Below are positions 1 to 64,000 of a stretch of 64,000 nucleotides of DNA, piece by piece. The stretch covers positions 1 through 64,000 of the forward strand of contig JAFGLZ010000026.1 in NCBI GenBank assembly GCA_016927755.1, written 5' to 3'. This stretch comes from Phycisphaerae bacterium. Its GTDB lineage: Bacteria > Planctomycetota > Phycisphaerae > UBA1845 > JAFGLZ01. Position numbers and translations under genes: made by a program. Position 1 is the stretch's first letter. Each line of letters begins with the position of its first letter. The notes under the pieces were generated by a model, which was not told the DNA's origin, did no database searches, and saw nothing but the letters and a program-made list of their open reading frames with translations.

Positions 1-3000
1 ATTCGGATCGAGCGAGACGGTCCCGCTGCCCTGGATGATTACGTTCAGGGCGTAGTCCAAACACTCGCCACCGTGTATCCATTCCTGAACGTCCATCGGC
101 TCAAAGCCAATTGGCATGCCCATGCCCTCGGAGAGCCCCACAAGACCGTAAGCTCTGTACATTCCGCGCCACGAGACTCGAATCTTACCATCGAAGAACA
201 TCTCGATTTGGAATTTGCGGTAGGCGGTATAGTATTCATCGCTTGCCTTGAAGTCTATGGGGTTCCACCACATCACGACCAGACGGTCATTCGTCTGTCG
301 CCACTGTATGTTCATAGCATTCTCGTATCGCAGATCTGCCCTGTAGGCGGATACGCGCGGCAACCGGAAGTGGTCGGCAAAATTGATCCCACTGGTCGTG
401 TCACTCGCTGCAAACGTTAGGAAGCCCCACCTGCTGATGTAGATTGGGCGCGAGCGAGAACCATAGCTCTGACCATAGAGCCACACCTTATTGACGCCCA
501 GTGAGATACGATGGTACTCCAGATTTCGCATGTCCAGGCAACACCATTCATCGGAATCCGGATCGACAGGTAGCTCTGTGATAGGCTCCGTGCAGGCTGT
601 GTAGAAAGCATTGGACCCGTCCGGTCGGAACAAGATGGAATAGTTCCCGAAGTCGTTCGGATCCTCGACAAACTGAGCGAAGTACCTCTCCCTCTTGACG
701 GAGGCGAAGTGGTAGCATTCCCCTCCGTTGTCTCCCATCGTCACGTTGTTGGCGTCATCAACTACTTCGACCTTGTAGTAGTAGGTCGTGTTCGGTTCGG
801 TGCCGAGAATCTGCACGGCATGCGATGTACCCCGGTAGGGTCCCACCGCAGTCTCTGTAAGCTCGGCGCAGGAAAGGCCCCAATGCACGATGCCGATTGC
901 GGGCTCATCGGTGTCGAAGACGATCGACATGACGTAATCCCCCTCCACGCGGACGCCAACGTTCGTAACCTCGGGGCCCTGGCAGTCAATCTCGGCGCTG
1001 TTCTGAACGTTGGCTGGATTCCCCGAACCGTCGTCGCTGTCCCGATAGGTGACCGTGACCTCATCGCCGTGTCCGACGAGAAGATCCTCCAGAGTGGCCA
1101 TCCCAGCGAAGCGCGCGGTGTTTGCGCCTGTTTCAGTTAGGACGATGCTCTGGCCCGATGGAACGTTCGGTGAGCTTATTGAGACTATCGTCGTCTCGAC
1201 GCTATTGGCGTCAGTGTTGAGATCACAGTCCATCACCGTGATCTCCGCGCTAGCTTGGCAGCCATAGTTCTCTGCATCCAAGAGCACCTCACCTTTGGAG
1301 GAACACCCTTGGTACTCCGGGGTAAATACGGCTGAGTAAGGCTGAGGACCGCAAGGGACGGAGTAGCCAGTCACCCGTATCGTCCAGATCCCTTCCTCGG
1401 GGTCCTGGACAGCAATCTGTTCGATGTTGTTGACGTGATCAGGCTGTGTCTGGACGGGGAAAAGACTAGGATCATTGGGGTCCAGTGTCCAGGGATAGTG
1501 CACGACGCCACTGGGGCTGATCGCCACAAGGTCCAGGTCGTTGACCAGCTCTGGCGTTGTGTTCAGCGCGCCAGGCACGTCATCCCACGCAACCGTCACT
1601 GCCAGAGCATTCGCATCCGCAGGACAGCTAACGTAGTAGAACCTCTCTTGCCCTTGGTCTACGTCATCTTCCAGAAAGCTCTTCGCTCGGAGCGTATCAA
1701 TAGCGGGCTGAAGCCGCGCGTAGCCATAACCGCGAAGGTAATCTGGTCCTGGATGCTCATTAGGCTTGTCTTGCTCGGCATGGTGTGTCAAGAGAGCCTT
1801 GAGAGTCGAGTTGCGGGGCAACGGTGCATTGGGATAAATACCCTTGAAATCCTCCAATATGAGTCCACATAGGCCACACACAAATGCGCAGGCCGACGAG
1901 GTCCCTCCGCCAAGCTCGCCGTAATAATACTGTTCCTGCGGTGTGAATTCGGACCTCCAGAAAGGTCCCCACAGCCCACATGGCTGTACCACATACCAGC
2001 TACAGTCATCGATAAAGGCGCCCCATAATGTTTGGCCAGGTGCGGACAGGTCAGGCTTGACTCGCCCATCGTCGGTCGGTCCCCAACTGGAAATGCCAGT
2101 ATACCAAGTCCACCAGTAGTCCTCAAAGTCCTCCTCGCAGTTATTCCCCACCATCCGGTTAGAAAAGCTAGCTCCCACCGTGATGACGTTCTTCGCAGTC
2201 GCAGGCGGTGGAACTGTACCGAGGTCACCGCACACCCAGGCCGTTCGTTCGTTGCCTGCCGCGAGTATGACTCGCATGGGGTCAAGGGGCTGACCGCCCG
2301 GCTCAAGCTGCATGCCCCCCCGCACAAGAGCATCTAGCAACATCGAGACAACGCTGTAGTCCCCCTCCCACTCGCAGCTATAGCCATTCGCAGCGATTCC
2401 CGGGCCTACGGAGTTGCTGATAACCTCGGCACCCCAGGTGATCGAGTCGACGTAGTCATGCTCGAGATCTCCCGGGTCCGTATAGAACCACTGCTCTCCA
2501 CAGGGCTGGGCAGGTTTCGCAACGTAAGATAGGATTACCGCTTCGGACGCAACACCTCGGAAGTTCTTCAGGTGAGCATTGGGTTCGAGCGGATTCGTGT
2601 TGTAGTTTGGGTCATGAGTGACCGTACCGTTACCAGCAATGATTCCAGCCATGGCGGTGGCGTGCCCATTCGGTTGATACTGGTTGGGATCATAGTCGTC
2701 AAGGTCGGCAAGAACGACGCGCCCCGCCAGGTCAGGATGCTCCGCGTGGACCGGCCCACAATCGTACAACATCACAGTCACCCCATTGCCCTCAAGTCCA
2801 TAGACGCCGAAATTCGGGTCGTTCGGGTCTGATGCAAGCGCTCTTGGCCGCGCTCGAACAGATTTCGCTTCAAGCGCCGGCAGCGCCGGCTCGATCCACT
2901 GGACAGCATCCTCTGCCGCCAGGGCGTCGAGATTAGCCTGAGGAACCCAAACCACGGCCGCGTTGATCGTTCTCATTACGCTCCGGACCACGCCGCCGTG

Positions 3001-3750
3001 ATTGTGTACGACCTCAACCGCCTCGCCATTGATCTGGACGTCCGGGTGAAACAGGACGTACACGACCAAAGCATCCACTTCCCCGTCTGGTTTCGCCTCT
3101 ACTCTCCGATCCATCACCGCGTCCGGGAGGCGATGAGCCTTCGCCGACCTCGGCCCGACTACAAGCTTTCCGTCGGCCACCGGCGCCCTGAATCTCGCGT
3201 GATCGGGAAACTCCCCTCGAAGCAGCATCGGATGCAACTTGTGCTCCCTCTTCACCTGGACGACGCCAATCACACCGGACTCCCTGATCGCCGCTGCAGC
3301 TGCTTGGCCCCGTGCTGGACCCTCTATCTTCGCGAAGTACGAGTTTCCCCCCACATACCTGAGCAACTTCACACCGGATGCATCGAGGGACGCGCGCTTC
3401 TCGGCGGTCGGGATCTCCTCCAACTGCACAACCACATGCCGGCCTGTCTTGCTCGTCAGCGCCTCTCTGAGATCAGCATTCCCCTCGGGTGGGGGAGTCT
3501 CTCTGCCCGATCGCCATCGAATGACCTTTGGACCGCGAGCACATGTGCCCGCCTCCCCGACCACGCCCTGGCCGCCAGGTACCGCCTCCGCTGCAGACGT
3601 GCCCCTGGCGGTCTCGACGTAGCGGTGCCTTTGCATGCCTTCTCTGTCACCCGAGGAGGCAGCAACCCGCGAGCTCAATACAACGGTCCCCACCCCCAGC
3701 ACGCCAGCGACGAGCCCGATCGAAAGCCGACACCCAACGCCAATCCTCAT
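1..3750 (-). CDS. Secreted S8 (subtilisin-like) serine peptidase, C-terminus beyond window
   Basis: An open frame runs without a stop from ATG at 3750 to the left edge, at least 1250 codons; a GGAGG Shine-Dalgarno lies just upstream of the start. The N-terminus reads as a signal peptide (MRIGVG then a hydrophobic stretch ending in VAAS). The S8 catalytic triad is visible: Asp around residue 330 in VMLYDCG, His around 363 in NGHATAMAG, and Ser around 618 in GGGTSSA; the oxyanion-hole Asn sits in ILAAGNE. Behind the catalytic domain are a beta-rich segment (VTVAWDD) and a fibronectin-III-like stretch (VFDTDEPAIGIVHWG). The roughly 330 residues before the first catalytic residue probably form a propeptide or inhibitor domain. 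Established: such enzymes are secreted proteases. Inferred: extracellular protein degradation; the substrate is unknown and the C-terminal sorting signal is not in the window. Confidence 0.92.
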   Translation of the reverse strand, partial: MRIGVGCRLSIGLVAGVLGVGTVVLSSRVAASSGDREGMQRHRYVETARGTSAAEAVPGGQGVVGEAGTCARGPKVIRWRSGRETPPPEGNADLREALTSKTGRHVVVQLEEIPTAEKRASLDASGVKLLRYVGGNSYFAKIEGPARGQAAAAAIRESGVIGVVQVKREHKLHPMLLRGEFPDHARFRAPVADGKLVVGPRSAKAHRLPDAVMDRRVEAKPDGEVDALVVYVLFHPDVQINGEAVEVVHNHGGVVRSVMRTINAAVVWVPQANLDALAAEDAVQWIEPALPALEAKSVRARPRALASDPNDPNFGVYGLEGNGVTVMLYDCGPVHAEHPDLAGRVVLADLDDYDPNQYQPNGHATAMAGIIAGNGTVTHDPNYNTNPLEPNAHLKNFRGVASEAVILSYVAKPAQPCGEQWFYTDPGDLEHDYVDSITWGAEVISNSVGPGIAANGYSCEWEGDYSVVSMLLDALVRGGMQLEPGGQPLDPMRVILAAGNERTAWVCGDLGTVPPPATAKNVITVGASFSNRMVGNNCEEDFEDYWWTWYTGISSWGPTDDGRVKPDLSAPGQTLWGAFIDDCSWYVVQPCGLWGPFWRSEFTPQEQYYYGELGGGTSSACAFVCGLCGLILEDFKGIYPNAPLPRNSTLKALLTHHAEQDKPNEHPGPDYLRGYGYARLQPAIDTLRAKSFLEDDVDQGQERFYYVSCPADANALAVTVAWDDVPGALNTTPELVNDLDLVAISPSGVVHYPWTLDPNDPSLFPVQTQPDHVNNIEQIAVQDPEEGIWTIRVTGYSVPCGPQPYSAVFTPEYQGCSSKGEVLLDAENYGCQASAEITVMDCDLNTDANSVETTIVSISSPNVPSGQSIVLTETGANTARFAGMATLEDLLVGHGDEVTVTYRDSDDGSGNPANVQNSAEIDCQGPEVTNVGVRVEGDYVMSIVFDTDEPAIGIVHWGLSCAELTETAVGPYRGTSHAVQILGTEPNTTYYYKVEVVDDANNVTMGDNGGECYHFASVKRERYFAQFVEDPNDFGNYSILFRPDGSNAFYTACTEPITELPVDPDSDEWCCLDMRNLEYHRISLGVNKVWLYGQSYGSRSRPIYISRWGFLTFAASDTTSGINFADHFRLPRVSAYRADLRYENAMNIQWRQTNDRLVVMWWNPIDFKASDEYYTAYRKFQIEMFFDGKIRVSWRGMYRAYGLVGLSEGMGMPIGFEPMDVQEWIHGGECLDYALNVIIQGSGTVSLDPN

Positions 3751-4589
3751 GGCCTGCCTCCTCGTCGTCCCTCACGGACGTTGACCTGCCCAGACCCTCC
3801 GCATCGCCGACTACACGGCGCGCACCCTCTCCGCCCGGGTGCGCGCGGCATCACGGCAAAGCGCAATGGCCACACAACGCCCCGTGCGCACCACCCACCC
3901 CAGACTCTCACCCAAGGGGTGAAGCCCTGAAGCGAGTTACGAGTTGTCCTCTGATTGCGGAATCCTGCCTCGCTGGGTCAGACTGTGACTAAACCCAGCA
4001 CTTGATCAAGGCATTCTCCGCCTCCTGCGTCTAGAACTGCGTAATAGCGAACGTGCTTTGGCGGAACTTCATCTGCCGATATTATGGGACATCATTACGC
4101 CGATGACAAGTCCGCCCCGAGAATTCTGACGAGAAAAAAACATGAGCCGCAATGGATTAGATCCTGCGGCATTCTTGCGTGCGGGGCTTAGGCCTCTGAG
4201 AAATAGTGCCTTATCATCAATACCTGACAGGCGCGATATGGAATAGTCGTTTGCGGTGTCTATCTCGCGGTGACAAACTGCCCCTGAAACATGGCACCCA
4301 TTCGGTTGAACCGGCAAAGACGGGAGGAACGCCGGTAACGGGCCGCAGTTGCAGCTACGGTCGCGTCCGGGCCAGAAGACCGAGTATGGAGGGCACAGGA
4401 GCAACAGTCCTTCCGCGCGGATGGCTGCTTCTCCCCTAATCGCTAAGGATGAACCGTAGCTACATGACCTTTGCCCTTTCGGCCAGTGGGTTGCCGCGTC
4501 CCCGGAAGGACGGATCCCTCGCTGCAGATGTTGTCACTACAGCGCCGACAGCACGGGCGACGGCTCACGCACGGGTGCAGCCGCAACAT
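3751..4589. other. Intergenic stretch without a convincing gene
   Basis: Between the peptidase start and the decayed element fragment I see only short open frames with unlikely residue composition. The peptidase Shine-Dalgarno sits at the left edge of the stretch. A structured-looking segment around 4290-4390 has an ACCGGC/GCCGGT inverted repeat, but I could not match it to a known riboswitch. The absence of genes next to a tRNA and element remnants suggests eroded, once-mobile DNA. Confidence 0.5.
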
Positions 4590-4830
4590 CCCCTTCCGGA
4601 CCTTGCCGTCTGAGACTGTGGATGCGGATTAGGAGGCATTCGGCGCCTTGGCTAAGGCGGGAGGTGCCGGGTGTATCATCCGGTCGACTTGCACGTATTC
4701 CGACGCCGATGGTCCTTGCACCGAGTACTTCCTCGTGCGCGAGGACTATGCCTCAGACGCATGCCGAAGATCAGCAGATTGCGGGGGACTCGTCGGACGA
4801 ATGGCTCGACTGGGCTGAGTGGCAGACAAG
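4590..4830 (+). pseudogene. Degenerate fragment of the element-encoded hypothetical protein found at 11511-12494
   Basis: Translating from about 4598 gives FRTLPSETVDAD, then a TAG stop, then EAFGALAKAG, IIRSTCTYSDADGPCTEYF and LVREDYASD. This matches the intact protein at 11511-12494 (FRSLPPETTDAD, W, AAFSALAKAG, IIRVTCMYADADGPCTEYF, LVRGDYAPD) nearly residue for residue. The TAG replaces the Trp codon TGG. Weaker similarity continues to WLDWAEW, against VRWAEY in the intact copy. It has no start codon or C-terminal half and lies on the opposite strand from the intact copy. I read it as the remnant of a second, older element of the same family near tRNA-Gly. Confidence 0.85.
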
Positions 4831-5173
4831 GATGATTCGCCCATAGGGATGACGAGGCCCGAAGCTACGTGGAGGCGATCCTGCCGCCACGACTATTGCT
4901 GGTGAGCTCAGGAGTCTCTCCCCATTCGTGCGCTCATCTTTGGGAAGGCTGAGATTCGACGCGCGACCTCTCAGCCGGTCCAGGAGTCCTTCGGGGTCGT
5001 CATCTGCCAGGGATGACGTTGACAGTGATTCTGATGCCTTCGCAACAGCACGGGATCGGCTCCTGTCTAGCATGCTATCTCTCCCCAACGAAGGCGCAGG
5101 CATCTGAGCTGGCCGGCTGGCGACAAGATGGCCACGATAGGACGAGTTGGGACGATTCTGGCACTAAGGGTTG
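4831..5173. other. Intergenic stretch upstream of the tRNA, no gene seen
   Basis: Frames here are short or arginine/serine-rich. One forward frame ends SDAFATARDRLLSSML and LSLPNEGAGI before a stop near 5108, and could be another eroded fragment, but nothing in the window matches it. Confidence 0.4.
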
Positions 5174-5201
5174 TTGCAGGTCGCGGGCGTTGGGGTATAC
5201 T
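5174..5201 (+). promoter_or_regulatory. Sigma-70-type promoter of tRNA-Gly
   Basis: TTGCAG (5174-5179) and TATACT (5196-5201) are separated by 16 bases. They lie 12 bases ahead of the mature tRNA 5' end, as expected for a tRNA promoter. Read by eye only. Confidence 0.6.
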
Positions 5202-5213
5202 GTCATGAGACTT

Positions 5214-5285
<72 letters not shown>

Positions 5286-5297
5286 ATCTCGATCCGA

Positions 5298-5331
5298 ACG
5301 CCTCGCGTTGCCATCAGGTGACACGAGGCGT
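5298..5331 (+). terminator. Hairpin after tRNA-Gly, weak terminator candidate
   Basis: ACGCCTCG (5298-5305) and CGAGGCGT (5324-5331) form an 8-bp inverted repeat 13 bases after the tRNA. The loop is long (18 bases) and only a short mixed tract (CTTAGTT) follows, so it is a weak intrinsic terminator or simply a processing structure. Confidence 0.4.
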
Positions 5332-5498
5332 CTTAGTTGGCCAACGTCAAAGCGTTGTGGCGCGCCCCGCGCACCGCGTCGTGTGACCATCCTTCCCCGG
5401 TTTTGCCAGGACTTGTCCCCGTTTGACTCCCCGGGCCTGGGTTCCGTGCAAGCGCTCGTACCAGCGCTCGAAATCACGTGCAAGGATTCGTACAAGGA

Positions 5499-5745
5499 TT
5501 CAGGCGGGATCGGCCGCCTTGACCGGGCGCTCAGGCGTGTCGAAGGACGGCAGCGCGTCGACGGCGGCGCCGACGTCCAGCAGCGGGGTCGGCGATGCTC
5601 ATCCCGAGGCCCAAGGAGGAGGGCCGGAGTGCTACCACCGGGTCCTTCCGCAAGGGGACCTGCGCCCCTCGCTCGGACTTCTCGTGCTTGGCCAGCGGCT
5701 TGGCATCGGGGAGGCGAGCTGTCGAGTCCGAGTTGCCCCGTGGGG
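5499..5745 (-). pseudogene. Truncated, internally deleted tyrosine integrase remnant
   Basis: Bases 5499-5625 align with 6254-6385, the C-terminal end of the intact integrase at 6255-7751, with few changes at first and more further in. Bases 5640-5740 align with about 6660-6766 of the same gene. The roughly 275 bases between, which encode the HxxR box and its surroundings, are missing. The orientation matches the intact copy. The unit tRNA-Gly, remnant, antitoxin gene, intact integrase suggests two successive or tandem integrations followed by decay of the first copy. The 3' ends of the two copies are about 755 bases apart in direct repeat. Confidence 0.9.
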
Positions 5746-5777
5746 AATCCTCGTGCTATAATTCTTACCAGTAAGAA
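5733..5777 (+). promoter_or_regulatory. Promoter and perfect palindromic operator of the AbrB-type gene
   Basis: TTGCCC (5733-5738) and TATAAT (5757-5762) are 18 bases apart. Overlapping the last base of the -10 box is a perfect inverted repeat, TTCTTAC-CA-GTAAGAA (5762-5777). SpoVT/AbrB and MazE-type antitoxins generally repress their own operon by binding palindromes at the promoter, so this is the likely autoregulatory site. The promoter's -35 lies inside the integrase remnant. Confidence 0.75.
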
Positions 5778-5806
5778 CACGAGCCACGGGCCAGAGAGGC
5801 GTTGCC

Positions 5807-6070
5807 ATGAAATCTGTCGCTACCACGCGGATGTCGTCCAAGGGGCAAGTGGTCATCCCAGAGAGTATCCGAGAGGATCTCGGTCTTCAGCCGGGTGACC
5901 AGTTCGTGGTCGTGGGGCAAGGCGACGTGGTCATTCTCAAGACGCTGGCCGCTCCTGATACCCGCGAATACGACAACCTGGTTCGCAAAGCGAGACAGGA
6001 CGCCCGAAAGGCCGGGCTCACGAAGGCCCATGTTCGCAACGCGGTCCGACGTGCACGGCGGAAGTCATGA
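5807..6070 (+). CDS. SpoVT/AbrB-type antitoxin, apparently orphan
   Basis: This 87-residue protein carries a swapped-hairpin AbrB domain at residues 5-45 (TTRMSSKGQVVIPESIREDL and LQPGDQFVVV) followed by a basic tail, the usual size and layout of a VapB/MazE-like antitoxin. Such genes are normally followed within a few bases by a PIN-type toxin. Here an ATGA overlaps the stop, but the frame closes after 13 codons. In another frame the bases read ILLPRQRTV then stop, which recalls the ILLDTN start of PIN toxins. The toxin therefore looks lost or cut off by element insertion. The operator palindrome ahead of the gene is intact, so it may survive as a regulator. AbrB fold: confident. Toxin loss: inference. 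Confidence 0.88.
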   Translation: MKSVATTRMSSKGQVVIPESIREDLGLQPGDQFVVVGQGDVVILKTLAAPDTREYDNLVRKARQDARKAGLTKAHVRNAVRRARRKS

Positions 6071-6254
6071 GATCCTACTCCCCCGCCAGCGAACTGTCTG
6101 ACGTCTGACCCAAGCCTTCGCTCAGGGCACGCTTCCGCTGCCCCCCTCGGAGCAGCAGAACGGAACGTCGCCCTTCTGACTTAACGTAGGCCCCTTCGAG
6201 ATCTTACCTCAGGTTCCCGCGAAGCCTCCTCCGTGGAAGTACTAGCGCAACGAT

Positions 6255-7751
6255 TCAGGCGGGATCGGCCGCCTTGACAGGGCGCTCAGGCGTGTCGAAG
6301 GACGGCAGCGCGTCGACGGCGGCGCCGACGTCCAGGAGGACCGGGTCGGTGTAGATGTTCATCGTGAGATCCAGGGAGGAGTGCCGCATCGCGGCCATGG
6401 CGACGCGCGGGGCGACGCCGGCCTTGCTGAGGTGGGTGCCGAAGGTGTGACGCAGGGCATGTAGGTCGACGGTTCTGCCACGCTCGTCCTTCTTGGCGAT
6501 CCCGGCCGTTGCGAGGTCGCGGTCGAAGATCTTGAGCAGGTCGCGGGGGACGTTGAACAAGGGCGCTCCTGCGGGGAGCCGCATCGGCATCGCCTTGCCC
6601 TTGCATCGCGTCTTCTTCTGCTCTCGGAGTAGGCGCTTGGCCAGGAAGGCCTGCAGCTCGGTCACCAGATCTCTCCGCAAGGGGATCTGGGCCCCTCGCC
6701 CGGACTTCTCGTGCTTGGCCAGCAGTTCGGCGTAGGGGCGGGGGCCATCGAGTGCGAGCTGCCCTGCCGTCAGGCTGGCCAGCTCGCCCTTGCGCAGGCC
6801 GGTCAGGATCATCGTCTTGTAGATCAGCCGACGTTCCTGGCCGAGTAGCTCCAGCTCGGCGAGACGATCGGGCTCGTCCTTCAGGAGTCCCCTGCCACGC
6901 CGGTAGGCGTTCTCAAGCGTCTCGAACGTCAGCTCGGCCTTGGACCACGTACTCCGGCCTTTGCACTGCTTCTTGGGCTTCGGCGTGCTCCCTCGGCCGA
7001 GCTCGGCCACGGGGCGACGTCGCGCGGCCTCGAGCAACCGGCCAATCTCGTCCTCCGTCAGGGCCCGACGCGTCCTGCGACGGTCCACGTGCTCGTCCGC
7101 GCTGCACAGCTTCGCCAGCGGGTTCACCGGCAGCCGGTCGGCCTCGACGCACCAGTTGCAGAAGCTCACGATGGCCGCGCGATACATGTTCCGCGTCCGC
7201 GCTCCCATCTGGGCCGCCTCTTGCCGGTTCATCCATTTCTCCATGGCGCCGCGGTCGACGTCCCTCAGGAGCCGGAACCGGCAGTCCGCCACGATCCTCT
7301 CGAGTTGCCGCTCGACGTTCTCTCGGTGCGCGGCCGACACCTTCCGGCCGCGGACCGTCTTGGCCCTGAGGTGCTCCAGATAGTCGGCCACGTGCGAGCG
7401 GATCGGTCGATCGGCATGGTTCGCCTGACGGTCCTGGGCCGGTGTGATGATGCCCGCCTTCATGTGCTCGACGCGCTTGAGGATGTCCGCGAGCACATGC
7501 CGGGCGGCCTGCTCGTCCTTGCAGCCGGTGGACTCGAATTGCTCCACCCCGTCGGCGTCGCGATAGCGGGCGATGTAGGTGGGGCTCTGGCGGACGATCT
7601 TCACTTCGCCGCGCCTGCCCGTGGTGATCTCGTCGTACTTCCGTCGGCCTCGCCGGTCGAACCACATGGCCATCTTCCTGCCGCGTCGCTCGACGATCTC
7701 CACGTGCTTCGGCAGGGGCTGCGTGTACGTCTTTCGGAAGACGTTCGCCAT
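6255..7751 (-). CDS. int: Tyrosine site-specific integrase
   Basis: A 498-residue phage-type integrase. The N-terminal part (residues 1-120) has a basic arm-binding region, then a core-binding SAM-like domain (about 120-225), then the catalytic domain. Active-site residues are visible: Arg in LTGLRKGELASL, the HxxR box in DLHALRHTFGTHLSKAGV, His in MRHSSLDLT, and the nucleophile Tyr in NIYTDP. It is longer than a lambda-type integrase because of an insert around residues 250-300 (GRGSTPKPKKQ onwards). It is transcribed away from the replication genes and separated from them by the iteron region. The start is the ATG at 7751. A decayed second copy lies at 5499-5745. Role: integration and, with the Xis-like protein, excision of the element. 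Confidence 0.96.
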   Translation of the reverse strand: MANVFRKTYTQPLPKHVEIVERRGRKMAMWFDRRGRRKYDEITTGRRGEVKIVRQSPTYIARYRDADGVEQFESTGCKDEQAARHVLADILKRVEHMKAGIITPAQDRQANHADRPIRSHVADYLEHLRAKTVRGRKVSAAHRENVERQLERIVADCRFRLLRDVDRGAMEKWMNRQEAAQMGARTRNMYRAAIVSFCNWCVEADRLPVNPLAKLCSADEHVDRRRTRRALTEDEIGRLLEAARRRPVAELGRGSTPKPKKQCKGRSTWSKAELTFETLENAYRRGRGLLKDEPDRLAELELLGQERRLIYKTMILTGLRKGELASLTAGQLALDGPRPYAELLAKHEKSGRGAQIPLRRDLVTELQAFLAKRLLREQKKTRCKGKAMPMRLPAGAPLFNVPRDLLKIFDRDLATAGIAKKDERGRTVDLHALRHTFGTHLSKAGVAPRVAMAAMRHSSLDLTMNIYTDPVLLDVGAAVDALPSFDTPERPVKAADPA

Positions 7752-8143
7752 TCGAATCCCTTCTTTGATCCGAGCCGGGTCCGCCGGTCCGGGGTTCCCA
7801 TCCTTGGGACACTGAGCGGCGTGTGGCCGCCCACATCAAGGGCTTTCTCGGCGGAAATCCTCGCCGGAAACGCCGCCGGGGCCGCAGAGACGATCTGGCC
7901 CGAAAGGCCCGTTTGGGGGCAATTCCGGGCGTGCGGCTCGACGTCGCCCACCAGGCGGCCACAGGGGCCACGTGTGGAACGGTGGGGCAACGATGGCCGT
8001 CCTGGCGTGCGGGATCAGAAAACGGCGCGTCTGCAAGCAACTCTGTGTGGTGACGCGACCGTTCCCGCCGCCATCAAGAGAATTCATGCCGGGAAGTACC
8101 TATTCGAAATCGCCCAAAGGGGGCACGTTTGGCCCTGCCCCAG
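7752..8143. other. Gene-free region upstream of integrase
   Basis: About 390 bases contain no credible gene; the open frames are arginine/proline-rich and antiparallel to each other. The region should contain the integrase promoter, and it leads directly into the repeat cluster at 8144-8291. Confidence 0.5.
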
Positions 8144-8291
8144 AAAACTACCGTACCTTTGGCTGAGCCCCATCTTCCGTCCAAAGGTACGGTAGTTGGA
8201 TTTCGCGTATTTCCCTTGTATCTAGCAAAGGTACGGAAGTTTCTTCAAAGGTACGGTAGTTTCTCATGGCAGGCCTCCTTCCGTACCTTTG
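8144..8291. repeat. Cluster of five iteron-like repeats, core CAAAGGTACGG
   Basis: The 11-base core CAAAGGTACGG recurs five times in 148 bases. Three copies are direct (8182-8192, 8226-8236, 8246-8256) and two inverted (about 8151-8161 and 8281-8291). Most extend to CAAAGGTACGG(T/A)AGTT. The last lies inside the 3' end of the zinc-ribbon gene. Short direct repeats beside a RepA-like AAA/PrimPol gene are typical of replication origins of plasmids and integrative elements. They could instead be binding sites for one of the element's HTH proteins at the integrase promoter. Confidence 0.85.
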
Positions 8292-8692
8292 TGCCCACCT
8301 TTGGGGGGACCTCGCCCGCCGCCAGATAGACCGTTACGGCTAGCGGTTCTCCTGATTTCTGGGGAAGCGGTAGCCGTAGCGCGGTAGGCTGGTTGTCGAC
8401 AGGCGTTCGAACAGAACTTGGCATCGGCCCTTCGCCCTCGGAATGCCCTGCTGAACCTCCCGCAAGATCGCCACTGCTGGCGGCGCGCCTGCGCTCGGGC
8501 TTTGCGACGGCGTCTCGCCCCCTCGCAGGCACATCCATCACAGCACCACCTCGCGGTCGGTACCTTCGCGCAGGAGGTTCCTCCGCGAGCCCGGCATGTG
8601 TGACGATACGGAGCAACTCCGTATCCCGGTTCGTGGTGTTTGGTGGCTCGTGCCTGGAGCGACAGATCATCGATTCTTCGGGAATCAGTCAT
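8264..8692 (-). CDS. Small zinc-ribbon protein of the element
   Basis: 142 residues, very arginine-rich. It has paired cysteines near residues 48-55 (ARWCCDGCACEGARRRR) and a C-terminal DAKFCSNACRQPAYR, the FCSxxCRQxAYR signature of a small zinc-ribbon family found in mobile elements. Its ATG overlaps the end of the replication gene by 8 bases, indicating translational coupling. Probably binds DNA or nucleic acid; no catalytic residues are recognisable. The overlapping frame at 8245-8670 lacks any motif and is rejected in its favour. Confidence 0.7.
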   Translation of the reverse strand: MTDSRRIDDLSLQARATKHHEPGYGVAPYRHTCRARGGTSCAKVPTARWCCDGCACEGARRRRKARAQARRQQWRSCGRFSRAFRGRRADAKFCSNACRQPAYRATATASPEIRRTASRNGLSGGGRGPPKGGHKGTEGGLP

Positions 8693-10841
8693 TGTCTCCC
8701 TCCCTCATGCCGGTCATCAGCGGGCCGGAGCCCGGCAAGACCCAAGTCCACGGGCCTTGGAACCCGTCCTTAGCGGTCTCGATGCCCAAGGCGGCCTTCG
8801 CCCGTCGGATCGTGTCTCTCGTATGCCCGTCCTCTGCGGCGCGTACGTACACCTCCTTGGCCGGTTGCGGACCGGCGGACAGGAAATCGAACAGCCACCC
8901 CTCGGCGTCCCGCAAGGCGTCCGGTTTCGGGCCGCGACCGCGAGGATGCCCGCTCACCGCTTCGTCCGCCGACATGGACACCGGTGCGGGCTCCCATTGA
9001 ACGCACGGGATCGGATCGCCCACCAGGCGGTAGGCGAAGCCGTCCGCGTCTCGGCCCAGGTTGTTCTTGGCCGGGAGCATCAGCCGTCGGGCGGGATCGT
9101 CTTCGTCTCGCGTGATGACGTAAGCGGCGCGGGCGGCGGCGGTGAAGGCAACCGAGCCGATCACTCGGTTCAGCGCGCTGCCCTGGCCCTTGTTCAGGTG
9201 GGTAACGGCAACGACGGCTACGCGACTGCGGGCGGCCATGTCGGACAGCGGCGACAGCGCGCTGCGTACCTCGCTGTTGTTGTGTGAGTCGGTACCGCCC
9301 AGGAATGCGCTCACCGGATCGACCACGACCAGCTTGCACGGGGCTGCGCGCTGAATGAGTTGCTCCAGTTGTGGCACGTGCTCGAGCAGGCTGAAGGGCA
9401 CCGGCTTCTCGACCCCGACCCCGAGGCCCGGCTGCGGCTGGTAGAGCGCCCGCATCGCCTGGATGCGCGATCGGTCGGCCCCGGCGGTGATCAGGCGAGG
9501 CACGATGGTGTCCTTGATGTCATCCTCGGCGCTCAACAGCACGACGCCGCCGGGCTCGGACTCGGTGCCCCCGTCGCACGGCCACCCGTCGCCACGGGAC
9601 ACGCGAGCGGCCATGTCCAGCGTCAGAAAGCTCTTGCCCAGGCCCGGTTCCCCCGCGATCAACGACAGCTTGCCCAAGGCGAATCGGCCGGGCCAGAGCC
9701 AAACCACCGGCTCGGGATCGACGTCGGCCAGGCACACCGCGTCGACGCGAATGCTGAAAGGGTCCGGTGCCCGGGCACTCTGGGGTTCCGTCAGGATCGT
9801 CGGGTCGACTCCGTACGAATCGCTGGGCGAGGTACCTTCGTGGGGTTCCGCCAGGGCGGACCTCTCAGTATTCGTCGGATCCTTCACAGTTGACAGGTTC
9901 GTTAGGGCCGACAGATCGACACCCACGTGTCCGTTGTCCGCGCTGGCGTTGCCGAAGCCACGCTCTCGCAGTGATCTCGCCGCACGCTCGTAATCGCCAT
10001 CGTGCTCAAGTAGTGCGTACACCGAGAAGGGCGAGTAGGCTCGGTTCGGCTCGAAGGGCGCGGCGTTCGAGCTGAAGACGTAGAAGACCCGGTCCTTGAG
10101 CGTGGCCGACCAGCCCGAGTTCTTACCCGGCCGCCGCCAGTATTCGTTCGCGCCGGGTCTCGCGAGCGTCCAACCGTGGCGATGGAGGATCTCGCGGACA
10201 TCGCCGCGGGCGTTGTAGTCGCCACCCGGCCGCTCTCGGTGTGTGCTCGTTGGCTGCGGGTCTTCTGCTTCGGGCCAATGCTCATTGAGCTCCCACGCCG
10301 CCTGAAGGAGGGTGTCTCGCTCTTCCTGCGTCAGCACGGGCGGGGAGCAGAGATCGCCCTCGACGAGTTCGTAGCCTTCCGTCGGCGCGCATAGAAAGAG
10401 TCCACCCTCACCTCGGGTCTCGATCAGCGTGACGATCTGCTTGCTGTCCGCACGCTGGGCAAGCTTGAGGTTGCCGCAGACTACCTCCTCGCACCGGTAG
10501 ATCACGTGCCGGCCGCCTGAGGGTGTCGATTCGACGACGAGCTTGGCGCGCAGATCCTCAAGAATCCGCTCCCACCACGCGGGGAAGAGCTCGCCGCCCC
10601 CGTCGAAGTCGATGATCTCCAGGTTGCCCGAGGCCCTGCCGCAGAGGATGCAGATAGCGTTCGGGTTGTTGGCCATCCAGGCGGACACTTCGGCTTCGGT
10701 GGGCATCCTCTCCTGGTACTTCTTCCACGAGCCCACGGTGGGTCGCTTCTGATCGCGGCGCGCGGGGAGGACGCAGAGACCGGAGGCCAGGTAGGCCCTG
10801 GTGGCGTCCTGGATGGTGTCGATGTCCGTAGTCAACTGCAT
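8685..10841 (-). CDS. PrimPol-AAA replication protein of the element
   Basis: 718 residues. Residues 1-190 form a bifunctional primase-polymerase (archaeo-eukaryotic primase type) domain, with GLCVLPARRDQKRPTVGSWK, the acidic pair in LEIIDFDGGGE and the HxI-type element SGGRHVIYR. A linker with repeated Asp/Glu/Ser follows. From about residue 370 comes a RecA-like AAA_25/RepA ATPase, with Walker A GEPGLGKS near residue 400 and Walker B KLVVVDPVSAF. The C-terminus has a helical DNA-binding-like segment (DALRDAEGWLFDFLSAG). Such fusions prime and unwind DNA for replication of plasmids, phages and integrative elements. It is the middle gene of a tight minus-strand operon, overlapping its neighbours on both sides. 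The nearby repeats at 8144-8291 may be its origin. Confidence 0.92.
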   Translation of the reverse strand: MQLTTDIDTIQDATRAYLASGLCVLPARRDQKRPTVGSWKKYQERMPTEAEVSAWMANNPNAICILCGRASGNLEIIDFDGGGELFPAWWERILEDLRAKLVVESTPSGGRHVIYRCEEVVCGNLKLAQRADSKQIVTLIETRGEGGLFLCAPTEGYELVEGDLCSPPVLTQEERDTLLQAAWELNEHWPEAEDPQPTSTHRERPGGDYNARGDVREILHRHGWTLARPGANEYWRRPGKNSGWSATLKDRVFYVFSSNAAPFEPNRAYSPFSVYALLEHDGDYERAARSLRERGFGNASADNGHVGVDLSALTNLSTVKDPTNTERSALAEPHEGTSPSDSYGVDPTILTEPQSARAPDPFSIRVDAVCLADVDPEPVVWLWPGRFALGKLSLIAGEPGLGKSFLTLDMAARVSRGDGWPCDGGTESEPGGVVLLSAEDDIKDTIVPRLITAGADRSRIQAMRALYQPQPGLGVGVEKPVPFSLLEHVPQLEQLIQRAAPCKLVVVDPVSAFLGGTDSHNNSEVRSALSPLSDMAARSRVAVVAVTHLNKGQGSALNRVIGSVAFTAAARAAYVITRDEDDPARRLMLPAKNNLGRDADGFAYRLVGDPIPCVQWEPAPVSMSADEAVSGHPRGRGPKPDALRDAEGWLFDFLSAGPQPAKEVYVRAAEDGHTRDTIRRAKAALGIETAKDGFQGPWTWVLPGSGPLMTGMREGDND

Positions 10842-11119
10842 GAAGCTTCCTCCGATCCGAGAGCAAGGAGGTTGCTGTTCGTCTTCGTCCGTTTGCGAGG
10901 GAGTCTCTCCCCCGTCACCCCGTCGGCCCTAGGGCACCCCAGGGCGATCCAGGATTCGATGGCCACGCGGGGCCAGCGAACGAGGGCGCCCAATCTCACC
11001 GGCCGGGGCATCCTGCCCGAGTCGATCAGCCTGTACACCGTGCGTGTCGAGCAGTTGAGCATCCCGGCCACGTCATGCACCGTGAGCATGGCCGGTCGTC
11101 CCGTATCTTCGTGAGTCAT
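10832..11119 (-). CDS. xis: Excisionase-family MerR-like HTH protein
   Basis: 95 residues. Residues 10-60 make a MerR/excisionase winged helix (MLTVHDVAGMLNCSTRTVYRL, then IDSGRMPRPVRLGALVRWPR), followed by a basic tail. Proteins of this type act as directionality factors for tyrosine integrases or as regulators. The gene overlaps the PrimPol start by 10 bases. An alternative start is the Met at residue 11 (MLTVHD), which matches the usual family length better. The excision role is inferred from the element context. Confidence 0.85.
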   Translation of the reverse strand: MTHEDTGRPAMLTVHDVAGMLNCSTRTVYRLIDSGRMPRPVRLGALVRWPRVAIESWIALGCPRADGVTGERLPRKRTKTNSNLLALGSEEASCS

Positions 11120-11122
11120 CGC

Positions 11123-11350
11123 CTACGCCTCCCTCGGACAGTCCCGCACCGTGACGATCTCGACGGGGCGACCTGATCGGGCCAGTTCGGCCGCGATCGT
11201 CTCGACGTAGCTCTCTGGGATCAGGCGTCGGCCGCCCACGATGGGGCAGAGGTCGTCCCGCAGTCGTCTGCGATAGAACAGGTCGGAGATGTCTCGCGGC
11301 CGGGCCTTCAGCCGCCGAGCCACCTCTGAAACGGACAGGTGCTTCATCAC
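11123..11350 (-). CDS. Second small HTH (excisionase-like) protein
   Basis: 75 residues: MKHLSVSEVARRLKARPRDIS, a middle segment LFYRRRLRDDLCPIVGGRRLIPESYVETI, then a short tail. The layout HTH, variable turn, IVGGRRLIP, recognition beta-strand is that of MerR-like helix-turn-helix proteins. It lies only 3 bases upstream of the Xis-like gene in the same operon. It probably regulates the element's genes or assists excision; which of the two is the true Xis cannot be told from sequence. Confidence 0.75.
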   Translation of the reverse strand: MMKHLSVSEVARRLKARPRDISDLFYRRRLRDDLCPIVGGRRLIPESYVETIAAELARSGRPVEIVTVRDCPREA

Positions 11351-11510
11351 GAATGCCTCCCTCTCGGGTATGCGTTGGTGGCCGCCGCCGCAGCGGCCTT
11401 CTATAAGTAGAAGGGGCGATTCTCTGACTCGAAGCAGGGAACGGCGTGACCTTCTCGGGGGAATGAGCGGGAATTGCGAGGAATCCGGATTGGGGAGGCC
11501 TGGGGAGCCT

Positions 11511-12494
11511 TCAGCGAGTGCCGAACCGGGAGATCATGGTGTAGCTCGGGCCGTCGCTCGGACCTTCCTTCACGATGAGGACGTGGTCGTCCAGGTTGTT
11601 CTCCCGGAGATGCATGCGGAGCTTGGAGAGTGCCTTGGCGATGCGGTTCATCGTCTTCCTGAACTCCGCGTCGCCGGCCTCCCCGAGATCCATCCATACG
11701 CCGTCGACGGCCTGCTGCACGTCGCCGAGGTCATGGGGGACGCCGGGCCTCCTGGCCAGAAGCCAGAAGAGTCGGCTGACCTGTGTATCACGTCCTAGAT
11801 AGAGGCGTTTGCCGAGCCAGTTCACGACGCGCGAATCGTAGGGATCCTCCGCCGGGAGGCCGAACTGCAGCTCGTCGTCGGGTGGGTGGCCCTGCTCGTC
11901 GTCCCCTTCGTCAGTCTGCGCTGGTTGGGAACGGGTGTTTGGTTGAGCAGCTTGCTCTTCGCGTGGCTGGCGAATAGGAGTCACTTCGAGGGCTTCAGCG
12001 GCCGATGGAGGAGGAACTCGATGCACGTTGCCCTGCACCGGCTCGGCGTCCCAAAGGAGTTGGAGCACGACACCACGCGCCTTCGCCGCCGGCTGGGACT
12101 TCTCGGCGGCGAGATACTCCGCCCAGCGGACGCCCGTTGCCGTCAGCCTTGCCTGCACCAAGACACTCTCGAACGGCTCGGTCTTCAGGATCGGCCGTGT
12201 CGGCATGTCTGGGGCGTAGTCTCCCCGCACGAGGAAGTACTCGGTGCAGGGGCCGTCGGCATCAGCGTACATGCAGGTGACCCGAATGATACCCTCGGCC
12301 GCCCCCGCCTTGGCCAAGGCGCTGAAAGCCGCCCAGTCCGCGTCCGTCGTTTCAGGCGGCAATGAGCGGAACCTGTCGGCGAGTCCGCGGAGCAAGTCCA
12401 AGATGTCCCGGCTCACCGGCGCATCCTGAAACCACGGCGACGTGAGGTCGATCTCTTCCGGCTGGTGTTCTTGCTTGCTGTTGGGCTTGCTCAT
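11511..12494 (-). CDS. Element-encoded hypothetical protein with C-terminal winged-helix-like region
   Basis: 327 residues, family not recognised. Residues 50-110 form a compact block (DADWAAFSALAKAGAAEGII, then CMYADADGPCTEYFLVRGDY). A charged, disordered linker rich in Glu, Gln, Asp and Pro spans about residues 150-215. The C-terminal 110 residues (RLFWLLARRPGVPHDLGDVQ ... FRKTMNRIAKALSKLRMHLR ... VLIVKEGPSDGPSYTMIS) have the helix-helix-beta hairpin rhythm of a winged-helix DNA-binding domain. It is the first gene of the minus-strand element operon. A degenerate copy of its N-terminal block lies at 4590-4830 on the other strand, so it belongs to a mobile family present at least twice here. 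Confidence 0.75.
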   Translation of the reverse strand: MSKPNSKQEHQPEEIDLTSPWFQDAPVSRDILDLLRGLADRFRSLPPETTDADWAAFSALAKAGAAEGIIRVTCMYADADGPCTEYFLVRGDYAPDMPTRPILKTEPFESVLVQARLTATGVRWAEYLAAEKSQPAAKARGVVLQLLWDAEPVQGNVHRVPPPSAAEALEVTPIRQPREEQAAQPNTRSQPAQTDEGDDEQGHPPDDELQFGLPAEDPYDSRVVNWLGKRLYLGRDTQVSRLFWLLARRPGVPHDLGDVQQAVDGVWMDLGEAGDAEFRKTMNRIAKALSKLRMHLRENNLDDHVLIVKEGPSDGPSYTMISRFGTR

Positions 12495-13691
12495 GTGTCC
12501 TTGCCGATCGGTACCGCAGGTCGCTCCTTTTCTCCTCGGCTGCAGCCACTTGGAATGATCCTACTAGTGCAGCAATCGCTGGCAAGAGGCGACGATCGAT
12601 CCCCCGTAGGAAGCCAGGCTGACCCGAGAGCAGATCATACTGATGCTCCGTCGCTCGTGCCACCGGAGACGCAAAGGTTCAACGGCAAGGTCAATCAGAA
12701 ACGATCTCGGCCCCACCGTCTTGCCTGGTGTTGGGGCCGCCGCGTCGGTCTGACCTCAGGGACGTTCGCGACGCTTCGGCAGGAGATCGGCAAACACCTG
12801 GGGATTCTCGCGGGGATGATCTCAGGCCTTCTGGGCTACAAGTCAACGGGCTATCCGAGTCTGATAGTGGCAGATTATGTGGCGCCAGCTCGGTGAGCGA
12901 CGAACCCCGAATTCGGGGGTGACTGGGGAGGGCCTTCGTTGGGTCTTCCGTTGTGCGGCTTGCCTCAAGTTGACGAAACGAGGCTCCGGGAAGATGGTTG
13001 ATTCGTTCCGATCTTGCCGTAGCCAAGCTACCTGACGATCAGAGCTTCGTGGTTGCACTACCCACCGTCACCTTCCATCGACCTCCCCGCACGCCCAGGC
13101 GTCCAGATCGTCGCGGGGACCCGACGGAACGCCGAGGACTTCAGCGGCCAGCACAGCGCCGCCCTGCCGAACAGGACGCCGGTTGTGGCGATGGCCACAG
13201 ACGCCGGAACTGGCAACCTCCACTTGACGGGTCTCGTTCAGTTACGCTCCAGAAGCCTCTTCCGGAGCCGGATGTCCACGACGCCACGGTTGTCAAGTCC
13301 GACAGTCTGGCTGACCATCATCAACTGCTGCTTGACATGCAGTCGCGTTCGCTTCGATCTCCGAAGCCGCGCGGGTATTGCTTTCTTTGTGGTCAAAGAA
13401 GCTCGCACGGGGAACGGGCGCTGCATGGTTGCGCTGCCCATGGAGACCGACTCCAGGTGGACCAGGATCGATTCTCACATCCTCCCCGCCGGACACGTCG
13501 CGCCCGTCGCATCGGTTGTCACAGAAACCGCAACCCCTTTCACCTGCGTCCGGAGAGGCTCTCGCGGCGGTTCTCCCGCCACCGTTGGAGATGCACGCAC
13601 GACGAGGCGGGCTTCGCTCTGCTAGAATACGGTTTACGCATGGCGACGCAGGCGACGGTATTCAAGAGCCCCCGGCAACGAGGGTGGTCAG
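12495..13691. other. 1.2 kb without a convincing gene, right flank of the element
   Basis: Several overlapping frames on both strands are open but none has recognisable motifs; they are Arg/Ser/Thr/Pro-rich. The longest (+, 13053-13625, 190 codons) is possible but unsupported. A GC-rich palindrome, CCCCGAATTCGGGG at 12906-12919, could be a terminator or binding site. The right attachment site of the element is expected here, but I found no copy of the tRNA-Gly 3' end. Given the other remnants it may hold eroded genes. Confidence 0.45.
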
Positions 13692-15734
13692 ATGGTGACA
13701 ACCAGGCACTCGACAATCCGAAACACGATCGTGGCAGGCTTCGTTCTTCTGGGCATCCTCAGCCTGCTCACGGGGGTGACAGGGCTGTACTTCGTCCACA
13801 GTGTCGTCGGTGTTCTCAACAACGTGACGGACTACACGAGCCCCCTTGTGGAAGGTTCAGACGATCTGATCATGAACCTGTGGGAGGCGACCAAGGTCGC
13901 CGAGGAGATTCTCGCGGACGAAGAGCTTGAGGATATCCGCGCCCTGACGATGGAATTCCGCAAGTTAAGCGGCCAGTTTGGACGGACCTATGCCGGAGTA
14001 CTGGATCTTTGCGCGGACGGTGTTCTCCGGACAAAGCTGGAGAATGCTCGGGCCAGGCATACGGAACTCGTTGGCCACGCGGAACAGATGATCTCGGCTC
14101 GCACGAAGGAACTGGAGAAGAGAATCCTGGTCAAACGGTTGCTGTCCGAATTCGATGAGATCGGCTCGCAACTGGGCTCGCGATTGGGGACCGTTGCCGA
14201 GGGCGACGAAGTCACGACGGCGGCCCTTGAGCGTCGGGGCGAGGGAGCCGGCATCCCTGACGCGGGCGCATGGGGCCCAGACGGCGAGCGGCGCAAATCC
14301 CTCGGTGAGGGTTCTGCGTTCGCGCAGGCGGCGCTCAAGCTTGAACATTTGACTACGACACTTCAGCTTACCTCCAGTAGGTACCTGCTTGAAGAAGATC
14401 CAAAGAAGCTCGGCCCGATCGAGAGGGAATTCCAAGAGGCCTTCAGCCAAGTTGAGCCACGCTTGGCGCTAATGGAGCGAACGGCAGGAGATGATGAAGA
14501 ACGGCACGGCGTGGCCGAGCTGAAATCACTCACGGCATCCTGGCAAGAGTCGGCAATCGGCGCCGGCGGTCTTCTATTCACCTATCGCGAACAACTGGCA
14601 GCAGGACACCACGCGGATGAGTTGACCGAAGAGCTGGAGGCAGATGCCGACGCCGCAGCGGCCGCCCTCAATGTTGTTGCGAATGCTGCTGACAGGGTCT
14701 CTGAGGAAGCCGATGACATCGGAGTCGTGGTGGCGGCTCCCACCGTGCTTGTCGCGGCGATCGTGTCGAGCATTGTCCTGATCATTTCCATGGGAACCGT
14801 CATCACACGCGTCATCACCACGTCGACGGGGCAGCTGGAAGACACCGCGGAAAGGCTGAGGCGCTCGGAGGCGGAGCTTCGAGAATCTCACGACGTATTG
14901 GAGCGGCGGGTGCTCGACAGGACCGCTGAGCTCAGGGCTGCTAATGAGCGGTTGAGGAAGGAGATCACTGATCGCGAACGGGCCGAGGAACTGTCCCGGC
15001 GGCACCAGGCCGAGTTGGCGCATGCATCACGCCTGAGCACCGTAGGGGAATTGGCTTCCGGGTTGGCGCATGAGCTCAACCAGCCACTCAACGCGATCGT
15101 CAGCTACTGCGTTTCGTGCACGCAACGAATTCAGTCGGGGGCACTCCGGCCAGATGGCCTGCTTGCCCTGATGGAGAAGGCCACAAGACAGGCCCAACGC
15201 GCAGGCGAAATCCTGCACCGGATCAGAGGTTTCGTTCGACGCAGGGAATCGTTTCGATCTACGACCGATATCAACGGCCTTGTTCGCGAAGCGGTGTCGT
15301 TCGTGGATTACGAAGCCCGTCAGCGAGGTATCCAGATCGAGCTGCAACTGGACGACAGCTTGCCTCCGATCTTGGTCAACCGAATTGAGATCGAGCAGGT
15401 CATCATCAATCTCCTGAAGAACGGTTTCGAGTCGATGAGCGAGATGAAGGCTTCTGATGCCAGGTTGGTCGTTGCCACTTCCCATTGCCTTGAAGACGGG
15501 ATTGAGGTGGCGGTGTCCGACCGGGGCGCGGGCTTCGACAAGGATGTTGGCGAGCGGCTCTTCGAGCCCTTCTTCACCACCAAGGCTGACGGAATGGGAA
15601 TGGGCTTGGCGATCAGCCAGACAATCATCAAGGCTCACGGCGGTCGGCTGTGGGCGACGCCCTATCCCGATCTCGGGGCCACCTTCACGTTCGTCCTGCC
15701 TGTCGCAGGAAGGAGCCATGACGATGGAATCTGA
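13692..15734 (+). CDS. Membrane sensor histidine kinase, FixL/TodS-like transmitter
   Basis: 680 residues. TM1 is at about 12-35 (IVAGFVLLGILSLLTGV). A long helical periplasmic sensor follows (about 36-345), with coiled-coil character and heptad-like Leu/Ala spacing, resembling the helical bimodular or chemoreceptor-type sensors. TM2 is at about 350-375 (VLVAAIVSSIVLIISMG). A coiled coil (LEDTAERLRRSEAELRESHD) leads to the HisKA domain, with phospho-acceptor His460 in GLAHELNQPLNAI. The ATPase has N box INLLKNGFE, G1 DRGAGFD and G2 GMGMGLAIS. It overlaps the response-regulator gene by 17 bases, so the two form one unit. The ligand is unknown. The ATG at 13692 follows GAGGGTGG. Confidence 0.93.
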   Translation: MVTTRHSTIRNTIVAGFVLLGILSLLTGVTGLYFVHSVVGVLNNVTDYTSPLVEGSDDLIMNLWEATKVAEEILADEELEDIRALTMEFRKLSGQFGRTYAGVLDLCADGVLRTKLENARARHTELVGHAEQMISARTKELEKRILVKRLLSEFDEIGSQLGSRLGTVAEGDEVTTAALERRGEGAGIPDAGAWGPDGERRKSLGEGSAFAQAALKLEHLTTTLQLTSSRYLLEEDPKKLGPIEREFQEAFSQVEPRLALMERTAGDDEERHGVAELKSLTASWQESAIGAGGLLFTYREQLAAGHHADELTEELEADADAAAAALNVVANAADRVSEEADDIGVVVAAPTVLVAAIVSSIVLIISMGTVITRVITTSTGQLEDTAERLRRSEAELRESHDVLERRVLDRTAELRAANERLRKEITDRERAEELSRRHQAELAHASRLSTVGELASGLAHELNQPLNAIVSYCVSCTQRIQSGALRPDGLLALMEKATRQAQRAGEILHRIRGFVRRRESFRSTTDINGLVREAVSFVDYEARQRGIQIELQLDDSLPPILVNRIEIEQVIINLLKNGFESMSEMKASDARLVVATSHCLEDGIEVAVSDRGAGFDKDVGERLFEPFFTTKADGMGMGLAISQTIIKAHGGRLWATPYPDLGATFTFVLPVAGRSHDDGI

Positions 15735-16335
15735 GCCTACGGTCTTCGTTGTGGATGACGACGCATATGTACGTGACGGGCTTGAAGAGGTGGTCAAGTC
15801 GATCGGTCTGGCGGTTGAGTCGTACGCTTCGGCGGAGGACTTCTTGGAGGCCTACGACCCGAACCGACCCGGATGCCTTATCCTCGACGTCCGTATGCCA
15901 GGCATAGACGGCATCGAGCTTCAGCAGAAGCTCAAGGCCGGAGTGATTGACATTCCGATCGTCTTCCTGACCGGCCATGGTGACGTGCCCATGGCGGTCC
16001 ATGCTGTGCTGGAGGGCGCGGTCGACTTCATTGAGAAACCGTTTCGGGAGCAGGCCTTGCTGGGCAGCTTGAAGCGCGCCATCGACCGGGACCGGGAATC
16101 GCGCCGCGTTCGGACGGATCGCGCGGCCGTCATTGCTCGCCTAGCGACTCTCTCTACTCGAGAGCGCGAGGTTCTCGAGCTGGTGGTGGCCGGCAAGCTC
16201 AGCAAGGTGATCGCCAACGAATTGGGGCTGAGCCCAAGCACGGTTGATTTCCATCGCTCCAACATCTTGGCCAAGATGCAGGCAGCCAATGCTGCCGACC
16301 TTGTCAGGATGGTCAGGGACGCCGAAGGGCACTAG
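15718..16335 (+). CDS. FixJ-type response regulator (REC-LuxR HTH)
   Basis: 205 residues from the ATG at 15718, preceded by AGGAAGGAG. A receiver domain at residues 7-120 has the acidic pocket VDDD, phospho-acceptor Asp57 in LILDVRMPG, Thr in FLTGHGD and Lys in IEKPF. A LuxR-type helix-turn-helix spans about 140-200 (LSTREREVLELVVAGKLSKV, NELGLSPSTVDFHRSNILAK). It is translationally coupled to the kinase upstream. FixJ-family regulators activate transcription after phosphorylation; the targets cannot be identified from the window. Longer upstream frames are read-through of the kinase gene and are not used. Confidence 0.94.
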   Translation: MTMESEPTVFVVDDDAYVRDGLEEVVKSIGLAVESYASAEDFLEAYDPNRPGCLILDVRMPGIDGIELQQKLKAGVIDIPIVFLTGHGDVPMAVHAVLEGAVDFIEKPFREQALLGSLKRAIDRDRESRRVRTDRAAVIARLATLSTREREVLELVVAGKLSKVIANELGLSPSTVDFHRSNILAKMQAANAADLVRMVRDAEGH

Positions 16336-16572
16336 AGAAAACTGCAGTCGAGCCAAGGTAATACCAGCCCATTCTACTCGCTCTCGTGCCGAACGAATCC
16401 TCGCGACGAGAGTACAATCCCCCAAGTGAAGGTGCTTCCTGGGCCCGGGGAATAGTGCGCCCGAGGAAGGCTGGGCAGCCACCTGCGGCGAGCAGGACAA
16501 CAGAGGCGCCCAGTCGCAGCGGAGAAATCGCCGGACGCTGCGCGAGGGCTAGGGCCGCCACGGTGGGTTCCA

Positions 16573-16950
16573 TGATGACAAGCGCGCAACTGATCGAGGC
16601 GACTGGCATAGCCATTGGTATGGGGCTCGGGTTGTTGCTTGGCCTTCTCATCTCACGCAGGATCACCAAACCGATTCGAGGGATCATCGCAAACTTGAGT
16701 GAAGGCCCACAACAAGCCAGAGACGCGACCAGGCACGTCTCGACAACCAGCGAGCACCGCGATGAAGACGCGGCGCGACACGTCAGCGGTCTCCTTGAGG
16801 CGGTCAGTCTGTTGGAGGAAGCGAGGGGCCCCGGCGAGGCAGAACGTCAACGATGCCCACGCGGTGAGCGGAACTGCGAAGGAGGCATACCCGACCGTGA
16901 CGGAGTTGAAAGTGGCCGTACGGTGTAGCCAACAGGCCTGTATCTGGTGA
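16573..16950 (+). pseudogene. Truncated, frameshifted methyl-accepting chemotaxis protein
   Basis: From ATGATG at 16573 one frame gives a transmembrane segment (GIAIGMGLGLLLGLLIS), the HAMP start RRITKPIRGIIANLSEG and the degraded chemoreceptor signalling helix QQARDATRHVSTTS, SGLLEAVSLLEEARG. The neighbouring frame then continues GAPARQNVNDAHAVSGTAKEA, which corresponds to the RQNADNAxxA part of the methylation helix. The rest of the signalling domain is missing. So this is a receptor that lost its sensor, gained a frameshift near 16825 and lost its C-terminal two thirds. It lies 240 bases after the two-component pair. Confidence 0.8.
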
Positions 16951-17002
16951 GGCAAGAGACTTGCTGAGCGCCTTCACGTAGAACAGGAACCGGGAGTCGA
17001 CT

Positions 17003-17257
17003 ATGCAAAGAAACGGAATCGTGATTGTGGTCATCCTTTCGATCGTGAGCAGTACCACGATGGTCGGATGTAGTGTGACAGACATCTTGGCGGGCAGCAG
17101 CAACCCGCTCTTCGGGATAGCCCTGATTCCAATTCAAATGATAGGGGCTCTCTTGCTGGACCAACTCCTGGGCCCGCTGCTCGGCGACCCGGCCGGTGAC
17201 CTCGGTGGCAACTCGGCAAGTACTGTCGGGGTCGGAGATCAGCCTGTCGACGACTAG
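17003..17257 (+). CDS. Small putative lipoprotein
   Basis: 84 residues. The N-terminus is a lipoprotein-like signal (IVIVVILSIVSSTTMVGC), with Cys23 as the likely lipidated residue although MVGC is a loose lipobox. A second hydrophobic stretch follows (PLFGIALIPIQMIGALLLDQ) and the C-terminus is acidic. GGGAG lies ahead of the ATG. Function is unknown; similar tiny lipoproteins with a hydrophobic middle are common in this kind of genome but I cannot name a family. Confidence 0.55.
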   Translation: MQRNGIVIVVILSIVSSTTMVGCSVTDILAGSSNPLFGIALIPIQMIGALLLDQLLGPLLGDPAGDLGGNSASTVGVGDQPVDD

Positions 17258-17587
17258 CGAGCACGCTGCCCCATTGGTGCCGGCCGCGGCGAGCTTGCCC
17301 ATGGGGTCGTGAATGTGGCGAGGCGGGTAACGCCAGATCAGACATGAGACACGATCAGAACATCCAGGCGGTGGGTGAGGATGCGAGGAGCCCCCTTTCG
17401 CAATGGAGGCGGAAATGGGGAGTTCCTAAGTACGAAACCTCCGCGCATCCTTCCGCCGGGTCGAACGTCGGCGGCGGAGCCGGCGTTCGGCCTATTCATT
17501 GCTTCTGGGCCCACGCTGATAGCCCAGGATCTTCAACTGATGGGGGCCAGCGGGGAGGTGCGGCTCGGCTGAGTCTACTGACAGCTC
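17258..17587. other. Intergenic stretch, nothing recognised
   Basis: About 330 bases contain only short forward frames (for example at 17375) without family features. It should contain the promoter of the phosphatase gene. Confidence 0.4.
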
Positions 17588-18268
17588 GTGCGCTATCGTG
17601 CGTCTCCAGAGAAACGGCGAGTGATTGAGAGCAAAGACAAAGCGGACGGTGTCGACGACACATCGCGGCCTGATCAACAGCGAGGACGCATGAGAAGCCC
17701 GGGATTTCACGGTAGAATGAAGGGCTTGGTCGTCGGTGCCGCTGTGGTCGGCGTCAGTGTGGCCGGGATTCTGGCCCTTTACTACAAGCACGTCTACATC
17801 AAACACTTTCGTGTTGTCCAGGATGGGGTCTTGTATCGGAGCGGCCAACCGGACAGCGACGATCTCGTGCGCCTGCGCGACGCCTACGGCATTCGAACGA
17901 TTGTGAATTTGCGGCGTACGGACGAACAGAATGACGACGAAGGACTATCGCTGAAAGAGGAGCGTGACATCGCCAACCGTCTGGGAATTCACTTCTACCA
18001 TCTGCCCATGGACGGTGACATGAAGGTCGATCCGAACACGGTCAGGAAGTGGCTGGAGATCGCACGGGCCAAGGAGAACCACCCCCTCCTTGTTCACTGC
18101 AAGGCGGGCAGTGACCGAACGGGTTTGCTCGTGGCAATATACCGTATCGAGGTCCAGAGATGGCCCCCTCTGCAAGCCCTGAACGAGGCCATGCATGAGC
18201 GAATGGACGTCAAGGATAAGCCGCATTTGAAGGACTACGTCTTGGACAACTATGCCCGTTCGCAGTGA
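17588..18268 (+). CDS. Membrane-anchored dual-specificity/tyrosine phosphatase
   Basis: Up to 226 residues. A single TM segment (LVVGAAVVGVSVAGILALYY, about 46-65) precedes a cysteine-based phosphatase domain. That domain begins FRVVQDGVLYRSGQPDSDDL and has the P-loop HCKAGSDRTG with nucleophile Cys171, the CX5R motif. The general-acid Asp is probably in LPMDGDMKVD. The fold resembles the bacterial DSP/Siw14-like group whose members begin YRSGQP; substrates may be phosphotyrosine or inositol phosphates. The annotated start is a GTG; later starts at 17690 or 17717 would place the TM segment nearer the N-terminus and are at least as likely. Confidence 0.88.
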   Translation: MRYRASPEKRRVIESKDKADGVDDTSRPDQQRGRMRSPGFHGRMKGLVVGAAVVGVSVAGILALYYKHVYIKHFRVVQDGVLYRSGQPDSDDLVRLRDAYGIRTIVNLRRTDEQNDDEGLSLKEERDIANRLGIHFYHLPMDGDMKVDPNTVRKWLEIARAKENHPLLVHCKAGSDRTGLLVAIYRIEVQRWPPLQALNEAMHERMDVKDKPHLKDYVLDNYARSQ

Positions 18269-18405
18269 TCTCGCATCGTGAATGATCCGCCGGCGCTTGC
18301 CGAGCGCAACGAATGTCTGGGACGGGGACATACTCACGGCCGTCGTGAAGCTGCGAAACGCGGCCCAATGCTCCTGGGGGGCTAGGGCGAGGTGTGTGGC
18401 CTACG

Positions 18406-19389
18406 ATGATATGGCTTTGGCTCAGCTTCATCACGTTTGTGCTCTTGATGCTTGCGCTCGACTTGGGCGTCTTCAATCGCAAGGTGCACGCTATCAGGAC
18501 GAGCGAGGCGCTGGCATGGACCGCGTTCTGGGTCGTGCTCGCTCTTGTGTTCAATGTTGGCGTTTACTTCCTTTACGAGCATCATTGGCTCGGTGTCGGA
18601 CGCCAGCTCGGCCAGAATCTGGGTGGTCGACAGGCTGCCCTGGAGTTCTTCACCGCATACTTGGTGGAGAAATCGCTCAGCCTCGACAACATCTTCGTAA
18701 TCGCAGTGATCTTCGCCTACTTCAACGTCCCGCTTGCCTATCAGCATCGCGTCCTGTTCTGGGGCATTCTCGGTGCTCTCATCATGCGAGGGGCGATGAT
18801 CGCAGCCGGAGTCGCCCTGATTCGGCGCTTCGATTGGATCATGTACGTGTTCGGCGGCTTCCTCCTGTTCGCCGCCCTCAAGATGCTCCTTTCCCGACCT
18901 GAGGAGGTTGAACCCGCCAAGAACCCCTTTGTCAGGCTCGCCCGCCGCCTGTACCCGGTCACTCACGAACTCGACGGCCAGAGATTCTTCACACGCCTGA
19001 ACGGCCGACGCGCCATCACGCCGCTGTTCCTCGTCCTGCTTGTCGTCGAAAGCTCCGACGTTCTTTTCGCCGTTGATTCCATCCCGGCAGTCTTCGCCGT
19101 GACTCAAGATCCGTTCATTGTCTTCACATCGAATGTCTTCGCGATCCTCGGCCTTCGGTCCTTGTACTTCGCCCTTGCCAGCCTCTTGGACAGTTTCCGC
19201 TACTTGAAGATCAGCCTTGTTGTCGTGCTGGCCTTTATCGCCGTCAAGATGCTCCTTGCCCATCACTACGCAATCCCCACAGTAGTTGCCCTGGGGGTTG
19301 TCTGCGCCGTGCTGGTTGTCGGTGTACTGGCATCGGTGGTCAGAAACAGGCTGGAGGGGCCGGCCTTCGGGCCGCGGTTCACGTGTTAG
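18406..19389 (+). CDS. TerC/Alx family integral membrane protein
   Basis: 327 residues from the ATG at 18406 (MIWLWLSFITFVLL), a start chosen because TerC homologues begin this way; a GTG four codons earlier has no room for a ribosome site. There are seven to nine TM helices. Family landmarks are the acidic intramembrane motifs LALDLGVFNR, FFTAYLVEKSLSLDNIFV and LVVESSDVLFAVDSIPA. Established: TerC/Alx proteins take part in manganese export, pH response or tellurite resistance. No Mn riboswitch-like leader is evident in the 125 bases upstream. Confidence 0.93.
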   Translation: MIWLWLSFITFVLLMLALDLGVFNRKVHAIRTSEALAWTAFWVVLALVFNVGVYFLYEHHWLGVGRQLGQNLGGRQAALEFFTAYLVEKSLSLDNIFVIAVIFAYFNVPLAYQHRVLFWGILGALIMRGAMIAAGVALIRRFDWIMYVFGGFLLFAALKMLLSRPEEVEPAKNPFVRLARRLYPVTHELDGQRFFTRLNGRRAITPLFLVLLVVESSDVLFAVDSIPAVFAVTQDPFIVFTSNVFAILGLRSLYFALASLLDSFRYLKISLVVVLAFIAVKMLLAHHYAIPTVVALGVVCAVLVVGVLASVVRNRLEGPAFGPRFTC

Positions 19390-19482
19390 CTTGAGGGCTC
19401 CCGTAAGAAAGGTCCCGTGGACGTTGAACGTTTTGGCTCTTAGTGAAGTGGGTATGTTGCATCGGATCAGGACAGAACGCCA

Positions 19483-21834
19483 GTGACCGAAGAAACAACC
19501 TCAACATCAGGGATGACTCTAGCCACGCCTGTCGGCCTGTCCGACTGGAGGTTCACCGCGCGTGACGCATTGGTGTGCGCATTGCTTCTCCTACTGGGCA
19601 TGGCGCTCTGGTTACCGGGTTTGGGACGTCGAGGTTTGTGGACGAGTGGCGAGGCCCGAGCGGTTCAGACAGCCCGACGAATGGTAACGACCGGTCGCTG
19701 GGTCCCCATGACCCTGGAGAAACGGATGCCACTCTTGATGGTGGACCCGGCGAGCGGAGAGCCGGGCAACACCATCACCGGCTGGAAGCGATGGCCCACG
19801 CGGTTGAGCTACGAGCCAGGCGCAGTGCTGGCATTGGAGGGGGAGTGGCGAGATACGGTCAAGGCCGAGCTCGAACGTGGCGATCCGCCAACGGAGCTGC
19901 GCTATGACCATGTTCCGCAGATCCACAAGCCGGTCTTCTTCTATTGGCTTGTGGCATTCGGATACAAGCTCGGCCTACCCATGTCGGGACCGTGGATGAA
20001 CGCCGTGATCCGCGGGTTCAGCACCATTCCCGCAGTACTCTTGCTGCCAATCGTGTACCTGTTTGGCTGCATCCTGTACGACCGCCTGTCCGGGCTCATT
20101 GCGGCCACCTCGCTGGCAACGTGTGTGCTGTACTTCTGGTTGGCCCGAGTGGCAAAGATGGACATGACGCTCACGTTCATGGTGGGTCTCGCCTTCTTCC
20201 TCTGGTACCTCGGTTGCCGCGGAATCCGGCCACTGCTATGCAGCGTTCTCGTGTACGTCATCCTGGGATGTGCTTCGTTAATGAAGAGCCCGGCGTATTT
20301 CCTGCTGCCGGGCCTGATCGTGTTGGTATACCTATTGGCCGAGTCGATCGGAGAGCTCGGATTCAGCCAAGGACTCCGGCGTTGGCCGTCCGCGATTCGT
20401 CGGACAGCCAAGCACATGTACCTGCTTCCCGGTCTTCTGATCGTGCTCGCAATCTGGTTGCCATGGCACATCCTGATTCATATCGAGACCGACGGTCAAT
20501 TCACGAGAGAGATCTTTCTCCGGCACAATTTCGCACGGGCTGGCCTGATCGAATATGGTGACGAGTTCGAGGCCAAGACCAACGCCTCATTCTATCTCTT
20601 TCGAATCCTCGCTGACATGCTGCCATGGTGGATCATGCTGCCCGGTGCGGTCGTGCACGTGTTTCGCCCTCGCTGCCGGTCCCACTGGCGGCAGGGTGCG
20701 TGGTTGCTGATATGGATGGCCGTATGGCTGGTGTTCTTCAGCCTCCTCCATTTCAGGAAGAACGAGTACATCCTGCCGCTGTATCCTGCGGCGATGCTGC
20801 TGGTCGGCAAGATGCTGGCCGACCTGATTCGTTCCCCTAGCGGCGGCCACATCGGGTGGAAGACGCTCGCCGATGCGACGAAGGCGGGACTGGCATGGAT
20901 GCTCGGACGAAGGGCGTCTACTGCCGATCCCGACCAGGCCTTCGGTGGCGACCTTCGGTTGACGATCGCCGTCCGGGCGGCCTCTGTTGCTATGGCGATC
21001 GTCGCGGTCCTGATTGGAGTCGCCTGCCTGCTGGTCACGAGCGAGCGCATCAGGCAATCCGTGCTGACGTTTCCGAACCCCGATGACCCATGGATCGGTA
21101 CGAACGAACACGACCGAACGGCCTTTCTCGCATCGGCGGTCTTCATGCGAGAGCACTTGGCCGGCGTGGACGTGTCTCTTGTTTGCGCTGCCGCCGCAAT
21201 GGTCCTCGCCTCAATGATGGTCTTCAATCGACGACCGGGTGCGGCCGTAGCGCTGTGGACCGGAACGATGATGGCCGCCATGCTCGGCGCGGTGCATGTC
21301 CTCCAAGATCGTGTGCTGGATCCGCTTCGTTCCCAGCGCGAGTTCGCAGCTCGGCTTGAGCAGGTTGTGGACGAGTTGGGACCCGATACGCGACTCATAC
21401 TTTTCGGGGCGGAGGAACACGAACTCGTCACGCTAATGCCTGATCGATTCGACGCCATCCCGAGACTCCGTTTTGGTTTGCTGCGGGGGCGGTTGGAGGC
21501 GCTGCGGGACCATCCTGTGCTCATCCTGATGCCTCGAAAGGACTATGAGAATAGAGCCCTCTTTGGGCCGTTCGCCTGGGACGATCTGGCGAAGGTGTTG
21601 GAGGAGGTGCCGACGAACATGCCTCGCTACGACAAGGCGCACAACGACGCGCTCGTGATCCTGAAGGTGCCTCGCCGGCGACTGGCCCTGTGGCGTTCTG
21701 CTCCACAAGTCAAGCGCGGACGGCCGCGAATGGCCGCAATCCGCGCCAGCAGTGCGCTGTTAGGCCCCTACGACGGGTTGTTCCGACTGTGCGACGCGAG
21801 GCCCCCGTCCGATCCGGTGTGGGGTTCCGTTTGA
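19483..21834 (+). CDS. ArnT/PMT-type membrane glycosyltransferase (GT39/GT83-like)
   Basis: 783 residues starting at GTG. About twelve TM helices, with the first lumenal loop carrying the conserved acidic residues after LWTSGEARAVQTARRM and QIHKPVFFYWLVAFGYKLG. These are hallmarks of dolichyl/undecaprenyl-phosphate-sugar transferases. The loop between them has an unusual insert (about residues 85-145, LEKRMPLLMVDPASGEPGNT). The C-terminal soluble part (about 620-783) is family-typical but diverged. It probably transfers a sugar from a polyprenyl phosphate to lipid or protein at the outer face of the cytoplasmic membrane. The next two genes (methyltransferase, radical SAM) are co-directional and close. 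A second enzyme of this class lies at 25885-27816 on the other strand. Confidence 0.88.
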   Translation: MTEETTSTSGMTLATPVGLSDWRFTARDALVCALLLLLGMALWLPGLGRRGLWTSGEARAVQTARRMVTTGRWVPMTLEKRMPLLMVDPASGEPGNTITGWKRWPTRLSYEPGAVLALEGEWRDTVKAELERGDPPTELRYDHVPQIHKPVFFYWLVAFGYKLGLPMSGPWMNAVIRGFSTIPAVLLLPIVYLFGCILYDRLSGLIAATSLATCVLYFWLARVAKMDMTLTFMVGLAFFLWYLGCRGIRPLLCSVLVYVILGCASLMKSPAYFLLPGLIVLVYLLAESIGELGFSQGLRRWPSAIRRTAKHMYLLPGLLIVLAIWLPWHILIHIETDGQFTREIFLRHNFARAGLIEYGDEFEAKTNASFYLFRILADMLPWWIMLPGAVVHVFRPRCRSHWRQGAWLLIWMAVWLVFFSLLHFRKNEYILPLYPAAMLLVGKMLADLIRSPSGGHIGWKTLADATKAGLAWMLGRRASTADPDQAFGGDLRLTIAVRAASVAMAIVAVLIGVACLLVTSERIRQSVLTFPNPDDPWIGTNEHDRTAFLASAVFMREHLAGVDVSLVCAAAAMVLASMMVFNRRPGAAVALWTGTMMAAMLGAVHVLQDRVLDPLRSQREFAARLEQVVDELGPDTRLILFGAEEHELVTLMPDRFDAIPRLRFGLLRGRLEALRDHPVLILMPRKDYENRALFGPFAWDDLAKVLEEVPTNMPRYDKAHNDALVILKVPRRRLALWRSAPQVKRGRPRMAAIRASSALLGPYDGLFRLCDARPPSDPVWGSV

Positions 21835-21869
21835 CGTGACAGGAATCGGGGATGCCTTGGAGGTACCTC

Positions 21870-22652
21870 ATGCGTCATTCAGGGAAGAGCAACGAGATTG
21901 AGCGCTACCAGCGCGAGTCCGGCGCAGCAGCCTATCAGCTCAAGTACCGGTCCACCTGGATTCGCCGGCTCGACGATACGCGTGAACACCGTATCATGTC
22001 ACGATTGCTTCACCGCATTGATCACGGCCTGAACATACTCGACGTTGCCTGCGGTGCCGGTCGTTTCGGAGAACTGCTCGTTGGTCAGGCCCGTTCAGCC
22101 ACCTTCCTGGATCTGTCAATGCCCATGCTTCAGCTGTGCCGTCATGCTATGGGAGAAGGTGGCGCCAACCAAACAACTTTCATTCGTGCGGGAGCCGCGA
22201 GCTTGCCGTTTCGCGACGATTCCTTTGACCTAACAGTGGCGGTACGGCTTCTGCACCATTTCCATGACCCGTTGCGACGGACCGAGCTGATTACCGAGTT
22301 GCTTCGCGTGGCCCGACGCTGGGTCATCTTGACCTTCGCTGATCGGGCCTCACTCAAGGGACGCCAACGGCGTATCCGCCGACGGTGGCTCGGGCGCAAA
22401 CGTGGCGAGGCCATGATCGAGCGTGCCGAGGTGCTGTCCCTGGCCGCCGCCGAGGCATTCCAACGCGTCACGATTGTGCCCATTTCTAGGCTCTTCTCTA
22501 CGCAGGTCTACGTCTTGCTGGAACGTCAGCGACACACCCCCGAGAGAAGCAGAGCTGGCCTTTGCGAGCTGGACGCCGTACCTTGTAACACCGAAGTCGG
22601 CACAATGCGAAGGAACATGATCTATGCGGCTGTCTTTGATAAACCCAGTTAA
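21870..22652 (+). CDS. Class I SAM-dependent methyltransferase
   Basis: 260 residues from the ATG at 21870, chosen because GGAGG lies 6 bases upstream; an ATG six codons earlier lacks this. Motif I is ILDVACGAGRFGELL, followed by FLDLSMPMLQLC, the acidic LPFRDDSFDLTVAVRLLHHF (motif II region), and VILTFADRAS. This is a methyltransferase_11/25-type fold. Its 3' end overlaps the radical SAM gene by 29 bases, and it follows the glycosyltransferase closely, so the three are probably one operon acting on a lipid or envelope glycan. The substrate is unknown. Confidence 0.9.
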   Translation: MRHSGKSNEIERYQRESGAAAYQLKYRSTWIRRLDDTREHRIMSRLLHRIDHGLNILDVACGAGRFGELLVGQARSATFLDLSMPMLQLCRHAMGEGGANQTTFIRAGAASLPFRDDSFDLTVAVRLLHHFHDPLRRTELITELLRVARRWVILTFADRASLKGRQRRIRRRWLGRKRGEAMIERAEVLSLAAAEAFQRVTIVPISRLFSTQVYVLLERQRHTPERSRAGLCELDAVPCNTEVGTMRRNMIYAAVFDKPS

Positions 22653-23997
22653 CCGGCTCGTGGCGCTGGCCAAGGTCAAGAAGAACCGGTGGAACCGCTA
22701 CCGCAGGTGGAAACCGCTCAGCCTTCTGGTCCTGGGAGGTCTGACCCCACCCGAGTGGGAGGTCACGATCGTTGACGAGAACGTCAAGGTGCCGGACTAC
22801 GCGACCATGCCGCGTCCGGATCTGGTCGGCATCACGGCGTTCACCTCCCAGGCCAACCGCGCCTATGAATTGGCGGCCGAGTTTCACGGCCTGGGCGTGC
22901 CCGTGGTGATGGGGGGCATCCATGCGTCCATGTGCCTGGAGGAGGCCTTGCAGCGCGTTGACTCGGTGGTCACAGGGGAGGCGGAGGGCATCTGGGCGCA
23001 GGTTCTGGAAGACGCCCGGAACGGGAACATGAAGCGCGTCTACGCAGGCGAGCATGCGAACATGGACGAAGTCCCGTTGGCCAGGCATGACCTGCTGCCA
23101 TCCGGATACGCACTCGGGGCTATCCAGACCACGCGCGGCTGCCCGCTCAGTTGCAGCTTCTGCACCGTGACCGCCTTCAACGGCAGGGGGTACCGGCAAC
23201 GGCCCATTGACGATGTCGTGCAGGAATTCGGGTTGATCCGGGAGAGACGCGTTCTGATTGTTGACGACAATCTGATCGGCACGCGCGACGAGCATATCGC
23301 CCGCGCCAAGGACCTGTTTCGGGCCATGATCCGAGCGGGCCTGCGCAAGGAATGGGTTGCCCAGGTGACGATCAACATGGCCGATGACGACGAACTGCTG
23401 ATGCTGGCATCCAAGTCCGGTTGCAAGGGCGTTTTCATCGGCTTCGAGTCGCCGACGGCGGAAGGGATGATTGAGGTCGGCAAGAAGTTCAACCTTCACG
23501 GGGGACGAGACTTCAAGGCCTCTATCGATCGGATGCATCGGCACAAGATCCTGGTAGTCGGTTCCTTCATCCTAGGACTGGACACGGACAGGCGAGGCAT
23601 TGGTAAGCAGATCGCCGACACGAGCAGCCGTTACGGCGTGGACATCCTCAACACGCTGTTCCTAACGCCGCTGCCTGGCACGCATCTGTGGAAGGATATG
23701 GAATCACAGGGTCGCATTGCCGCCAACTCCTTTCCAGAGGACTGGCAGTTCTACACGCTGTTGTTTCCAGTGGCCTGCTACAAGCATTTGTCCTCGGACG
23801 AGATGTTCCGAGAGATGGATGAGTGCGTCGGGACCTTCTTTTCCGTGCCACGCATCCTACGCCGGTTTGTGGGGAACTTGTGGCGAATGCGTAGTCCCAT
23901 TTTCGCGCTGGCGATCGACCTTTCCAGCAGGAAGAATCTTGCCCTGAATCGCAAGACATACCGAGAATTCAGCTTGACGCACGACGTGGAGAAGTAA
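22624..23997 (+). CDS. B12-binding-domain radical SAM protein
   Basis: 457 residues. Residues 1-140 form a cobalamin-binding-like Rossmann domain (RPDLVGITAFTSQANRAYEL, VPVVMGGIHASMCLEEALQ) without an obvious DxHxxG. The radical SAM core has its cluster motif CPLSCSFC in TTRGCPLSCSFCTVTAFNGR. A C-terminal extension (about 330-457) carries the LFLTPLPGTHLWKDM motif of the DUF4070-type B12-rSAM group. Members of the group methylate or otherwise modify unactivated carbons in lipids such as hopanoids, or in antibiotics. Overlap with the methyltransferase gene suggests joint action. Lipid modification is inference. Confidence 0.92.
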   Translation: MRLSLINPVNRLVALAKVKKNRWNRYRRWKPLSLLVLGGLTPPEWEVTIVDENVKVPDYATMPRPDLVGITAFTSQANRAYELAAEFHGLGVPVVMGGIHASMCLEEALQRVDSVVTGEAEGIWAQVLEDARNGNMKRVYAGEHANMDEVPLARHDLLPSGYALGAIQTTRGCPLSCSFCTVTAFNGRGYRQRPIDDVVQEFGLIRERRVLIVDDNLIGTRDEHIARAKDLFRAMIRAGLRKEWVAQVTINMADDDELLMLASKSGCKGVFIGFESPTAEGMIEVGKKFNLHGGRDFKASIDRMHRHKILVVGSFILGLDTDRRGIGKQIADTSSRYGVDILNTLFLTPLPGTHLWKDMESQGRIAANSFPEDWQFYTLLFPVACYKHLSSDEMFREMDECVGTFFSVPRILRRFVGNLWRMRSPIFALAIDLSSRKNLALNRKTYREFSLTHDVEK

Positions 23998-24041
23998 ACC
24001 CCACTCCAGAGCTCCGCATCCCACGCTCAAGGAGGTGAACC

Positions 24042-24870
24042 ATGAAGAATCCATTCCTCGTTCCCGAGCTTCGAGAATGCCTGTCAAACAACGATATCGA
24101 AGGGCTGCAGCAGTTCTGCGCGTGCGAGCATCCCAAGCTTATTGCGGAGTTCTTGTCAGCGCTCGCCGGCCCTGAGATATGGGAGGTGCTAATCCACGTT
24201 CAGCCACCGACGCGAGCCGAGATCTTTAGCCACCTGGATGAGGAAGCCCAGGTGGAGCTTTGTGAGACCCTCCCACGAGACGGCGTCGCTCGTCTGCTCT
24301 CCGACATGCCGCCTGACGATCGCGCCGATCTATTCAAGCGAATCCCCGAGGACAAGCGTGAGGCGATTCTCCGGGCCATGGCCCAGGCCGAGCGCGAGGA
24401 CGTGCGGCGCCTTGCCGCCTATGGAGAAGGGACGGCCGGTGCGGCGATGACGTCTGACTACGCCACGCTGGCTCCCGGGCGGACCGCCGCCCAGGCCATC
24501 GAGCGTCTGAGGCGAGAGGCCCCCCAACAAAGAGACCATCTACTACGCCTACGTGGTGGACGAGAACCGCAAGATGTTGGGATTCGTGTCGCTGATCCTC
24601 GGTTTGCTCTCGTGGGGAAAGGTGATGTTCCTTTCCCAAGGCAGTGCGATCCCGATCGGCTACTCGCTGGCCAAGATCGGGGCGGCCATCGCGCTGGCCC
24701 TAGATCTCCAGGTAGTAACTGCGACCTTGATCGGCGCGATTCTGCCGTTGGCTGCGGCCAGGATGAACTGGGACCCGGCTGTGGTGGCCAGTCCGGCCTT
24801 AACCACGATCGTCGACATCACCGGCTTGCTGATCTACTTCACGACTGCGAAGGTGCTGCTGGGGATCTGA
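24042..24870 (+). pseudogene. mgtE: Broken mgtE-like magnesium transporter gene
   Basis: A strong site (AAGGAGGTGAACC) precedes the ATG at 24042. The first 165 codons encode the MgtE N-domain and the start of the CBS region (LPRDGVARLLSDMPPDDRAD, GEGTAGAAMTSDYATLAPGR, AAQAIERLRREAP). A run of six C (24520-24525), one more than expected, then shifts the frame. The correct reading continues in the next frame as NKETIYYAYVVDENRKMLGF. After GFVSL the sequence jumps straight to the last membrane helices (ILGLLSWGKVMFL, TTIVDITGLLIYFTTAKVLL), so the second CBS motif and the first helices, roughly 170 residues, are deleted. A sequencing error could explain the extra C but not the deletion. Non-functional as Mg2+ channel. 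Confidence 0.88.
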
Positions 24871-24967
24871 GCCAAGGAACGGTGACCGCCCGGGCGGCGC
24901 CGGCGACCTTCGCTCACAGACGACGGCGGCCCTCGCTCTGTCCATCCTCGGGTCCGGGGGGATCCTG

Positions 24968-25888
24968 TTATCGACCGTGATTCGCCAGCAGCTTCCCGCG
25001 GAAGTCGTGTGAGATCCAGACGCCTCCGTCGTCATCGGCAATCACTGTCCGTCCGTCGGGCAAGACAGCCAAGCCTTCTGCCTTGCCTGCGGGCAGGCGG
25101 ACTGATCGTTTGATGTTTCCCTCGCGGTCAACCAAGAGAAGAACGGCATCCTTGGAGCACAGCACGCAGAACTGACCGATGCCGTTGTCGTAGACAATAT
25201 CCGATATGCGGGGCACACCCAACGTGAGTGAGCTTCGCACTGATGCCCGTTGTCGCACACCGAGGATCTCAGAAGAATTCGATCGTTGCCGGGCATCCTC
25301 CGTCGCCACGGGCGAGAGATCGGCATCTACGCCGATCAGCAAAGCGGGGTCCGCTTCGACAGTAATCAACAGCTTGAGAACCCCATTCGCGTCCGCAGTG
25401 ATCGCAACGCCCTCGATTCCCTTGTTGCCCTTGAGTGGCTTGTCCTTCAGGGAGGCATCTGCTTGTAGATCGACATGCAAGCATCGCAGGATCCGTTTCA
25501 GTCCGAGGTCATACTCGAGAATCGCCTGGGACGACTCGACGGCGATGAAGAGCGTCCCGGTAACGGGGTGGACGGCGAGACCCTCCAGATCGCCGGGGAT
25601 ATCGTATCGCCCTACCAGATTCCATTGCTGGTCGAACTCCAGGACATACCCCTGATCGCTGGCAATGAAAAGGGTTCCTCGTTTCGGATGAAAGGCTGCT
25701 GCGGAAGGCTCTTGCACCGAGACCCTGTGGAACGTCCAGCTGGCTTTCAGGGCGTCAGCGCGGTAATAGCGCCACCATCTCCCGAGGGGCAAGATCGCCG
25801 CTGTTATGCAAGCGGTCGCTATTAAGCCGAGCAGTACGATCCACCGGACCTTGTGGCTCCGCGTCGGGCGATTCGCGTCCCGCGTCAT
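24968..25888 (-). CDS. SdiA-regulated-type beta-propeller protein, membrane anchored
   Basis: 306 residues. An N-terminal signal anchor (IVLLGLIATACITAAILPL) precedes repeated beta-propeller strands of the SdiA-regulated/YjiK type: EPSAAAFHPKRGTLFIASDQ, DLEGLAVHPVTGTLFIAVE, KGIEGVAITADANGVLKLL, AEGLAVLPDGRTVIADDDGG. The family is periplasmic; the precise role is unknown, with phytase- or lactonase-like activities suggested for relatives. Its ATG overlaps the stop of the glycosyltransferase gene upstream (ATGA), so they are co-translated. Confidence 0.85.
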   Translation of the reverse strand: MTRDANRPTRSHKVRWIVLLGLIATACITAAILPLGRWWRYYRADALKASWTFHRVSVQEPSAAAFHPKRGTLFIASDQGYVLEFDQQWNLVGRYDIPGDLEGLAVHPVTGTLFIAVESSQAILEYDLGLKRILRCLHVDLQADASLKDKPLKGNKGIEGVAITADANGVLKLLITVEADPALLIGVDADLSPVATEDARQRSNSSEILGVRQRASVRSSLTLGVPRISDIVYDNGIGQFCVLCSKDAVLLLVDREGNIKRSVRLPAGKAEGLAVLPDGRTVIADDDGGVWISHDFRGKLLANHGR

Positions 25889-27816
25889 CTGAGGGTTTCG
25901 CCTTTAGTGGCCGGGAGCGAACTTGCTGATGATGCGTTCGTCTGCGCCCGGAAGATCGGGGGCGGCGTTCGTGCCTTGGCCAGGCGCCAGTCCTCCTCTT
26001 CGCCAGTGTTCCACGGGTTGGTGATGACGACAAGCGCATCGCCGGGATCGTCCCAGCTACCGGCCGTGCGCGCCACCTCCGTGTAGCGTACCTCGAACAT
26101 GCTGGTGAACATGTCGAGTTCCTCGGCTTCGAAGATGAAGTACTCCTCCTGATCGCTGTTCAGGCGGTCGATGATGCGTTTTGCCCCTTCGATGAGTATG
26201 TCCTGAGGGACCTCAAGTCGCCCGCGTCTTCTTTCGGCCATCTCCAGGGGAGAGTAGAGAGGTTTGACCTGAACGCCCAGGTAGTAGACCACACGCGAGT
26301 CCGGCCGACCGGCCGCCCATGTAATCCGATCGTTCTGGCCGATGGACAAAGCCTTGAGCTTCTCCGCAAGCTCTACCTCATTCTCATTGACGCCCCCACG
26401 TCCGAGGGAGGACCATATCCAAGCGAACAGGAAGAGTGGCATGACGAACAGCACGGAAAGGCTGGCCCTCCGCTGTTGCGTCCAGAACAGATAGCTGGCC
26501 AGACCGACCCCGCCGAGCGCAATCAATCCGGATGGCCAGGCAATCCAGACGATGTTCGGCCACCGTAGTACGCAGACGCAGATCGCTACCACCGTGCCGA
26601 CAATCAGTGCCGCGCAGATAGCTATGATGGCCAATGCCACACGTCGCGAGCGTACGTCCTTGTCTCCAAAGAACAACTGATCGATGACGGGCGCGAGCAG
26701 CAAGGCAAACCCAGGTGCCACTGGGAGTAGGTAGTGCGGGCGCTTGAAAGCGGACGTGCTCAGGAATGCCACTTGGACTGCCACCCACGTAATCAGGAAC
26801 AACAGGGCGTTCCGATCGTAGCGGCTCGATCGACGAAACGGTTCCGCAACCGCTTCGGGAAGCGACAAGCAGAAAGGCGCCATCATCGCAAAGAGGAGCG
26901 GGAGGTAATACCACCACGGCTCCACATCATGGCTGAGCATCCCCGTGTAACGGTCGACGAATTCCGTTCTCCAAAGCGGCAGGGCATTCTCAACCTTGAG
27001 ATAGACATACAGCGGCCACGGCAAGAACGTGATGAGAAAGAGGACTATGCCTGGCAAGAGCCACAAATCACCCAAGCGTTGGAGTTGTCCCACAGCCCGA
27101 TGGGCCGCGTCGCGGAGGAATGACTTGCTCGGGTCGCGAGCGATCCTCGCGTCTGCCAAGGGGATCGTGGCAAACCAATATACAAAAAGCGGCAGGCCGA
27201 CCAGGGCCAATGGGAGGGGGGCCTTCGTGAGCATGCCCAGAGACAGCGTAAGATAGAAACACACCAGGTATCTTCGCCTTGAGGCCGGATTCGCAATGGC
27301 CTTGTAGAAGCATGCCAGAGATGCCGTCGTGAAGAACGTCAGCAGCATCTCCGCCTGAGCGTTGTGGGAGAAGAAAAGGGAAGCGCCGCAACAGGCCGCG
27401 ATTGCCCCCGCCAGTAGGCCAACACGCTGACCGAACATCGACCGACCTAGCCCGTAGACCACCAGAACCGTCAGGATGCACGCGAGCGCGGATGGCAAGC
27501 GCGCCGCAAGGACGCTGACGGGTGGGTCCATGTCGGGCGGATCCACGAGATAGGACGCTGCCGCCGCCAGCCACATTTGGAGGGGCGGTTTTCGGATGAA
27601 GGGCACGTCGTTGAAGTGGGGAATCAGCCAATCGCCCGACTGACGGATCTGTCGGGCGGATTGGGCAACAATCCCTTCATGATCACTCAACGGAGGCCCG
27701 GTGTCCAGCCCCGACAGACTCGTGACGCTGGCGAATGCCAGCAGCACCACCAACCACATCCGACCCGGCTCGGCCTTGTCGTCCGTGATTGATTGCCGAG
27801 GTTCATCCTGAGTCAT
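25885..27816 (-). CDS. ArnT-like membrane glycosyltransferase (GT39/GT83)
   Basis: 643 residues from the ATG at 27816, which has GGAG eight bases upstream; a longer frame to 27915 adds a basic stretch without homology character and is rejected. About twelve TM helices. The catalytic acidic pair is in the first periplasmic loop after TGPPLSDHEGIVAQSARQI, followed by VPFIRKPPLQMWLAAAASYL; a second signature is TSAFKRPHYLLPVAPGFALL. It resembles 4-amino-4-deoxy-L-arabinose/undecaprenyl-phosphate sugar transferases. It is divergently oriented from the first GT39 enzyme and coupled to the beta-propeller gene. Donor and acceptor are unknown. Confidence 0.9.
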   Translation of the reverse strand: MTQDEPRQSITDDKAEPGRMWLVVLLAFASVTSLSGLDTGPPLSDHEGIVAQSARQIRQSGDWLIPHFNDVPFIRKPPLQMWLAAAASYLVDPPDMDPPVSVLAARLPSALACILTVLVVYGLGRSMFGQRVGLLAGAIAACCGASLFFSHNAQAEMLLTFFTTASLACFYKAIANPASRRRYLVCFYLTLSLGMLTKAPLPLALVGLPLFVYWFATIPLADARIARDPSKSFLRDAAHRAVGQLQRLGDLWLLPGIVLFLITFLPWPLYVYLKVENALPLWRTEFVDRYTGMLSHDVEPWWYYLPLLFAMMAPFCLSLPEAVAEPFRRSSRYDRNALLFLITWVAVQVAFLSTSAFKRPHYLLPVAPGFALLLAPVIDQLFFGDKDVRSRRVALAIIAICAALIVGTVVAICVCVLRWPNIVWIAWPSGLIALGGVGLASYLFWTQQRRASLSVLFVMPLFLFAWIWSSLGRGGVNENEVELAEKLKALSIGQNDRITWAAGRPDSRVVYYLGVQVKPLYSPLEMAERRRGRLEVPQDILIEGAKRIIDRLNSDQEEYFIFEAEELDMFTSMFEVRYTEVARTAGSWDDPGDALVVITNPWNTGEEEDWRLAKARTPPPIFRAQTNASSASSLPATKGETLR

Positions 27817-28002
27817 GAGACTTCTCCGTCTTGCCCGGGCGGCTCGCCAGAAACACAGGTCCAACTTGCTCGACAACATGCTCCCACCCGGTCCCGGAAG
27901 TGTCAATCCGGACACGCAAACCGCGACGAAGGTTGCCCCTACATCCTTGCCTTCGTTGAGTTTTGATTAGGAGAGAAGTTGCTCAGAATGAAGCTCTCAA
28001 TC

Positions 28003-28050
28003 TTGACGAAATCTTGACACGTCCGGCAGCCATCTTGAGAGCAACTTGAT
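28003..28050 (+). promoter_or_regulatory. Four in-phase TTGA boxes, candidate OmpR/KdpE-type operator
   Basis: TTGAC at 28003 and 28014, TTGAG at 28035 and TTGAT at 28046 give two pairs of direct repeats, each with 11-base spacing; the pairs are offset by 32 bases, close to three helical turns. Three of the four extend to ATCTTGA. OmpR-family regulators bind pairs of direct repeats with 10-11-base spacing. The boxes lie directly upstream of the potassium block that encodes a KdpE-type regulator, so KdpE is the obvious candidate binder. Confidence 0.6.
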
Positions 28051-28093
28051 ACGGGTTGTGCTTCACTATCTAGAGGGCAACAGGGGAAGTGCA

Positions 28094-28300
28094 ATGCGTT
28101 TTGCCGTGCTTGTTGCTGGATATGGTTTCATCTTCGTCTCCTACGCTTGGGTATGGATCATCGCGTCGGGCTTCTCACAAGACTTCCCCATGGAGAAGAT
28201 CGGTTACGTGACCAAGAAGGACGTCACCACCGTGCTGACGGTCATGGGATTGTGGACCGTGCTCTGGCTGGTCGTTCAGACGGTTGAAGGCTGGTCCTGA
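28094..28300 (+). CDS. Small two-helix membrane protein at head of K+ block
   Basis: 68 residues from the ATG at 28094 (preceded by AGGGGAAG). Two TM helices (FAVLVAGYGFIFVSYAWVWI and VLTVMGLWTVLWLVVQTV) flank a short charged loop, FSQDFPMEKIGYVTKKDVTT. It is the first gene after the TTGA boxes, and another two-helix protein occurs at 31197. No family is recognised. The position suggests a small subunit or regulator of the transporters downstream. Confidence 0.65.
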   Translation: MRFAVLVAGYGFIFVSYAWVWIIASGFSQDFPMEKIGYVTKKDVTTVLTVMGLWTVLWLVVQTVEGWS

Positions 28301-28338
28301 CTGGATCGGGCGGCTTCCGTTCGCGGAGGAGACAGTAG

Positions 28339-28767
28339 GTGATGAAGGCGGTCTCGCCGGTCGTGGTCATCGTCGGCTGTGGTCGTTTGGGTTCATGCCT
28401 GGCCACGCTCCTTGACCGGGAGGGCTGCGCCGTCAGGTTAGTCGATCGGGACGCAGCAGCGTTTTCATTGCTTCCAGAACATCTGGCGGGTGCCTGCTTC
28501 GAGGGCGACCCGCTGGAACTGACCGTGCTCAAGCGTGCCGGCATCAGAGGGGCAGAATGGATGATCGCCACGACCTCAAGCGACAATACGAACTCGGTGC
28601 TTGCCTTGGTGGGCCAGAGAGTCTTCGGGACGGCGAACGTCGTTGCTCGCGTCCTCGATCCGCATCGAGCGGAATCATACGGTCGGCTGGGCATCCGAAC
28701 AGTCTGCCCGACGATACTGGTCGCTTCATCGCTCCTCCGCCTCATCGAGGAGGCCGGTAGAGCATGA
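28339..28767 (+). CDS. TrkA-N (RCK) potassium-channel regulatory protein
   Basis: 142 residues: one Rossmann NAD-binding RCK domain with VVIVGCGRLGSCLATLLDRE, acidic strand VRLVDRDAAAF, GDPLELTVLKRAGIRGAEW and the TrkA-typical VLDPHRAESYGRLGI. It has only the N-half of the RCK unit and no C-terminal TrkA-C domain, so it resembles one quarter of classical TrkA. It probably gates TrkH (35004) or the APC transporter in response to NAD(H) or nucleotides. The ATGA at its end starts the next gene. The start may be GTG 28339 or ATG 28342. Confidence 0.9.
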   Translation: MMKAVSPVVVIVGCGRLGSCLATLLDREGCAVRLVDRDAAAFSLLPEHLAGACFEGDPLELTVLKRAGIRGAEWMIATTSSDNTNSVLALVGQRVFGTANVVARVLDPHRAESYGRLGIRTVCPTILVASSLLRLIEEAGRA

Positions 28768-31175
28768 CTCCCGCGACCACGGCACCCGCTCATGCTCACG
28801 GGACCCAACTGGCCCGAGACCTGACCCTCTTCGACATCACGATGATCGGCGTCGGCGCGATGATCGGCGCCGGCATCTTCGTGCTGACGGGTATTGCGGC
28901 AGGCGCGGCGGGCCCGGCCCTGATCCTGTCCTTCGCGCTGAACGGCGTGGTGACGATCTTCACGGCGATGGTCTACGCGGAGCTTGGGTCGGCCATCCCC
29001 GAGGCCGGAGGCGGCTACCTGTGGGTCAAGGAGGGTCTTCCGGGCGGGAACGCGTTCCTTGCCGGCTGGATGAGCTGGTTCGCCCACGCCGTGGCGGGAA
29101 GCCTCTATGCCCTTGGCTTCGGCGCCTACTTCCACCTCATGCTCCAGGGGTTCGACCTGACGGTCTTCGGGCTGGAGGCCGCGGTCGTCCACAAGATTCT
29201 GGGCGCTGCCGTCGCCGTGGGGTTCCTCTACATCAACTACCGCGGGGTTTCGGAGACCGGCCTCGCGGGCAACATCGTAACAGTCGCGAAGCTTGTGGTC
29301 CTGGCAGTCTTCGTGGGGAGCGGCGTTCTTCAGATCTGGCGCCACCCGGAGTTCCTTGAGAAGTTCACACCTTTTGCGCCGCATGGCCTCGCTGGGATCT
29401 TCAGCGCGATGGGCTTGACCTTCATCGCTTTCGAGGGGTACGAGATCATCGTTCAAGCGGGCGAGGAGGTGAAGAACCCGCGGCGGAACATCCCTCGTGC
29501 GGTCTTCTGGTCCCTCGCCATCGTGGTGCCGATTTACATCCTGGTCGCCTTCGTGGCGATGGGGGCCGTCGAGCCGGGGACCGGCGAGGCAACATGGCAG
29601 TGGCTCAGCAAGCACGCTGAGCTGGGCCTGGCCGAGGCGGCGCGCCAGTTCATGCCGCTCGGTGCCTTCCTCCTGCTCATCGGCGGTCTGCTTTCGACCA
29701 TGAGCGCGTTAAACGCGACGACGTTCTCGTCGACTCGCGTCTCGTTCGCGATGGGCCGTGATCGCAACCTTCCCGAGGCCTTCGGGACCATCCATCCGAC
29801 AAGGCGGACTCCCGTCGTCGCGCTGGTGGGGAGCGGCGCCATCATCATCGGGATGGCGGTCGCCGTCCCGATCCAACACGTCGCGGCGGCCGCCGACATC
29901 ATGTTCCTCCTGCTGTTCCTTCAGGTGAACGTCGCCGTAATGACGATCCGCAAGAAGTACGGCGACAAGCTAGACTACGGCTACGTGATGCCGTTCTTCC
30001 CGATCGTTCCCATCATCGGAATCCTCACGAAGCTGTTCCTTGCGCTGTTCATGTTCCATTACTCGCCGCTGGCCTGGTACATCACACTCGGCTGGTTGGC
30101 CGCGGGGGCCGCCATCTACCGCTGGTACGCCAGACCGCGCGAGCGTGAGAAGGTCGTGACGCCCGTGCTTGCGGGCGAGATGATCTCGCGAAAGAAACAG
30201 CGCTACCGGGTGTTGGTCCCGGTCGCCAACCCGGCCACGGCCAAACCGCTACTCGCGATTGCGGCGCGTGTCGCGCAGATCGAAGGAGGCGAGGTCATCG
30301 TCGTGCACACCCTCACGGTTCCCTACCAGCTTCCCATCGGGGCAGGTCGGGGCCTCGTCCACCAAGCCCGGCCCGTCATCGATGATGCGACACGGTTCAT
30401 CGACAAGCAGAACGTTCCATCGGCGGCGCTCGTCCGTCTATCTCACCGTGACGTGTGGCAGTCGATCGTGGACACGATCGAGGAGTATCGTGTCGACTTC
30501 GTGGTCATGGGATGGCGCGGGCGCTCCTCCGACCCCACGGCGAAGGTCGGCAGCAACCTCGACAAGGTCTTGGAGAAGGCCAACTGCAACGCCGTCATCG
30601 TCCAGAGTCCACTGGAAGGTTCTGTCCGCAGGGTTCTCGTTCCGGTTGCATTGCCGAGCCAGGGTCAGTTGATGATCCAGGTCGCAGGACTTCTCGCACT
30701 CGATGGGGGCGAAATCGACGTGCTTCACGTCGCGCCTCCCGGTGAGTCCCAATCGAATCAAACCGTGGCGACCTTGAGCGAGATCAAGGCCTCGCTGGAG
30801 GAGGCTATGGCCGGGAATGGCAACCAACTCAGGGTCAGTGTACGGTGTGTTGAGGCAGCGAGCCCGGTCGAAGAGATCATCTGCCAAGCCGAGGGGTACG
30901 AGGCCTTAATCCTGGGGGCTTCGGGCGAGGGTTGGCTGACTCGCAAGGTCCGCGGGAACCGCCCCCAGCAAATCGCCGATCGGGTCCACTGCCCAGTTGT
31001 GCTGGTCAGCCGGAAGACCGGCAACCTGAAGTTCGGCGTACAGACCTTTGCGGACTTCTTCCGTGACCTTGATGCGAAGGGGCATGGCGAAGTGCAGAAG
31101 AGGCCCGCTCCGGAAACGAAAGACCACGAGGCCGCCAACGGCCCGAATGGCACGAATTCGATCGATAACGCATGA
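28764..31175 (+). CDS. APC-superfamily permease fused to two UspA domains
   Basis: 803 residues. Residues 1-455 have twelve or so TM helices with APC motifs (DITMIGVGAMIGAGIFVLTG, YAELGSAIPEAGGGYLW, EEVKNPRRNIPRAV). Residues 475-610 and 620-745 are two universal stress protein domains: YRVLVPVANPATAKPLLAIA, FVVMGWRGRSSDP and VLVPVALPSQGQ, LILGASGEGWLTRKVRGNRP. Homologues are usually annotated as amino-acid permeases. Here the gene sits inside a potassium-regulation block, and the APC family includes the K+ importer KimA, so K+ uptake is a real alternative. USP domains often bind ATP or c-di-AMP, which would fit ligand-controlled transport. The substrate is uncertain. Confidence 0.9.
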   Translation: MTPATTAPAHAHGTQLARDLTLFDITMIGVGAMIGAGIFVLTGIAAGAAGPALILSFALNGVVTIFTAMVYAELGSAIPEAGGGYLWVKEGLPGGNAFLAGWMSWFAHAVAGSLYALGFGAYFHLMLQGFDLTVFGLEAAVVHKILGAAVAVGFLYINYRGVSETGLAGNIVTVAKLVVLAVFVGSGVLQIWRHPEFLEKFTPFAPHGLAGIFSAMGLTFIAFEGYEIIVQAGEEVKNPRRNIPRAVFWSLAIVVPIYILVAFVAMGAVEPGTGEATWQWLSKHAELGLAEAARQFMPLGAFLLLIGGLLSTMSALNATTFSSTRVSFAMGRDRNLPEAFGTIHPTRRTPVVALVGSGAIIIGMAVAVPIQHVAAAADIMFLLLFLQVNVAVMTIRKKYGDKLDYGYVMPFFPIVPIIGILTKLFLALFMFHYSPLAWYITLGWLAAGAAIYRWYARPREREKVVTPVLAGEMISRKKQRYRVLVPVANPATAKPLLAIAARVAQIEGGEVIVVHTLTVPYQLPIGAGRGLVHQARPVIDDATRFIDKQNVPSAALVRLSHRDVWQSIVDTIEEYRVDFVVMGWRGRSSDPTAKVGSNLDKVLEKANCNAVIVQSPLEGSVRRVLVPVALPSQGQLMIQVAGLLALDGGEIDVLHVAPPGESQSNQTVATLSEIKASLEEAMAGNGNQLRVSVRCVEAASPVEEIICQAEGYEALILGASGEGWLTRKVRGNRPQQIADRVHCPVVLVSRKTGNLKFGVQTFADFFRDLDAKGHGEVQKRPAPETKDHEAANGPNGTNSIDNA

Positions 31176-31196
31176 AGTGAGACGGAGGAAGACGAC

Positions 31197-31433
31197 GTGT
31201 CGCTTGAAGATCTGGAACAGGCAGGCATCCTCCTACCTCGGAAGGAGTGGGGCACCCGCGACATCCATACGGAGGTTGCCAAGACCCCGCTTGTCGTACT
31301 GGGTTCGCTCGTTCCTGTCTCCGCGACGCTCATGTATGTTGGGAATGGGAACTGGGTGACGTGGATCGGTCTCGGACTGTTCTTCGCCCAGATGGTGGCG
31401 TTCACATGGCTGAGCCTGAGAGGTATCCAGTAG
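31197..31433 (+). CDS. Small two-helix membrane protein preceding kdpD
   Basis: 78 residues, GTG start with GGAGGAAG upstream. A short cytoplasmic N-terminus (LEDLEQAGILLPRKEWGTRD) precedes two TM helices (LVVLGSLVPVSATLMYVG, WIGLGLFFAQMVAFTWLSL). Its 3' end overlaps the chosen kdpD start by 28 bases, a tight coupling that argues it is real. The family is unknown. Its hydropathy resembles the small helper subunits of transport or signalling complexes. Confidence 0.7.
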   Translation: MSLEDLEQAGILLPRKEWGTRDIHTEVAKTPLVVLGSLVPVSATLMYVGNGNWVTWIGLGLFFAQMVAFTWLSLRGIQ

Positions 31434-34120
31434 ACGAGCCAAGAGTAGAGGCTTTGGGCGCGGTTCCCTGTGGCGCACAGGGCCCCGGCCAGCTCAAGAT
31501 CTACTTCGGCTATGCCGCGGGCGTCGGCAAGACGTATACCATGCTCGAAGCGGCACGCGCCGGGTTGGCGGCCGGCCGCAACGTCCTTCTCGGCCACATC
31601 GAGCCCCACGGCCTGGCCGAGACCGAAGCGTTGTTGCTTGGACAGGAAGTATTGCCGGCGAAGGCGGCGGAGTACCGTGGCGTGCGGCTGAAGGAGTTCG
31701 ACCTGGACGCCGCGTTGCAGCGGAAGCCGGAGTTGATCCTGGTCGACGAGCTGGCCCATACGAACGCACCCGGCTCGCGTCACCTCAAACGCTGGCAAGA
31801 CATCCAGGAGCTGCTGGAGGCCGGCATCCACGTCTGGACCACGTTGAACGTTCAACATCTGGAGAGCCTCAACGACGTGGTGGCCCAGATCACGGGTGTG
31901 GCGGTCCGCGAGACCGTTCCAGACCGCGTGTTCGATGAAGCGGCAGAGGTTGAACTGGTGGACCTTTCCCCGGACGAGCTTCTGGCGCGGTTCCGGGAAG
32001 GCAAGGTCCGCGTTCCGGAGCAGGCCGACCAGGTCGCCGAGCGCTTCTTCCGCAAGGCCAATCTCGTGGCCCTGCGCGAGCTGGCCATGCGGCGGACGGC
32101 CGATCGCGTGGGCAAAGACGTCGAGAAGGCACGGCGCGGACACGCTCGGACACGGATCTGGGCCACGCGTGAACGGCTCCTTGTCTGCGTTGGCCCGAGT
32201 CCGACTTCCGCAAAGGTCATCCGGACGGCAAGGCGCATGGCCGCGGCGATGCACGCCGAGTGGATGGCCGTGCACACCGAGACGCCTTCGGGGCAACGCT
32301 ACGACGACGCCGACCGCAACCGCCTTGCCGCGCACCTGAAGCTGGCCGAACGGCTCGGCGCCGAGACCGTTACCGTCACTGGCGAGGATGTCGCCGAAGA
32401 GATCATCCGCTATGCCCAGTCGCGCAACGTCACGAAGATCGTGATCGGCAAGACCGGCGAATCGAAGTGGTATCTCCCCTGGCATCGATCGATCGTGGAC
32501 CGGTTGATCGCCCGCGGCGGCGACGTTGACGTCTATGTCATCCGCGGCGTCGAGGACAGGCAGGTTGGCCCGCCGTTCCGTAGCCGGGACAGATGGGACC
32601 CTTGGGCCTACGTCAAGGCGGCATTTCTCCTGACGTCGGCGACCACCGTAGCGCTTGTCTTCGATGCGCTGGGCCTTAGCGACGCCGATCTCGTAATGAC
32701 CTATCTGCTGGCGGTGGTGGCCGTGGCTGCCTGGCTAGGGCGCGGGCCTGCTATCGCTTCGTCCATCGCATCGGTCCTCCTCTTCAACTTCTTCTTCACG
32801 ACGCCCTACTACACACTGGCGGTGGACAATCCTGAGTACGTCTACACCTTGGTCGTGATGCTCGCCATCGCGCTGGTGGTCAGCGCCTTGACCGCTCGTA
32901 TCCGCCGCCAAGCCGAGCTGTCACGGGAACGCGAGCGACGCACGGAGGCCCTGTATCGCGTCAGCCATCGCCTCGCCGGCGTCTCGGGCAGGCTCCAACT
33001 CGTCGCGGCAGTCCAGGAGCAGTTGTCCACGATGTTCCGCGGGCAGATTGCCATCTTCCTTCCGGACAACGGCGCCCTCCGAGCGCTCCCCGGTGCCAGC
33101 ACGGGATTCGCGGAGCAAGAGAATGAACGTGCGGCCGCTCAATGGGTCTTCGAACATCGGCGGGTGGCTGGACGAGGTACGGACACGCTGCCCGACTCGC
33201 GCGCGCTCTACCTGCCACTGATAGGTCCTGAGTCGACCGTTGGCGTGCTCGGCTGGTGTCCTGAGGTCCAGGAACATCTGCTGAACCTCGAACGTCGCCA
33301 GCTCCTGGAAACCCTCGCTACCCAGATCGCCCTGGCCTTGGAGCGCGACCGCCTTGCCCAGGAGGCCCAGCGTATCCTGGCCCAGGCCGAAGCGGAGAAG
33401 ACGCGCAGTTCCCTGCTCAGCGCCGTCTCCCATGATTTGCGGACACCGCTGGCCGCGATCGCGGGTTCCGCCAGCAGTCTTGTGGAGGACGAGCTTGACG
33501 CCGAGACCGGCCGGGAACTCGCCCAGACGATCTATGAGGAGTCGGACAGACTGTCGCGGCTGGTCGAGAACCTGCTGCACCTGACGAGGATCGAGTCTGG
33601 AAGCGTGACGGTCGAGAAACAGTGGCAACCGATCGACGAGGTCATCGGTTCGGCGATCCGCCGCCTCGACATGATGCTCCGCGACCGTCAGGTTCGCATC
33701 GACGTTCCCGACGATCTACCGATGGTCGCGATCGACGGGCTGTTGATCGAGCAACTACTGGTCAACCTGCTCGACAACGCGGTGAAGTACTCCCCTGACG
33801 GGAGTCCGATCGATCTGATTGTTCGGCCGAGGCCCGATGGAACTGAAATGGCGATCGGCGACCGCGGACCGGGCTTGGACGAACCGGAGCGCGAGCTCGT
33901 GTTCGACAAGTTCTACCGAAGCCTGACCGCGCGCAGCGATCGAGGTCGCGGGGCGGGACTGGGCCTGGCGATCTGCCGCGCGGTCGTGCAAGCCCACGGC
34001 GGGCGGATCTGGGCCGAGCCGCGTGAGGGCGGCGGCACCCTCTTCAAGTTCCTCCTTCCTCCGAACGGTAGGCCGCCAGAGGTCAGAGAAGAATCCCTGA
34101 ATGATGAGGAGCCTGCGTAG
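31406..34120 (+). CDS. kdpD: KdpD-type potassium sensor histidine kinase
   Basis: 904 residues from the ATG at 31406. The KdpD N-terminal domain (residues 25-235) has Walker A GYAAGVGKTYTML and the signatures LVDELAHTNAPGSRH and VWTTLNVQHLESLNDVV. A USP-like domain follows (250-365, RLLVCVGPSPTSAKVI, KIVIGKTGESKW). Then come DUF4118 with four TM helices (about 395-490), a GAF domain (about 510-650), HisKA with His676 in VSHDLRTPLAAI, and the ATPase (LLDNAVKYSPDG, GDRGPGLDE, GAGLGLAI). Full family length. Established: KdpD senses K+ and stress and phosphorylates KdpE, the next gene. No kdpFABC is present here. Confidence 0.96.
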   Translation: MAEPERYPVDEPRVEALGAVPCGAQGPGQLKIYFGYAAGVGKTYTMLEAARAGLAAGRNVLLGHIEPHGLAETEALLLGQEVLPAKAAEYRGVRLKEFDLDAALQRKPELILVDELAHTNAPGSRHLKRWQDIQELLEAGIHVWTTLNVQHLESLNDVVAQITGVAVRETVPDRVFDEAAEVELVDLSPDELLARFREGKVRVPEQADQVAERFFRKANLVALRELAMRRTADRVGKDVEKARRGHARTRIWATRERLLVCVGPSPTSAKVIRTARRMAAAMHAEWMAVHTETPSGQRYDDADRNRLAAHLKLAERLGAETVTVTGEDVAEEIIRYAQSRNVTKIVIGKTGESKWYLPWHRSIVDRLIARGGDVDVYVIRGVEDRQVGPPFRSRDRWDPWAYVKAAFLLTSATTVALVFDALGLSDADLVMTYLLAVVAVAAWLGRGPAIASSIASVLLFNFFFTTPYYTLAVDNPEYVYTLVVMLAIALVVSALTARIRRQAELSRERERRTEALYRVSHRLAGVSGRLQLVAAVQEQLSTMFRGQIAIFLPDNGALRALPGASTGFAEQENERAAAQWVFEHRRVAGRGTDTLPDSRALYLPLIGPESTVGVLGWCPEVQEHLLNLERRQLLETLATQIALALERDRLAQEAQRILAQAEAEKTRSSLLSAVSHDLRTPLAAIAGSASSLVEDELDAETGRELAQTIYEESDRLSRLVENLLHLTRIESGSVTVEKQWQPIDEVIGSAIRRLDMMLRDRQVRIDVPDDLPMVAIDGLLIEQLLVNLLDNAVKYSPDGSPIDLIVRPRPDGTEMAIGDRGPGLDEPERELVFDKFYRSLTARSDRGRGAGLGLAICRAVVQAHGGRIWAEPREGGGTLFKFLLPPNGRPPEVREESLNDEEPA

Positions 34121-34122
34121 CC

Positions 34123-34830
34123 ATGCCCGCCGATCTGCCGCTGATCCTTGTTGTCGAGGACGAGAAGCCGATTCGGCGATTCCTGCGGGCCTCGCTCCCG
34201 AAGCATGACTACCGGTTGGTCGAGGCCGAGACCGGCAAGCAGGCCATGATGATGATCAGTTCACAACCACCAGACCTCATCATCTTGGATCTTGGTCTGC
34301 CGGACATGGACGGCGTGGAGATCATCGACCAGGTCCGTTCCTGGTCTCAACTGCCGATCATCATCTTGTCCGCCCGGGATCAGGAGAAGGACAAGGTCGA
34401 GGCACTGGATCGCGGGGCCGACGACTACTTGACCAAGCCCTTCAGCGTCGGCGAACTGCTTGCCCGCTTGCGGGTGGCGTTGCGTCATCGGGCAAAGGTC
34501 GCCCTCCCGGACGATGCGGCCGAGGCTGGCGTCTATGAGTCGGAGGATCTGCGCGTCGACCTTCAGGACCGGCTGGTGACGGTGGAAGGTCAGACAGTGC
34601 ACCTGACGCCGATCGAGTACCGACTCTTGACTACGCTCATCACCCACGCCGGCAAGGTCCTGACGCATCGCTTCCTGCTGCGCGAGGTGTGGGGGCCCGG
34701 TCATGTGTACGAGGTCCACCAGCTTCGCGTTCATATGGCCAACCTCCGGCGGAAGATCGAAGCCGATCCCGCCCGCCCTAGACACATACTGACCGAGCAG
34801 GGGGTGGGCTATCGCTTGGGGATGACATGA
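34123..34830 (+). CDS. kdpE: KdpE-type response regulator (OmpR family)
   Basis: 235 residues. The receiver has acidic residues VVEDEKPIRR, phospho-acceptor Asp56 in IILDLGLPDMDG, ILSARDQEKDKV and Lys in LTKPF. The C-terminal OmpR winged helix (about 135-232) reads LTPIEYRLLTTLITHAGKVL, VHQLRVHMANLRRKIEADPA, RHILTEQGVGYRL. It lies 2 bases after kdpD. The direct-repeat boxes at 28003-28050 upstream of the block have the spacing this class prefers. Confidence 0.96.
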   Translation: MPADLPLILVVEDEKPIRRFLRASLPKHDYRLVEAETGKQAMMMISSQPPDLIILDLGLPDMDGVEIIDQVRSWSQLPIIILSARDQEKDKVEALDRGADDYLTKPFSVGELLARLRVALRHRAKVALPDDAAEAGVYESEDLRVDLQDRLVTVEGQTVHLTPIEYRLLTTLITHAGKVLTHRFLLREVWGPGHVYEVHQLRVHMANLRRKIEADPARPRHILTEQGVGYRLGMT

Positions 34831-35003
34831 CCACTGGCCTCGGCTACGCCGAAATGACGAGGCGCCGACGCTGACCGACGGATCAGCGATTCCGTTCGGT
34901 CGGAGAGCACGCGAGATCTCCTGGACAGCCCCAGCCGTCGGCAGGATTCCCACGGCGGTATAGGCCGGTGGCCGCGACAAACGCTCCAGGAAGAGGTTTC
35001 TTC

Positions 35004-36551
35004 ATGTTCATCGTGGACGTACGGCATGCGGCCCGATACGCCTTAGTTGTTCTCGGTCTGATGAGCATCGCCATTCTGGCGGTCGCCTGTTGGTCTGGAG
35101 CCGCACTGCACCTGGGCGACGACAACGAGCGCACAGCCCTGCTTTCTCTTGTGATAACCGGCGCGGCTGGACTCGCGCTCAGTATCGGCGCTCGAAGCCT
35201 GACCCGGTCGAGTTCGGTACACCTTGGGCGACGCGAAGCCATCCTGATGGTCGTAATGAGCTGGGTCTTCGGTGCAGCGTTGGCGGGAACCGTCTACTTC
35301 ACGTGGGCTTGGCTTGCCTCGGCGCGGTATTCACATCACCCGTTTCTCAGTCCGGTCAACTGTTATTTCGAGGCCGTAAGCGGGCTGACAACGACAGGCT
35401 CAACGGTTCTTCCCGACATCGATGCGCTCCCTCGGAGCCTCCAGCTCTGGCGATCGACCACCCATTGGATCGGAGGCCTGGGCATCGTCCTATTGTTCGC
35501 GGCGCTGTTGCCTAGTTTGGGTATCACGACGAAGAGGTTGGCCCGCGCGGAAAGCGCCGGATCGCTGGGCGAAGACGGCATGCCCTCGATCCGCCAGGCC
35601 GCACGGGCCCTTTGGATGGCCTACGCGGCCATAACGCTCGCAGGCATCGTCGCCCTTTGCCTTGCGGGTATGGGCCTGTTCGACTCGGTCAATCATGCCT
35701 TTGCGGCGCTGGCGACGGGCGGATTCAGCACGCAAGATGCCAGCGTCGGCCATTACCGCAGCCTTGCCGTCGATGTGATTATCATCTCGCTCATGGTGCT
35801 CGGCGGGGTCAACTTCGCGTTGTACTACCGCCTATCCCAAGGGCATGTTCGTCAGGTTCTGCGGGATACGGAGCTGCGCTTCTACGCTGCGTTGCTGCTC
35901 ATCAGCTCGACGCTCGCCGTATTGGTCCTATCGGGCAAGCCGATCACACTGACCACGGGGGAAACGCTCGCGCCGTCCCTTGCGAGCTCGATGCGATACG
36001 GAGTGTTCAATATCGTCTCGCTGCACACGGACACCGGCTTTGCCACCGCGGACTTCAACCGATGGCCGGACCTCGCAAAGGTGGTGCTCCTCGTCGGCAC
36101 CTTCGTTGGCGGTTCGACGGCCTCAACGACCGGCGGCATCAAGGCCGCTCGACTGTTCCTTATGTTCAGAATCATGCTTGCCCACACGAATCGCTATCTG
36201 TCGCCCAAGCGCGTTAAACCCGTACGCATCGGCAAAACGGTCGTCGACTCGGACACGCAAGAGAGGATCCTTTGCCATGCCCTGCTGTTCATCTTGGTAC
36301 TCCTCGCCGGCACCGTTCTCCTGATGCTTCTGGAACCGGAGGGGCGTATCGATCTCGTGACGGCGGGCACGGCCAGCCTCGCGACACTCTGCACCGCCGG
36401 CCCCGGCCTGGCCAAGGTCGGTCCGATCGAGAACTACCTGTGGTTCACGGATGCGAGCAAGCTCGTGATGTGCCTGCTGATGATTCTTGGCCGACTTGAG
36501 CTCTTCACTTTCTTCGCTGTGTTGAAACCAAGTTTCTGGCGTGCTGATTGA
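35004..36551 (+). CDS. trkH: TrkH/KtrB-type potassium uptake protein
   Basis: 515 residues from the ATG at 35004, preceded by GGAAGAGG; a GTG twelve codons earlier lacks a site. The four M1-P-M2 repeats of the Trk/Ktr channel are visible by their selectivity loops: SGLTTTGSTVLPD, ALATGGFSTQDAS, SLHTDTGFATADF and LCTAGPGLAKVGP. The third loop is followed by GGSTASTTGGIKAAR. It should form a dimer regulated by RCK (TrkA) proteins, here probably the small TrkA-N protein at 28339. It follows kdpE by 173 bases. Confidence 0.95.
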   Translation: MFIVDVRHAARYALVVLGLMSIAILAVACWSGAALHLGDDNERTALLSLVITGAAGLALSIGARSLTRSSSVHLGRREAILMVVMSWVFGAALAGTVYFTWAWLASARYSHHPFLSPVNCYFEAVSGLTTTGSTVLPDIDALPRSLQLWRSTTHWIGGLGIVLLFAALLPSLGITTKRLARAESAGSLGEDGMPSIRQAARALWMAYAAITLAGIVALCLAGMGLFDSVNHAFAALATGGFSTQDASVGHYRSLAVDVIIISLMVLGGVNFALYYRLSQGHVRQVLRDTELRFYAALLLISSTLAVLVLSGKPITLTTGETLAPSLASSMRYGVFNIVSLHTDTGFATADFNRWPDLAKVVLLVGTFVGGSTASTTGGIKAARLFLMFRIMLAHTNRYLSPKRVKPVRIGKTVVDSDTQERILCHALLFILVLLAGTVLLMLLEPEGRIDLVTAGTASLATLCTAGPGLAKVGPIENYLWFTDASKLVMCLLMILGRLELFTFFAVLKPSFWRAD

Positions 36552-36762
36552 CGCCACGCAAGTCGTGGCCGGCAATGAACGAGAAGAGGATGTGTCGTCG
36601 GCTCGGGACAGGGACAGACGGCACGAGGTGTTTGCCTTTCGGTGACACCGCGCCAACAGTTCTGTATCAGGGCTTGTGGGGACTTGCGCGTGTGATCTGC
36701 ATGCCAAGGTCGCCTCTGGGATGTGGGTCCTTCGGAAGGCAGGCGCGCCGGACGAGGTTAAG

Positions 36763-37902
36763 ATGTGTGACGACCCGATGCACTCAATTCGCGATAAGCC
36801 TCAACCAAGACAAGGTGGAGTCTTCCCGGCAAGCCATGCTGGAAGCAACGCCGATGTTGGCGCCGGGAATTCCGCGTTTACCTGGACCGTGGCCTTCTTC
36901 GTCCTCGCTTCAGTAATCGACTTGCCGGCTTGGACCGCCGTCTTGACGGGAAAGCACGACCGGCCTTTGACGGTCCTGAACGCTGCTGTGGCCGCGTCTC
37001 ATGGCTTTGATCTGACAACGTGCCTGATCTCTCGAAAGGAGATCCGAGCCGGTGGACCGCCGAAGGACGGCATCCCAGCCCTGACTCGGCCGCCGACGGT
37101 ACCCGGCCACGAGGCGCGACACCTGGGCGATGATGATCGAGTCATCGGGATCAGCCTGGGTCAGGAGTCTCGCGCCTACCCGCTTGCGATCCTCAACTAC
37201 CACGAGAACGTGAATGACGAGTTGGGCCGCAAATCCATCGCCGTCACCTACTGTCCGCTTTGCGATTCGGCCATCGTGTTCGATCGCGTCGTGGATGGTC
37301 AGACGCGAGACTTCGGGATCAGCGGGTTGCTGTACAACTCGAATGTCCTGCTGTACGACCGTCAGCCCTCGGGCCGTGGAGAGAGCCTCTGGAGCCAGCT
37401 TCAGATGCGGGCCGTAGCCGGACCTGCCGCCCAAAGGGGGCTAAAGCTCTCTGCCCTTCCGTGCGAACTGACCCCATGGGCTGATTGGAAGAACCGGCAC
37501 CCAGATACCACGGTCCTGTCGGCCAATACCGGTTTCGCTAGAGACTATCGTCGGAATCCCTATTCCCGTTACTTCGCCAGCGACCGCCTCATGTTCCCGG
37601 TCAGTCCGAGGCCTGACGGACGGGCCGGCCTGCGAAACAAGGACAAACTGGTGGTCGTCAAGATAGGGGATTCAATGCGGGCCTATCCTGTCCGAACCGT
37701 CGCCCGGGGAGCGGGTTCACGCGGCTGGATCGAAGACACGCTGCAAGACAAGCGCGTGCGACTGATTCATACGGGTGCTTCGGACACAGTCAGGATCGAA
37801 TTCCCGGACGCGCTCGACGGTCACGCCTCTGTCATGTACACATTCTGGTTCGCGTGGTACGCTATGCATCCCAAATCTCAGGTATTTGCGCCCCCCGGGT
37901 AG
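36763..37902 (+). CDS. DUF3179 domain protein, membrane-anchored or secreted
   Basis: 379 residues from the ATG at 36763 (GACGAGG five bases ahead); longer starts back to 36676 add a Cys-rich segment without support. A hydrophobic helix (WTVAFFVLASVIDLPAW) anchors the N-terminus. The DUF3179 core has VIGISLGQESRAYPLAILNY, ITYCPLCDSAIVF in the form AVTYCPLCDSAIVFDR, and GISGLLYNSNVLLYDRQ. The CPLCDS cysteine pair is the family's hallmark; its activity is not established. The following ECF sigma gene starts 27 bases downstream, so co-transcription is likely. Confidence 0.88.
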   Translation: MCDDPMHSIRDKPQPRQGGVFPASHAGSNADVGAGNSAFTWTVAFFVLASVIDLPAWTAVLTGKHDRPLTVLNAAVAASHGFDLTTCLISRKEIRAGGPPKDGIPALTRPPTVPGHEARHLGDDDRVIGISLGQESRAYPLAILNYHENVNDELGRKSIAVTYCPLCDSAIVFDRVVDGQTRDFGISGLLYNSNVLLYDRQPSGRGESLWSQLQMRAVAGPAAQRGLKLSALPCELTPWADWKNRHPDTTVLSANTGFARDYRRNPYSRYFASDRLMFPVSPRPDGRAGLRNKDKLVVVKIGDSMRAYPVRTVARGAGSRGWIEDTLQDKRVRLIHTGASDTVRIEFPDALDGHASVMYTFWFAWYAMHPKSQVFAPPG

Positions 37903-37929
37903 CCCTGGCTCAGCACCAGAGGGACCGGC

Positions 37930-38574
37930 ATGACCTCCGATACGAAGGGCTCCAATCCGACCGGTTCATCAGCGCCCCTGGAGGGATTAGCCGATCCGAG
38001 GCGTGTCGACCCCGAGAGATGGGTGGACGAGCATGGCGACGCGATGTTCCGTTATGCGATGCTACAGGTCCGCGACCCGCACGTTGCGGAGGATCTCGTC
38101 CAGGAGAGTTTTCTGGCCGCACTGCAATCCGGTGGGTCCTTCCAGGGACGGTCCGCGGAGCGGACATGGCTGATCGGTATCCTGCGGCACAAGACCATCG
38201 ACCATATACGCAGACAAGGCCGTCAGGCGTCGTCCGTCGAACTCGAGGCCGCCGATCCCGTGGTGGACGGGATGTTCGATAAGAAGGGATGGTGGGCCAC
38301 TCGCCCCGTCAAGTGGAAGGACGACCCCGCTGCGCTGTTGGAGCAAGCGGAGTTTCGCAAGATTCTTCTGGACTGCATCCGCGCGCTCCCCCGCGCGCTT
38401 GCCGAGGCCTTTTCGCTCCGGGTCATGGAAGAGGTCGAACCCAGAGACGTGTGTAAGGTCCTGGAGATCACGTCGACTAATCTTTGGGTGATGCTCCACC
38501 GAGCCCGCTCTCGCCTCCGCGCATGCCTGGAGGCCAAGTGGTTCCGAAGGAGTCCTGCTGATGCTCACCTGTAG
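37930..38574 (+). CDS. ECF RNA polymerase sigma factor
   Basis: 214 residues. Region 2 (about 35-100) has MFRYAMLQVRDPHVAEDLVQ and ERTWLIGILRHKTIDHIRRQ. A 45-residue spacer with WWATRPVKWKDDP leads to region 4 (about 140-205), with ALPRALAEAFSLRVMEEVEP and ITSTNLWVMLHRARSRLRAC. It overlaps the anti-sigma gene by 14 bases. The DPxxWVDEHGDxMFRYA opening is typical of the ECF group paired with small zinc-finger anti-sigma factors. Confidence 0.93.
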   Translation: MTSDTKGSNPTGSSAPLEGLADPRRVDPERWVDEHGDAMFRYAMLQVRDPHVAEDLVQESFLAALQSGGSFQGRSAERTWLIGILRHKTIDHIRRQGRQASSVELEAADPVVDGMFDKKGWWATRPVKWKDDPAALLEQAEFRKILLDCIRALPRALAEAFSLRVMEEVEPRDVCKVLEITSTNLWVMLHRARSRLRACLEAKWFRRSPADAHL

Positions 38575-38821
38575 AGAGGCCACCAGGCTGTTATCCGAAG
38601 GCCTGGACCGAGAGTTGCCGCTTCGGCGGCGGGTCTCCCTGCGGCTGCACGTCATGATGTGCTCGGCCTGCCGAGCGTACGGCCGCCAGATCGAGGCGTT
38701 GAGTCAATTGGCCTCCAAGTTGTTTCGCAGCGATCGGTACCCTGACATTTCTGAAGACCGCGGGCTGTCTGACGATAGTCGTCGGAGGATCAAGGACACT
38801 CTTCGCCGACACATTCATTGA
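38561..38821 (+). CDS. Zinc-finger anti-sigma factor, no membrane domain
   Basis: 86 residues: MLTCREATRLLSEGLDRELP, then LRLHVMMCSACRAYGRQIEAL. This gives the HxxxCxxC zinc-binding motif of the ZAS anti-sigma fold. The C-terminal half is short, charged and lacks a TM segment, so the protein is cytoplasmic. That suggests direct sensing (redox or metal) rather than a transmembrane signal. It is translationally coupled to the sigma gene. Confidence 0.88.
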   Translation: MLTCREATRLLSEGLDRELPLRRRVSLRLHVMMCSACRAYGRQIEALSQLASKLFRSDRYPDISEDRGLSDDSRRRIKDTLRRHIH

Positions 38822-39086
38822 TGAGCGAGGCAAGGGCCCGTGTCGTTGCCCCTGTCCGTCGCAACACCTTGGCGGTCACTTTTCAGGACTTATCGCCCAG
38901 AGATTCTCCGGCGTGCAGAACAAATGCTTCTGGCCGGTGCATCCAATCGGTGTAAGGTTTCAACGGCCCCCAACGACCAAGCCATTGAGATTGCCAGCCG
39001 CCGGAAGCTGGTCGAGAAAGGCAGTTGCGTGATCGCCTGTTGGGCGTTGCCGCGTGAACAAGGGACATCAGATGGGAGCTTAGACC

Positions 39087-40283
39087 ATGGCGAGTGTCGA
39101 ATCCGAACGTGCTGTTGCCGCCGGCGGGAACGTCGAGGCGGCGGTCCTGCGGCGGTACAAGGAAGGCGCCAGGCAGGCTGAGGACGGGCTTTGCTGCCCG
39201 ACCAAGTATGACGAGGAGTCAGTGTCCTTTCTTCCGCGTGAGATCGTCGAGAAGGACTACGGCTGCGGCGATCCGTCCCGGTACGTGCGTGCAGGGGAAG
39301 CGGTGCTCGACCTGGGCAGCGGCGCGGGCAAGGTCTGCTACATCCTGGCCCAGAAGGTCGGCCCAGAGGGACGTGTCATCGGCGCGGACTTCAACGACGA
39401 GATGCTGGCCCTCTCCCGCAAGTACATCGACGAGGTGGCCGATCGGCTTGGCTACCGCAACGTCCGGTTCGTCAAGTGCAAGATTCAGGATCTGGCGCTG
39501 AGCCTCGACAAGGCACAGGCGTGGCTCGACGCGCACCCCATCACCGAGGTGGAGCACCTCTACGAATTCCAGGCGGAGTGTGACCGTCTGCGGCGGAAAG
39601 AGCCCTTGATCTCCGACGCGAGCGTTGACGTCGTCGTCTCCAACTGCGTATTGAACCTCGCCCGCCCGGAGGACAAGGGCACGTTGTTCGCGGAGATGCA
39701 TCGGGTCCTGAGGCGCGGCGGCCGGGCGGTCATCTCGGACATCGTCTGCGATGAGGACCCCACCCCCTCCATTCTGAGCGACCCCGACCTGTGGAGTGGT
39801 TGCATCGCCGGGGCCATGCGCGAGGACGTCTTCTTGGAGATGTTCGAGCGGGCGGGCTTCTATGGCATCGAGATAGTCTCCCGCCAGGACGAGCCCTGGC
39901 AGACCATCGAGGGCATTGAGTTCCGCTCCATGACCGTCCAGGCCTTCAAGGGCAAGGAAGGTCCGTGCATCGAGCGCAACCAGGCCGTCGTCTACAAGGG
40001 CCCATGGCGGTGCGTGTGTGACGATGACGGTCACACGCTCTACCGAGGCCAGCGTATGGCCGTTTGCGATAAGACCTTCGACATCATGACCAACCCGGCT
40101 GGTCCCTATGCCGGTCAGATCGTCTCGGTGGCTCCAAGGGAGGACGTTCCCCTGGACAAAGCTGGGGCGTTCGACTGCAACAGGAGCGTGACTCGTCATC
40201 CGCGGGAGACCAAGGGGCTGGAGTATCGTCCGACGGTGACGGCCAAGGAAGGGTCCTGCTGCGGGCCGGACTGTTGCGGGTAA
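39087..40283 (+). CDS. arsM: Arsenite S-adenosylmethionine methyltransferase-like protein
   Basis: 398 residues. SAM-binding motif I is VLDLGSGAGKVCYILAQKVG, followed by VIGADFNDEMLALSRKYI. ArsM-type cysteines are present: the pair in DGLCCPTKYD (about 36-37) and the one in VVSNCVLNLARPEDK. An 80-residue C-terminal extension carries FDIMTNPAGPYAGQIVSV and a Cys-rich end (CCGPDCCG). ArsM converts As(III) to methylated arsenicals. It is the first gene of a co-directional block with an aquaglyceroporin-like gene and ArsS, the pairing that defines arsenosugar synthesis. The start is the ATG at 39087, although GGGAGC ahead of it is a weak site. Confidence 0.92.
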   Translation: MASVESERAVAAGGNVEAAVLRRYKEGARQAEDGLCCPTKYDEESVSFLPREIVEKDYGCGDPSRYVRAGEAVLDLGSGAGKVCYILAQKVGPEGRVIGADFNDEMLALSRKYIDEVADRLGYRNVRFVKCKIQDLALSLDKAQAWLDAHPITEVEHLYEFQAECDRLRRKEPLISDASVDVVVSNCVLNLARPEDKGTLFAEMHRVLRRGGRAVISDIVCDEDPTPSILSDPDLWSGCIAGAMREDVFLEMFERAGFYGIEIVSRQDEPWQTIEGIEFRSMTVQAFKGKEGPCIERNQAVVYKGPWRCVCDDDGHTLYRGQRMAVCDKTFDIMTNPAGPYAGQIVSVAPREDVPLDKAGAFDCNRSVTRHPRETKGLEYRPTVTAKEGSCCGPDCCG

Positions 40284-40305
40284 CGGCCGATGAACGGAGT
40301 CTATC

Positions 40306-41238
40306 ATGACCTGTGACGTGAACCAGAGACTTGGAGCCATGTGCTTCGGCGAGTTCTTCGGCATGTTCCTACTGGTCCTGTTTGGGACGGCCACCGTCGC
40401 CGTGACCGTCTTGTTCAATGCGCACGCGGGCCTGCTTCAGGTAGCGATCGTCTGGGGCCTGGGGGTGACGCTCGCCATCTACGCGACGCGGCACCTTTCC
40501 TGCGCCCACCTGAATCCCGCCGTCTCGTTGGGGATGGTTCTTGCGGGGAGGATGCGCGGCCGATTGCTGCCCTGGTACTGGACGTCTCAAGTGCTGGGCG
40601 CCCTGCTCGCCGGCGCCGCAGTCCTGATGTTGTTTGGGGGTGCCATCACGCAATACGAATCAGCCCACGGGATCATTCGCGGCTCTCCCGAATCGATCCA
40701 GACCGCCATGATGTTCGGCGAGTACTTCCCAAACCCCGGCTTTGCAACCTCCGGTCTCGGCGTGACTCTTGGCACGGCCATGCTGGCCGAAGCCTTGGGC
40801 ACGTTCCTCCTGGTCACGATGATCTTCGTGCTAACGGAAGGGTGCAACGTCGGGAGACCCGGCGATGGCCTGGCGCCGGTCTTCATCGGCGCAACCGTCA
40901 CGGCGGTCATCTCCATCATCGCCCCTTTGACCCAGGCCGGGATCAACCCCGCCCGCGACTTCGGGCCGCGTCTGGTGTCGTATCTGGCCGGGTGGAAGAC
41001 CGTTGCGATCCCCGGACCACACGGCGGATTCTTCTGGGTCTACATTGCCGCGTCGCTGATAGGGGGTGCATCTGCCGCGGTTTGCTTTCGGTACCTTGTG
41101 GCTCCGCTCATGGGCGAGCAGCGACTCCGGGTCTCAACAGCGATCCAGGCACGGCAAGGACATGAGGAGCCTACAGATGCCATCGCCGTGCGAGTTGGGC
41201 CGGAGACCGAGGCCGCCCGAACGTCGCATTCGCATTAG
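40306..41238 (+). CDS. MIP-family aquaporin/glycerol facilitator, likely arsenical channel
   Basis: 310 residues with six TM helices and both half-helix motifs, HLNPAVSLG and GINPARDFGP; the second is the NPARD of glycerol- and aquaporins. A long hydrophilic C-terminus (about 260-310) is unusual. Position between arsM and arsS suggests it moves arsenite or methylated arsenicals, as AqpS-type channels do. Water or glycerol transport remains possible. Confidence 0.92.
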   Translation: MTCDVNQRLGAMCFGEFFGMFLLVLFGTATVAVTVLFNAHAGLLQVAIVWGLGVTLAIYATRHLSCAHLNPAVSLGMVLAGRMRGRLLPWYWTSQVLGALLAGAAVLMLFGGAITQYESAHGIIRGSPESIQTAMMFGEYFPNPGFATSGLGVTLGTAMLAEALGTFLLVTMIFVLTEGCNVGRPGDGLAPVFIGATVTAVISIIAPLTQAGINPARDFGPRLVSYLAGWKTVAIPGPHGGFFWVYIAASLIGGASAAVCFRYLVAPLMGEQRLRVSTAIQARQGHEEPTDAIAVRVGPETEAARTSHSH

Positions 41239-41252
41239 CCAGAGGTGAGGTT

Positions 41253-42230
41253 ATGTCGACAGAAGCGTCCTGCATCGGCCAAGACGAGTTCGAGGCCCTC
41301 ATTGCCAACGGCCCCGACGGCCTCCGGGCCCTCGAGATCGAAACCATTCAGGTGAACATCGGCCTGACATGTGATCTGGCCTGCCGCCACTGCCACCTTG
41401 AGTGCTCGCCCAACCGCACCGAGCAGATGAGCTCGGACACGATGCAGCTCGTGCTATCCGCTGCGAAGTGCGCCCGTTCGCGAACGATCGACATCACGGG
41501 TGGCGCGCCGGAGATGAACCCCCACTTCCGCGACTTCGTACGTTCGGCGCGGGCGCAAGGCCTGGAGGTGCTGGTCAGGACCAATCTGACCATCATGCTT
41601 CGTGATGGGAACGAGGATCTGCCGGACTTCCTGGCCGATCATAACGTGCATCTGATCGCGTCGCTGCCATGCTATACGGCCGAGAACGTCAACAGCCAGC
41701 GCGGTTCGCACGCTTACGAGGATTCTGCGAATGTGATTCAGCAGCTTAACGCGGTGGGTTTCGGCCGGCGTCCCGAGCTACCGTTGGATCTGGTCTACAA
41801 TCCATTGGGCCCCGCACTACCCCCAGACCAAGTCAACCTGGAACGAGACTATCGTGAGCAGCTCCGCCGTCGATTCGACATCCGGTTTACGCGGTTGTAC
41901 ACGATCGCCAACATGCCCATCGGCCGGTTCCTGGCTGGCCTGCGACGGGAGGGACGCGATGGTGAGTACCTGCGCCTGCTGCGCAATTCGTTCAACCCCC
42001 AGACGCTTGACGGTTTGATGTGCCGCCACCAGATCCATGTCAGTTGGGACGGAACGCTGCATGATTGCGACTTCAACTACGCGCTCGACCTGCCGGTCTG
42101 TGAGGATGCGGCGCAGCACATCCGGGATTTTGAGCCGGCGGCGCTCGCGACCCGACGCGTCGTTACCGGACCTCACTGTCTCGGCTGCACGGCCGGGCGG
42201 GGTTCGTCTTGTGGAGGGGCGTTGACATGA
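41253..42230 (+). CDS. arsS: Arsenosugar biosynthesis radical SAM protein ArsS
   Basis: 325 residues. The cluster motif CxxxCxxC is in GLTCDLACRHCHLECSPNR, followed by DITGGAPEMNPHFRDFVRSA and the downstream domain with YNPLGPALPPDQVNLERDY, NMPIGRFL, CRHQIHVSWDGTLHDCDFN and a Cys-rich end (CLGCTAGRGSSCGGAL). This is the radical SAM/Cys-rich (rSAM selenodomain-type) family, whose studied members add a 5'-deoxyadenosyl group to dimethylarsinous acid. Length and motifs are complete. The C-terminus ends at a normal stop; I see no SECIS-type reason to read the TGA as selenocysteine. Confidence 0.93.
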   Translation: MSTEASCIGQDEFEALIANGPDGLRALEIETIQVNIGLTCDLACRHCHLECSPNRTEQMSSDTMQLVLSAAKCARSRTIDITGGAPEMNPHFRDFVRSARAQGLEVLVRTNLTIMLRDGNEDLPDFLADHNVHLIASLPCYTAENVNSQRGSHAYEDSANVIQQLNAVGFGRRPELPLDLVYNPLGPALPPDQVNLERDYREQLRRRFDIRFTRLYTIANMPIGRFLAGLRREGRDGEYLRLLRNSFNPQTLDGLMCRHQIHVSWDGTLHDCDFNYALDLPVCEDAAQHIRDFEPAALATRRVVTGPHCLGCTAGRGSSCGGALT

Positions 42231-42379
42231 GGCTTGGGTCCCACAGCAGCGAGCGCACGCACCCTGATATCGTAACCGCCCTGGACATCGCGGGCAGATG
42301 CAGGATCGCACCCCTCTTACACGGCGCGCGGGATGGCGAGCATTACGCGAAACGACAAGGCCAGACGAAGGAGGCTGTC

Positions 42380-43303
42380 ATGGCCCTTCGAAAGACTATA
42401 GTCCTCACGGCGATTGGCGCAGCCGGGCTTGTGGGGATCTTGATCGCGGTCCTGGCCTACCGGGAGTTCTTCGGCGTACCGATGCAGTTCAGCGCACACT
42501 TGTATGCCACAGCGCCGACCTCAGCCAAGGGCACGTTCTCCTATGACGATTATGCGGCGGTCCTGAAGGAGTACGTCGATGATCGGGACATGGTCGACTA
42601 CGCGGCGCTGAAGGAGAACCGCCGTCGTCTGGATCAGTTCGCCCGGGCCTTGGCCTCCGTGAACCCCAAGACGTACGAGGGGTGGGATGCCCCGGCCAAG
42701 ATCGCGTTTTGGATCAATGCGTACAACGCCCTGACGCTGGAGGCCATCATCGATCACTATCCGATTCAGGCCGGGACATTGAGGTCGCTTGCCTTTCCCA
42801 AGAACAGCATCCGCCAGATCCCGGGGGTCTGGGACAAGCTCCAGTTCCTGGTCATGGGCAAGAAGATGACGCTGGAGCACATCGAGCATCAGGTGCTCCG
42901 GAAGGAGTTCGACGAGCCCAGAATCCACGTGGCGCTGGTCTGCGCCGCAATGGGCTGTCCACCGCTGCGCAACGAACCTTATGTTGGCCCAAGGCTCACC
43001 AAACAACTCGATGACCAGGCGCGGAAGTTCTTGTCCGATCCGGCCAAGTTCAGAATCGACCGCAACGGCGGCAAGGTCTACCTCTCCAGCATCTTCGAAT
43101 GGTTCGGCGGAGACTTCGTCGCGAAGTACAAGCCCGAGAGCGGATACGCCGGGCACAGCGACGCCCAGCGGGCGGTTCTCCATTTTGCCTCCGGGCACCT
43201 TCCGCCGGCGGACGCCAAGTACCTGCGGGATGGGCGATACAGCGTGGCCTATCTCGACTACGACTGGTCACTGAACGAGCAAGGCACGGCGGCTGGGCGC
43301 TAG
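42380..43303 (+). CDS. DUF547 protein
   Basis: 307 residues from the ATG at 42380 (GAAGGAGG ahead); frames starting earlier overlap arsS and lack a site. One N-terminal TM anchor (IVLTAIGAAGLVGILIAVLAY) is followed by the DUF547 domain: WDAPAKIAFWINAYNALTLE, HIEHQVLRKEFDEPRIHVAL and VCAAMGCPPLRNEPY. The family resembles papain-like or transglutaminase-like folds but its activity is unproven. It is a recurrent neighbour of arsS-type genes, and here lies between arsS and the TVP38 gene. Confidence 0.9.
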   Translation: MALRKTIVLTAIGAAGLVGILIAVLAYREFFGVPMQFSAHLYATAPTSAKGTFSYDDYAAVLKEYVDDRDMVDYAALKENRRRLDQFARALASVNPKTYEGWDAPAKIAFWINAYNALTLEAIIDHYPIQAGTLRSLAFPKNSIRQIPGVWDKLQFLVMGKKMTLEHIEHQVLRKEFDEPRIHVALVCAAMGCPPLRNEPYVGPRLTKQLDDQARKFLSDPAKFRIDRNGGKVYLSSIFEWFGGDFVAKYKPESGYAGHSDAQRAVLHFASGHLPPADAKYLRDGRYSVAYLDYDWSLNEQGTAAGR

Positions 43304-43335
43304 CCCGGTTCTTCGTGCATACGGAGTGTAGCGAT

Positions 43336-44115
43336 ATGTCCGAGGTTGCTGAAAACGCACCTGTGGCGGAGGCGCCACGAATCGCGTCATGGACGAAGTT
43401 GGTTCGCATCCTGATCGTGGGTGCGGTCGTTGGAGCGCTGGCCGTCGCGGCATTCCTGCTGCCTGTCAGGGACACCCTCGTCGCCGGTTTGGAGTGGACC
43501 CGGGGCCTCGGAGTGTGGGGACCGATCTTCGTGGTCGGCTTCTACATCGTGGCGTGCGTGTTTCTGCTGCCGGGATCCGCCCTGACGATCGGATCGGGGT
43601 TCCTATTCGGCGTGGTCGTTGGAACGATCACGGTCTCGATCGGTAGCACGCTTGGGGCATGCGCGGCCTTCATTGTCGGTCGGACCGTCGCTCGCAATTG
43701 GATCGAGCAGAAGGTCACGGGGCGACCGCGCTTCGCCGCCATTGACGAAGCCGTCGGCCGAGAGGGCTTCAAGATCGTCCTGTTGACCCGCCTGAGCCCG
43801 ATCTTCCCGTTCAACTTCCAGAACTACGCATACGGTCTTACGAAGGTGCCGCTGACGAAATACGCCCTGGCCTCGTGGATCGGCATGCTCCCCGGAACGA
43901 TCATGTACGTGTACATCGGCTCGGCGGCCCGGTCGCTGGCAGAGGTCGCTGCGGGGACAGTTGAAAGCTCGTCCGCCCAGCGGATCTTCTTTTGGGTTGG
44001 TTTGGCCGCGACCGTTGCGGTGGCCGTGCTGGTGACCCGCATCGCACGTAAGGCCCTTAACGAAGCGGTGGCCTCGACGGAAAGGACTGAAGATGGCGCC
44101 GGACGGTCTGATTAA
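43336..44115 (+). CDS. TVP38/TMEM64 (DedA-like) membrane protein
   Basis: 259 residues from the ATG at 43336. About five TM helices; family signatures are FLLPGSALTIGSGFLFGVVV, the basic loop FIVGRTVARNWIEQKV, REGFKIVLLTRLSPIFPFNF and the following NYAYGLTKVPLTKY. The C-terminus overlaps the flavoprotein gene by 23 bases. This pair, and sometimes an actual fusion, of TVP38 with a MerA-like oxidoreductase is common, and the two probably act together at the membrane. Role: unknown; lipid scrambling has been proposed for relatives. Confidence 0.92.
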   Translation: MSEVAENAPVAEAPRIASWTKLVRILIVGAVVGALAVAAFLLPVRDTLVAGLEWTRGLGVWGPIFVVGFYIVACVFLLPGSALTIGSGFLFGVVVGTITVSIGSTLGACAAFIVGRTVARNWIEQKVTGRPRFAAIDEAVGREGFKIVLLTRLSPIFPFNFQNYAYGLTKVPLTKYALASWIGMLPGTIMYVYIGSAARSLAEVAAGTVESSSAQRIFFWVGLAATVAVAVLVTRIARKALNEAVASTERTEDGAGRSD

Positions 44116-45613
44116 GCCCTGGGACGCCCATAATGAGGCCCTGCTGCAGAACGCGCATCCACCGGACTGGGTCAATCCTGAGCCGAGCGGCCGGTACAAC
44201 CTGGTGGTGATCGGGGCTGGAACGGCTGGGTTGGTGACGGCAGCCGGAGCGGCGGGCATGGGAGCCCAGGTCGCCCTCATCGAGCGGCACCTGATGGGGG
44301 GCGATTGCCTCAACTTCGGCTGCGTGCCGAGCAAGACGATCATCCGCTCCTCGCGAACGGCCCACGAAATCCGGACCGCTGGCAGATTCGGCGTCTGCGC
44401 CGGCGACGGCGTGACGGTCGATTTCGCCTCGGTCATGGAACGGATGCGCCGGATTCGAAGCCACATCAGCGAGCACGATTCCGCCCAACGCTTTGGCGAC
44501 TTGGGTATCGACGTCCACCTGGGCGAAGCCCGTTTCACGGGGCCGGATACCGTTCAAGTGGCCGGCAAGACGTTGCGATTCGCCCGCGCATGCATCGCCA
44601 CGGGAGCCCGAGCCGCGGTTCCAGGAACCGACGGACTTGAGGAAGCCGGCTTTCTGACCAACGAAACGGTGTTCTCGCTGACCGATCGCCCCGCCCGACT
44701 GGCGGTGCTGGGGGGTGGTCCCATCGGCTGCGAGCTCGGCCAGGCGTTTGCCCGGCTGGGCAGTCACGTGACGCTCATCCATTCCCACGAACGGTTGTTG
44801 CCGCGCGAGGATGCGGACGTCTCGGGCATTCTGCTGGAGGCCTTCCGACGTGAGGACATCCCGGTCCTGCTCAACGCGCGCATCCTGCGCGTCCGCGCCT
44901 CAAACGGCGGCAAGATGCTCACCGTCGCTTCAGAAGGTAGAGAGCGCACGGTGGAAGTCGACGAGATCCTGGTGGCGACGGGCCGGCAGCCCAACGTCGA
45001 GGACCTCGGGCTTGAGGCAGCCGGTGTAACCTACGACCGCAGGCAGGGCGTGCTCGTGAACGACAGACTTCAGACGAGGAATCCGCGGATCTATGCCGCC
45101 GGCGACGTCTGCATGCGACATAAGTTCACGCACGCCGCCGATGCCGCCGCCCGCATCGTGATTCAGAACGCCCTCTTCTGGGGACGCAAGAAGCTCAGCG
45201 CGCTGACGATCCCCTGGTGCTCGTACACCGATCCCGAGGTCGCCCACGTCGGCCTGTATGAGCATGAGGCCCAAACGATGGGCATCGAGGTCGAAACACT
45301 CACTCGTCACTTCGAGGATGTCGACCGGGCCGTCACGGATGGGACGGAGGAAGGCATCGCCCGAGTGCACGTGAAGAAGGGAACTGACAAGATCCTCGGC
45401 GCGACCATCGTGGCTGCCCATGCTGGCGACATGATCAACGAGATTACCCTGGCGATGGTGGCTGGCATTGGGCTGGGTACGCTCGGCGGTGTCATTCATC
45501 CGTACCCTACGCAGGCGGAGGCCATCAAGCAGCTCGGCGATGCCTACAACCGCACGCGCCTGACGCCGCTTCTCAAGAAGGTCTTCACGAAGATCCTCGC
45601 GTGGCGGAGGTGA
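44093..45613 (+). CDS. MerA-like FAD-dependent pyridine nucleotide-disulfide oxidoreductase
   Basis: 506 residues. FAD site VVIGAGTAGLVTAAGAAGMG, redox-active disulfide in GGDCLNFGCVPSK, NAD(P)H site AVLGGGPIGCELGQAFARLG, second FAD contact IYAAGDV, and a C-terminal dimerisation domain with the catalytic-type HPYPTQAEA. It lacks the N-terminal HMA domain and the C-terminal Cys-Cys pair of true mercuric reductase, so mercury reduction is unlikely. In this setting it may reduce an arsenical or a thiol partner. It is coupled to the TVP38 gene. Confidence 0.93.
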   Translation: MAPDGLIKPWDAHNEALLQNAHPPDWVNPEPSGRYNLVVIGAGTAGLVTAAGAAGMGAQVALIERHLMGGDCLNFGCVPSKTIIRSSRTAHEIRTAGRFGVCAGDGVTVDFASVMERMRRIRSHISEHDSAQRFGDLGIDVHLGEARFTGPDTVQVAGKTLRFARACIATGARAAVPGTDGLEEAGFLTNETVFSLTDRPARLAVLGGGPIGCELGQAFARLGSHVTLIHSHERLLPREDADVSGILLEAFRREDIPVLLNARILRVRASNGGKMLTVASEGRERTVEVDEILVATGRQPNVEDLGLEAAGVTYDRRQGVLVNDRLQTRNPRIYAAGDVCMRHKFTHAADAAARIVIQNALFWGRKKLSALTIPWCSYTDPEVAHVGLYEHEAQTMGIEVETLTRHFEDVDRAVTDGTEEGIARVHVKKGTDKILGATIVAAHAGDMINEITLAMVAGIGLGTLGGVIHPYPTQAEAIKQLGDAYNRTRLTPLLKKVFTKILAWRR

Positions 45614-45706
45614 GCCGGGTTGCCCTTGTCTTGGCGAGCCCTGTGGCTGCGGTCGCCGCTGGCGTAGGAGACTCAGCGACGATCCCGCCACGAGAAAGAT
45701 CGACTC

Positions 45707-47290
45707 ATGGCAGAGCTGGTTGGCGGCATTTCGGATGACGGCTCACCTCGCAAGGAAGCCTTGCCGCTAGGTCACTACATTCGGCACAGCCTCACTAGGT
45801 TTCGACAGCGGATTCGCCCCGTAGGGAAACAAACGGCTCGGCTGGGTCTCTGGCTGGAGATGGAGGTGTTCCCGAGCGCCAAGAGGGCCGGCCACGAGGC
45901 CGTTGGCCTGGATGTTCTCCCGCATGGCGAGATCCGGCTGAAGGAGACGAGGAACGTGCGCGCCGCCGTAAGCTTGGACGATTGCCAAGAACTCTGCGCC
46001 TTCCTGGAACACCTGGCCATCCATCGCCTGAAGCTGGATACACGGCTTGAGAGCAACCAGGTACAGGACGTGTTGACGCTACTGTACGCGTATCGCCGGG
46101 AGCTGGCCCTCAACCGCGAGGATGGGGAAACGACGGCAGGCATGGGCGGCCACCTGCGCAGCGACCGCGGTGCACACGTCAGTTGCGCCAAACTGCGCTT
46201 GCAAGGCCATCTTCTGGTTGTTGAGTATAGCTACTGTGTCACCCGCCTGAGCCTGGCGGTGCGTTGGTTTGAAGGAAGACATCGACACTTCAACGACCAT
46301 CGTGCCCTCTTCCGCGCTGCGCCGCGCTATGGGGCACTGGCGGCCGCCATGGTCGTTGCGATCCTGCTGATTCACGTGTTCACAGACAGCCTGCCGCTGT
46401 TGATCGGTATGACGTTGCTCCAAGCCGTCATCTTGTTCGCGGCGGTGTACGTGTTCCTGCGCGGCATGGGGAGCATCGAGTATGACAACGAAGAGAAGGC
46501 CTACCGACTCGGTCGGGCGCACGCAGCGTTGGAGCGATACGCCGATCGGATTCGCAACGACCTGGCGCTGGCCAGTGCGGTTCAACAGAAGCTCCTTCCC
46601 GACCGGCGACACATGCCTCAAACCGATCGGCTCGAATGGGCCAGCAGCTTCGTCCCCGAGACCGAGGTGGGCGGCGATTACTTCGACGCCGCCGAGCTAG
46701 GCAAGGGAAAGGTGGCGATGGTATTCGCCGATGTGAGTGGACACGGGACGGCGGCGGCGCTGATCACCGTGATCGTCAAGATGGCGTTCAGGGCATGGGT
46801 TGAGGTACAGCTTCCGCTGACCGACTTTGTCCGTCGGGTCAATCGAGACCTCTGGCGGTTCACGCCAGACGAAAGATTCGTTGTCCTGGTCGCAGCGGTT
46901 CTCGATGACACGATGGGACGGCTTGATTATGTGAATTGCGGCCATGCCCCGCAACCTTTCTTCGTGCCGTCCGATCCCTCCCGGCCGATTACGAGCCTCA
47001 CCCGGACAGGGGCCATGCTGCTGGGTGTGGAGGAAGAGATCGAGGTAGACGAAGCGACCCAGCCGCTCGTTCGCGGGGATAGGATCCTTCTGGCCACGGA
47101 TGGTCTGACCGAAGCGGCGGACAGCCAAGGCCGATTCTACGGAAAGGAACGACTGAGCGAGTTCCTTCAGGCTCATCGTTCCATGAACCTGGAAGAGTTG
47201 GTGGCTGCGCTCACGGAGGATGTCGCCCGATTCTCGGCGGAGACCGAGCAAAGCGACGACCGCACGGTGTTGGCCTTCCAGGTTCGCTGA
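45707..47290 (+). CDS. Membrane-bound SpoIIE-type PP2C phosphatase
   Basis: 527 residues. The N-terminal 200 residues are of unknown type. Two TM helices follow (GALAAAMVVAILLIHVF and LLIGMTLLQAVILFAAVYVF, about 205-250), then a short helix and the PP2C_SIG/SpoIIE domain from about 290. Its metal-binding acidic residues are ETEVGGDYFD, FADVSGHGTAAAL and LLATDGLTEA, ending in QSDDRTVLAF. Such phosphatases act on anti-anti-sigma factors or other phosphoproteins. No partner of that kind lies in the window. Confidence 0.9.
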   Translation: MAELVGGISDDGSPRKEALPLGHYIRHSLTRFRQRIRPVGKQTARLGLWLEMEVFPSAKRAGHEAVGLDVLPHGEIRLKETRNVRAAVSLDDCQELCAFLEHLAIHRLKLDTRLESNQVQDVLTLLYAYRRELALNREDGETTAGMGGHLRSDRGAHVSCAKLRLQGHLLVVEYSYCVTRLSLAVRWFEGRHRHFNDHRALFRAAPRYGALAAAMVVAILLIHVFTDSLPLLIGMTLLQAVILFAAVYVFLRGMGSIEYDNEEKAYRLGRAHAALERYADRIRNDLALASAVQQKLLPDRRHMPQTDRLEWASSFVPETEVGGDYFDAAELGKGKVAMVFADVSGHGTAAALITVIVKMAFRAWVEVQLPLTDFVRRVNRDLWRFTPDERFVVLVAAVLDDTMGRLDYVNCGHAPQPFFVPSDPSRPITSLTRTGAMLLGVEEEIEVDEATQPLVRGDRILLATDGLTEAADSQGRFYGKERLSEFLQAHRSMNLEELVAALTEDVARFSAETEQSDDRTVLAFQVR

Positions 47291-47397
47291 GGACGAAGAC
47301 CGACAGCACGCGCGGCATTGTTGGACAGGATTATTCGAGTTGTGGCCGCCGACGGCGACGTCGGCGCCGGTGTGGCCCTTACGAAGGAGCGGTTCCC

Positions 47398-47841
47398 ATG
47401 TCCAAGAGACATCTATCTTACGCGGTCGGCTCGGTGGCAATTGGGGCCTGTGCCTGGGCGATCTTGGCCAGGGCGGCGGAGCCGGCCTCGGTCGCGCAGC
47501 CGAACGGATCGCGTCTGGCGGTGGTCTGGAGCAGCGGCGATCCGGATGTGGCACACCGCGTCTGCCTCATGTACACACATGCGGCGGTCAAGAACCGGTG
47601 GTTCAACGAAGTGCGACTGATCGTCTGGGGTCCGTCGGCCAGGCTGCTGGCGGGTGACAAGGACCTCCAGGCGAAGATCAAGGAGATGATGAAGGACGGC
47701 GTGAACGTTCAGGCATGCATCGTGTGCGCCGACTCCTACGGAGTCACGGAGGCCCTGCGGTCGCTGGGGATTGAGGTCAATGCCATGGGCCGACCCCTGA
47801 CGGATTTCCTCAAGAGCGACTATAAGGTGCTGACGTTTTGA
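47398..47841 (+). CDS. Exported DsrE-family protein
   Basis: 147 residues. A signal peptide (VGSVAIGACAWAILARAAEP) precedes a DsrE/DsrF-like fold: RLAVVWSSGDPDVAHRVCLM, VRLIVWGPSARLLAGDK and the conserved VQACIVCADSYGVTEALRSL with a possible active Cys pair. Export of a DsrE-type protein suggests periplasmic sulfur or thiol handling. It lies between the phosphatase and the hydroxylase genes. Confidence 0.85.
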   Translation: MSKRHLSYAVGSVAIGACAWAILARAAEPASVAQPNGSRLAVVWSSGDPDVAHRVCLMYTHAAVKNRWFNEVRLIVWGPSARLLAGDKDLQAKIKEMMKDGVNVQACIVCADSYGVTEALRSLGIEVNAMGRPLTDFLKSDYKVLTF

Positions 47842-47863
47842 ACACGCTTGCTGACCTCAAGGA

Positions 47864-48664
47864 GTGACCACGCGATTGGCCAAGTGGAAGTTGGCGATAA
47901 CGGCTGCTGTCTTCATCGTCCTATGGGTGGGCGAGCGATTCGCGCCGACCGCGGAGGGGCGTGTCGGGCGGCTGCCACATGCCGCTCGCAACCTCTGTCT
48001 GGGCCTGCTCAACGCCGCTGTGGTGACGCTGGCGTTTGGTTCGGGAGCCCTGTACGTTACCGAAGCGGCTCGGGAGGCGAATCTCGGTCTACTCCATTGG
48101 CTGAACTGGCCCTGGTTGGCGGAGTGTGTGGTGGCCGTGGTGGTGTTCGATGCCTGGCAATACCTCTGGCACCGGCTGAACCACCGGGTTCCGTTTCTCT
48201 GGCGATTCCACGCCGTGCACCATTCCGACGGCGACATGGATGCCAGCACGGCGCTTCGATTTCACACCGGAGAGATCGTCTTCTCTTCGATCGCTCGCCT
48301 GGCCGTTCTTCCGATCCTGGGCATGCAGCTCGTGCAGGTGTTGATCTACGAGCTGATACTCCAGCCGATCATCCTGTTCCACCACAGCAACGTTCGCGTG
48401 CCGCGCCGTGTGGACCGCGCCCTGCGGGTCGTTCTGGTCACCCCCTGGATGCACTGGGTTCACCACTCCAACTACCGCCCGGAGACCGACTCGAACTACT
48501 CCAGCGTGTTTTCCTTCTGGGACCGCCTGTTCGGATCGTATGGGGTTCAAAAAGCTCCATGGGAAGTCAACTTGGGACTGGTCCAGTACGAAAAGACCGT
48601 GTGGTGGAGTCTTCGAGGGATGCTGCTGATCCCATTCCGACCGGTTCGTCGGCCTGGCCGATAG
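47864..48664 (+). CDS. Fatty-acid-hydroxylase/sterol-desaturase family membrane enzyme
   Basis: 266 residues, four or five TM helices, with the di-iron histidine clusters HRLNH, HAVHH, and HWVHHS plus the accessory HHSNVR. Members hydroxylate or desaturate lipids using O2, or cleave ether lipids. Within a block for arsenosugar synthesis it could modify the lipid part of an arsenolipid, but that is inference. GTG 47864 overlaps its own ribosome site (AAGGAG); TTG at 47876 has better spacing and is an alternative start. Confidence 0.9.
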   Translation: MTTRLAKWKLAITAAVFIVLWVGERFAPTAEGRVGRLPHAARNLCLGLLNAAVVTLAFGSGALYVTEAAREANLGLLHWLNWPWLAECVVAVVVFDAWQYLWHRLNHRVPFLWRFHAVHHSDGDMDASTALRFHTGEIVFSSIARLAVLPILGMQLVQVLIYELILQPIILFHHSNVRVPRRVDRALRVVLVTPWMHWVHHSNYRPETDSNYSSVFSFWDRLFGSYGVQKAPWEVNLGLVQYEKTVWWSLRGMLLIPFRPVRRPGR

Positions 48665-48712
48665 GCTGGGACTGAGAGGGGATCCTCGTTCGGTCGTTGT
48701 TCATCTTGTCCT

Positions 48713-50194
48713 ATGAAGCGCGGGTACCGCATGGATCCGGAGCAACACGTCCAACGCGAGATCGTCAGAAACGGAGAAGCCGAATCGCCCGGCGCAAGCC
48801 CGCTCCTAGGACAGCGGCAAACTGCTTGGAGCCTTGGCGGCCTTCTTATCCTCTCTCTGACGATCATGTTGGCCCTCACAGGCCGTCTCGGCTACGGCGA
48901 TGATGCCATCGTCTTACGCGGTACCTTACCGATAACGCTATTCCTCTTGGCCGGAGTCGTTTACCTGGTCGGCTCGTGGCTGTCGCTGAACAGGCGGTTG
49001 TCGCGTCGGCAGGTGCTCCTGCTGATCGTCGTCGCGGTGGGAATGCGAGTTGCGGCCGTGCCGATGCCGCTGGCCCGAGGGGATGACTTCGAACGTTACC
49101 TCTGGGACGGTGCGGTCACCGCCGCGGGAATCAACCCCTACCTCTACTCGCCCAAGGCAGTGGCCGAGGGCGGCGTGGCGGATCCGACACTCCGTTCGCT
49201 TGCGGCGCGGAGTCAAGGCGTTCTGCGCAACGTCAATCACGCGGAGCTTCGCGCGATCTATCCGCCCGTCGCGCAGGGACTGTTTGCAGTTGCCCACCTG
49301 CTGACGCCGTTTGACACAACTGGCTGGCGGATCGTCTTAGCCTTGGTGGATCTGCTGACCGTGCTGCTGCTTGTCCTGTTGCTGCGGTCCGCGGGACTCG
49401 CACTGGGCAACCTGGCCATCTATCTCTGGAATCCCTTGCTGGTCTTTGAAACCTACGCGCGGCTGCATCTGGATCTTGCCGTCGTGCCGTTTCTGCTTGT
49501 TGCGGCTTGGGGATTGGTGAGACGGCGACCTCTGATCGCGGGGGCCTTCCTGGCCACGGCGGCGGGCGTCAAGCTGTGGCCGGCGGTGCTCGCACCGTTT
49601 CTCGTGGGAGCGTTCCGCGATGCCCGTCGCCGCTTGCTAGCCGCGTCGACAGCCTTTGCCGGGATCTGTCTGCTGATGGCGATTCCGTTTTCTTCCGCTT
49701 TCGGGGGTGAAAACAGCGGCGTCGTGGTCTATGGCGCTACCTGGGAGACACCAACCGGGGCCTTTCGCCTGGCGCAGGCGCTGGGATGGCTTCTCGTCAG
49801 GCAGCTCGATCTGTCCATGCAAGCAGGACTCATCGCACGGACGGTCGCGATGGGGCTACTGTTGGTCGCGGCCGTCTGGATCGGTACGCGCCGAGCGGAT
49901 AGGTCGACCGAGATCTGCACGCGAATGGAGATCGTCGTCCTGCTGATGCTGCTGCTGAGCCCGACGGTCTGGCCCTGGTACTACGTGCCGGCCATTCCGC
50001 TAGCGGTTATCGCGCCGCGAGCCAGCGCCCTGATTTGGACCGCGATCCTGCCGTTGATCTACCTGGCCAACGTGATGCCGCCGCCCCACGTATTGGGCGC
50101 CCTGATCCACCTGCCCGTGTGGGTCTTGCTCGGGCTCGAGTGGGCTCGGTATCGGACCGCGCCGGCGGGCCCGGAGGGCGAGCCCTATGCGTGA
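48713..50194 (+). CDS. GT87-type polyprenyl-phosphate-mannose-dependent glycosyltransferase
   Basis: 493 residues with about ten TM helices. The acidic first-loop motif is RGDDFERYLWDGAVTAAGIN, followed by NPYLYSP and IYPPVAQGLFAVAHLL; further motifs are NPLLVFETYARLHLDLAVVP and GVKLWPAVLAPFLVGAF. This fits the DUF2029/GT87 and related GT-C families, which use decaprenyl-phosphate-mannose donors. Its stop overlaps the start of the GT2 fusion by 8 bases; the fusion's first domain resembles dolichyl-phosphate-mannose synthase, so the two could form a donor-synthesis/transfer pair. The start may be ATG 48713 or 48731. Confidence 0.85.
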   Translation: MKRGYRMDPEQHVQREIVRNGEAESPGASPLLGQRQTAWSLGGLLILSLTIMLALTGRLGYGDDAIVLRGTLPITLFLLAGVVYLVGSWLSLNRRLSRRQVLLLIVVAVGMRVAAVPMPLARGDDFERYLWDGAVTAAGINPYLYSPKAVAEGGVADPTLRSLAARSQGVLRNVNHAELRAIYPPVAQGLFAVAHLLTPFDTTGWRIVLALVDLLTVLLLVLLLRSAGLALGNLAIYLWNPLLVFETYARLHLDLAVVPFLLVAAWGLVRRRPLIAGAFLATAAGVKLWPAVLAPFLVGAFRDARRRLLAASTAFAGICLLMAIPFSSAFGGENSGVVVYGATWETPTGAFRLAQALGWLLVRQLDLSMQAGLIARTVAMGLLLVAAVWIGTRRADRSTEICTRMEIVVLLMLLLSPTVWPWYYVPAIPLAVIAPRASALIWTAILPLIYLANVMPPPHVLGALIHLPVWVLLGLEWARYRTAPAGPEGEPYA

Positions 50195-52199
50195 GGGCCG
50201 GGCGATCAACGTGGTGATTCCGGCGCTGAACGAGGCCGCGTCGATCGGGAAGGTCCTTGCGGCGATCCCTGACTGGGTCGACGAAGTGATCGTCGTAGAC
50301 AATGGCTCGACGGACGATACCGCGGCAATCGCAGAGCAGGCGGGCGCGACGGTTGTTCGCGAACCGCGCCGGGGGTACGGTCAAGCGTGTCAGACGGGCA
50401 TGGCGGCGATCTCGTGGTGCGACGTCCTGGTCTTCTTGGACGCGGATTTCAGCGACCATCCCGAAGAGATGGATCGGCTCGTGGGCCCGATCGTCCGTGG
50501 TGAGGCAGACCTGGTCATCGGTTCGCGAACACTGGGCAATCCGTCGGGCGCCGGGCTGACCGTTCCCCAACGTTTCGGCACATCGCTGGCTTGTATGCTC
50601 ATGAACCTCATCTGGCGAACGCACCATACGGACCTGGGCCCCTTCCGCGCCGTACGTTGGTCGGCCTTGCGATCGCTTCACATGCGCGACAGGAACTACG
50701 GCTGGACGATCGAGATGCAGATCAAGGCCGCTCGCGCGAAGCTACGGGTCATCGAGGTGCCGGTCCGCTACCGCCCGCGCATCGGCGTCTCGAAGATCTC
50801 GGGCACGGTCCGAGGCGTCATCGGGGCCGGAACGAAGATTCTCGTCACGATCGCCCGGTACGCTCTGCTGCCCGCACCGTCGCGTGTGTACTCGCGGGGT
50901 CGACTGATCGTGTTCACGCGCTATCCCCTTCCGGGCAAGGCCAAGACACGCCTGATCCCAGAACTGGGCGCTTTGCGCGCAGCGGCCTTTCAGCGGACGA
51001 TGACGGAGCGAACGATCCGAACCGCACGTGACTGCGCCGGATCGCTGAGAGCAGATATCGAGATCCGCTACGCCGGGGGGCACGACCGAAAGGTACGCCG
51101 CTGGCTGGGAAACGGTCTCGTCGTCAGGCCACAAGGGGATGGCGATCTCGGAAGGCGCATGCGTCGCGCATCTCTCGATGCGTTCGACAGCGATTGCAGC
51201 CGCGTCCTTATCATCGGGACCGACTGTCCGGAGCTCTCGGCCTGCGATCTGCGACGAGCCTTCGAGGCGATCGAAGAGCACGACGTAGTCCTCGGCCCCA
51301 GCACGGACGGAGGCTATTGGTTGATCGGTTTACGCAGTCCGGCGGAGGTCTTTGAAGGCGTCGACTGGAGCACCCCGCGGGTCGTGGAGCAGACGCTCGC
51401 GCTGGCGTCCTCGGCTGGTTTGTCGGTCGCCATCCTCGATGAGCACACAGACATCGACACGCCCGAGGATTTCCAGGACGCGATACCTGACCAGGACGCG
51501 TTCTCGTCTCCGGAGATCCCCTACCTGTCCGTCATCATCCCCGCCCGAGATGAAGCGGAGCACATCGAGGCCGCTATCGCAACGGCCCAAGCCGACGGCA
51601 TCGAAATCATCGTCGTGGACGGCCACAGCTCGGACCAAACCGCCGCCCTGGCCGAGCGAGCCGGGGCTCGCGTCTTGACGTGTCCGCCACACCGAGCGCG
51701 GCAGATGAACAAGGGCGCGGCGATTGCCCGAGGGAAGATCCTCCTCTTTCTCCACGCCGATACGAGGCTTCCAGACGACTACACCCTCCCCCTGTTCGAC
51801 GCCCTCTCGGATGCGAGCGTCGTCGGGGGCGCCTTCGGCTACAAGACCGACATGTCGGGCCCCGGCGTGTCCCTCCTCGAACGGCTTGTAGGGTTCCGTT
51901 CCCGAGTACTCTGCCTCCCGTACGGAGACCAAGCCTTATTCGTCCGGAGATCGATCTTCGAGTCGTTGGGCGGCTTCGACGACGTCTCCGTGGCCGAGGA
52001 CCTGCGATTCGTCCGGCGTCTCCGGTGCCGCGGCCGGATCATGGTCCTTGCCGAGCCCGCCGTCACCTCCGGGCGACGGTCGCGACGACTCGGCCTCCTG
52101 CGAACCACGCTGGTCAACCAGGTCATTGTGGCGGGATGCTTCCTCGCCCTCCCGGATCCCATGCTCAACTCGTTCTATCGCCGATGGGAGGAGACGTGA
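50187..52199 (+). CDS. Three-domain fusion: GT2 (DPM-like) - DUF2064 - GT2
   Basis: 670 residues containing three enzymes. Residues 1-235 are a GT2 family glycosyltransferase of the DPM1 type, VVIPALNEAASIGKVLAAIP with DAD motif LVFLDADFSDHPEE. Residues 240-440 are DUF2064, a CofC-like nucleotidyltransferase fold (TIGR04282, rSAM/selenodomain-associated transferase 1): FTRYPLPGKAKTRLIPELG, IGTDCPELSACDLRRAF, LGPSTDGGYWLIGL. Residues 447-670 are a second GT2 (TIGR04283, transferase 2): VIIPARDEAEHIEAAIATAQ, HADTRLP, LPYGDQALFVRR. The last two families are usually adjacent genes next to radical SAM/selenodomain (ArsS) proteins. The triple fusion implies a channelled reaction series. The start at 50187 overlaps the GT87 stop. 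Confidence 0.92.
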   Translation: MREGRAINVVIPALNEAASIGKVLAAIPDWVDEVIVVDNGSTDDTAAIAEQAGATVVREPRRGYGQACQTGMAAISWCDVLVFLDADFSDHPEEMDRLVGPIVRGEADLVIGSRTLGNPSGAGLTVPQRFGTSLACMLMNLIWRTHHTDLGPFRAVRWSALRSLHMRDRNYGWTIEMQIKAARAKLRVIEVPVRYRPRIGVSKISGTVRGVIGAGTKILVTIARYALLPAPSRVYSRGRLIVFTRYPLPGKAKTRLIPELGALRAAAFQRTMTERTIRTARDCAGSLRADIEIRYAGGHDRKVRRWLGNGLVVRPQGDGDLGRRMRRASLDAFDSDCSRVLIIGTDCPELSACDLRRAFEAIEEHDVVLGPSTDGGYWLIGLRSPAEVFEGVDWSTPRVVEQTLALASSAGLSVAILDEHTDIDTPEDFQDAIPDQDAFSSPEIPYLSVIIPARDEAEHIEAAIATAQADGIEIIVVDGHSSDQTAALAERAGARVLTCPPHRARQMNKGAAIARGKILLFLHADTRLPDDYTLPLFDALSDASVVGGAFGYKTDMSGPGVSLLERLVGFRSRVLCLPYGDQALFVRRSIFESLGGFDDVSVAEDLRFVRRLRCRGRIMVLAEPAVTSGRRSRRLGLLRTTLVNQVIVAGCFLALPDPMLNSFYRRWEET

Positions 52200-52541
52200 G
52201 CCCGCAACGCGGACAACTGGTACTGATTCGGGGCCGGACACGCCCGCCTGCACGTCGCAGCCGTGCGGCGAAGCTTGCCCATCACGGAATCCGTCTCGTC
52301 CTCGTGGATCCCGGGACGTTCTGGTATTCGGGCCTGGCGACGGGCATGCTTGCGGGTCAGTACGACGTGCGGGAAGACCAAATCGACCCGGCCCAACTTG
52401 TGCAGCGAGGAGGCGGGCATCCTGTGCGCGAACGTATGATTGGATTGGACGCGAGCGAGAGGACCATCGCATTGGCCTCGGGGGACACACTGGAATACGA
52501 CGCGCTTTCGCTGGACATGGGGAGCGAGGTGGATATCCGCG
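52196..52541 (+). pseudogene. Decayed NDH/SelD-associated FAD oxidoreductase, N-terminal part
   Basis: GTG at 52196 overlaps the fusion's stop. The frame reads QLVLIRGRTRPPARRSRAAK, whereas the neighbouring frame gives GAGHARLHVAAVRRSL, the FAD-binding GGGHAHLHVL motif of this family. Two compensating frameshifts therefore scramble the nucleotide-binding site. Downstream the family sequence returns: LVLVDPGTFWYSGLATGMLA, GQYDVREDQIDPAQLVQRGG and SGDTLEYDALSLDMGSEVDI. The reading then breaks off; the remaining 250 or more residues (and any SelD partner domain) are missing. Such flavoproteins occur with the two transferase families fused upstream. Confidence 0.8.
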
Positions 52542-52719
52542 TGATGACTTGCGCATCACGGGCTCCCATCACCAGAACAGTATCGACATTTCTCTGGCGG
52601 TGATCGACGAGATGAGGAAGGACATCGGAGTTCCCGTCATCCGAAACGTAGAGCCCCACAACGGATCGGCGGACATGATAATCCACCGTCGATGCGACTT
52701 GAGAAGGTGGGCAGGATGA
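52542..52719 (+). pseudogene. C-terminal fragment of an unidentified operon protein
   Basis: In the frame next to the flavoprotein remnant, the bases read LRITGSHHQNSIDISLAVID, EMRKDIGVPVIRNVEPHNGS, ADMIIHRRCDLRRWAG, then stop. The composition and the ATGA overlap with the cysteine desulfurase start indicate the true end of a coding gene. I do not recognise the family. Together with the preceding fragment it suggests a deletion that joined two genes, or that removed the middle of one. Confidence 0.55.
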
Positions 52720-53870
52720 CACCTGGCAGGATCTATCTGGATTTCAACGCCAGCACGCCGATCGCCCCAGAGGCGGCCGACGCCATGCGGCCGTTCCTGT
52801 CCGACCACTACGGCAATCCGTCGAGCCAGCACTGGGCGGGCCTGCCGGCCAAACAGGCCGTAGAGGGCGCGCGATCCCAAGTGGCCGGCCTGCTGGGTTG
52901 CTCACCCGAAGAGATCGTCTTCACCAGCGGAGGGACGGAATCCAACAACCACGCCATCAAGGGGGTCTTCTTCGCGCTCCGCGACCGGGGAAACCACGTC
53001 ATCACGTCATCGGTGGAGCATCCTGCGACGCTACAGCCTTGCCGATTCCTGGCCAGACTCGGCGCTGAGATCAGCTACCTCCGCGTGGACGGAACGGGGA
53101 TGGTGGATCCCGACGACGTTCGGAAAGCCATCACAAAGCAGACCATCCTCGTGACGGTCATGCACGCCAACAACGAGGTGGGAACGATACAGCCCATCAT
53201 AGAGATCGCCCGGATCGCCCGAGAACACGGCGTCCTCTTCCACACGGACGCCGCCCAATCGGTCGGGAAGATCTCGACCAAGGTCGCAGAACTTGGCGTG
53301 GATCTGCTGTCCGTAGCGGGCCACAAGGTTTACGCGCCGAAGGGAGTCGGGGCCCTATACGTTCGCCGAGGAGTCACCATCGAGCCGCTTGTCCACGGAG
53401 CCGGCCACGAAAGCGGTCGGCGTGCGGGGACGGAGAATGTCCTTCTAGATGTCGGTCTTGGCGCGGCGTGCGAGGTCGCCGGCGAATGGGTCGGGATGCC
53501 TCAAGTCCGGCGGCTTCGCGACCGATTCTGGGAGATGCTGCGCGAAGCGTTGGGGGATCGCGTCGTCCTCAATGGCCATCCGACTGAACGGCTCCCCAAC
53601 ACGCTCAACGTGTCGTTCGTCGGTCAGATCGGCGCCGATGTTCTATCCCGGCTTGATGGTGTGGCCGCGTCCACGGGGTCGGCCTGCCACGAGGGCGAAG
53701 TCGAGATCTCTCCCGTCCTGAAGGCAATGGACGTTGCGCCGGAAGTTGCCGCAGGCGCCATCCGCTTCAGCCTGGGCAGGACGACGAGCATGGGCGAGAT
53801 CGCATGCATCGTCGACCAGTTCAAGCATCTAGCCCTGCAGATGCCAGATCTGGGCAAACGGCAGCCTTGA
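52716..53870 (+). CDS. Cysteine desulfurase (NifS/IscS-like)
   Basis: 384 residues from the ATG at 52716 (AAGGTGG ahead). Aminotransferase class V fold: IYLDFNASTPIAPEAADAMR, FTSGGTESNNHAIKG, His in SSVEHPATLQP, PLP Lys in LSVAGHKVYAPKGVGAL, and the persulfide Cys in AASTGSACHEGEVEIS. Provides sulfur, or selenium, from cysteine or selenocysteine. As the last gene of the block beside rSAM/selenodomain-associated transferases and a decayed flavoprotein, it may serve thiolation or selenium delivery there. It is not accompanied by IscU or Suf genes, so a general Fe-S role is less likely. Confidence 0.95.
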   Translation: MTPGRIYLDFNASTPIAPEAADAMRPFLSDHYGNPSSQHWAGLPAKQAVEGARSQVAGLLGCSPEEIVFTSGGTESNNHAIKGVFFALRDRGNHVITSSVEHPATLQPCRFLARLGAEISYLRVDGTGMVDPDDVRKAITKQTILVTVMHANNEVGTIQPIIEIARIAREHGVLFHTDAAQSVGKISTKVAELGVDLLSVAGHKVYAPKGVGALYVRRGVTIEPLVHGAGHESGRRAGTENVLLDVGLGAACEVAGEWVGMPQVRRLRDRFWEMLREALGDRVVLNGHPTERLPNTLNVSFVGQIGADVLSRLDGVAASTGSACHEGEVEISPVLKAMDVAPEVAAGAIRFSLGRTTSMGEIACIVDQFKHLALQMPDLGKRQP

Positions 53871-54202
53871 GCACGATGGATTCCGGTGTCCTTGAAGGGA
53901 CCCGAGACACGGCTCCGCTGGACGCCGGGCGAGTCGTGGCAATTCCTTGAGTGTCCTGGTTGATCCTGCCAAGGGTCATTGCCGCCCCAAGACATGCGTA
54001 CTCCTGACCTTGGTGGTGGGCGAGCCAGCTCGGCTCTCTACTAAGGCGGATGCGCTCAACAGCGCTTCGCCTGAGCTTCTGGGTCGGCGCGAGATACTCC
54101 ATGGGGCGCTAGAAGCCGTCCCCCTTCTAGTCGAGGACATCACGGCGTAAGATGGCGATTCGAAGCGCGGCCAACTGAGAATTCCGGATCAAGGCAGAAA
54201 TC
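53871..54202. other. Intergenic stretch, possible short ORF
   Basis: A forward frame from TTG 53947 to 54150 (67 codons, LVDPAKGHCRPKTCVLLTLV ... GRREILHGALEAVPLLVEDI) has plausible codon usage but no ribosome site or known family; I do not call it a gene. No terminator is obvious after the desulfurase. Confidence 0.35.
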
Positions 54203-55867
54203 ATGAACGCTTGGAGCCTGCTCTCGGACATTGTGATTTTGCTCGGAGCATCGTTGTTGCTGGGCGGGATTCTCTCGCGGCTTCGACAGAGTCCCTTGGT
54301 CGGCTACATTGTCGCCGGCATGGTGCTCGGGGGCCCCGGTAGTGTTCGCATGGTTCATTCCCAGCAGCAGATCGAAGCCATAGCCGAACTCGGCGTTTCC
54401 CTGCTGCTCTTCAGCCTCGGTCTCGAGTTTGCATGGCCCCAGCTCAAGAAGCTGGGAACCCGAACGCTTTCGGCCGGGATTGTCCAGGTGTTGGTGACCA
54501 CCGTTCTGGGAGCGTTGGCCGGCTTGGCCGCCGGTCTTGCGGTAAGAGAAGCCGTCGCCGTCGGGGCGATGGTGTCTCTAAGCAGTACGGCTGTGGTCCT
54601 GCGAGTACTTATGGAGAGGGCGGAGGGCGACAGCGCTTACGGCCGCAACAGCCTTGCTGTTCTCCTGGTGCAAGATATGGCTGTCGTTCCTCTGGCCATT
54701 CTTGTGGCTCTCCTGGGTGGTGGTGCCGGCCCGGCTGAAATGGCGATCGGCGCGGGAAGAATCGTGCTTCTGGCGATCGGGCTGGTGGCGGGGCTCTACC
54801 TCATCATGAACAAGATTGCCGTCCGCGCACTGGGTGCGCTTACGCTCGAACCCAACCGGGAACTGACAATTATCCTCGCCGTGGTCGCCGGCCTCGGATC
54901 TGCGTGGGCCGCCCACTCGGCGGGAGTGTCCCCGGCACTGGGGGCGTTCGTGGCCGGGATGTTCCTCGGAGGCTCACCCTTTGCCACTCAGATACGGGCC
55001 GACATATCACCTCTTCGCATCGTCTTCCTCACCTTGTTTTTCGGCTCGACCGGCATGGTGGCTGACCCCCTATGGATTCTCGGGCATCTGCCTCTCGTTG
55101 TGGGCACGAGCCTCGTCCTGATGGTGGGCAAGGCGGCCGTGGTCTGGGGCGTCTTTCAGGCGCTCGGGCACTCCGCTCAGGTGGCCGCCGCAACCGGCGT
55201 CTCCCTGGCGCAGGTCGGCGAATTCGCCTTTGTCCTCGGAGGGATCGGACGAGCTAACGGCGTTCTCGGTGAGGAGACATACCTTCTCATTATCTCGGTC
55301 ACTGTCGTGACCCTGGTTCTCAGTCCGCCTCTCCTCTCCGCGGCCCCTGGGCTCGGCATGCGGCTCGCACGTTTGCTGCCCGGCTCACGGTCGTATTCGC
55401 TTCCGAGACGGTATCGTCATGCCGGCGCCCCTGACGTGGTGATCATTGGGTTTGGCCCGGCAGGCCAGATCGCGGCGCGGGCATTCCTCGGGCGCCCCGA
55501 GCGTGTGTCGGTCATCGACCTGAATCGTGACGGCGTGCAAAAGGCGCAGCAGCTTGGTTTCGACGGTTACGTCGGAGACGCCACGCAGATTGACGTGCTG
55601 AAGCATGCTGATCTGGGTTCCGCCAAAGCGGTTGTCATCACCGTGCCACACCACCACCCTGCCATGTGTATTCTGGAGCACGTTCGGCGCCTCGCGGTAC
55701 ACGCCCACGTTGTCGTTCGCTCGCGATACCAGCGGCATGCAAACGATTTCGCGGTCGCGGGAGCCCATGCCGTCATCGGAGACGAGGAGCAGATCGGTGA
55801 TAGTCTTGGACGACACTTACGGGAGTGGCTTGCGGCGCATGACCAGTCGCAGACAGGCCCCCAATAG
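54203..55867 (+). CDS. CPA2 cation:proton antiporter with RCK domain (KefB/RosB type)
   Basis: 554 residues. Residues 1-395 form a Na+/H+-exchanger-like membrane domain with about 12 TM helices (VGYIVAGMVLGGPGS, LLLFSLGLEF, SLSSTAVVLRVLMERAE, GVSPALGAFVAGMFLGGSPF). Residues 405-535 are a TrkA-N domain (VVIIGFGPAGQIAARAFLG, VSVIDLNRDGVQKAQQLGF, GDATQIDVLKHADL). A short C-terminal extension follows. It exports K+ or exchanges cations under nucleotide control. The glutathione-binding features of true KefB/C cannot be judged. The gene stands apart from the K+ block at 28 kb. Confidence 0.93.
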   Translation: MNAWSLLSDIVILLGASLLLGGILSRLRQSPLVGYIVAGMVLGGPGSVRMVHSQQQIEAIAELGVSLLLFSLGLEFAWPQLKKLGTRTLSAGIVQVLVTTVLGALAGLAAGLAVREAVAVGAMVSLSSTAVVLRVLMERAEGDSAYGRNSLAVLLVQDMAVVPLAILVALLGGGAGPAEMAIGAGRIVLLAIGLVAGLYLIMNKIAVRALGALTLEPNRELTIILAVVAGLGSAWAAHSAGVSPALGAFVAGMFLGGSPFATQIRADISPLRIVFLTLFFGSTGMVADPLWILGHLPLVVGTSLVLMVGKAAVVWGVFQALGHSAQVAAATGVSLAQVGEFAFVLGGIGRANGVLGEETYLLIISVTVVTLVLSPPLLSAAPGLGMRLARLLPGSRSYSLPRRYRHAGAPDVVIIGFGPAGQIAARAFLGRPERVSVIDLNRDGVQKAQQLGFDGYVGDATQIDVLKHADLGSAKAVVITVPHHHPAMCILEHVRRLAVHAHVVVRSRYQRHANDFAVAGAHAVIGDEEQIGDSLGRHLREWLAAHDQSQTGPQ

Positions 55868-55926
55868 AGACTCTCTCGGTGTCTTGTGTTGGCGCGCTGG
55901 CGATCGCCAGAGATGAGGGAACCGCG

Positions 55927-56541
55927 ATGAATGACGAACGTACACTTGAGTTCGTTTTGGGGATGATCAGACGCTTCCAGGCACTGGCTTTGTGGCTCAT
56001 TCTCCTGCTTGTCGCTGCGCTACTCGTCGTGACCGTCGGCCTGAGAAGCTCACTTGGACGGTTTCAGGACGACCTACACTACCGTCCCCCGCAGTCCACG
56101 GAAGGGGCAGGTGAACCGCTGGCCGAGGACATCGTCATCGCGCAGACCGTGTACGTGCCCGTCTACTCGCATGTTTACGTGCACGACGGCAAGCCGTACC
56201 CTCTTACCGCCACGCTCAGCATTCGCAATACGGACCCCCACAAGTCGTTTCTTGTCAAGTCGGTGCGCTACTACGACAGCAAAGGAAAGCTCGTCCAATC
56301 CTATCTAGAGCGACCGATGAGACTTGCCCCGCTCGCCACTACCGAGGTCCTTGTGGAAGAGGGGGACGTACGGGGGGGCTCCGGGGCGAACTTCATTGTG
56401 GAATGGGTTTCCGAAGAACTGGTGACCCAGCCGGTCATTGAAGCGGTCATGATTGGGGCGACGAGCCAGCAGGGAATCTCGTTTGTCTGCTCGGGCACGG
56501 TGATTGCCGAGACGCGCCGCGATGCGGGCGCCGGCCTGTAA
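55927..56541 (+). CDS. DUF3124 membrane-anchored protein
   Basis: 204 residues from the ATG at 55927 (GAGGGA upstream). N-terminal TM helix (LALWLILLLVAALLVVTVGL), then the DUF3124 domain: AQTVYVPVYSHVYVHDGKPY, LSIRNTDPHKSFLVKSVRYY, LAPLATTEVLVEE and GANFIVEW. The family is of unknown function and typically lipid-anchored or exported. It follows the antiporter by 60 bases, so the two may be one transcript. Confidence 0.88.
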   Translation: MNDERTLEFVLGMIRRFQALALWLILLLVAALLVVTVGLRSSLGRFQDDLHYRPPQSTEGAGEPLAEDIVIAQTVYVPVYSHVYVHDGKPYPLTATLSIRNTDPHKSFLVKSVRYYDSKGKLVQSYLERPMRLAPLATTEVLVEEGDVRGGSGANFIVEWVSEELVTQPVIEAVMIGATSQQGISFVCSGTVIAETRRDAGAGL

Positions 56542-56626
56542 GTTGGAATCAAATGCCTTGTCGCATCCCAAAGAGGAACATCCTTCGGGGGGACGGCCTT
56601 TTCCAGGTCATCTCATGGATGCACAT

Positions 56627-57850
56627 TTACTCATCTTGCAGTCCATTTAGCGCCTCGCGAAGGTCGGCGGCCGGCCCTTCGGCGGCGCCCTCGTTAAGCC
56701 GTGACGGGAGGAGGTGTCGCGGCAGGAACGCGAAGCCGGCGATCAGGGTCGGCACCACGGCGCTGGCGATGACGACGCCGACGAGGAACGAGTATTGCTC
56801 GCGCGTCACGATGTCGTGCGTCAGCCCGTACAACGCCGAGATCGTCCCGAACGTCAGCCCGGTGGACATCATCAGCGTGTAGTACCACCGCTCGTTGCGC
56901 TCCTGGCGGAACCCTGCAATCACGGGATACAGGCCGAAGATCTTCGAGGCCACCTTGCCTCCCAAGAGCAACAGGAACACCAACGGAGCCGAGACGAGTG
57001 CGGGTACCGAAACGAGGGCCCCGGCCCGAATGAAGTAGAACGGGGTGAGGAAGCCGACCGTCAGCGTTCGAAGCCGCCGCACCCACAGATGATCCGCCTC
57101 GGCCGCCTCGGCGAGAATCATCCCGGCCAGGTAGGCGGGCAGAACGGCCTCGCTTCCCGACCACAGCGCCAGGGCGCCCAGCCCGAAGAGGACGAGCAGC
57201 ACCCACTTGGTGCGGATCGCCGCGGTCCGATACGCGTAGCGCCGAGTCAGCCACCTCGTCACGAACGACAACGATGCCAGAACGAGCACGCTGACGACCA
57301 GGAAGACGCCCGTCTTGCAGGTGAACGGGGCGAAGATCAGTCCCAGCGCCAATACCGTGCCCAGGTCATTCACAAAGCACGCGCCGAGGATCCCCTTGCC
57401 GAACTCGGTGCGATTGAAGCCCGTCTCCAGCATGACTGCGTAGACGACGGCCATCGACGTCGTCGACAGGGCCACGCCGGCCAGCCAGCTCGCTCGGCCG
57501 TCCCAGCCCAATACGTAGTGGGCAATCGCGGCGCAGCCGAGAAAGGGCGCCAAGAACACAATCGCGCCGACCACCCCGACTTCCTTCCATTTGGCGCGGA
57601 GCGTGGCCGGCTCCAATTCGGCCCCAGCCAGAAACGTGAGCACGACGGCGCCTGAGGTGGCCAGGAATCGCAGCCAGTCAATCTGCGCCCCCAGCGAGTC
57701 CGGCCCGCTGAAACGCTCCGCGACGAGGCCGGCGACGATGCCGACGCAGATTTCCAGGAGGGCCGTCGAGACGCCCAGGTGGTTGGCCAGGATCGTGGCG
57801 AGAACCGCCAGAAAAAGCCACAACGCAGCGATGGAGAACGCTTGGGTCAT
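56627..57850 (-). CDS. Cation:proton antiporter under fluoride-riboswitch control
   Basis: 407 residues from the ATG at 57850 (GGAG upstream). About 12 TM helices of the Na+/H+ exchanger (CPA2/KefB membrane part) type: LEICVGIVAGLVAERFSG, VLTFLAGAELEPATLRAKWK, LSTTSMAVVYAVMLETGFNR, FVNDLGTVLALGL, LPAYLAGMILAEAAEADHLW, LTPFYFIRAGALVSVPALVS and MSTGLTFGTISALYGL. No RCK domain. Frames that begin further upstream run into the leader RNA and are rejected. The leader carries a fluoride aptamer and terminator (57865-57992), so expression should rise with fluoride. Na+/H+ antiporters are known members of fluoride-riboswitch regulons; the transported ion is inferred. Confidence 0.92.
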   Translation of the reverse strand: MTQAFSIAALWLFLAVLATILANHLGVSTALLEICVGIVAGLVAERFSGPDSLGAQIDWLRFLATSGAVVLTFLAGAELEPATLRAKWKEVGVVGAIVFLAPFLGCAAIAHYVLGWDGRASWLAGVALSTTSMAVVYAVMLETGFNRTEFGKGILGACFVNDLGTVLALGLIFAPFTCKTGVFLVVSVLVLASLSFVTRWLTRRYAYRTAAIRTKWVLLVLFGLGALALWSGSEAVLPAYLAGMILAEAAEADHLWVRRLRTLTVGFLTPFYFIRAGALVSVPALVSAPLVFLLLLGGKVASKIFGLYPVIAGFRQERNERWYYTLMMSTGLTFGTISALYGLTHDIVTREQYSFLVGVVIASAVVPTLIAGFAFLPRHLLPSRLNEGAAEGPAADLREALNGLQDE

Positions 57851-57864
57851 CGGAAGGCTCCGCG

Positions 57865-57911
57865 GCATCCGGCAACAAAAAGGCCCTGCCTGGTAGCAGG
57901 GCGCCGGATGC
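57865..57911 (-). terminator. Intrinsic terminator nested in an outer stem (riboswitch expression platform)
   Basis: On the minus strand the 7-bp stem GCCCTGC/GCAGGGC (57902-57896 with 57889-57883) with loop TACCAG is followed by CTTTTTGTT, an intrinsic terminator. It is enclosed by a perfect 9-bp outer stem, GCATCCGGC (57911-57903) with GCCGGATGC (57873-57865), which ends 14 bases before the start codon and close to the Shine-Dalgarno. Located just downstream of the fluoride aptamer, it is the likely switch that stops transcription when fluoride is absent. Confidence 0.85.
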
Positions 57912-57941
57912 ACACACGTGACCCCTGCCAGCAAGCACACA

Positions 57942-57992
57942 GGCAGGAGTCATCAGACCCAAGCGGGTCGGTTAAGGGCGGACTCCATCGCC
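57942..57992 (-). ncRNA. Fluoride riboswitch aptamer (crcB motif)
   Basis: Read on the minus strand from 57992, the sequence is GGCGATGGAGTCCGCCC, TTAACCGACCC, GCTT, GGGTCTGATGACTCCTGCC. This matches the crcB motif point by point: P1-type GGCG/CGCC closing the GATGGAGTC loop, the AACC turn, the GACCC/GGGTC hairpin, and the conserved CTGATGACTCCT. The loop GGAGTC pairs with GACTCC as the pseudoknot that holds the Mg2+-fluoride site. Spacing and length (51 bases) agree with the structure of the Thermotoga aptamer as I recall it. It precedes an intrinsic terminator and a cation antiporter gene, a recognised target class. Confidence 0.95.
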
Positions 57993-58143
57993 GCGACAGC
58001 AGGATAGCACGTTGGCCCAAGAACGGCAAGGCGGCATTCCGTGTTGGTTGTCGCCCTCGGCGTCCGAGGAGTTGTCCGACTGGATTCTCCACCGAAGGCT
58101 GTGCCCCTCGCCTTGCGGAGGACAAGGAGGGGGAGCCTTGCTG

Positions 58144-58188
58144 CTTGACGCGGCGCGATCCATACCTTAGTATCTTAGCGGAGACTAA
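58144..58188 (+). promoter_or_regulatory. Promoter and putative ArsR operator
   Basis: TTGACG (58144-58149) and TAGTAT (58168-58173) are 18 bases apart. An imperfect inverted repeat, TTAGT (58167-58171) with ACTAA (58184-58188) and a 12-base centre, overlaps the -10 and lies just before the arsR-type gene. ArsR/SmtB repressors bind such imperfect palindromes at their own promoter; autoregulation is inferred. Confidence 0.6.
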
Positions 58189-58192
58189 AACA

Positions 58193-58537
58193 ATGACCCT
58201 GAAATCGTCAGAGCATCTCGCCCGGATGACCAAGGTGCTTTCCGTGGGCGCGCGGGTAGAGATCATCCGGCTTCTGAAGGACCGGAGCTTGTGCGTCAAC
58301 GCGCTGGCCGCGCGGCTGAAGGTGACGGCGGGCGCCGTGTCCCAACACTTGCGCGTCATGCGGGATGCGGGGCTGGTGATCGATGAGAAGCGCGGCTACT
58401 ACGTGCACTACCGCCTGAACGAAAAGACGCTCGCCAGGTGGCGAAAACAGATCGATGAACTCCTCACCACGGGATCGAGCCAAGCGTGCCAATGCGCCAA
58501 ACAGCCAGACTCACAATGTCAGACTCGTAAGTCCTGA
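58193..58537 (+). CDS. ArsR/SmtB-family transcriptional regulator
   Basis: 114 residues from the ATG at 58193; longer frames cross the promoter and are rejected. Winged helix: LARMTKVLSVGARVEIIRLL, CVNALAARLKVTAGAVSQHL, RVMRDAGLVIDEKRGYYVHY. The usual ELCVC metal motif is changed to SLCVN. Cysteines instead cluster at the C-terminus (QACQCAKQPDSQCQT), a possible alternative metal or thiol sensor site. It heads a run of a Cys-rich small protein, a DsrE protein, a methyltransferase and an ABC exporter. Confidence 0.92.
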   Translation: MTLKSSEHLARMTKVLSVGARVEIIRLLKDRSLCVNALAARLKVTAGAVSQHLRVMRDAGLVIDEKRGYYVHYRLNEKTLARWRKQIDELLTTGSSQACQCAKQPDSQCQTRKS

Positions 58538-58568
58538 CGAGGAGACCATCACGAAGGAGAACCAGACG

Positions 58569-58727
58569 ATGTCCGACCGCGACAAGAAGAAGGGTTGCCA
58601 GAAGCCGGAGAAGCTCAAGGGCAAGCCGGGGGAATGCTCACCCGAGCAGGTTCGCAAGTGCCACGGTGACGTGAAGAGGCACCCCTGTCCGCCGAAGAAG
58701 GATGCCCGGAAAGGAGGCGGCAGATGA
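58569..58727 (+). CDS. Small lysine- and cysteine-rich protein
   Basis: 52 residues from the ATG at 58569 with GAAGGAGA upstream. Motifs: DKKKGCQKPEKLKGKPGECS, PEQVRKCHGDVKRHPCPPKK. Four cysteines and two histidines look suited to bind a metal. It overlaps the DsrE gene by 4 bases (ATGA). I recognise the GKPxECSPEQxRxCHGDxKxHPC pattern as a recurrent small protein next to DsrE genes, but its function is unknown. Confidence 0.8.
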   Translation: MSDRDKKKGCQKPEKLKGKPGECSPEQVRKCHGDVKRHPCPPKKDARKGGGR

Positions 58728-59044
58728 AGCTCGGCGTGATCATTACCCAGACTGATCCGGAGACCGTGTTCAACGCGCTGCGACTTGCCCTCTACAGCCT
58801 GGAACAGGGCGACAGTGTGCGCGTCTTTCTTTCCGGGAAAGGTGTCGACATCGACAAGATCGAAGACCCCAAGTTCGACGTGAAAGGCCACGCGCAGAAG
58901 GTCTTGGACGCCGGAGGGCAATTCCTCGCCTGCGGGGCCTGCCTGAAGCTGCGCAATTCCGAGGGCTCGGAGATCTGCCCGCTTTCGACAATGAAGGACC
59001 AGTACGAGATTGTTCGAGATTCTGACAAGGTGATCACGATGTAA
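58724..59044 (+). CDS. Cytoplasmic DsrE/DsrF-like protein
   Basis: 106 residues: MKLGVIITQTDPETVFNALR, VRVFLSGKGVDIDKIEDPKF and the active-site region GQFLACGACLKLRNSEGSEI. A CGAC cysteine pair suggests sulfur-transfer or metal-binding activity. It is translationally coupled on both sides (4-base overlap with the Cys-rich protein, 1-base overlap with the methyltransferase). Confidence 0.9.
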   Translation: MKLGVIITQTDPETVFNALRLALYSLEQGDSVRVFLSGKGVDIDKIEDPKFDVKGHAQKVLDAGGQFLACGACLKLRNSEGSEICPLSTMKDQYEIVRDSDKVITM

Positions 59045-59766
59045 TGGACGAGTCCGGCTCGCCACAACATCCGCGTGCACCTTTCGACGCTCTGGCCGAC
59101 CGCTATGACGAGTGGTACGAGAGCGCCGAAGGTTTAGCCGTGTTGCGCGAAGAGTCGGCGTGTCTGAAGGCGCTAAGCCCGAAGTGCCACGGGCGATGGC
59201 TGGAAGTGGGTGTTGGAACCGGTCGATTCGCTTTGGAGATGGGCATCGCCGAAGGGATAGATCCCTCACTGAAGATGCTGGAACATGCGGCGCGACGTGG
59301 CGTTCGCACCCATACGGGAGCGGCGGAGCATCTGCCCTTTCCTGACGGATCGTTCGACGGCGTACTCATGGCGCTGGCGCTCTGCTTTGTGCGGGACTCA
59401 CGGCAGGCCCTGCGCGAGTCCGCCAGGGTGCTGCGCCCATCGGGAACGCTTCTCGTGGGAATCGTTCCGGCGGACAGCTCTTGGGGTAGGTTGTACGCGC
59501 AAAAGGCTGCCGAAGGCCATCCAGCCTACTCTCTTACCTCTTTGCGCACCATTTCCGAAACCGTGGCGTTGGCGGAAGGAGCAGGCTTTGTTCTGCGGGC
59601 CTCGGCCAGCGCCCTGCTTTGGAATCCCGGTGATATGCCTGTGAGCGAGGCGCGCATCGAACGGCGCACTGACGAAGGGGCGGGTTTTGCCGCCTTGCGT
59701 TTTGAGCATTTGGTAAACGTGAACGATTCCGCACCGGTCTCGGTGGAGGGCCGAGATGGCGAGTAA
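59044..59766 (+). CDS. SAM-dependent methyltransferase of the ArsR cluster
   Basis: 240 residues. Motifs: FDALADRYDEWYESAEGLAV, motif I WLEVGVGTGRFALEMGIAEG, IDPSLKMLEHAARRG, LPFPDGSFDGVLMALALCFV and VLRPSGTLLVGIVPADSS. A methyltransferase_11 fold of the UbiE/ArsM-like type, but without the ArsM cysteine set. It is a frequent companion of ArsR-DsrE clusters; the substrate is unknown. It overlaps the ABC ATPase gene by 11 bases. Confidence 0.9.
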   Translation: MDESGSPQHPRAPFDALADRYDEWYESAEGLAVLREESACLKALSPKCHGRWLEVGVGTGRFALEMGIAEGIDPSLKMLEHAARRGVRTHTGAAEHLPFPDGSFDGVLMALALCFVRDSRQALRESARVLRPSGTLLVGIVPADSSWGRLYAQKAAEGHPAYSLTSLRTISETVALAEGAGFVLRASASALLWNPGDMPVSEARIERRTDEGAGFAALRFEHLVNVNDSAPVSVEGRDGE

Positions 59767-60769
59767 CGGCAGCACCATCATCGAGGTTCGGGGTCTGGCC
59801 AAGCGGTTCGACGATGTCCAGGCCGTGGCGAGCGTCGACTTCGACGTCCGCGAGGGCGAGCTGTTCGGATTCCTCGGCCCCAACGGCGCGGGCAAGACCA
59901 CGACCATCAACATGCTCACCGGCCTGGCCCGGCCGGACGCGGGGACGATCCACATCGCGGGGTTGGATTGCTCGAAGGACACCAAGGCCGCCCAACACCT
60001 GATCGGCGTCGTGCCCGACGAGAGCAACCTCTATCCGGAACTCACGGGCTTTGAGAACCTCTGCTTCTGCGGGGCGCTCTATGGCCTGGGCAAAGAGGAC
60101 CGCCAGGCCCGTGCCCGAGAACTGCTCGATCGCTTCGGCCTCGCCGATGCGGCCAACCGCAGGTTCGCCGGCTACTCCAAGGGTATGAAACGGAAGCTCA
60201 CCATCGCGGCCGGTATCATCCATTTGCCGCCCATCCTGTTCCTCGACGAGCCGACCACCGGCATCGACGTGGCGAGCGCCCGGCAGATCCGCCAATTCGT
60301 CGCGGACCTCAACGCCGGCGGCTCGGACGTGAGCGCGACGTCGAACGGGACGACAATCCTTCTGACCACGCACTACATCGAGGAGGCCGAGCGGCTGTGC
60401 GGGCGCGTGGCCTTTATTGTGAAAGGGCGAATCGTTCGCACCGACACGGTGGAAAACCTCATGCGCCAGACCGAAGGCCGACACGTGATGCAGTTTGCCG
60501 TCCCTGGTGATGCCGCCGGGTTGAGCGAGGCCATTGCGGCTGAGTTCCGCAACCTCTCCTGCCAGGCCAAGGGCGCTGAGGGCATCAGAGTGGAGTCGTC
60601 CGAGCCCGTCCGGGTCGGCCCGCTGGTGCGCTTCCTGGAGGATCGCGGCGCGGAGGTCTTCGAGGCCCGCAAGATTCGACCCTCGCTAGAGGAGGTGTTC
60701 GTCGAGATCACCGGTATCGAGGCCGGCGCGATGAAGCAGGAGAAGGTAAAGAAGGGAGGCGGCGGATGA
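59756..60769 (+). CDS. ABC-2-type exporter ATP-binding protein
   Basis: 337 residues. Walker A LGPNGAGKTTTINML, Walker B ILFLDEPTTGIDV, H-loop LLTTHYIEEAERLC. The signature motif is YSKGMKRKL rather than LSGGQ, as in the DrrA/CcmA-like subfamily. The C-terminal DUF4162-like region (about 230-325) fits that class. It works with the permease that overlaps by 4 bases. A multidrug, lipid or metal-conjugate exporter. Confidence 0.94.
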   Translation: MASNGSTIIEVRGLAKRFDDVQAVASVDFDVREGELFGFLGPNGAGKTTTINMLTGLARPDAGTIHIAGLDCSKDTKAAQHLIGVVPDESNLYPELTGFENLCFCGALYGLGKEDRQARARELLDRFGLADAANRRFAGYSKGMKRKLTIAAGIIHLPPILFLDEPTTGIDVASARQIRQFVADLNAGGSDVSATSNGTTILLTTHYIEEAERLCGRVAFIVKGRIVRTDTVENLMRQTEGRHVMQFAVPGDAAGLSEAIAAEFRNLSCQAKGAEGIRVESSEPVRVGPLVRFLEDRGAEVFEARKIRPSLEEVFVEITGIEAGAMKQEKVKKGGGG

Positions 60770-61503
60770 AGGCGTGGGTCGCGTTCTGGAACATCCTCGC
60801 CAAGGACATGCGGTCGTACTACCTCAAGCCGCCCAATATCAGTTGGGGGTTGATCTTTCCCTTCGCGTGGACGGCCATGTTCTTTATCCGTTCCGGCTCG
60901 GGGCTGGACAGCATCCCCAAGTTGCTGCCGGGCGTGATGGCCGTGTCGCTGCTGTTCGGCACGACGAGCATGCTGGCCGTGACCGTGACGTTCGAGAAGA
61001 AGGGCCGGTCGTTCGAGCGACTGCTGCTTGCCCCGATCCCGCTGCAACTCCTGATGCTGGCCAAGACGACGGGAGCGGTCCTTTTCGGCATCGGCAACGC
61101 CTTCGTGCCGGTGGTCATGGCGGCCTTGCTGGCGGACCTGTCCGGCGTCGCCTGGCCGACCATCATCCCGGCCGTGGTCCTCATCGCCGTCAGCTCGACG
61201 TTTCTCGGCCTGTTCATTGCGGTCTCGGTCAGTGAAGTGTTTGAGGCCCAAACGTTCTCGAACTTCTTCCGGTTCCCGATGATCTTCCTGTGCGGGTTGT
61301 TCTTCCCCATCGAGAAGCTGCCGGTGCTGCTCCGCCCCTTGTCGTACGCGTTGCCCCTAACGTATGGCGTGGACATCCTGCACGCGGGCATCCACCGGGA
61401 GCCGCACTTGTCGCTGTGGGTGGACTTCATGGCCCTGGCGGCCTTCTGCGGAGTGCTATTCGCCGTCAGCTTGCGCAACATCAAGCGGAAGTGGATCGTC
61501 TAG
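60766..61503 (+). CDS. ABC-2-type transporter permease
   Basis: 245 residues, six TM helices (NISWGLIFPFAWTAMFFI, LLPGVMAVSLLFGTTSMLAV, LLGLFIAVSVSE-type centre, FFRFPMIFLCGLFFPIEKLP, FMALAAFCGVLFAVSLRNI). The last contains the ABC2_membrane signature GLFFPIEKLPVLLRPLSYAL. It is coupled to the ATPase and followed 4 bases later by an ECF sigma gene. Confidence 0.93.
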   Translation: MKAWVAFWNILAKDMRSYYLKPPNISWGLIFPFAWTAMFFIRSGSGLDSIPKLLPGVMAVSLLFGTTSMLAVTVTFEKKGRSFERLLLAPIPLQLLMLAKTTGAVLFGIGNAFVPVVMAALLADLSGVAWPTIIPAVVLIAVSSTFLGLFIAVSVSEVFEAQTFSNFFRFPMIFLCGLFFPIEKLPVLLRPLSYALPLTYGVDILHAGIHREPHLSLWVDFMALAAFCGVLFAVSLRNIKRKWIV

Positions 61504-61506
61504 CCT

Positions 61507-62043
61507 ATGCGAAGCGATGAGGAGCTGATGCTGAGCGTCCGCGACGGCGACCTGGACGCCTTTGAGCAGATCGTGCTGCGGCATCAGCAGGCGGCCTGGC
61601 GGGTTGCGTACCGACTGACGGGGCACGCCTCGGCGGCGGAGGATCTCGCCCAAGAGGCCTTCCTTCGCGTCCTGGAAGCCGCGCCTCGCTACCGGGCGAC
61701 CGCCTCGTTTCGCGCTTATTTGCTTCGGATCCTCACCCGACTCCACATCGATCGCGCCCGCAAGAAGCACCCTCGCCACATGGACCGCCTGCCGGAACCC
61801 CCGGATGCTGGGCCAGGACCTGGTCATGCTGCTGAACTCGCCGAGCGTGAGGCCATGATTCAGGCCGCTCTGGATCTGCTGCCGCCCAACCAGCGATCGG
61901 CTGTTGCTCTAAGGTATTTCGAGGGGGCCAGCGGGATCGAGATCTCCGAGGCGCTGGGCGTCTCACCCAAGGCGGTGGAGCGCCTTCTTGCCCGCGCCAG
62001 AGCGTCGCTCGAATCCGAATTGGGACACCTTCTTGAAGAATGA
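61507..62043 (+). CDS. ECF RNA polymerase sigma factor (RpoE-like)
   Basis: 178 residues. Region 2 has FEQIVLRHQQAAWRVAYRLT and ASAAEDLAQEAFLRVLEAAP; region 4 has ALDLLPPNQRSAVALRYFEG and ISEALGVSPKAVERLLARAR. It is followed by a zinc-finger anti-sigma gene and a Spy/CpxP-like sensor, the usual setting for envelope metal stress. Confidence 0.94.
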   Translation: MRSDEELMLSVRDGDLDAFEQIVLRHQQAAWRVAYRLTGHASAAEDLAQEAFLRVLEAAPRYRATASFRAYLLRILTRLHIDRARKKHPRHMDRLPEPPDAGPGPGHAAELAEREAMIQAALDLLPPNQRSAVALRYFEGASGIEISEALGVSPKAVERLLARARASLESELGHLLEE

Positions 62044-62103
62044 GGAAGTTCACGCGGGGGTTTTGATGCGTTGACCCGTTTACACAGGAAGAGGAGGCGC
62101 TCG

Positions 62104-62616
62104 ATGCGCTGCGATGAGGTGCAATCCAGACTTGATGCCTATGCCTTCGAGGAGCTTACGCCGTCCGTGGCGAGTGAGGTGGATTCGCACTTGCGCTCCT
62201 GCCCCAGATGTCGGCAGTCTCTTGCCCGGCTACGGCGGTTGAGGGCCATCCTGGGCGAGGCAGAGGCGCCGTCCCGTCCCGAAGGCTTTGCACACAGAGT
62301 CATGGCCTCGGCACACGACGCGGCTAACCGCCGGAGCTCCGGCGCGCCCTGGGACCCCATACGATGGTGGCGATCGGCCTCGGCGCCGATGAAGGCCGCG
62401 GCGGCGATCGTGCTAATCGTCGGGCAACTCGTCGGCCTGGCCATGGGGAGAGACGTCCTGTCTACGCCCCGGCAAGTGCGGGACTCCCAAGTGACGGCGA
62501 GTGCGGATGGGCTGGACGTCTACAACACCAGTTTCCTGTCGGAGGCCCCGGAGGGTTCCTTGGCGGGGAGCTACCTTGCCTTGGTAACGACTCGAGACGG
62601 GGAGGCAAGCGAATGA
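62104..62616 (+). CDS. Membrane-spanning zinc-finger anti-sigma factor
   Basis: 170 residues from the ATG at 62104 (GAGGAGG upstream). The ZAS motif HLRSCPRCRQSL gives HxxxCxxC; one TM helix (AAAAIVLIVGQLVGLAMG, about 98-116) follows, with a short periplasmic tail. Signals from the periplasm probably release the ECF factor encoded upstream. It overlaps the sensor gene by 4 bases. Confidence 0.9.
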   Translation: MRCDEVQSRLDAYAFEELTPSVASEVDSHLRSCPRCRQSLARLRRLRAILGEAEAPSRPEGFAHRVMASAHDAANRRSSGAPWDPIRWWRSASAPMKAAAAIVLIVGQLVGLAMGRDVLSTPRQVRDSQVTASADGLDVYNTSFLSEAPEGSLAGSYLALVTTRDGEASE

Positions 62617-63179
62617 CCTGGAGGAAGATCGCGCCGCTGTTGGTCGTGCTTTCGGTCGCCGTCAATGTTGCCTTTGTCGGGGTCTGGGCGGCTAGCGCCG
62701 TCAATGTGGCGGCCGCCCCCTCCGATGAGCGTCCGAGTTGTCAAGGGAGTGATGGGGTCTGGTGCCCGCTGCACAAGCGGCTGGGCGTTACGCCGGAGCA
62801 ATGGCGGCAGCTCGAACCCGAGCTGACCGAGTTTCGCAAGGCTTCGCAGGCCATCTGCGGCGAAGTGAATCGCAAGCGCAAAGAGATGATCGATTTGATC
62901 GCCACGCCGGAGCCCGATCGCCAGGCCATCACGGCCAAGCAGGAGGAGATCCTCGCCGCTCAACGGAAGATGCAGACGCTCGTCATCAATCGCTTCATCG
63001 CGGAGAAGCGGATCCTCGATCCGGATCAACAGAAGGAACTCTTTGCCCTGTTGCGGCAGCGAGGCGGCCTTCGGGGCCACGGTCCCGGGATGGGCTCCGC
63101 CGGACAGGGCATTGGAGGGTGTGTGGCCCCCCGCACGTGTCCGGGGGCACCGGATACCCCTACAAGGGATGAGCCGTAA
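62613..63179 (+). CDS. Periplasmic heavy-metal sensor, Spy/CpxP-like
   Basis: 188 residues from the ATG at 62613. Signal anchor (PLLVVLSVAVNVAFVGVWAA), then the LTxxQ-type helices: LGVTPEQWRQLEPELTEFRK, QEEILAAQRKMQTLVINRFI, ILDPDQQKELFALLRQRGG. The C-terminus is glycine-, histidine- and cysteine-containing (GHGPGMGS, CVAPRTCPG). These proteins bind metals or misfolded proteins in the periplasm. It is part of the sigma/anti-sigma operon. Confidence 0.9.
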   Translation: MTWRKIAPLLVVLSVAVNVAFVGVWAASAVNVAAAPSDERPSCQGSDGVWCPLHKRLGVTPEQWRQLEPELTEFRKASQAICGEVNRKRKEMIDLIATPEPDRQAITAKQEEILAAQRKMQTLVINRFIAEKRILDPDQQKELFALLRQRGGLRGHGPGMGSAGQGIGGCVAPRTCPGAPDTPTRDEP

Positions 63180-63190
63180 GGAGGCTGAAC

Positions 63191-63556
63191 GTGAGAAAGG
63201 TAACGCTGATTCCTATCGTATTGCTGTCCATCGCCGTCGTCGGCTGGGCCGCCTACCCGCATGGACGGGCGGCGAACGCCGACGCGACGGGTTCTGACTG
63301 CGCGGTCGCCGACTGCGGCAAGTGCTCGTGTGACGGGCAGGGCTGCGATCGCGGCAACTGCCATGAAGGCAATTCGGACTGCAGAGGTGAGTGTCCGGAC
63401 TGCGGCACGTTCGCCGACGGCGACGGCGACGGATCGTGCGACAAGGTCGACACGTGCGAGCGGCATGCGAGTGACGGGTGCGCCGGCTGCAAACCTAGCG
63501 ACTGCGCCTGCGGCGGGCATTCGACGTCGAGCCGGAAACCTTGTTGGATGCCATAG
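63191..63556 (+). CDS. Cysteine-rich exported protein
   Basis: 121 residues, GTG start with AAGGAGG upstream. A signal peptide (LIPIVLLSIAVVGWAAYP) is followed by a chain with about 17 cysteines in short-spaced pairs: CAVADCGKCSCDGQGC, CPDCGTFADGDGDGSC and CAGCKPSDCACGG. The DGDGDGSCD stretch resembles a calcium-binding or thrombospondin-3-like loop. Likely binds metal in the periplasm. The family is unknown. Confidence 0.8.
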   Translation: MRKVTLIPIVLLSIAVVGWAAYPHGRAANADATGSDCAVADCGKCSCDGQGCDRGNCHEGNSDCRGECPDCGTFADGDGDGSCDKVDTCERHASDGCAGCKPSDCACGGHSTSSRKPCWMP

Positions 63557-63591
63557 TCCCGCTGCCGCCTCCCCACATGACCGGGATCTGA

Positions 63592-64000
63592 ATGCCGGAT
63601 AAGAAGAAGACCAGATCGAGAACCAAGAGGTATCTGCTCGCGCTGTTCCTTCTGACAGCGGGATCTGCCGTCGTCGGCTGGTGGAGCCTTAGGAGCGAGT
63701 CCGAACGTCCAGACAACCCGACAACGGCCCAGGTCGTCCGCAGGGACTTCGCTCTGACGGTTCTGGCAACCGGCGCGGTGCGTCCACAGGTGGGAGCCGA
63801 GGTCAAGGTGGGCGCCCGGATCAGCGGCAGAGTCGAACGACTTCACGTCGACATCGGTGACACCGTCAAGAAGGGACAGGAACTGGCAACGCTGGAGAAG
63901 GAAGAGCTTCAGGCACAGGTAGCGCTCTGCCAGGCGGAGCTGTCCGAGGCCGAGGCCCGCCTGACGGCGATTCGGACCGAACGTCCAGAGGAGATCGCCC
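63592..64000 (+). CDS. HlyD/MacA-type periplasmic adaptor, N-terminus only
   Basis: The frame opens at ATG 63592 and runs off the right edge after 136 codons. An N-terminal signal anchor (YLLALFLLTAGSAVVGWW) is followed by the biotinyl-lipoyl-like domain: VLATGAVRPQVGAEVKVGAR, ISGRVERLHVDIGDTVKKGQ, ELATLEKEELQAQV. A coiled-coil hairpin then begins (LCQAELSEAEARL). This is a membrane-fusion protein of a tripartite exporter, MacA-type by its opening. Downstream MacB-like genes would lie outside the window. Confidence 0.92.
   Translation, partial: MPDKKKTRSRTKRYLLALFLLTAGSAVVGWWSLRSESERPDNPTTAQVVRRDFALTVLATGAVRPQVGAEVKVGARISGRVERLHVDIGDTVKKGQELATLEKEELQAQVALCQAELSEAEARLTAIRTERPEEIA

Follow-up and report, generated by a model that had tools for sequence, protein, structure and literature searches.

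Sugar-transfer and membrane-protein genes recur beside the genes for ArsM and ArsS in many bacteria, and in the 64,000-nucleotide window analyzed here, a stretch of chromosome from a Phycisphaerae bacterium, such genes very probably form a functional unit around ArsM and ArsS. The sea is rich in arsenosugars and arsenolipids, and to our knowledge only the first two bacterial enzymes for these compounds, ArsM and ArsS, have been characterized. Given the recurrence, the later arsenosugar and arsenolipid steps therefore have named candidate genes: a small recurrent set, which includes single-polypeptide fusions, is assigned to activation, transfer, and membrane steps, with passengers separated out. 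In addition, a second radical SAM solution that lacks ArsS was identified in relatives.

Every gene that the initial annotation had named in the block is present, co-directional, and at the position assigned to it. Absent from that annotation were a SpoIIE phosphatase gene within the block, a NifS-like cysteine desulfurase gene at its end, and genes for a DUF3179 protein, an ECF sigma factor, and a zf-HC2 anti-sigma factor immediately 5' of it (36676-38821); all of the genes described here lie on the + strand. Recurrence was assessed at 116 other ArsS loci and 21 control regions, with HMMs trained on ArsS-locus sequences and with counts that ignore shared descent. ArsM, DUF547, TVP38, the MerA-like protein, GT87, all three domains of the glycosyltransferase fusion, and likewise the three upstream genes recur near ArsS and are found in 0/21 control regions. 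The aquaporin, SpoIIE, DsrE, and NifS genes are not recurrent, and because these four do not co-occur with ArsS elsewhere, the "15-kb cluster" originally proposed contains passengers. Thus, the ArsM, ArsS, DUF547, TVP38, MerA-like, and glycosyltransferase portion of that proposal stands, its aquaporin and DsrE members do not, and it had missed the upstream regulator. Across the phylum, ArsS and TIGR04283 occur together in 55 genomes (odds ratio 7.1, shared descent ignored). Pairwise-distance correlations between ArsS and its neighbors are positive for all of them, but since shared descent is uncorrected, they were left out of the evidence.

ArsM, the As(III) S-adenosylmethionine methyltransferase (39087..40283), was assigned from profile matches and from its arsenic-binding cysteines: Cys60, Cys187, and Cys239, invariant across 68 aligned ArsM sequences, align with Cys72, Cys174, and Cys224 of a solved arsenic methyltransferase. 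It is found at 56/116 ArsS loci and scores under every NCBIfam ArsM cut-off (308 versus 500 for the arsinothricin type; 117 versus 400 for AsSugarArsM, NF038099). ArsS (41253..42230), a radical SAM protein of the Cys form with a DUF3641 domain, scores 406 on TIGR04167, for which the cut-off is 300, and 172 bits on PF12345 (DUF3641), and it has the radical SAM core PF04055. Its putative function, taken from the family, is the transfer of a 5'-deoxyadenosyl group to a dimethylarsenical. No nucleosidase or phosphorylase for adenine removal lies within the cluster; five genes of the PNP/MTAN families are present elsewhere in the genome. It could be postulated that the product is a selenium compound or a different organoarsenical, for example one with a 3-amino-3-carboxypropyl group. 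The best ArsM score, though under the cut-off, is with the arsinothricin model; ArsL is an example of a radical SAM enzyme through which arsenic acquires a different portion of SAM (PMC8552651); and the description of TIGR04167 calls it a (seleno)protein family. However, ArsS exceeds the arsenosugar equivalog cut-off by 106 bits, and ArsL-type and arsQ-type genes are absent from the block; such a product is considered improbable.

For an arsenosugar product, the glycosyltransferases are candidates for later steps. The GT87-like GT-C glycosyltransferase (48713..50194; PF09594, 38 bits versus a cut-off of 25) overlaps by 8 bases with the gene for a 670-aa GT2-DUF2064-GT2 fusion (50187..52199). 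In PDB profile and fold searches, GT87 matches only GT-C enzymes that depend on polyprenyl-phosphate sugars (GPI-MT I, PimE, ArnT, ALG6/3/12); it has the GT-C fold and the Asp of the first outer loop, and D125, R128, and Y129 are invariant. Within the fusion, the N-terminal GT2 domain of the polyprenyl-phosphate type (GT2N) matches GpgS, dolichol-phosphate mannose synthase, and ArnC, while DUF2064 scores 206 on TIGR04282 (cut-off 134) and the C-terminal GT2 domain (GT2C) scores 263 on TIGR04283 (cut-off 182). The catalytic residues are intact in all three: the DxD of GT2N, the KTR and Asp pairs of DUF2064, and the HxD and ED of GT2C. The initial annotation had held that its reading would fail if the lipid and glycosyltransferase genes showed no co-occurrence with arsS elsewhere. 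For the glycosyltransferases, co-occurrence is clear, with DUF2064 at 62, GT2C at 58, GT87 at 23, and GT2N at 18 of the 116 loci. The three-domain fusion is also present at other loci, and GT87-GT2-DUF2064-GT2 is one 1141-aa protein at L067; nested forms are GT87-GT2 (L175, L194), GT87-GT2-DUF2064 (L188), and DUF2064-GT2 (in 14). A link between ArsS and glycosyltransferases is already known as annotation and is not new, because the NCBI names of TIGR04282 and TIGR04283 say "arsenosugar biosynthesis glycosyltransferase"; no report on ArsS with glycosyltransferases, or on the selenodomain names, was found in the open literature, where most subscription papers are missing.

These sequences suggest, with somewhat better than even confidence, that the glycosyltransferase domains act on the arsenosugar, and GT2N and GT87 could instead add an ordinary sugar. 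In a broader form of this objection, ArsM and ArsS would be the sole arsenosugar enzymes, and GT87 and the GT2 fusion would glycosylate an ordinary envelope lipid, being co-located because of a shared stress response. Consistent with this, TIGR04283 occurs without ArsS in 36/91 genomes (as does ArsS without TIGR04283, also 36/91), several inspected ArsS-free TIGR04283 loci have no other cluster gene, and lower-scoring GT87-like transferases are present genome-wide without ArsS. However, in many of the ArsS-free TIGR04283 genomes ArsM adjoins a radical SAM protein or is fused to one, and at L170 ArsM and DUF2064 share a single open frame. Furthermore, of 294 planctomycete genomes, 11 encode a cluster-type GT87 (at least 400 bits), and 10 of these 11 have ArsS; this count is partly circular, since those genomes supplied 6 of the 14 rows used. 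On balance, a separate envelope-lipid role is judged unlikely.

The ArsS-free genomes bear on the preferred reading, an arsenosugar pathway, in another way. A fusion of ArsM with a non-ArsS radical SAM domain is present in 16/294 planctomycete genomes, among which ArsS is found in 0/16 and TIGR04283 in 12/16. The radical SAM domain of these fusions is unrelated to ArsS and mostly has a SPASM-like C-terminus, and several of the fusions lie in the same gene module as the ArsS clusters. Because several of these genomes without ArsS still carry the module, ArsS seems to be replaceable while the module persists. This raises the speculative, and on present estimates unlikely, model of a cluster family in which "ArsM + radical SAM," with ArsS or an unrelated radical SAM protein in that place, would feed a shared module (DUF2064, GT2C, GT2N-GT87, DUF547, TVP38, MerA-like, PiT, ECF) whose product would be a polyprenyl- or lipid-linked arsenosugar, made and exported in the manner of ArnC/ArnT.

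Three further genes belong to the recurrent core. The membrane-anchored DUF547 protein (42380..43303, the best start being 42380, with AGGAGG upstream; PF04784), in which His183, Cys188, and Cys193 are conserved, is found at 40/116 ArsS loci; its predicted structure, which is confident (pLDDT 85), has no fold match in the PDB. The TVP38/VTT-domain membrane protein (43336..44115; PF09335), a putative lipid flippase, is found at 41/116 loci and is fused to DUF547 in 26 open frames elsewhere. According to PMC10127716, the substrate of COG0398/TVP38-type proteins is believed to be phospholipid and not undecaprenyl phosphate. A role in polyprenyl recycling is therefore less likely, and TVP38 is not favored as an undecaprenyl-phosphate flippase. 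The MerA-like FAD disulfide oxidoreductase (44093..45613), which has Cys72 and Cys77, is found at 40/116 ArsS loci and in 0/41 others. It is not MerA proper, since it scores 397 on TIGR02053 (MerA), below the cut-off of 454, and passes NF004991, "FAD-containing oxidoreductase" (821 versus 620); furthermore, it has no C-terminal vicinal Cys pair, its last Cys being residue 376 of 506.

Upstream, the DUF3179 protein (36676..37902; PF11376, 248 bits) is found at 15/116 ArsS loci. The ECF-type sigma factor (37930..38574; Sigma70_r2/r4_2), a candidate regulator of the cluster, is found at 20/116 and is 41-54% identical to ECF genes at 14 other ArsS loci; no report linking an ECF sigma factor to arsenic was found in the open literature, from which most subscription papers are missing. 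The zinc-finger anti-sigma factor (38561..38821; PF13490, 37 bits), found at 19/116 loci and in 0/41 others, has an H-x3-C-x2-C motif that is conserved in the alignment and is possibly a thiol sensor.

The remaining genes were rejected as pathway members for want of recurrence. They are the SpoIIE-type phosphatase (45707..47290; PF07228) and the DsrE-family protein (47398..47841; PF02635), each at 0/116 ArsS loci, the NifS-like cysteine desulfurase (52692..53870; profile matches), at 1/116 versus 1/21 control regions, and the aquaporin (40306..41238; MIP, PF00230, 133 bits), also at 0/116. The aquaporin gene sits between arsM and arsS, where about 10 relatives have a PiT phosphate transporter (PF01384), for which it may be a functional substitute. 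A similar aquaporin is found near ArsM in L117, and for this reason it is kept as a possible transporter. The fatty-acid hydroxylase family protein (47864..48664; PF04116, 102 bits) is OlsE-like, scoring 73 bits on the OlsE model NF052566 against a cut-off of 475, and is a sporadic accessory: it is found at 0/35 of the nearest ArsS loci and at 5/116 overall, which is not significant against the controls, and it also adjoins TIGR04283 genes in ArsS-free genomes. Thus, the lipid enzyme of the original interpretation co-occurs with arsS only weakly. Such lineage-specific neighbors (SpoIIE, DsrE, NifS, aquaporin), together with genes for MerR, MerT/HMA, and a second MerA-like protein near some ArsS loci, would fit a metal(loid)-resistance island, in which arsenic methylation and mercury/oxidative-stress genes are gathered by co-selection and have no joint product. 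However, the recurrent core keeps its order and strand, with overlaps of 8-23 bases in the window and single-polypeptide fusions in several lineages, and an island leaves the glycosyltransferase fusions unexplained; this, too, is considered improbable.

Taken together, these results have led to a model in which the cluster, located on the chromosome, serves organoarsenical biosynthesis of the ArsM-ArsS kind; drawn from sequence, it is about evenly poised as an explanation of all the steps. ArsM, given its conserved arsenic-binding cysteines, would methylate As(III) to a dimethylarsenical, the MerA-like dithiol oxidoreductase would hold the arsenic trivalent, and ArsS, by its family function in the literature, would couple the dimethylarsenical to a 5'-deoxyadenosyl group. 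A nucleosidase or phosphorylase encoded elsewhere would then remove adenine to leave dimethylarsinoyl-ribose. DUF2064, a CofC/MobA-like nucleotidyltransferase, may activate this sugar for transfer by the TIGR04283 GT2 domain to a glycerol-type or lipid acceptor. In the planctomycete form seen here, polyprenyl phosphate would be charged by an ArnC-like GT2N with a sugar, which may be the arseno-pentose itself; an ArnT-like GT87 would then pass this sugar to an outer-face acceptor, and TVP38 may assist lipid flipping. The ECF sigma factor with its thiol/zinc anti-sigma factor would control the cluster. By analogy, an ArnC/ArnT-like membrane step on the arsenosugar is plausible at somewhat less than even confidence, and a lipid-linked final product is more tentative still.

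Several known systems resemble parts of this arrangement. In the arsinothricin cluster arsQML (PMC8552651), as in the window, ArsM adjoins a radical SAM enzyme for C-As bond formation, but that cluster as described has no glycosyltransferases, and the window has ArsS rather than ArsL. ArnC/ArnT (Und-P-aminoarabinose), PimE, and GPI-mannosyltransferase I likewise couple or fuse a polyprenyl-phosphate-type GT2 with a GT-C enzyme, and ArnT is a precedent for moving a modified pentose to lipid; unlike these systems, the window has a soluble GT2-DUF2064-GT2 fusion, and its GT87 is just 14-18% identical to the solved enzymes. A further counterpart is the bacterial ArsM-ArsS pathway (SsArsM/SsArsS; TIGR04167, TIGR04282, TIGR04283), for which PMC8552651 cites the function of SsArsS with SsArsM in the cyanobacterial arsenosugar pathway, and PMC8552651 and PMC12159101 cite the work characterizing ArsM and ArsS. 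As in that pathway, ArsS and both glycosyltransferase families exceed their cut-offs and the ArsM cysteines are conserved; the window differs in an ArsM that falls below the AsSugarArsM model and in the addition of GT2N and GT87, partly fused, and of DUF547, TVP38, MerA-like, and ECF neighbors.

The window opens contig C21 of a planctomycete genome of 9.25 Mb, and its closest ArsS relatives occur in Phycisphaerae MAGs. Every gene that the initial annotation had named in its proposed arsenosugar/arsenolipid cluster (39087-53870) was found, and all are co-directional. ArsS scores above the cut-off for TIGR04167, and ArsM retains three cysteines at the positions aligned to Cys72, Cys174, and Cys224 in the solved structure. 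The 670-residue protein encoded at 50187-52199 is a three-domain enzyme in which a polyprenyl-phosphate/AglJ/GpgS-type GT2 (GT2N) is followed by DUF2064 (TIGR04282) and a second GT2 (GT2C, TIGR04283), the latter two both above cut-off. Its gene overlaps the GT87 gene (48713-50194) by 8 bases, and the TVP38 (43336-44115) and MerA-like reductase (44093-45613) genes overlap by 23. The initial annotation had missed a SpoIIE phosphatase encoded within the block, as well as DUF3179, an ECF sigma factor, and a small zf-HC2 anti-sigma, all of which are encoded upstream of it. The interval 52200-52600, which contains VLVDPGTFWYSGLATGMLAGQYD and separates the fusion gene from the nifS-like one (52692-53870), looks by eye like the remnant of a broken FAD-dependent oxidoreductase; a Pfam search of it gave no match. 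Upstream of the cluster, an amino-acid permease/Usp, a KdpD-type sensor kinase, a response regulator, and TrkH (28764-36551) form a potassium/osmotic set, and a tRNA-Gly followed by a minus-strand Prim-Pol/AAA gene (8685-10841) marks a possible integrated element at 5214-10841.

To compare neighborhoods, 80 ArsS regions from named genomes and 39 more from the phylum were collected, together with 20 TIGR04283 regions from ArsS-free genomes; 20 arbitrary 20-kb regions and one further region from the phylum set served as 21 controls. Profiles built from the first set were applied to 116 non-duplicate ArsS loci. DUF2064 was present in 62 of these, GT2C in 58, ArsM in 56, TVP38 in 41, DUF547 and MerA-like in 40 each, GT87 in 23, ECF in 20, anti-sigma in 19, GT2N in 18, and DUF3179 in 15, versus 0/21 controls in every case. 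Fisher p values, which are to be read with training that favors the first set, few controls, and loci that are not independent, run from 7e-7 (DUF2064) to 0.04 (GT2N), with only DUF3179 (0.071) missing 0.05. Among the 35 nearest loci, TVP38 occurs in 26, MerA-like in 25, DUF547 and ArsM in 23 each, GT2C in 17, DUF2064 in 15, GT87 in 12, and GT2N and ECF in 11 each; aquaporin and the fatty-acid hydroxylase occur in none.

The proposal of an arsenosugar cluster is partly supported: the glycosyltransferases and DUF2064 recur beside ArsS elsewhere, as do ArsM, TVP38, DUF547, and the MerA-like reductase, but not all of its proposed members do. In the profile search, aquaporin, DsrE, and SpoIIE were each found at 0/116 ArsS loci, as were the flanking KefB and TrkH, and NifS does not recur (1/116 versus 1/21 controls). 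The hydroxylase, at 5/116, is not significant. Its family is rare (above 190 bits in 10/119 genomes), and two matches independent of the profile's alignment lie near TIGR04283 genes, at distances of 72 bases (genome G088) and 5 kb (G031); at one locus (L130) it accompanies ArsR, TVP38, TIGR04283, and a fusion of radical SAM with ArsM. It is treated as a sporadic accessory whose presence does not prove that the product is a lipid. The link between glycosyltransferases and arsenosugars is itself existing annotation, as NCBI names TIGR04282 and TIGR04283 "arsenosugar biosynthesis glycosyltransferase"; what is new is the extended module, its fusions, and a form without ArsS.

Where the window has aquaporin, between arsM and arsS, six loci (L032, L034, L035, L037, L038, and L043) have a PiT-type phosphate transporter (PF01384), and other relatives have MFS transporters upstream. 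The ECF sigma factor and zf-HC2 anti-sigma (H-x3-C-x2-C; 37930-38821 in the window) recur beside ArsS in planctomycetes and gammaproteobacteria, and could be a thiol-based arsenic or redox sensor.

Pieces of the module are also fused in independent genomes. Among the compared loci, one open frame joins TVP38 and DUF547 in 26 cases, DUF2064 and GT2C in 14, GT2N-DUF2064-GT2C in 12, GT87 and GT2N in 2, and GT87-GT2N-DUF2064 in 1, while a single 1141-residue protein (L067) holds GT87, GT2N, DUF2064, and GT2C. Given these fusions and the gene overlap in the window, the four domains appear to act together. Furthermore, ArsM and DUF2064 share one open reading frame at L170:6772-8859, and consequently DUF2064 appears tied to ArsM.

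The module is also found with a different radical SAM enzyme. Of 294 phylum genomes, 91 have ArsS, 91 have TIGR04283, and 55 have both; among the 36 with TIGR04283 but without ArsS, some encode a radical SAM protein fused to ArsM. Across the whole set of 294, this fusion (L132:3250-5760; L122:8014-10572; L208-L220) occurs in 16 genomes; ArsS is absent from all of them (hypergeometric p 0.002), while TIGR04283 is present in 12 (p 0.0002). SPASM is present in both fusions scanned by Pfam, the ArsM cysteines are kept in all five examined, and a CNLxCxHC motif is found in 15/16. Because the match to the ArsS profile is confined to the radical SAM core (positions ~5-150 of 302) and leaves its DUF3641 part unmatched, the fusions are not ArsS orthologues. 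No description of them was found in the open-access papers searched, though such an absence is weak evidence. Several sit within the same glycosyltransferase/TVP38/MerA-like module. At L209, where a stop separates the radical SAM and ArsM parts, ECF, TVP38, MerA-like, GT87-GT2N, DUF547, PiT, and DUF2064 lie nearby; L213 has TIGR04283, DUF2064, TVP38, and MerA-like, and L217 and L219 have GT87 and GT2N. In addition, L221 combines PiT, DUF547, TVP38, MerA-like, DUF2064, ArsM, and TIGR04283 with a separate radical SAM gene. The strongest indication that the module serves a product of ArsM plus radical SAM, rather than being a chance neighborhood, is that an unrelated radical SAM enzyme is accompanied by these same families.

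The individual enzymes suggest what such a module might do. By sequence, DUF2064 is a CofC/MobA-like nucleotidyltransferase (CofC, 45 bits; a match to PDB 3cgx) with an invariant KTR motif and aspartates, and GT2N shows similarity to ArnC and to dolichol-phosphate mannose synthase. The first 14 Foldseek matches of the predicted GT87 structure (pLDDT 82) are GT-C family structures, mostly users of polyprenyl-phospho-sugars (ArnT, GPI mannosyltransferase I, PimE, ALG6, ALG3, ALG12, and ALG9) but also GPI-transamidase subunits of the same fold; their probabilities are at least 0.97, but their E-values reach only 1.6e-3 to 8e-2. With E-values of 1e-7 to 1e-6, the GT87 sequence profile also picks out GPI mannosyltransferase 1 and the mannosyltransferase 9dm5 (PimE). 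The arsenosugar phospholipids that are known are phosphatidylglycerol-type dimethylarsinoyl-ribosides, and a GT2 using a phosphatidylglycerol-like acceptor would account for them. For GT2N and GT87, the nearest working precedent is ArnC/ArnT, which place a modified pentose on lipid; in a comparable step here, the pentose moved would be the arsenosugar.

Follow-up and report, generated by a model that had tools for sequence, protein, structure and literature searches.

A fluoride riboswitch upstream of a CPA2 transporter whose clade probably stands in for known fluoride exporters

Introduction

Why would a fluoride riboswitch precede a gene for what looks like a cation:proton antiporter? The question is raised by a locus in a 64,000-nucleotide stretch of DNA from a Phycisphaerae bacterium with a genome of 9.25 Mb (assembly GCA_016927755.1, contig JAFGLZ010000026.1, positions 1–64,000; contig C21 in our numbering), and we refer to this whole stretch as the window. 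An original prediction took the locus to link fluoride with cation/proton exchange. The link between riboswitch and antiporter is real but not new, because a 2024 review describes Na+/H+ antiporters as the next-most common class of fluoride-riboswitch-associated genes after exporters, and reads them as serving pH homeostasis (PMC11139923). The paper that first described the crcB motif lists associated genes that include K+ or Cl- transport, mutS and formate hydrogen lyase (PMC2864571).

The window locus thus adds one more example of a known pairing, and it is the results at the level of the transporter's clade that go beyond it. We consider it likely that the riboswitch controls a transporter from a fluoride-dedicated clade of the CPA2 family, which stands in for the exporters Fluc (CrcB) and CLC-F in most of the genomes that carry it. 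The clade raises a wider question, i.e., what serves fluoride-exposed microbes that have neither Fluc nor CLC-F. In the open-access papers searched we found no report of a CPA-type fluoride exporter, and earlier recognition of the clade is possible.

The riboswitch and its leader

A cmscan search of the window against Rfam, which the original prediction had proposed as its check, bears out a fluoride riboswitch before the antiporter gene: RF01734 matches over its full length, well above the gathering score of 34. It is the sole RF01734 match in the genome, and a chance match is ruled out by its E-value (9e-12). The locus was predicted correctly, but the model runs to 58001, past the predicted end at 57992, and all features lie on the minus strand:

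57937..58001, minus strand: fluoride riboswitch aptamer RF01734 (cmscan 52.7 bits, E = 9.3e-12, model positions 1–64 of 64)
57981..57986, minus strand: 5' pseudoknot strand GGAGTC, located in the leader sequence
57946..57951, minus strand: 3' pseudoknot strand GACTCC, located in the leader sequence
57942..57952, minus strand: 5' arm of the anti-aptamer hairpin, TGACTCCTGCC, which includes the 3' pseudoknot strand (pair probabilities 0.83–1.0, unconstrained leader)
57919..57929, minus strand: 3' arm of the anti-aptamer hairpin, GGCAGGGGTCA, which doubles as the antiterminator strand against the terminator 5' arm (leader folding)
57877..57902, minus strand: intrinsic terminator, GCCCTGC/GCAGGGC stem and U5 tract (leader folding, stem probability 0.93)
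56630..57850, minus strand: CPA2-clade transporter of 407 aa, the regulated gene (PF00999 108.4 bits; CPA2 similarity; AlphaFold2)

The complementary pseudoknot partners (57986–57981 and 57951–57946) are present as predicted, and so is an intrinsic terminator between aptamer and gene: a GCCCTGC-N6-GCAGGGC hairpin (57902–57896 and 57889–57883) followed by T5 at 57881–57877. The gene itself starts with an ATG at 57850, has GGAG 7 bases 5' of it, and stops near 56630.

Folding the leader in silico reveals three helices that are mutually exclusive in turn, involving the pseudoknot strand, an anti-aptamer hairpin and the terminator side. The 11-bp anti-aptamer hairpin takes in the 3' pseudoknot strand GACTCC and forms with high probability (0.83–1.0). 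Withholding the pseudoknot strands from folding, our stand-in for the effect of fluoride binding, lowers the terminator stem probability from 0.93 to 0.44 and raises that of an antiterminator (hairpin 3' arm with terminator 5' arm) from 0 to 0.48; before the terminator 3' arm is made, the antiterminator reaches a mean probability of 0.76. The terminator is thus exclusive with the ligand-stabilised fold in silico, as in a transcription-terminating riboswitch, and the leader is predicted to be a fluoride-ON switch of standard design. When fluoride is lacking, the 3' pseudoknot strand would be tied up in the anti-aptamer hairpin, leaving the terminator to form. When fluoride is present, the pseudoknot would keep that strand and the GGCAGGG arm would be freed; paired with the terminator 5' arm, it would allow the transporter gene to be read.

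The window leader resembles RF01734 riboswitches with an intrinsic-terminator platform in its full-model aptamer match, its downstream terminator and its predicted ON logic, in which the pseudoknot competes with terminator-side pairing. It differs in adding a separate anti-aptamer hairpin between aptamer and terminator, which we take to lie within expression-platform variation.

The transporter

PF00999 is the only Pfam family in the window protein, which neither matches PF02537 (Fluc/CrcB) nor belongs to the family of CLC-F exporters (CLC fold, GREGT/GNNLI motifs). Family model and fold both place it in CPA2, and it also matches the CPA2 model TIGR00932 of NCBIfam (E = 5.5e-31), under that model's curated cut-off. 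Its AlphaFold2 model (pLDDT 83.7, pTM 0.84) has NapA and KefC as its top Foldseek matches. NapA of Thermus thermophilus, itself CPA2, is the best of these and the nearest solved relative both by sequence and by fold: the two share 22–23% identity in structural alignment and a fold with two discontinuous helices.

The K+/H+ exchanger KefC, which also shares the fold, is a defence transporter gated by toxic stress, and in this the window transporter can be likened to it; in both, the residue preceding the catalytic Asp is non-acidic. The window protein differs in being RNA-controlled, with an extra lysine but neither a TrkA_N domain nor glutathione control. The window also holds a second CPA2 antiporter, on the plus strand at 54203–55867, which does have a TrkA_N domain (Kef-like), lacks a riboswitch and precedes a DUF3124 protein.

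The clade and its riboswitch linkage

Scanning 84,980 species genomes yields 80 relatives of the window transporter (best-segment identity 64–81%) from many phyla and one archaeon. RF01734 lies 18–242 bp upstream in the sense orientation in 57 of them, and a sensitive search adds proximal sub-threshold matches in two more (59/80). It lies further upstream in another five, including two distal cases found by the sensitive search (L043 and L062), and in 16/80 the sensitive search found none.

We also sampled 392 genomes of the window's phylum, counting as clade members homologs with at least 37% identity. There are 15 genomes with a clade member, and 14 of these have the riboswitch; by coordinates it adjoins or is in line with the clade gene, except in one genome (G314), where the contig ends. 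Homologs below about 32% identity have no riboswitch beside them in this sample. For comparison, the riboswitch is present in 9% of the genomes with CrcB and 15% of those with CLC-F. A long branch with an SH-aLRT of 99 sets the clade apart in a quick tree, where riboswitch-linked members are basal and absences scattered; the outgroup branches are long, so the outgroup position is unsure. The clade is sharply bounded, and its linkage to the riboswitch is clade-wide.

Two distant clade members (L127 and L124) sit in long open frames (666 and 602 aa) whose N-terminal extensions span about 210–280 residues.

Known exporters in clade genomes

The original prediction stressed that the window has no CrcB or CLC-F. 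That holds for the window, since the genome's single CrcB match is on contig C269 and its single CLC match on C106, but CrcB does exist elsewhere in the genome. Contig C269 as contamination (7.5% for this genome) is not supported, as its GC content and tetranucleotide signature resemble those of the window, so absence from the window says little.

CrcB occurs in 237 of the 392 phylum genomes, but in only 2/15 with a clade member (the window's own and G214) against 235/377 of the others (Fisher p = 2e-4), and CLC-F in none of the 15. These 15 genomes represent 15 different families, in six of which clade-bearing genomes without CrcB stand alongside relatives with CrcB. The known exporters are displaced in clade genomes. 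CLC-F itself (at least 47% identity) is found in 20 phylum genomes, which have neither CrcB (0/20) nor a clade member (0/20), so the clade shares its avoidance of CrcB with a proven exporter.

Among riboswitch genomes outside one family (f50), CrcB or CLC-F is present in 22/26 that lack a clade member against 2/14 that have one. About 20 riboswitch genomes, mainly from f50, have none of the three (CrcB, CLC-F, clade member), so missing exporters alone do not prove a substitute.

Of the 80 cross-phylum genomes, 6 have CrcB, a count which stands without a matched background. CLC proteins were found in 21/50 of the cross-phylum clade genomes. None that can be assessed has the GREGT/GNNLI motifs of the riboswitch-linked CLC-F at locus L020; four are fragments that cannot be assessed. 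Two of the CLC proteins (L169 and L188) belong, together with L167 and L168, to a CLC subgroup which is nearer to CLC-F than other CLCs are, a sister group with GKEGP in place of GREGT.

The ion site and what the transporter may do

An alignment of 93–94 clade sequences, with identity down to 38%, defines an altered ion site. K299 and K303 are invariant (94/94), as is D162, while position 161 is N in 79 and T in 14 of 93 sequences and D in none. Aligned with NapA, whose D156–D157 correspond to N161–D162, the clade keeps the catalytic aspartate (D157 = D162) but replaces D156 by N/T, and thus lacks the Asp-Asp pair of canonical electrogenic Na+/H+ antiporters of the NapA type. K303 corresponds to NapA K305, the lysine of NapA-like homologs. 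Beyond NapA, the clade adds the invariant K299, which is clade-specific among the sequences examined, and a nearly invariant crossover motif, TLxMSTGLTxGT (325–336). In the AlphaFold2 model this motif sits where the second discontinuous helix (318–327, 333–344) is broken, and an invariant STTS (129–132) likewise lies at such a break. None of the distant homologs examined shows the loss of the D156-type acid, the added lysine or the crossover motif. The prediction of a cation:proton antiporter stands as regards family (PF00999, 108.4 bits), but exchange of cations and protons was assumed from the fold only, and the clade's ion site differs from that of canonical antiporters.

Judged by its residues, one potential negative charge is gone from the clade site and a positive charge has been added, a change that would suit an anion. 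With the NapA/KefC fold, the clade protein would in most genomes replace Fluc (CrcB) and CLC-F as the transporter that relieves fluoride. That the clade is a fluoride-dedicated transporter family is well supported, and it is a credible candidate for a third fluoride exporter. The likeliest activity, in our tentative view, is predicted to be fluoride export itself, by F-/H+ exchange or F-/cation symport. We are more hesitant still in suggesting that the clade adds a third family, hitherto unrecognised, to the prokaryotic fluoride exporters Fluc and CLC-F, one built on a Na+/H+ antiporter fold with an acidic residue removed and a lysine added at the ion site.

CLC-F provides a precedent. It came to notice as one branch, under riboswitch control, of a larger family and was shown to carry fluoride, and the same reasoning can now be applied to the CPA2 clade. 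The two are unrelated in fold and sequence, but both are fluoride-riboswitch-linked branches of larger transporter families, have altered site residues and replace CrcB in their genomes. Fluoride transport is proven for CLC-F, not for the CPA2 clade. At one clade locus (L084) the riboswitch is followed by enolase and then directly by the clade transporter; fluoride classically targets enolase, and the arrangement thus supports a role connected with fluoride.

Ranked next after export, and a real possibility, is that the protein protects by acidification: a K+(Na+)/H+ exchanger which binds no fluoride would admit protons as fluoride rises, much as KefC does when it defends against electrophiles. 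The pH gradient would then collapse, HF would leave and fluoride accumulation would stop. This fits a fold nearest to NapA and KefC and a site which keeps the catalytic D162 and the canonical lysine K303, and it agrees with reports that fluoride accumulates by weak-acid trapping and that acid-adapted cells resist it (PMC11139923). It would also account for the displaced exporters and for two loci (L005 and L006) where riboswitch-linked PF00999 proteins outside the clade, encoded 46 and 27 bases downstream of the aptamer, keep the DD motif in genomes without CrcB and CLC-F. A canonical-looking antiporter can therefore also be the riboswitch-linked gene, and for those two loci the DD motif favours acidification. 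However, acidification needs neither the loss of the D156-type acid, nor an added invariant lysine, nor the clade's crossover motif, and the distant homologs examined do without all three. Either outcome matters: export would mean a new anion specificity on a Na+/H+ antiporter fold, and acidification would mean that control of the pH gradient alone can replace fluoride export.

A lesser, accessory role is unlikely. Under the published view of riboswitch-linked Na+/H+ antiporters (PMC11139923), the transporter would be an ordinary antiporter, aiding pH and sodium homeostasis in cells that have their true fluoride exporter elsewhere, and the window's genome does have CrcB. This predicts exporters alongside the clade, whereas the clade genomes are poor in CrcB (2/15 against 235/377) and have no CLC-F. 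It is more improbable still that the riboswitch link is real but the displacement a sampling artefact (incomplete MAGs, lineage effects) in which exporters were missed: many surveyed genomes are incomplete MAGs, several clade genomes are 67–90% complete and the 80 cross-phylum genomes are given without completeness, but with the same search 60% of phylum genomes of comparable incompleteness yielded a CrcB, each of the 15 clade genomes comes from a different family, and the contrast is internal to six families.

Other genes near fluoride riboswitches

At five clade loci, fluoride riboswitches also precede dynamin-like GTPases (PF00350), assigned by Pfam for L034 and by similar sequence for L048, L059, L072 and L091. 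The same holds for loci of family f50 (L021, L022, L028, L031, L032 and others), in whose genomes neither CrcB nor CLC-F was found as far as searched. At L034 a fluoride riboswitch also precedes a MutS domain V protein. At L065 (Pelotomaculum sp. PtaU1.Bin035) fluoride riboswitches precede UspA and glutamine synthetase, the latter with the riboswitch at 2281–2341 (54.3 bits) and the gene at 2583–3797. In the window, divergent to the riboswitch, genes for an ArsR/SmtB regulator, a small lysine-rich protein, a DsrE-family protein and a methyltransferase form one run (58193–59766).
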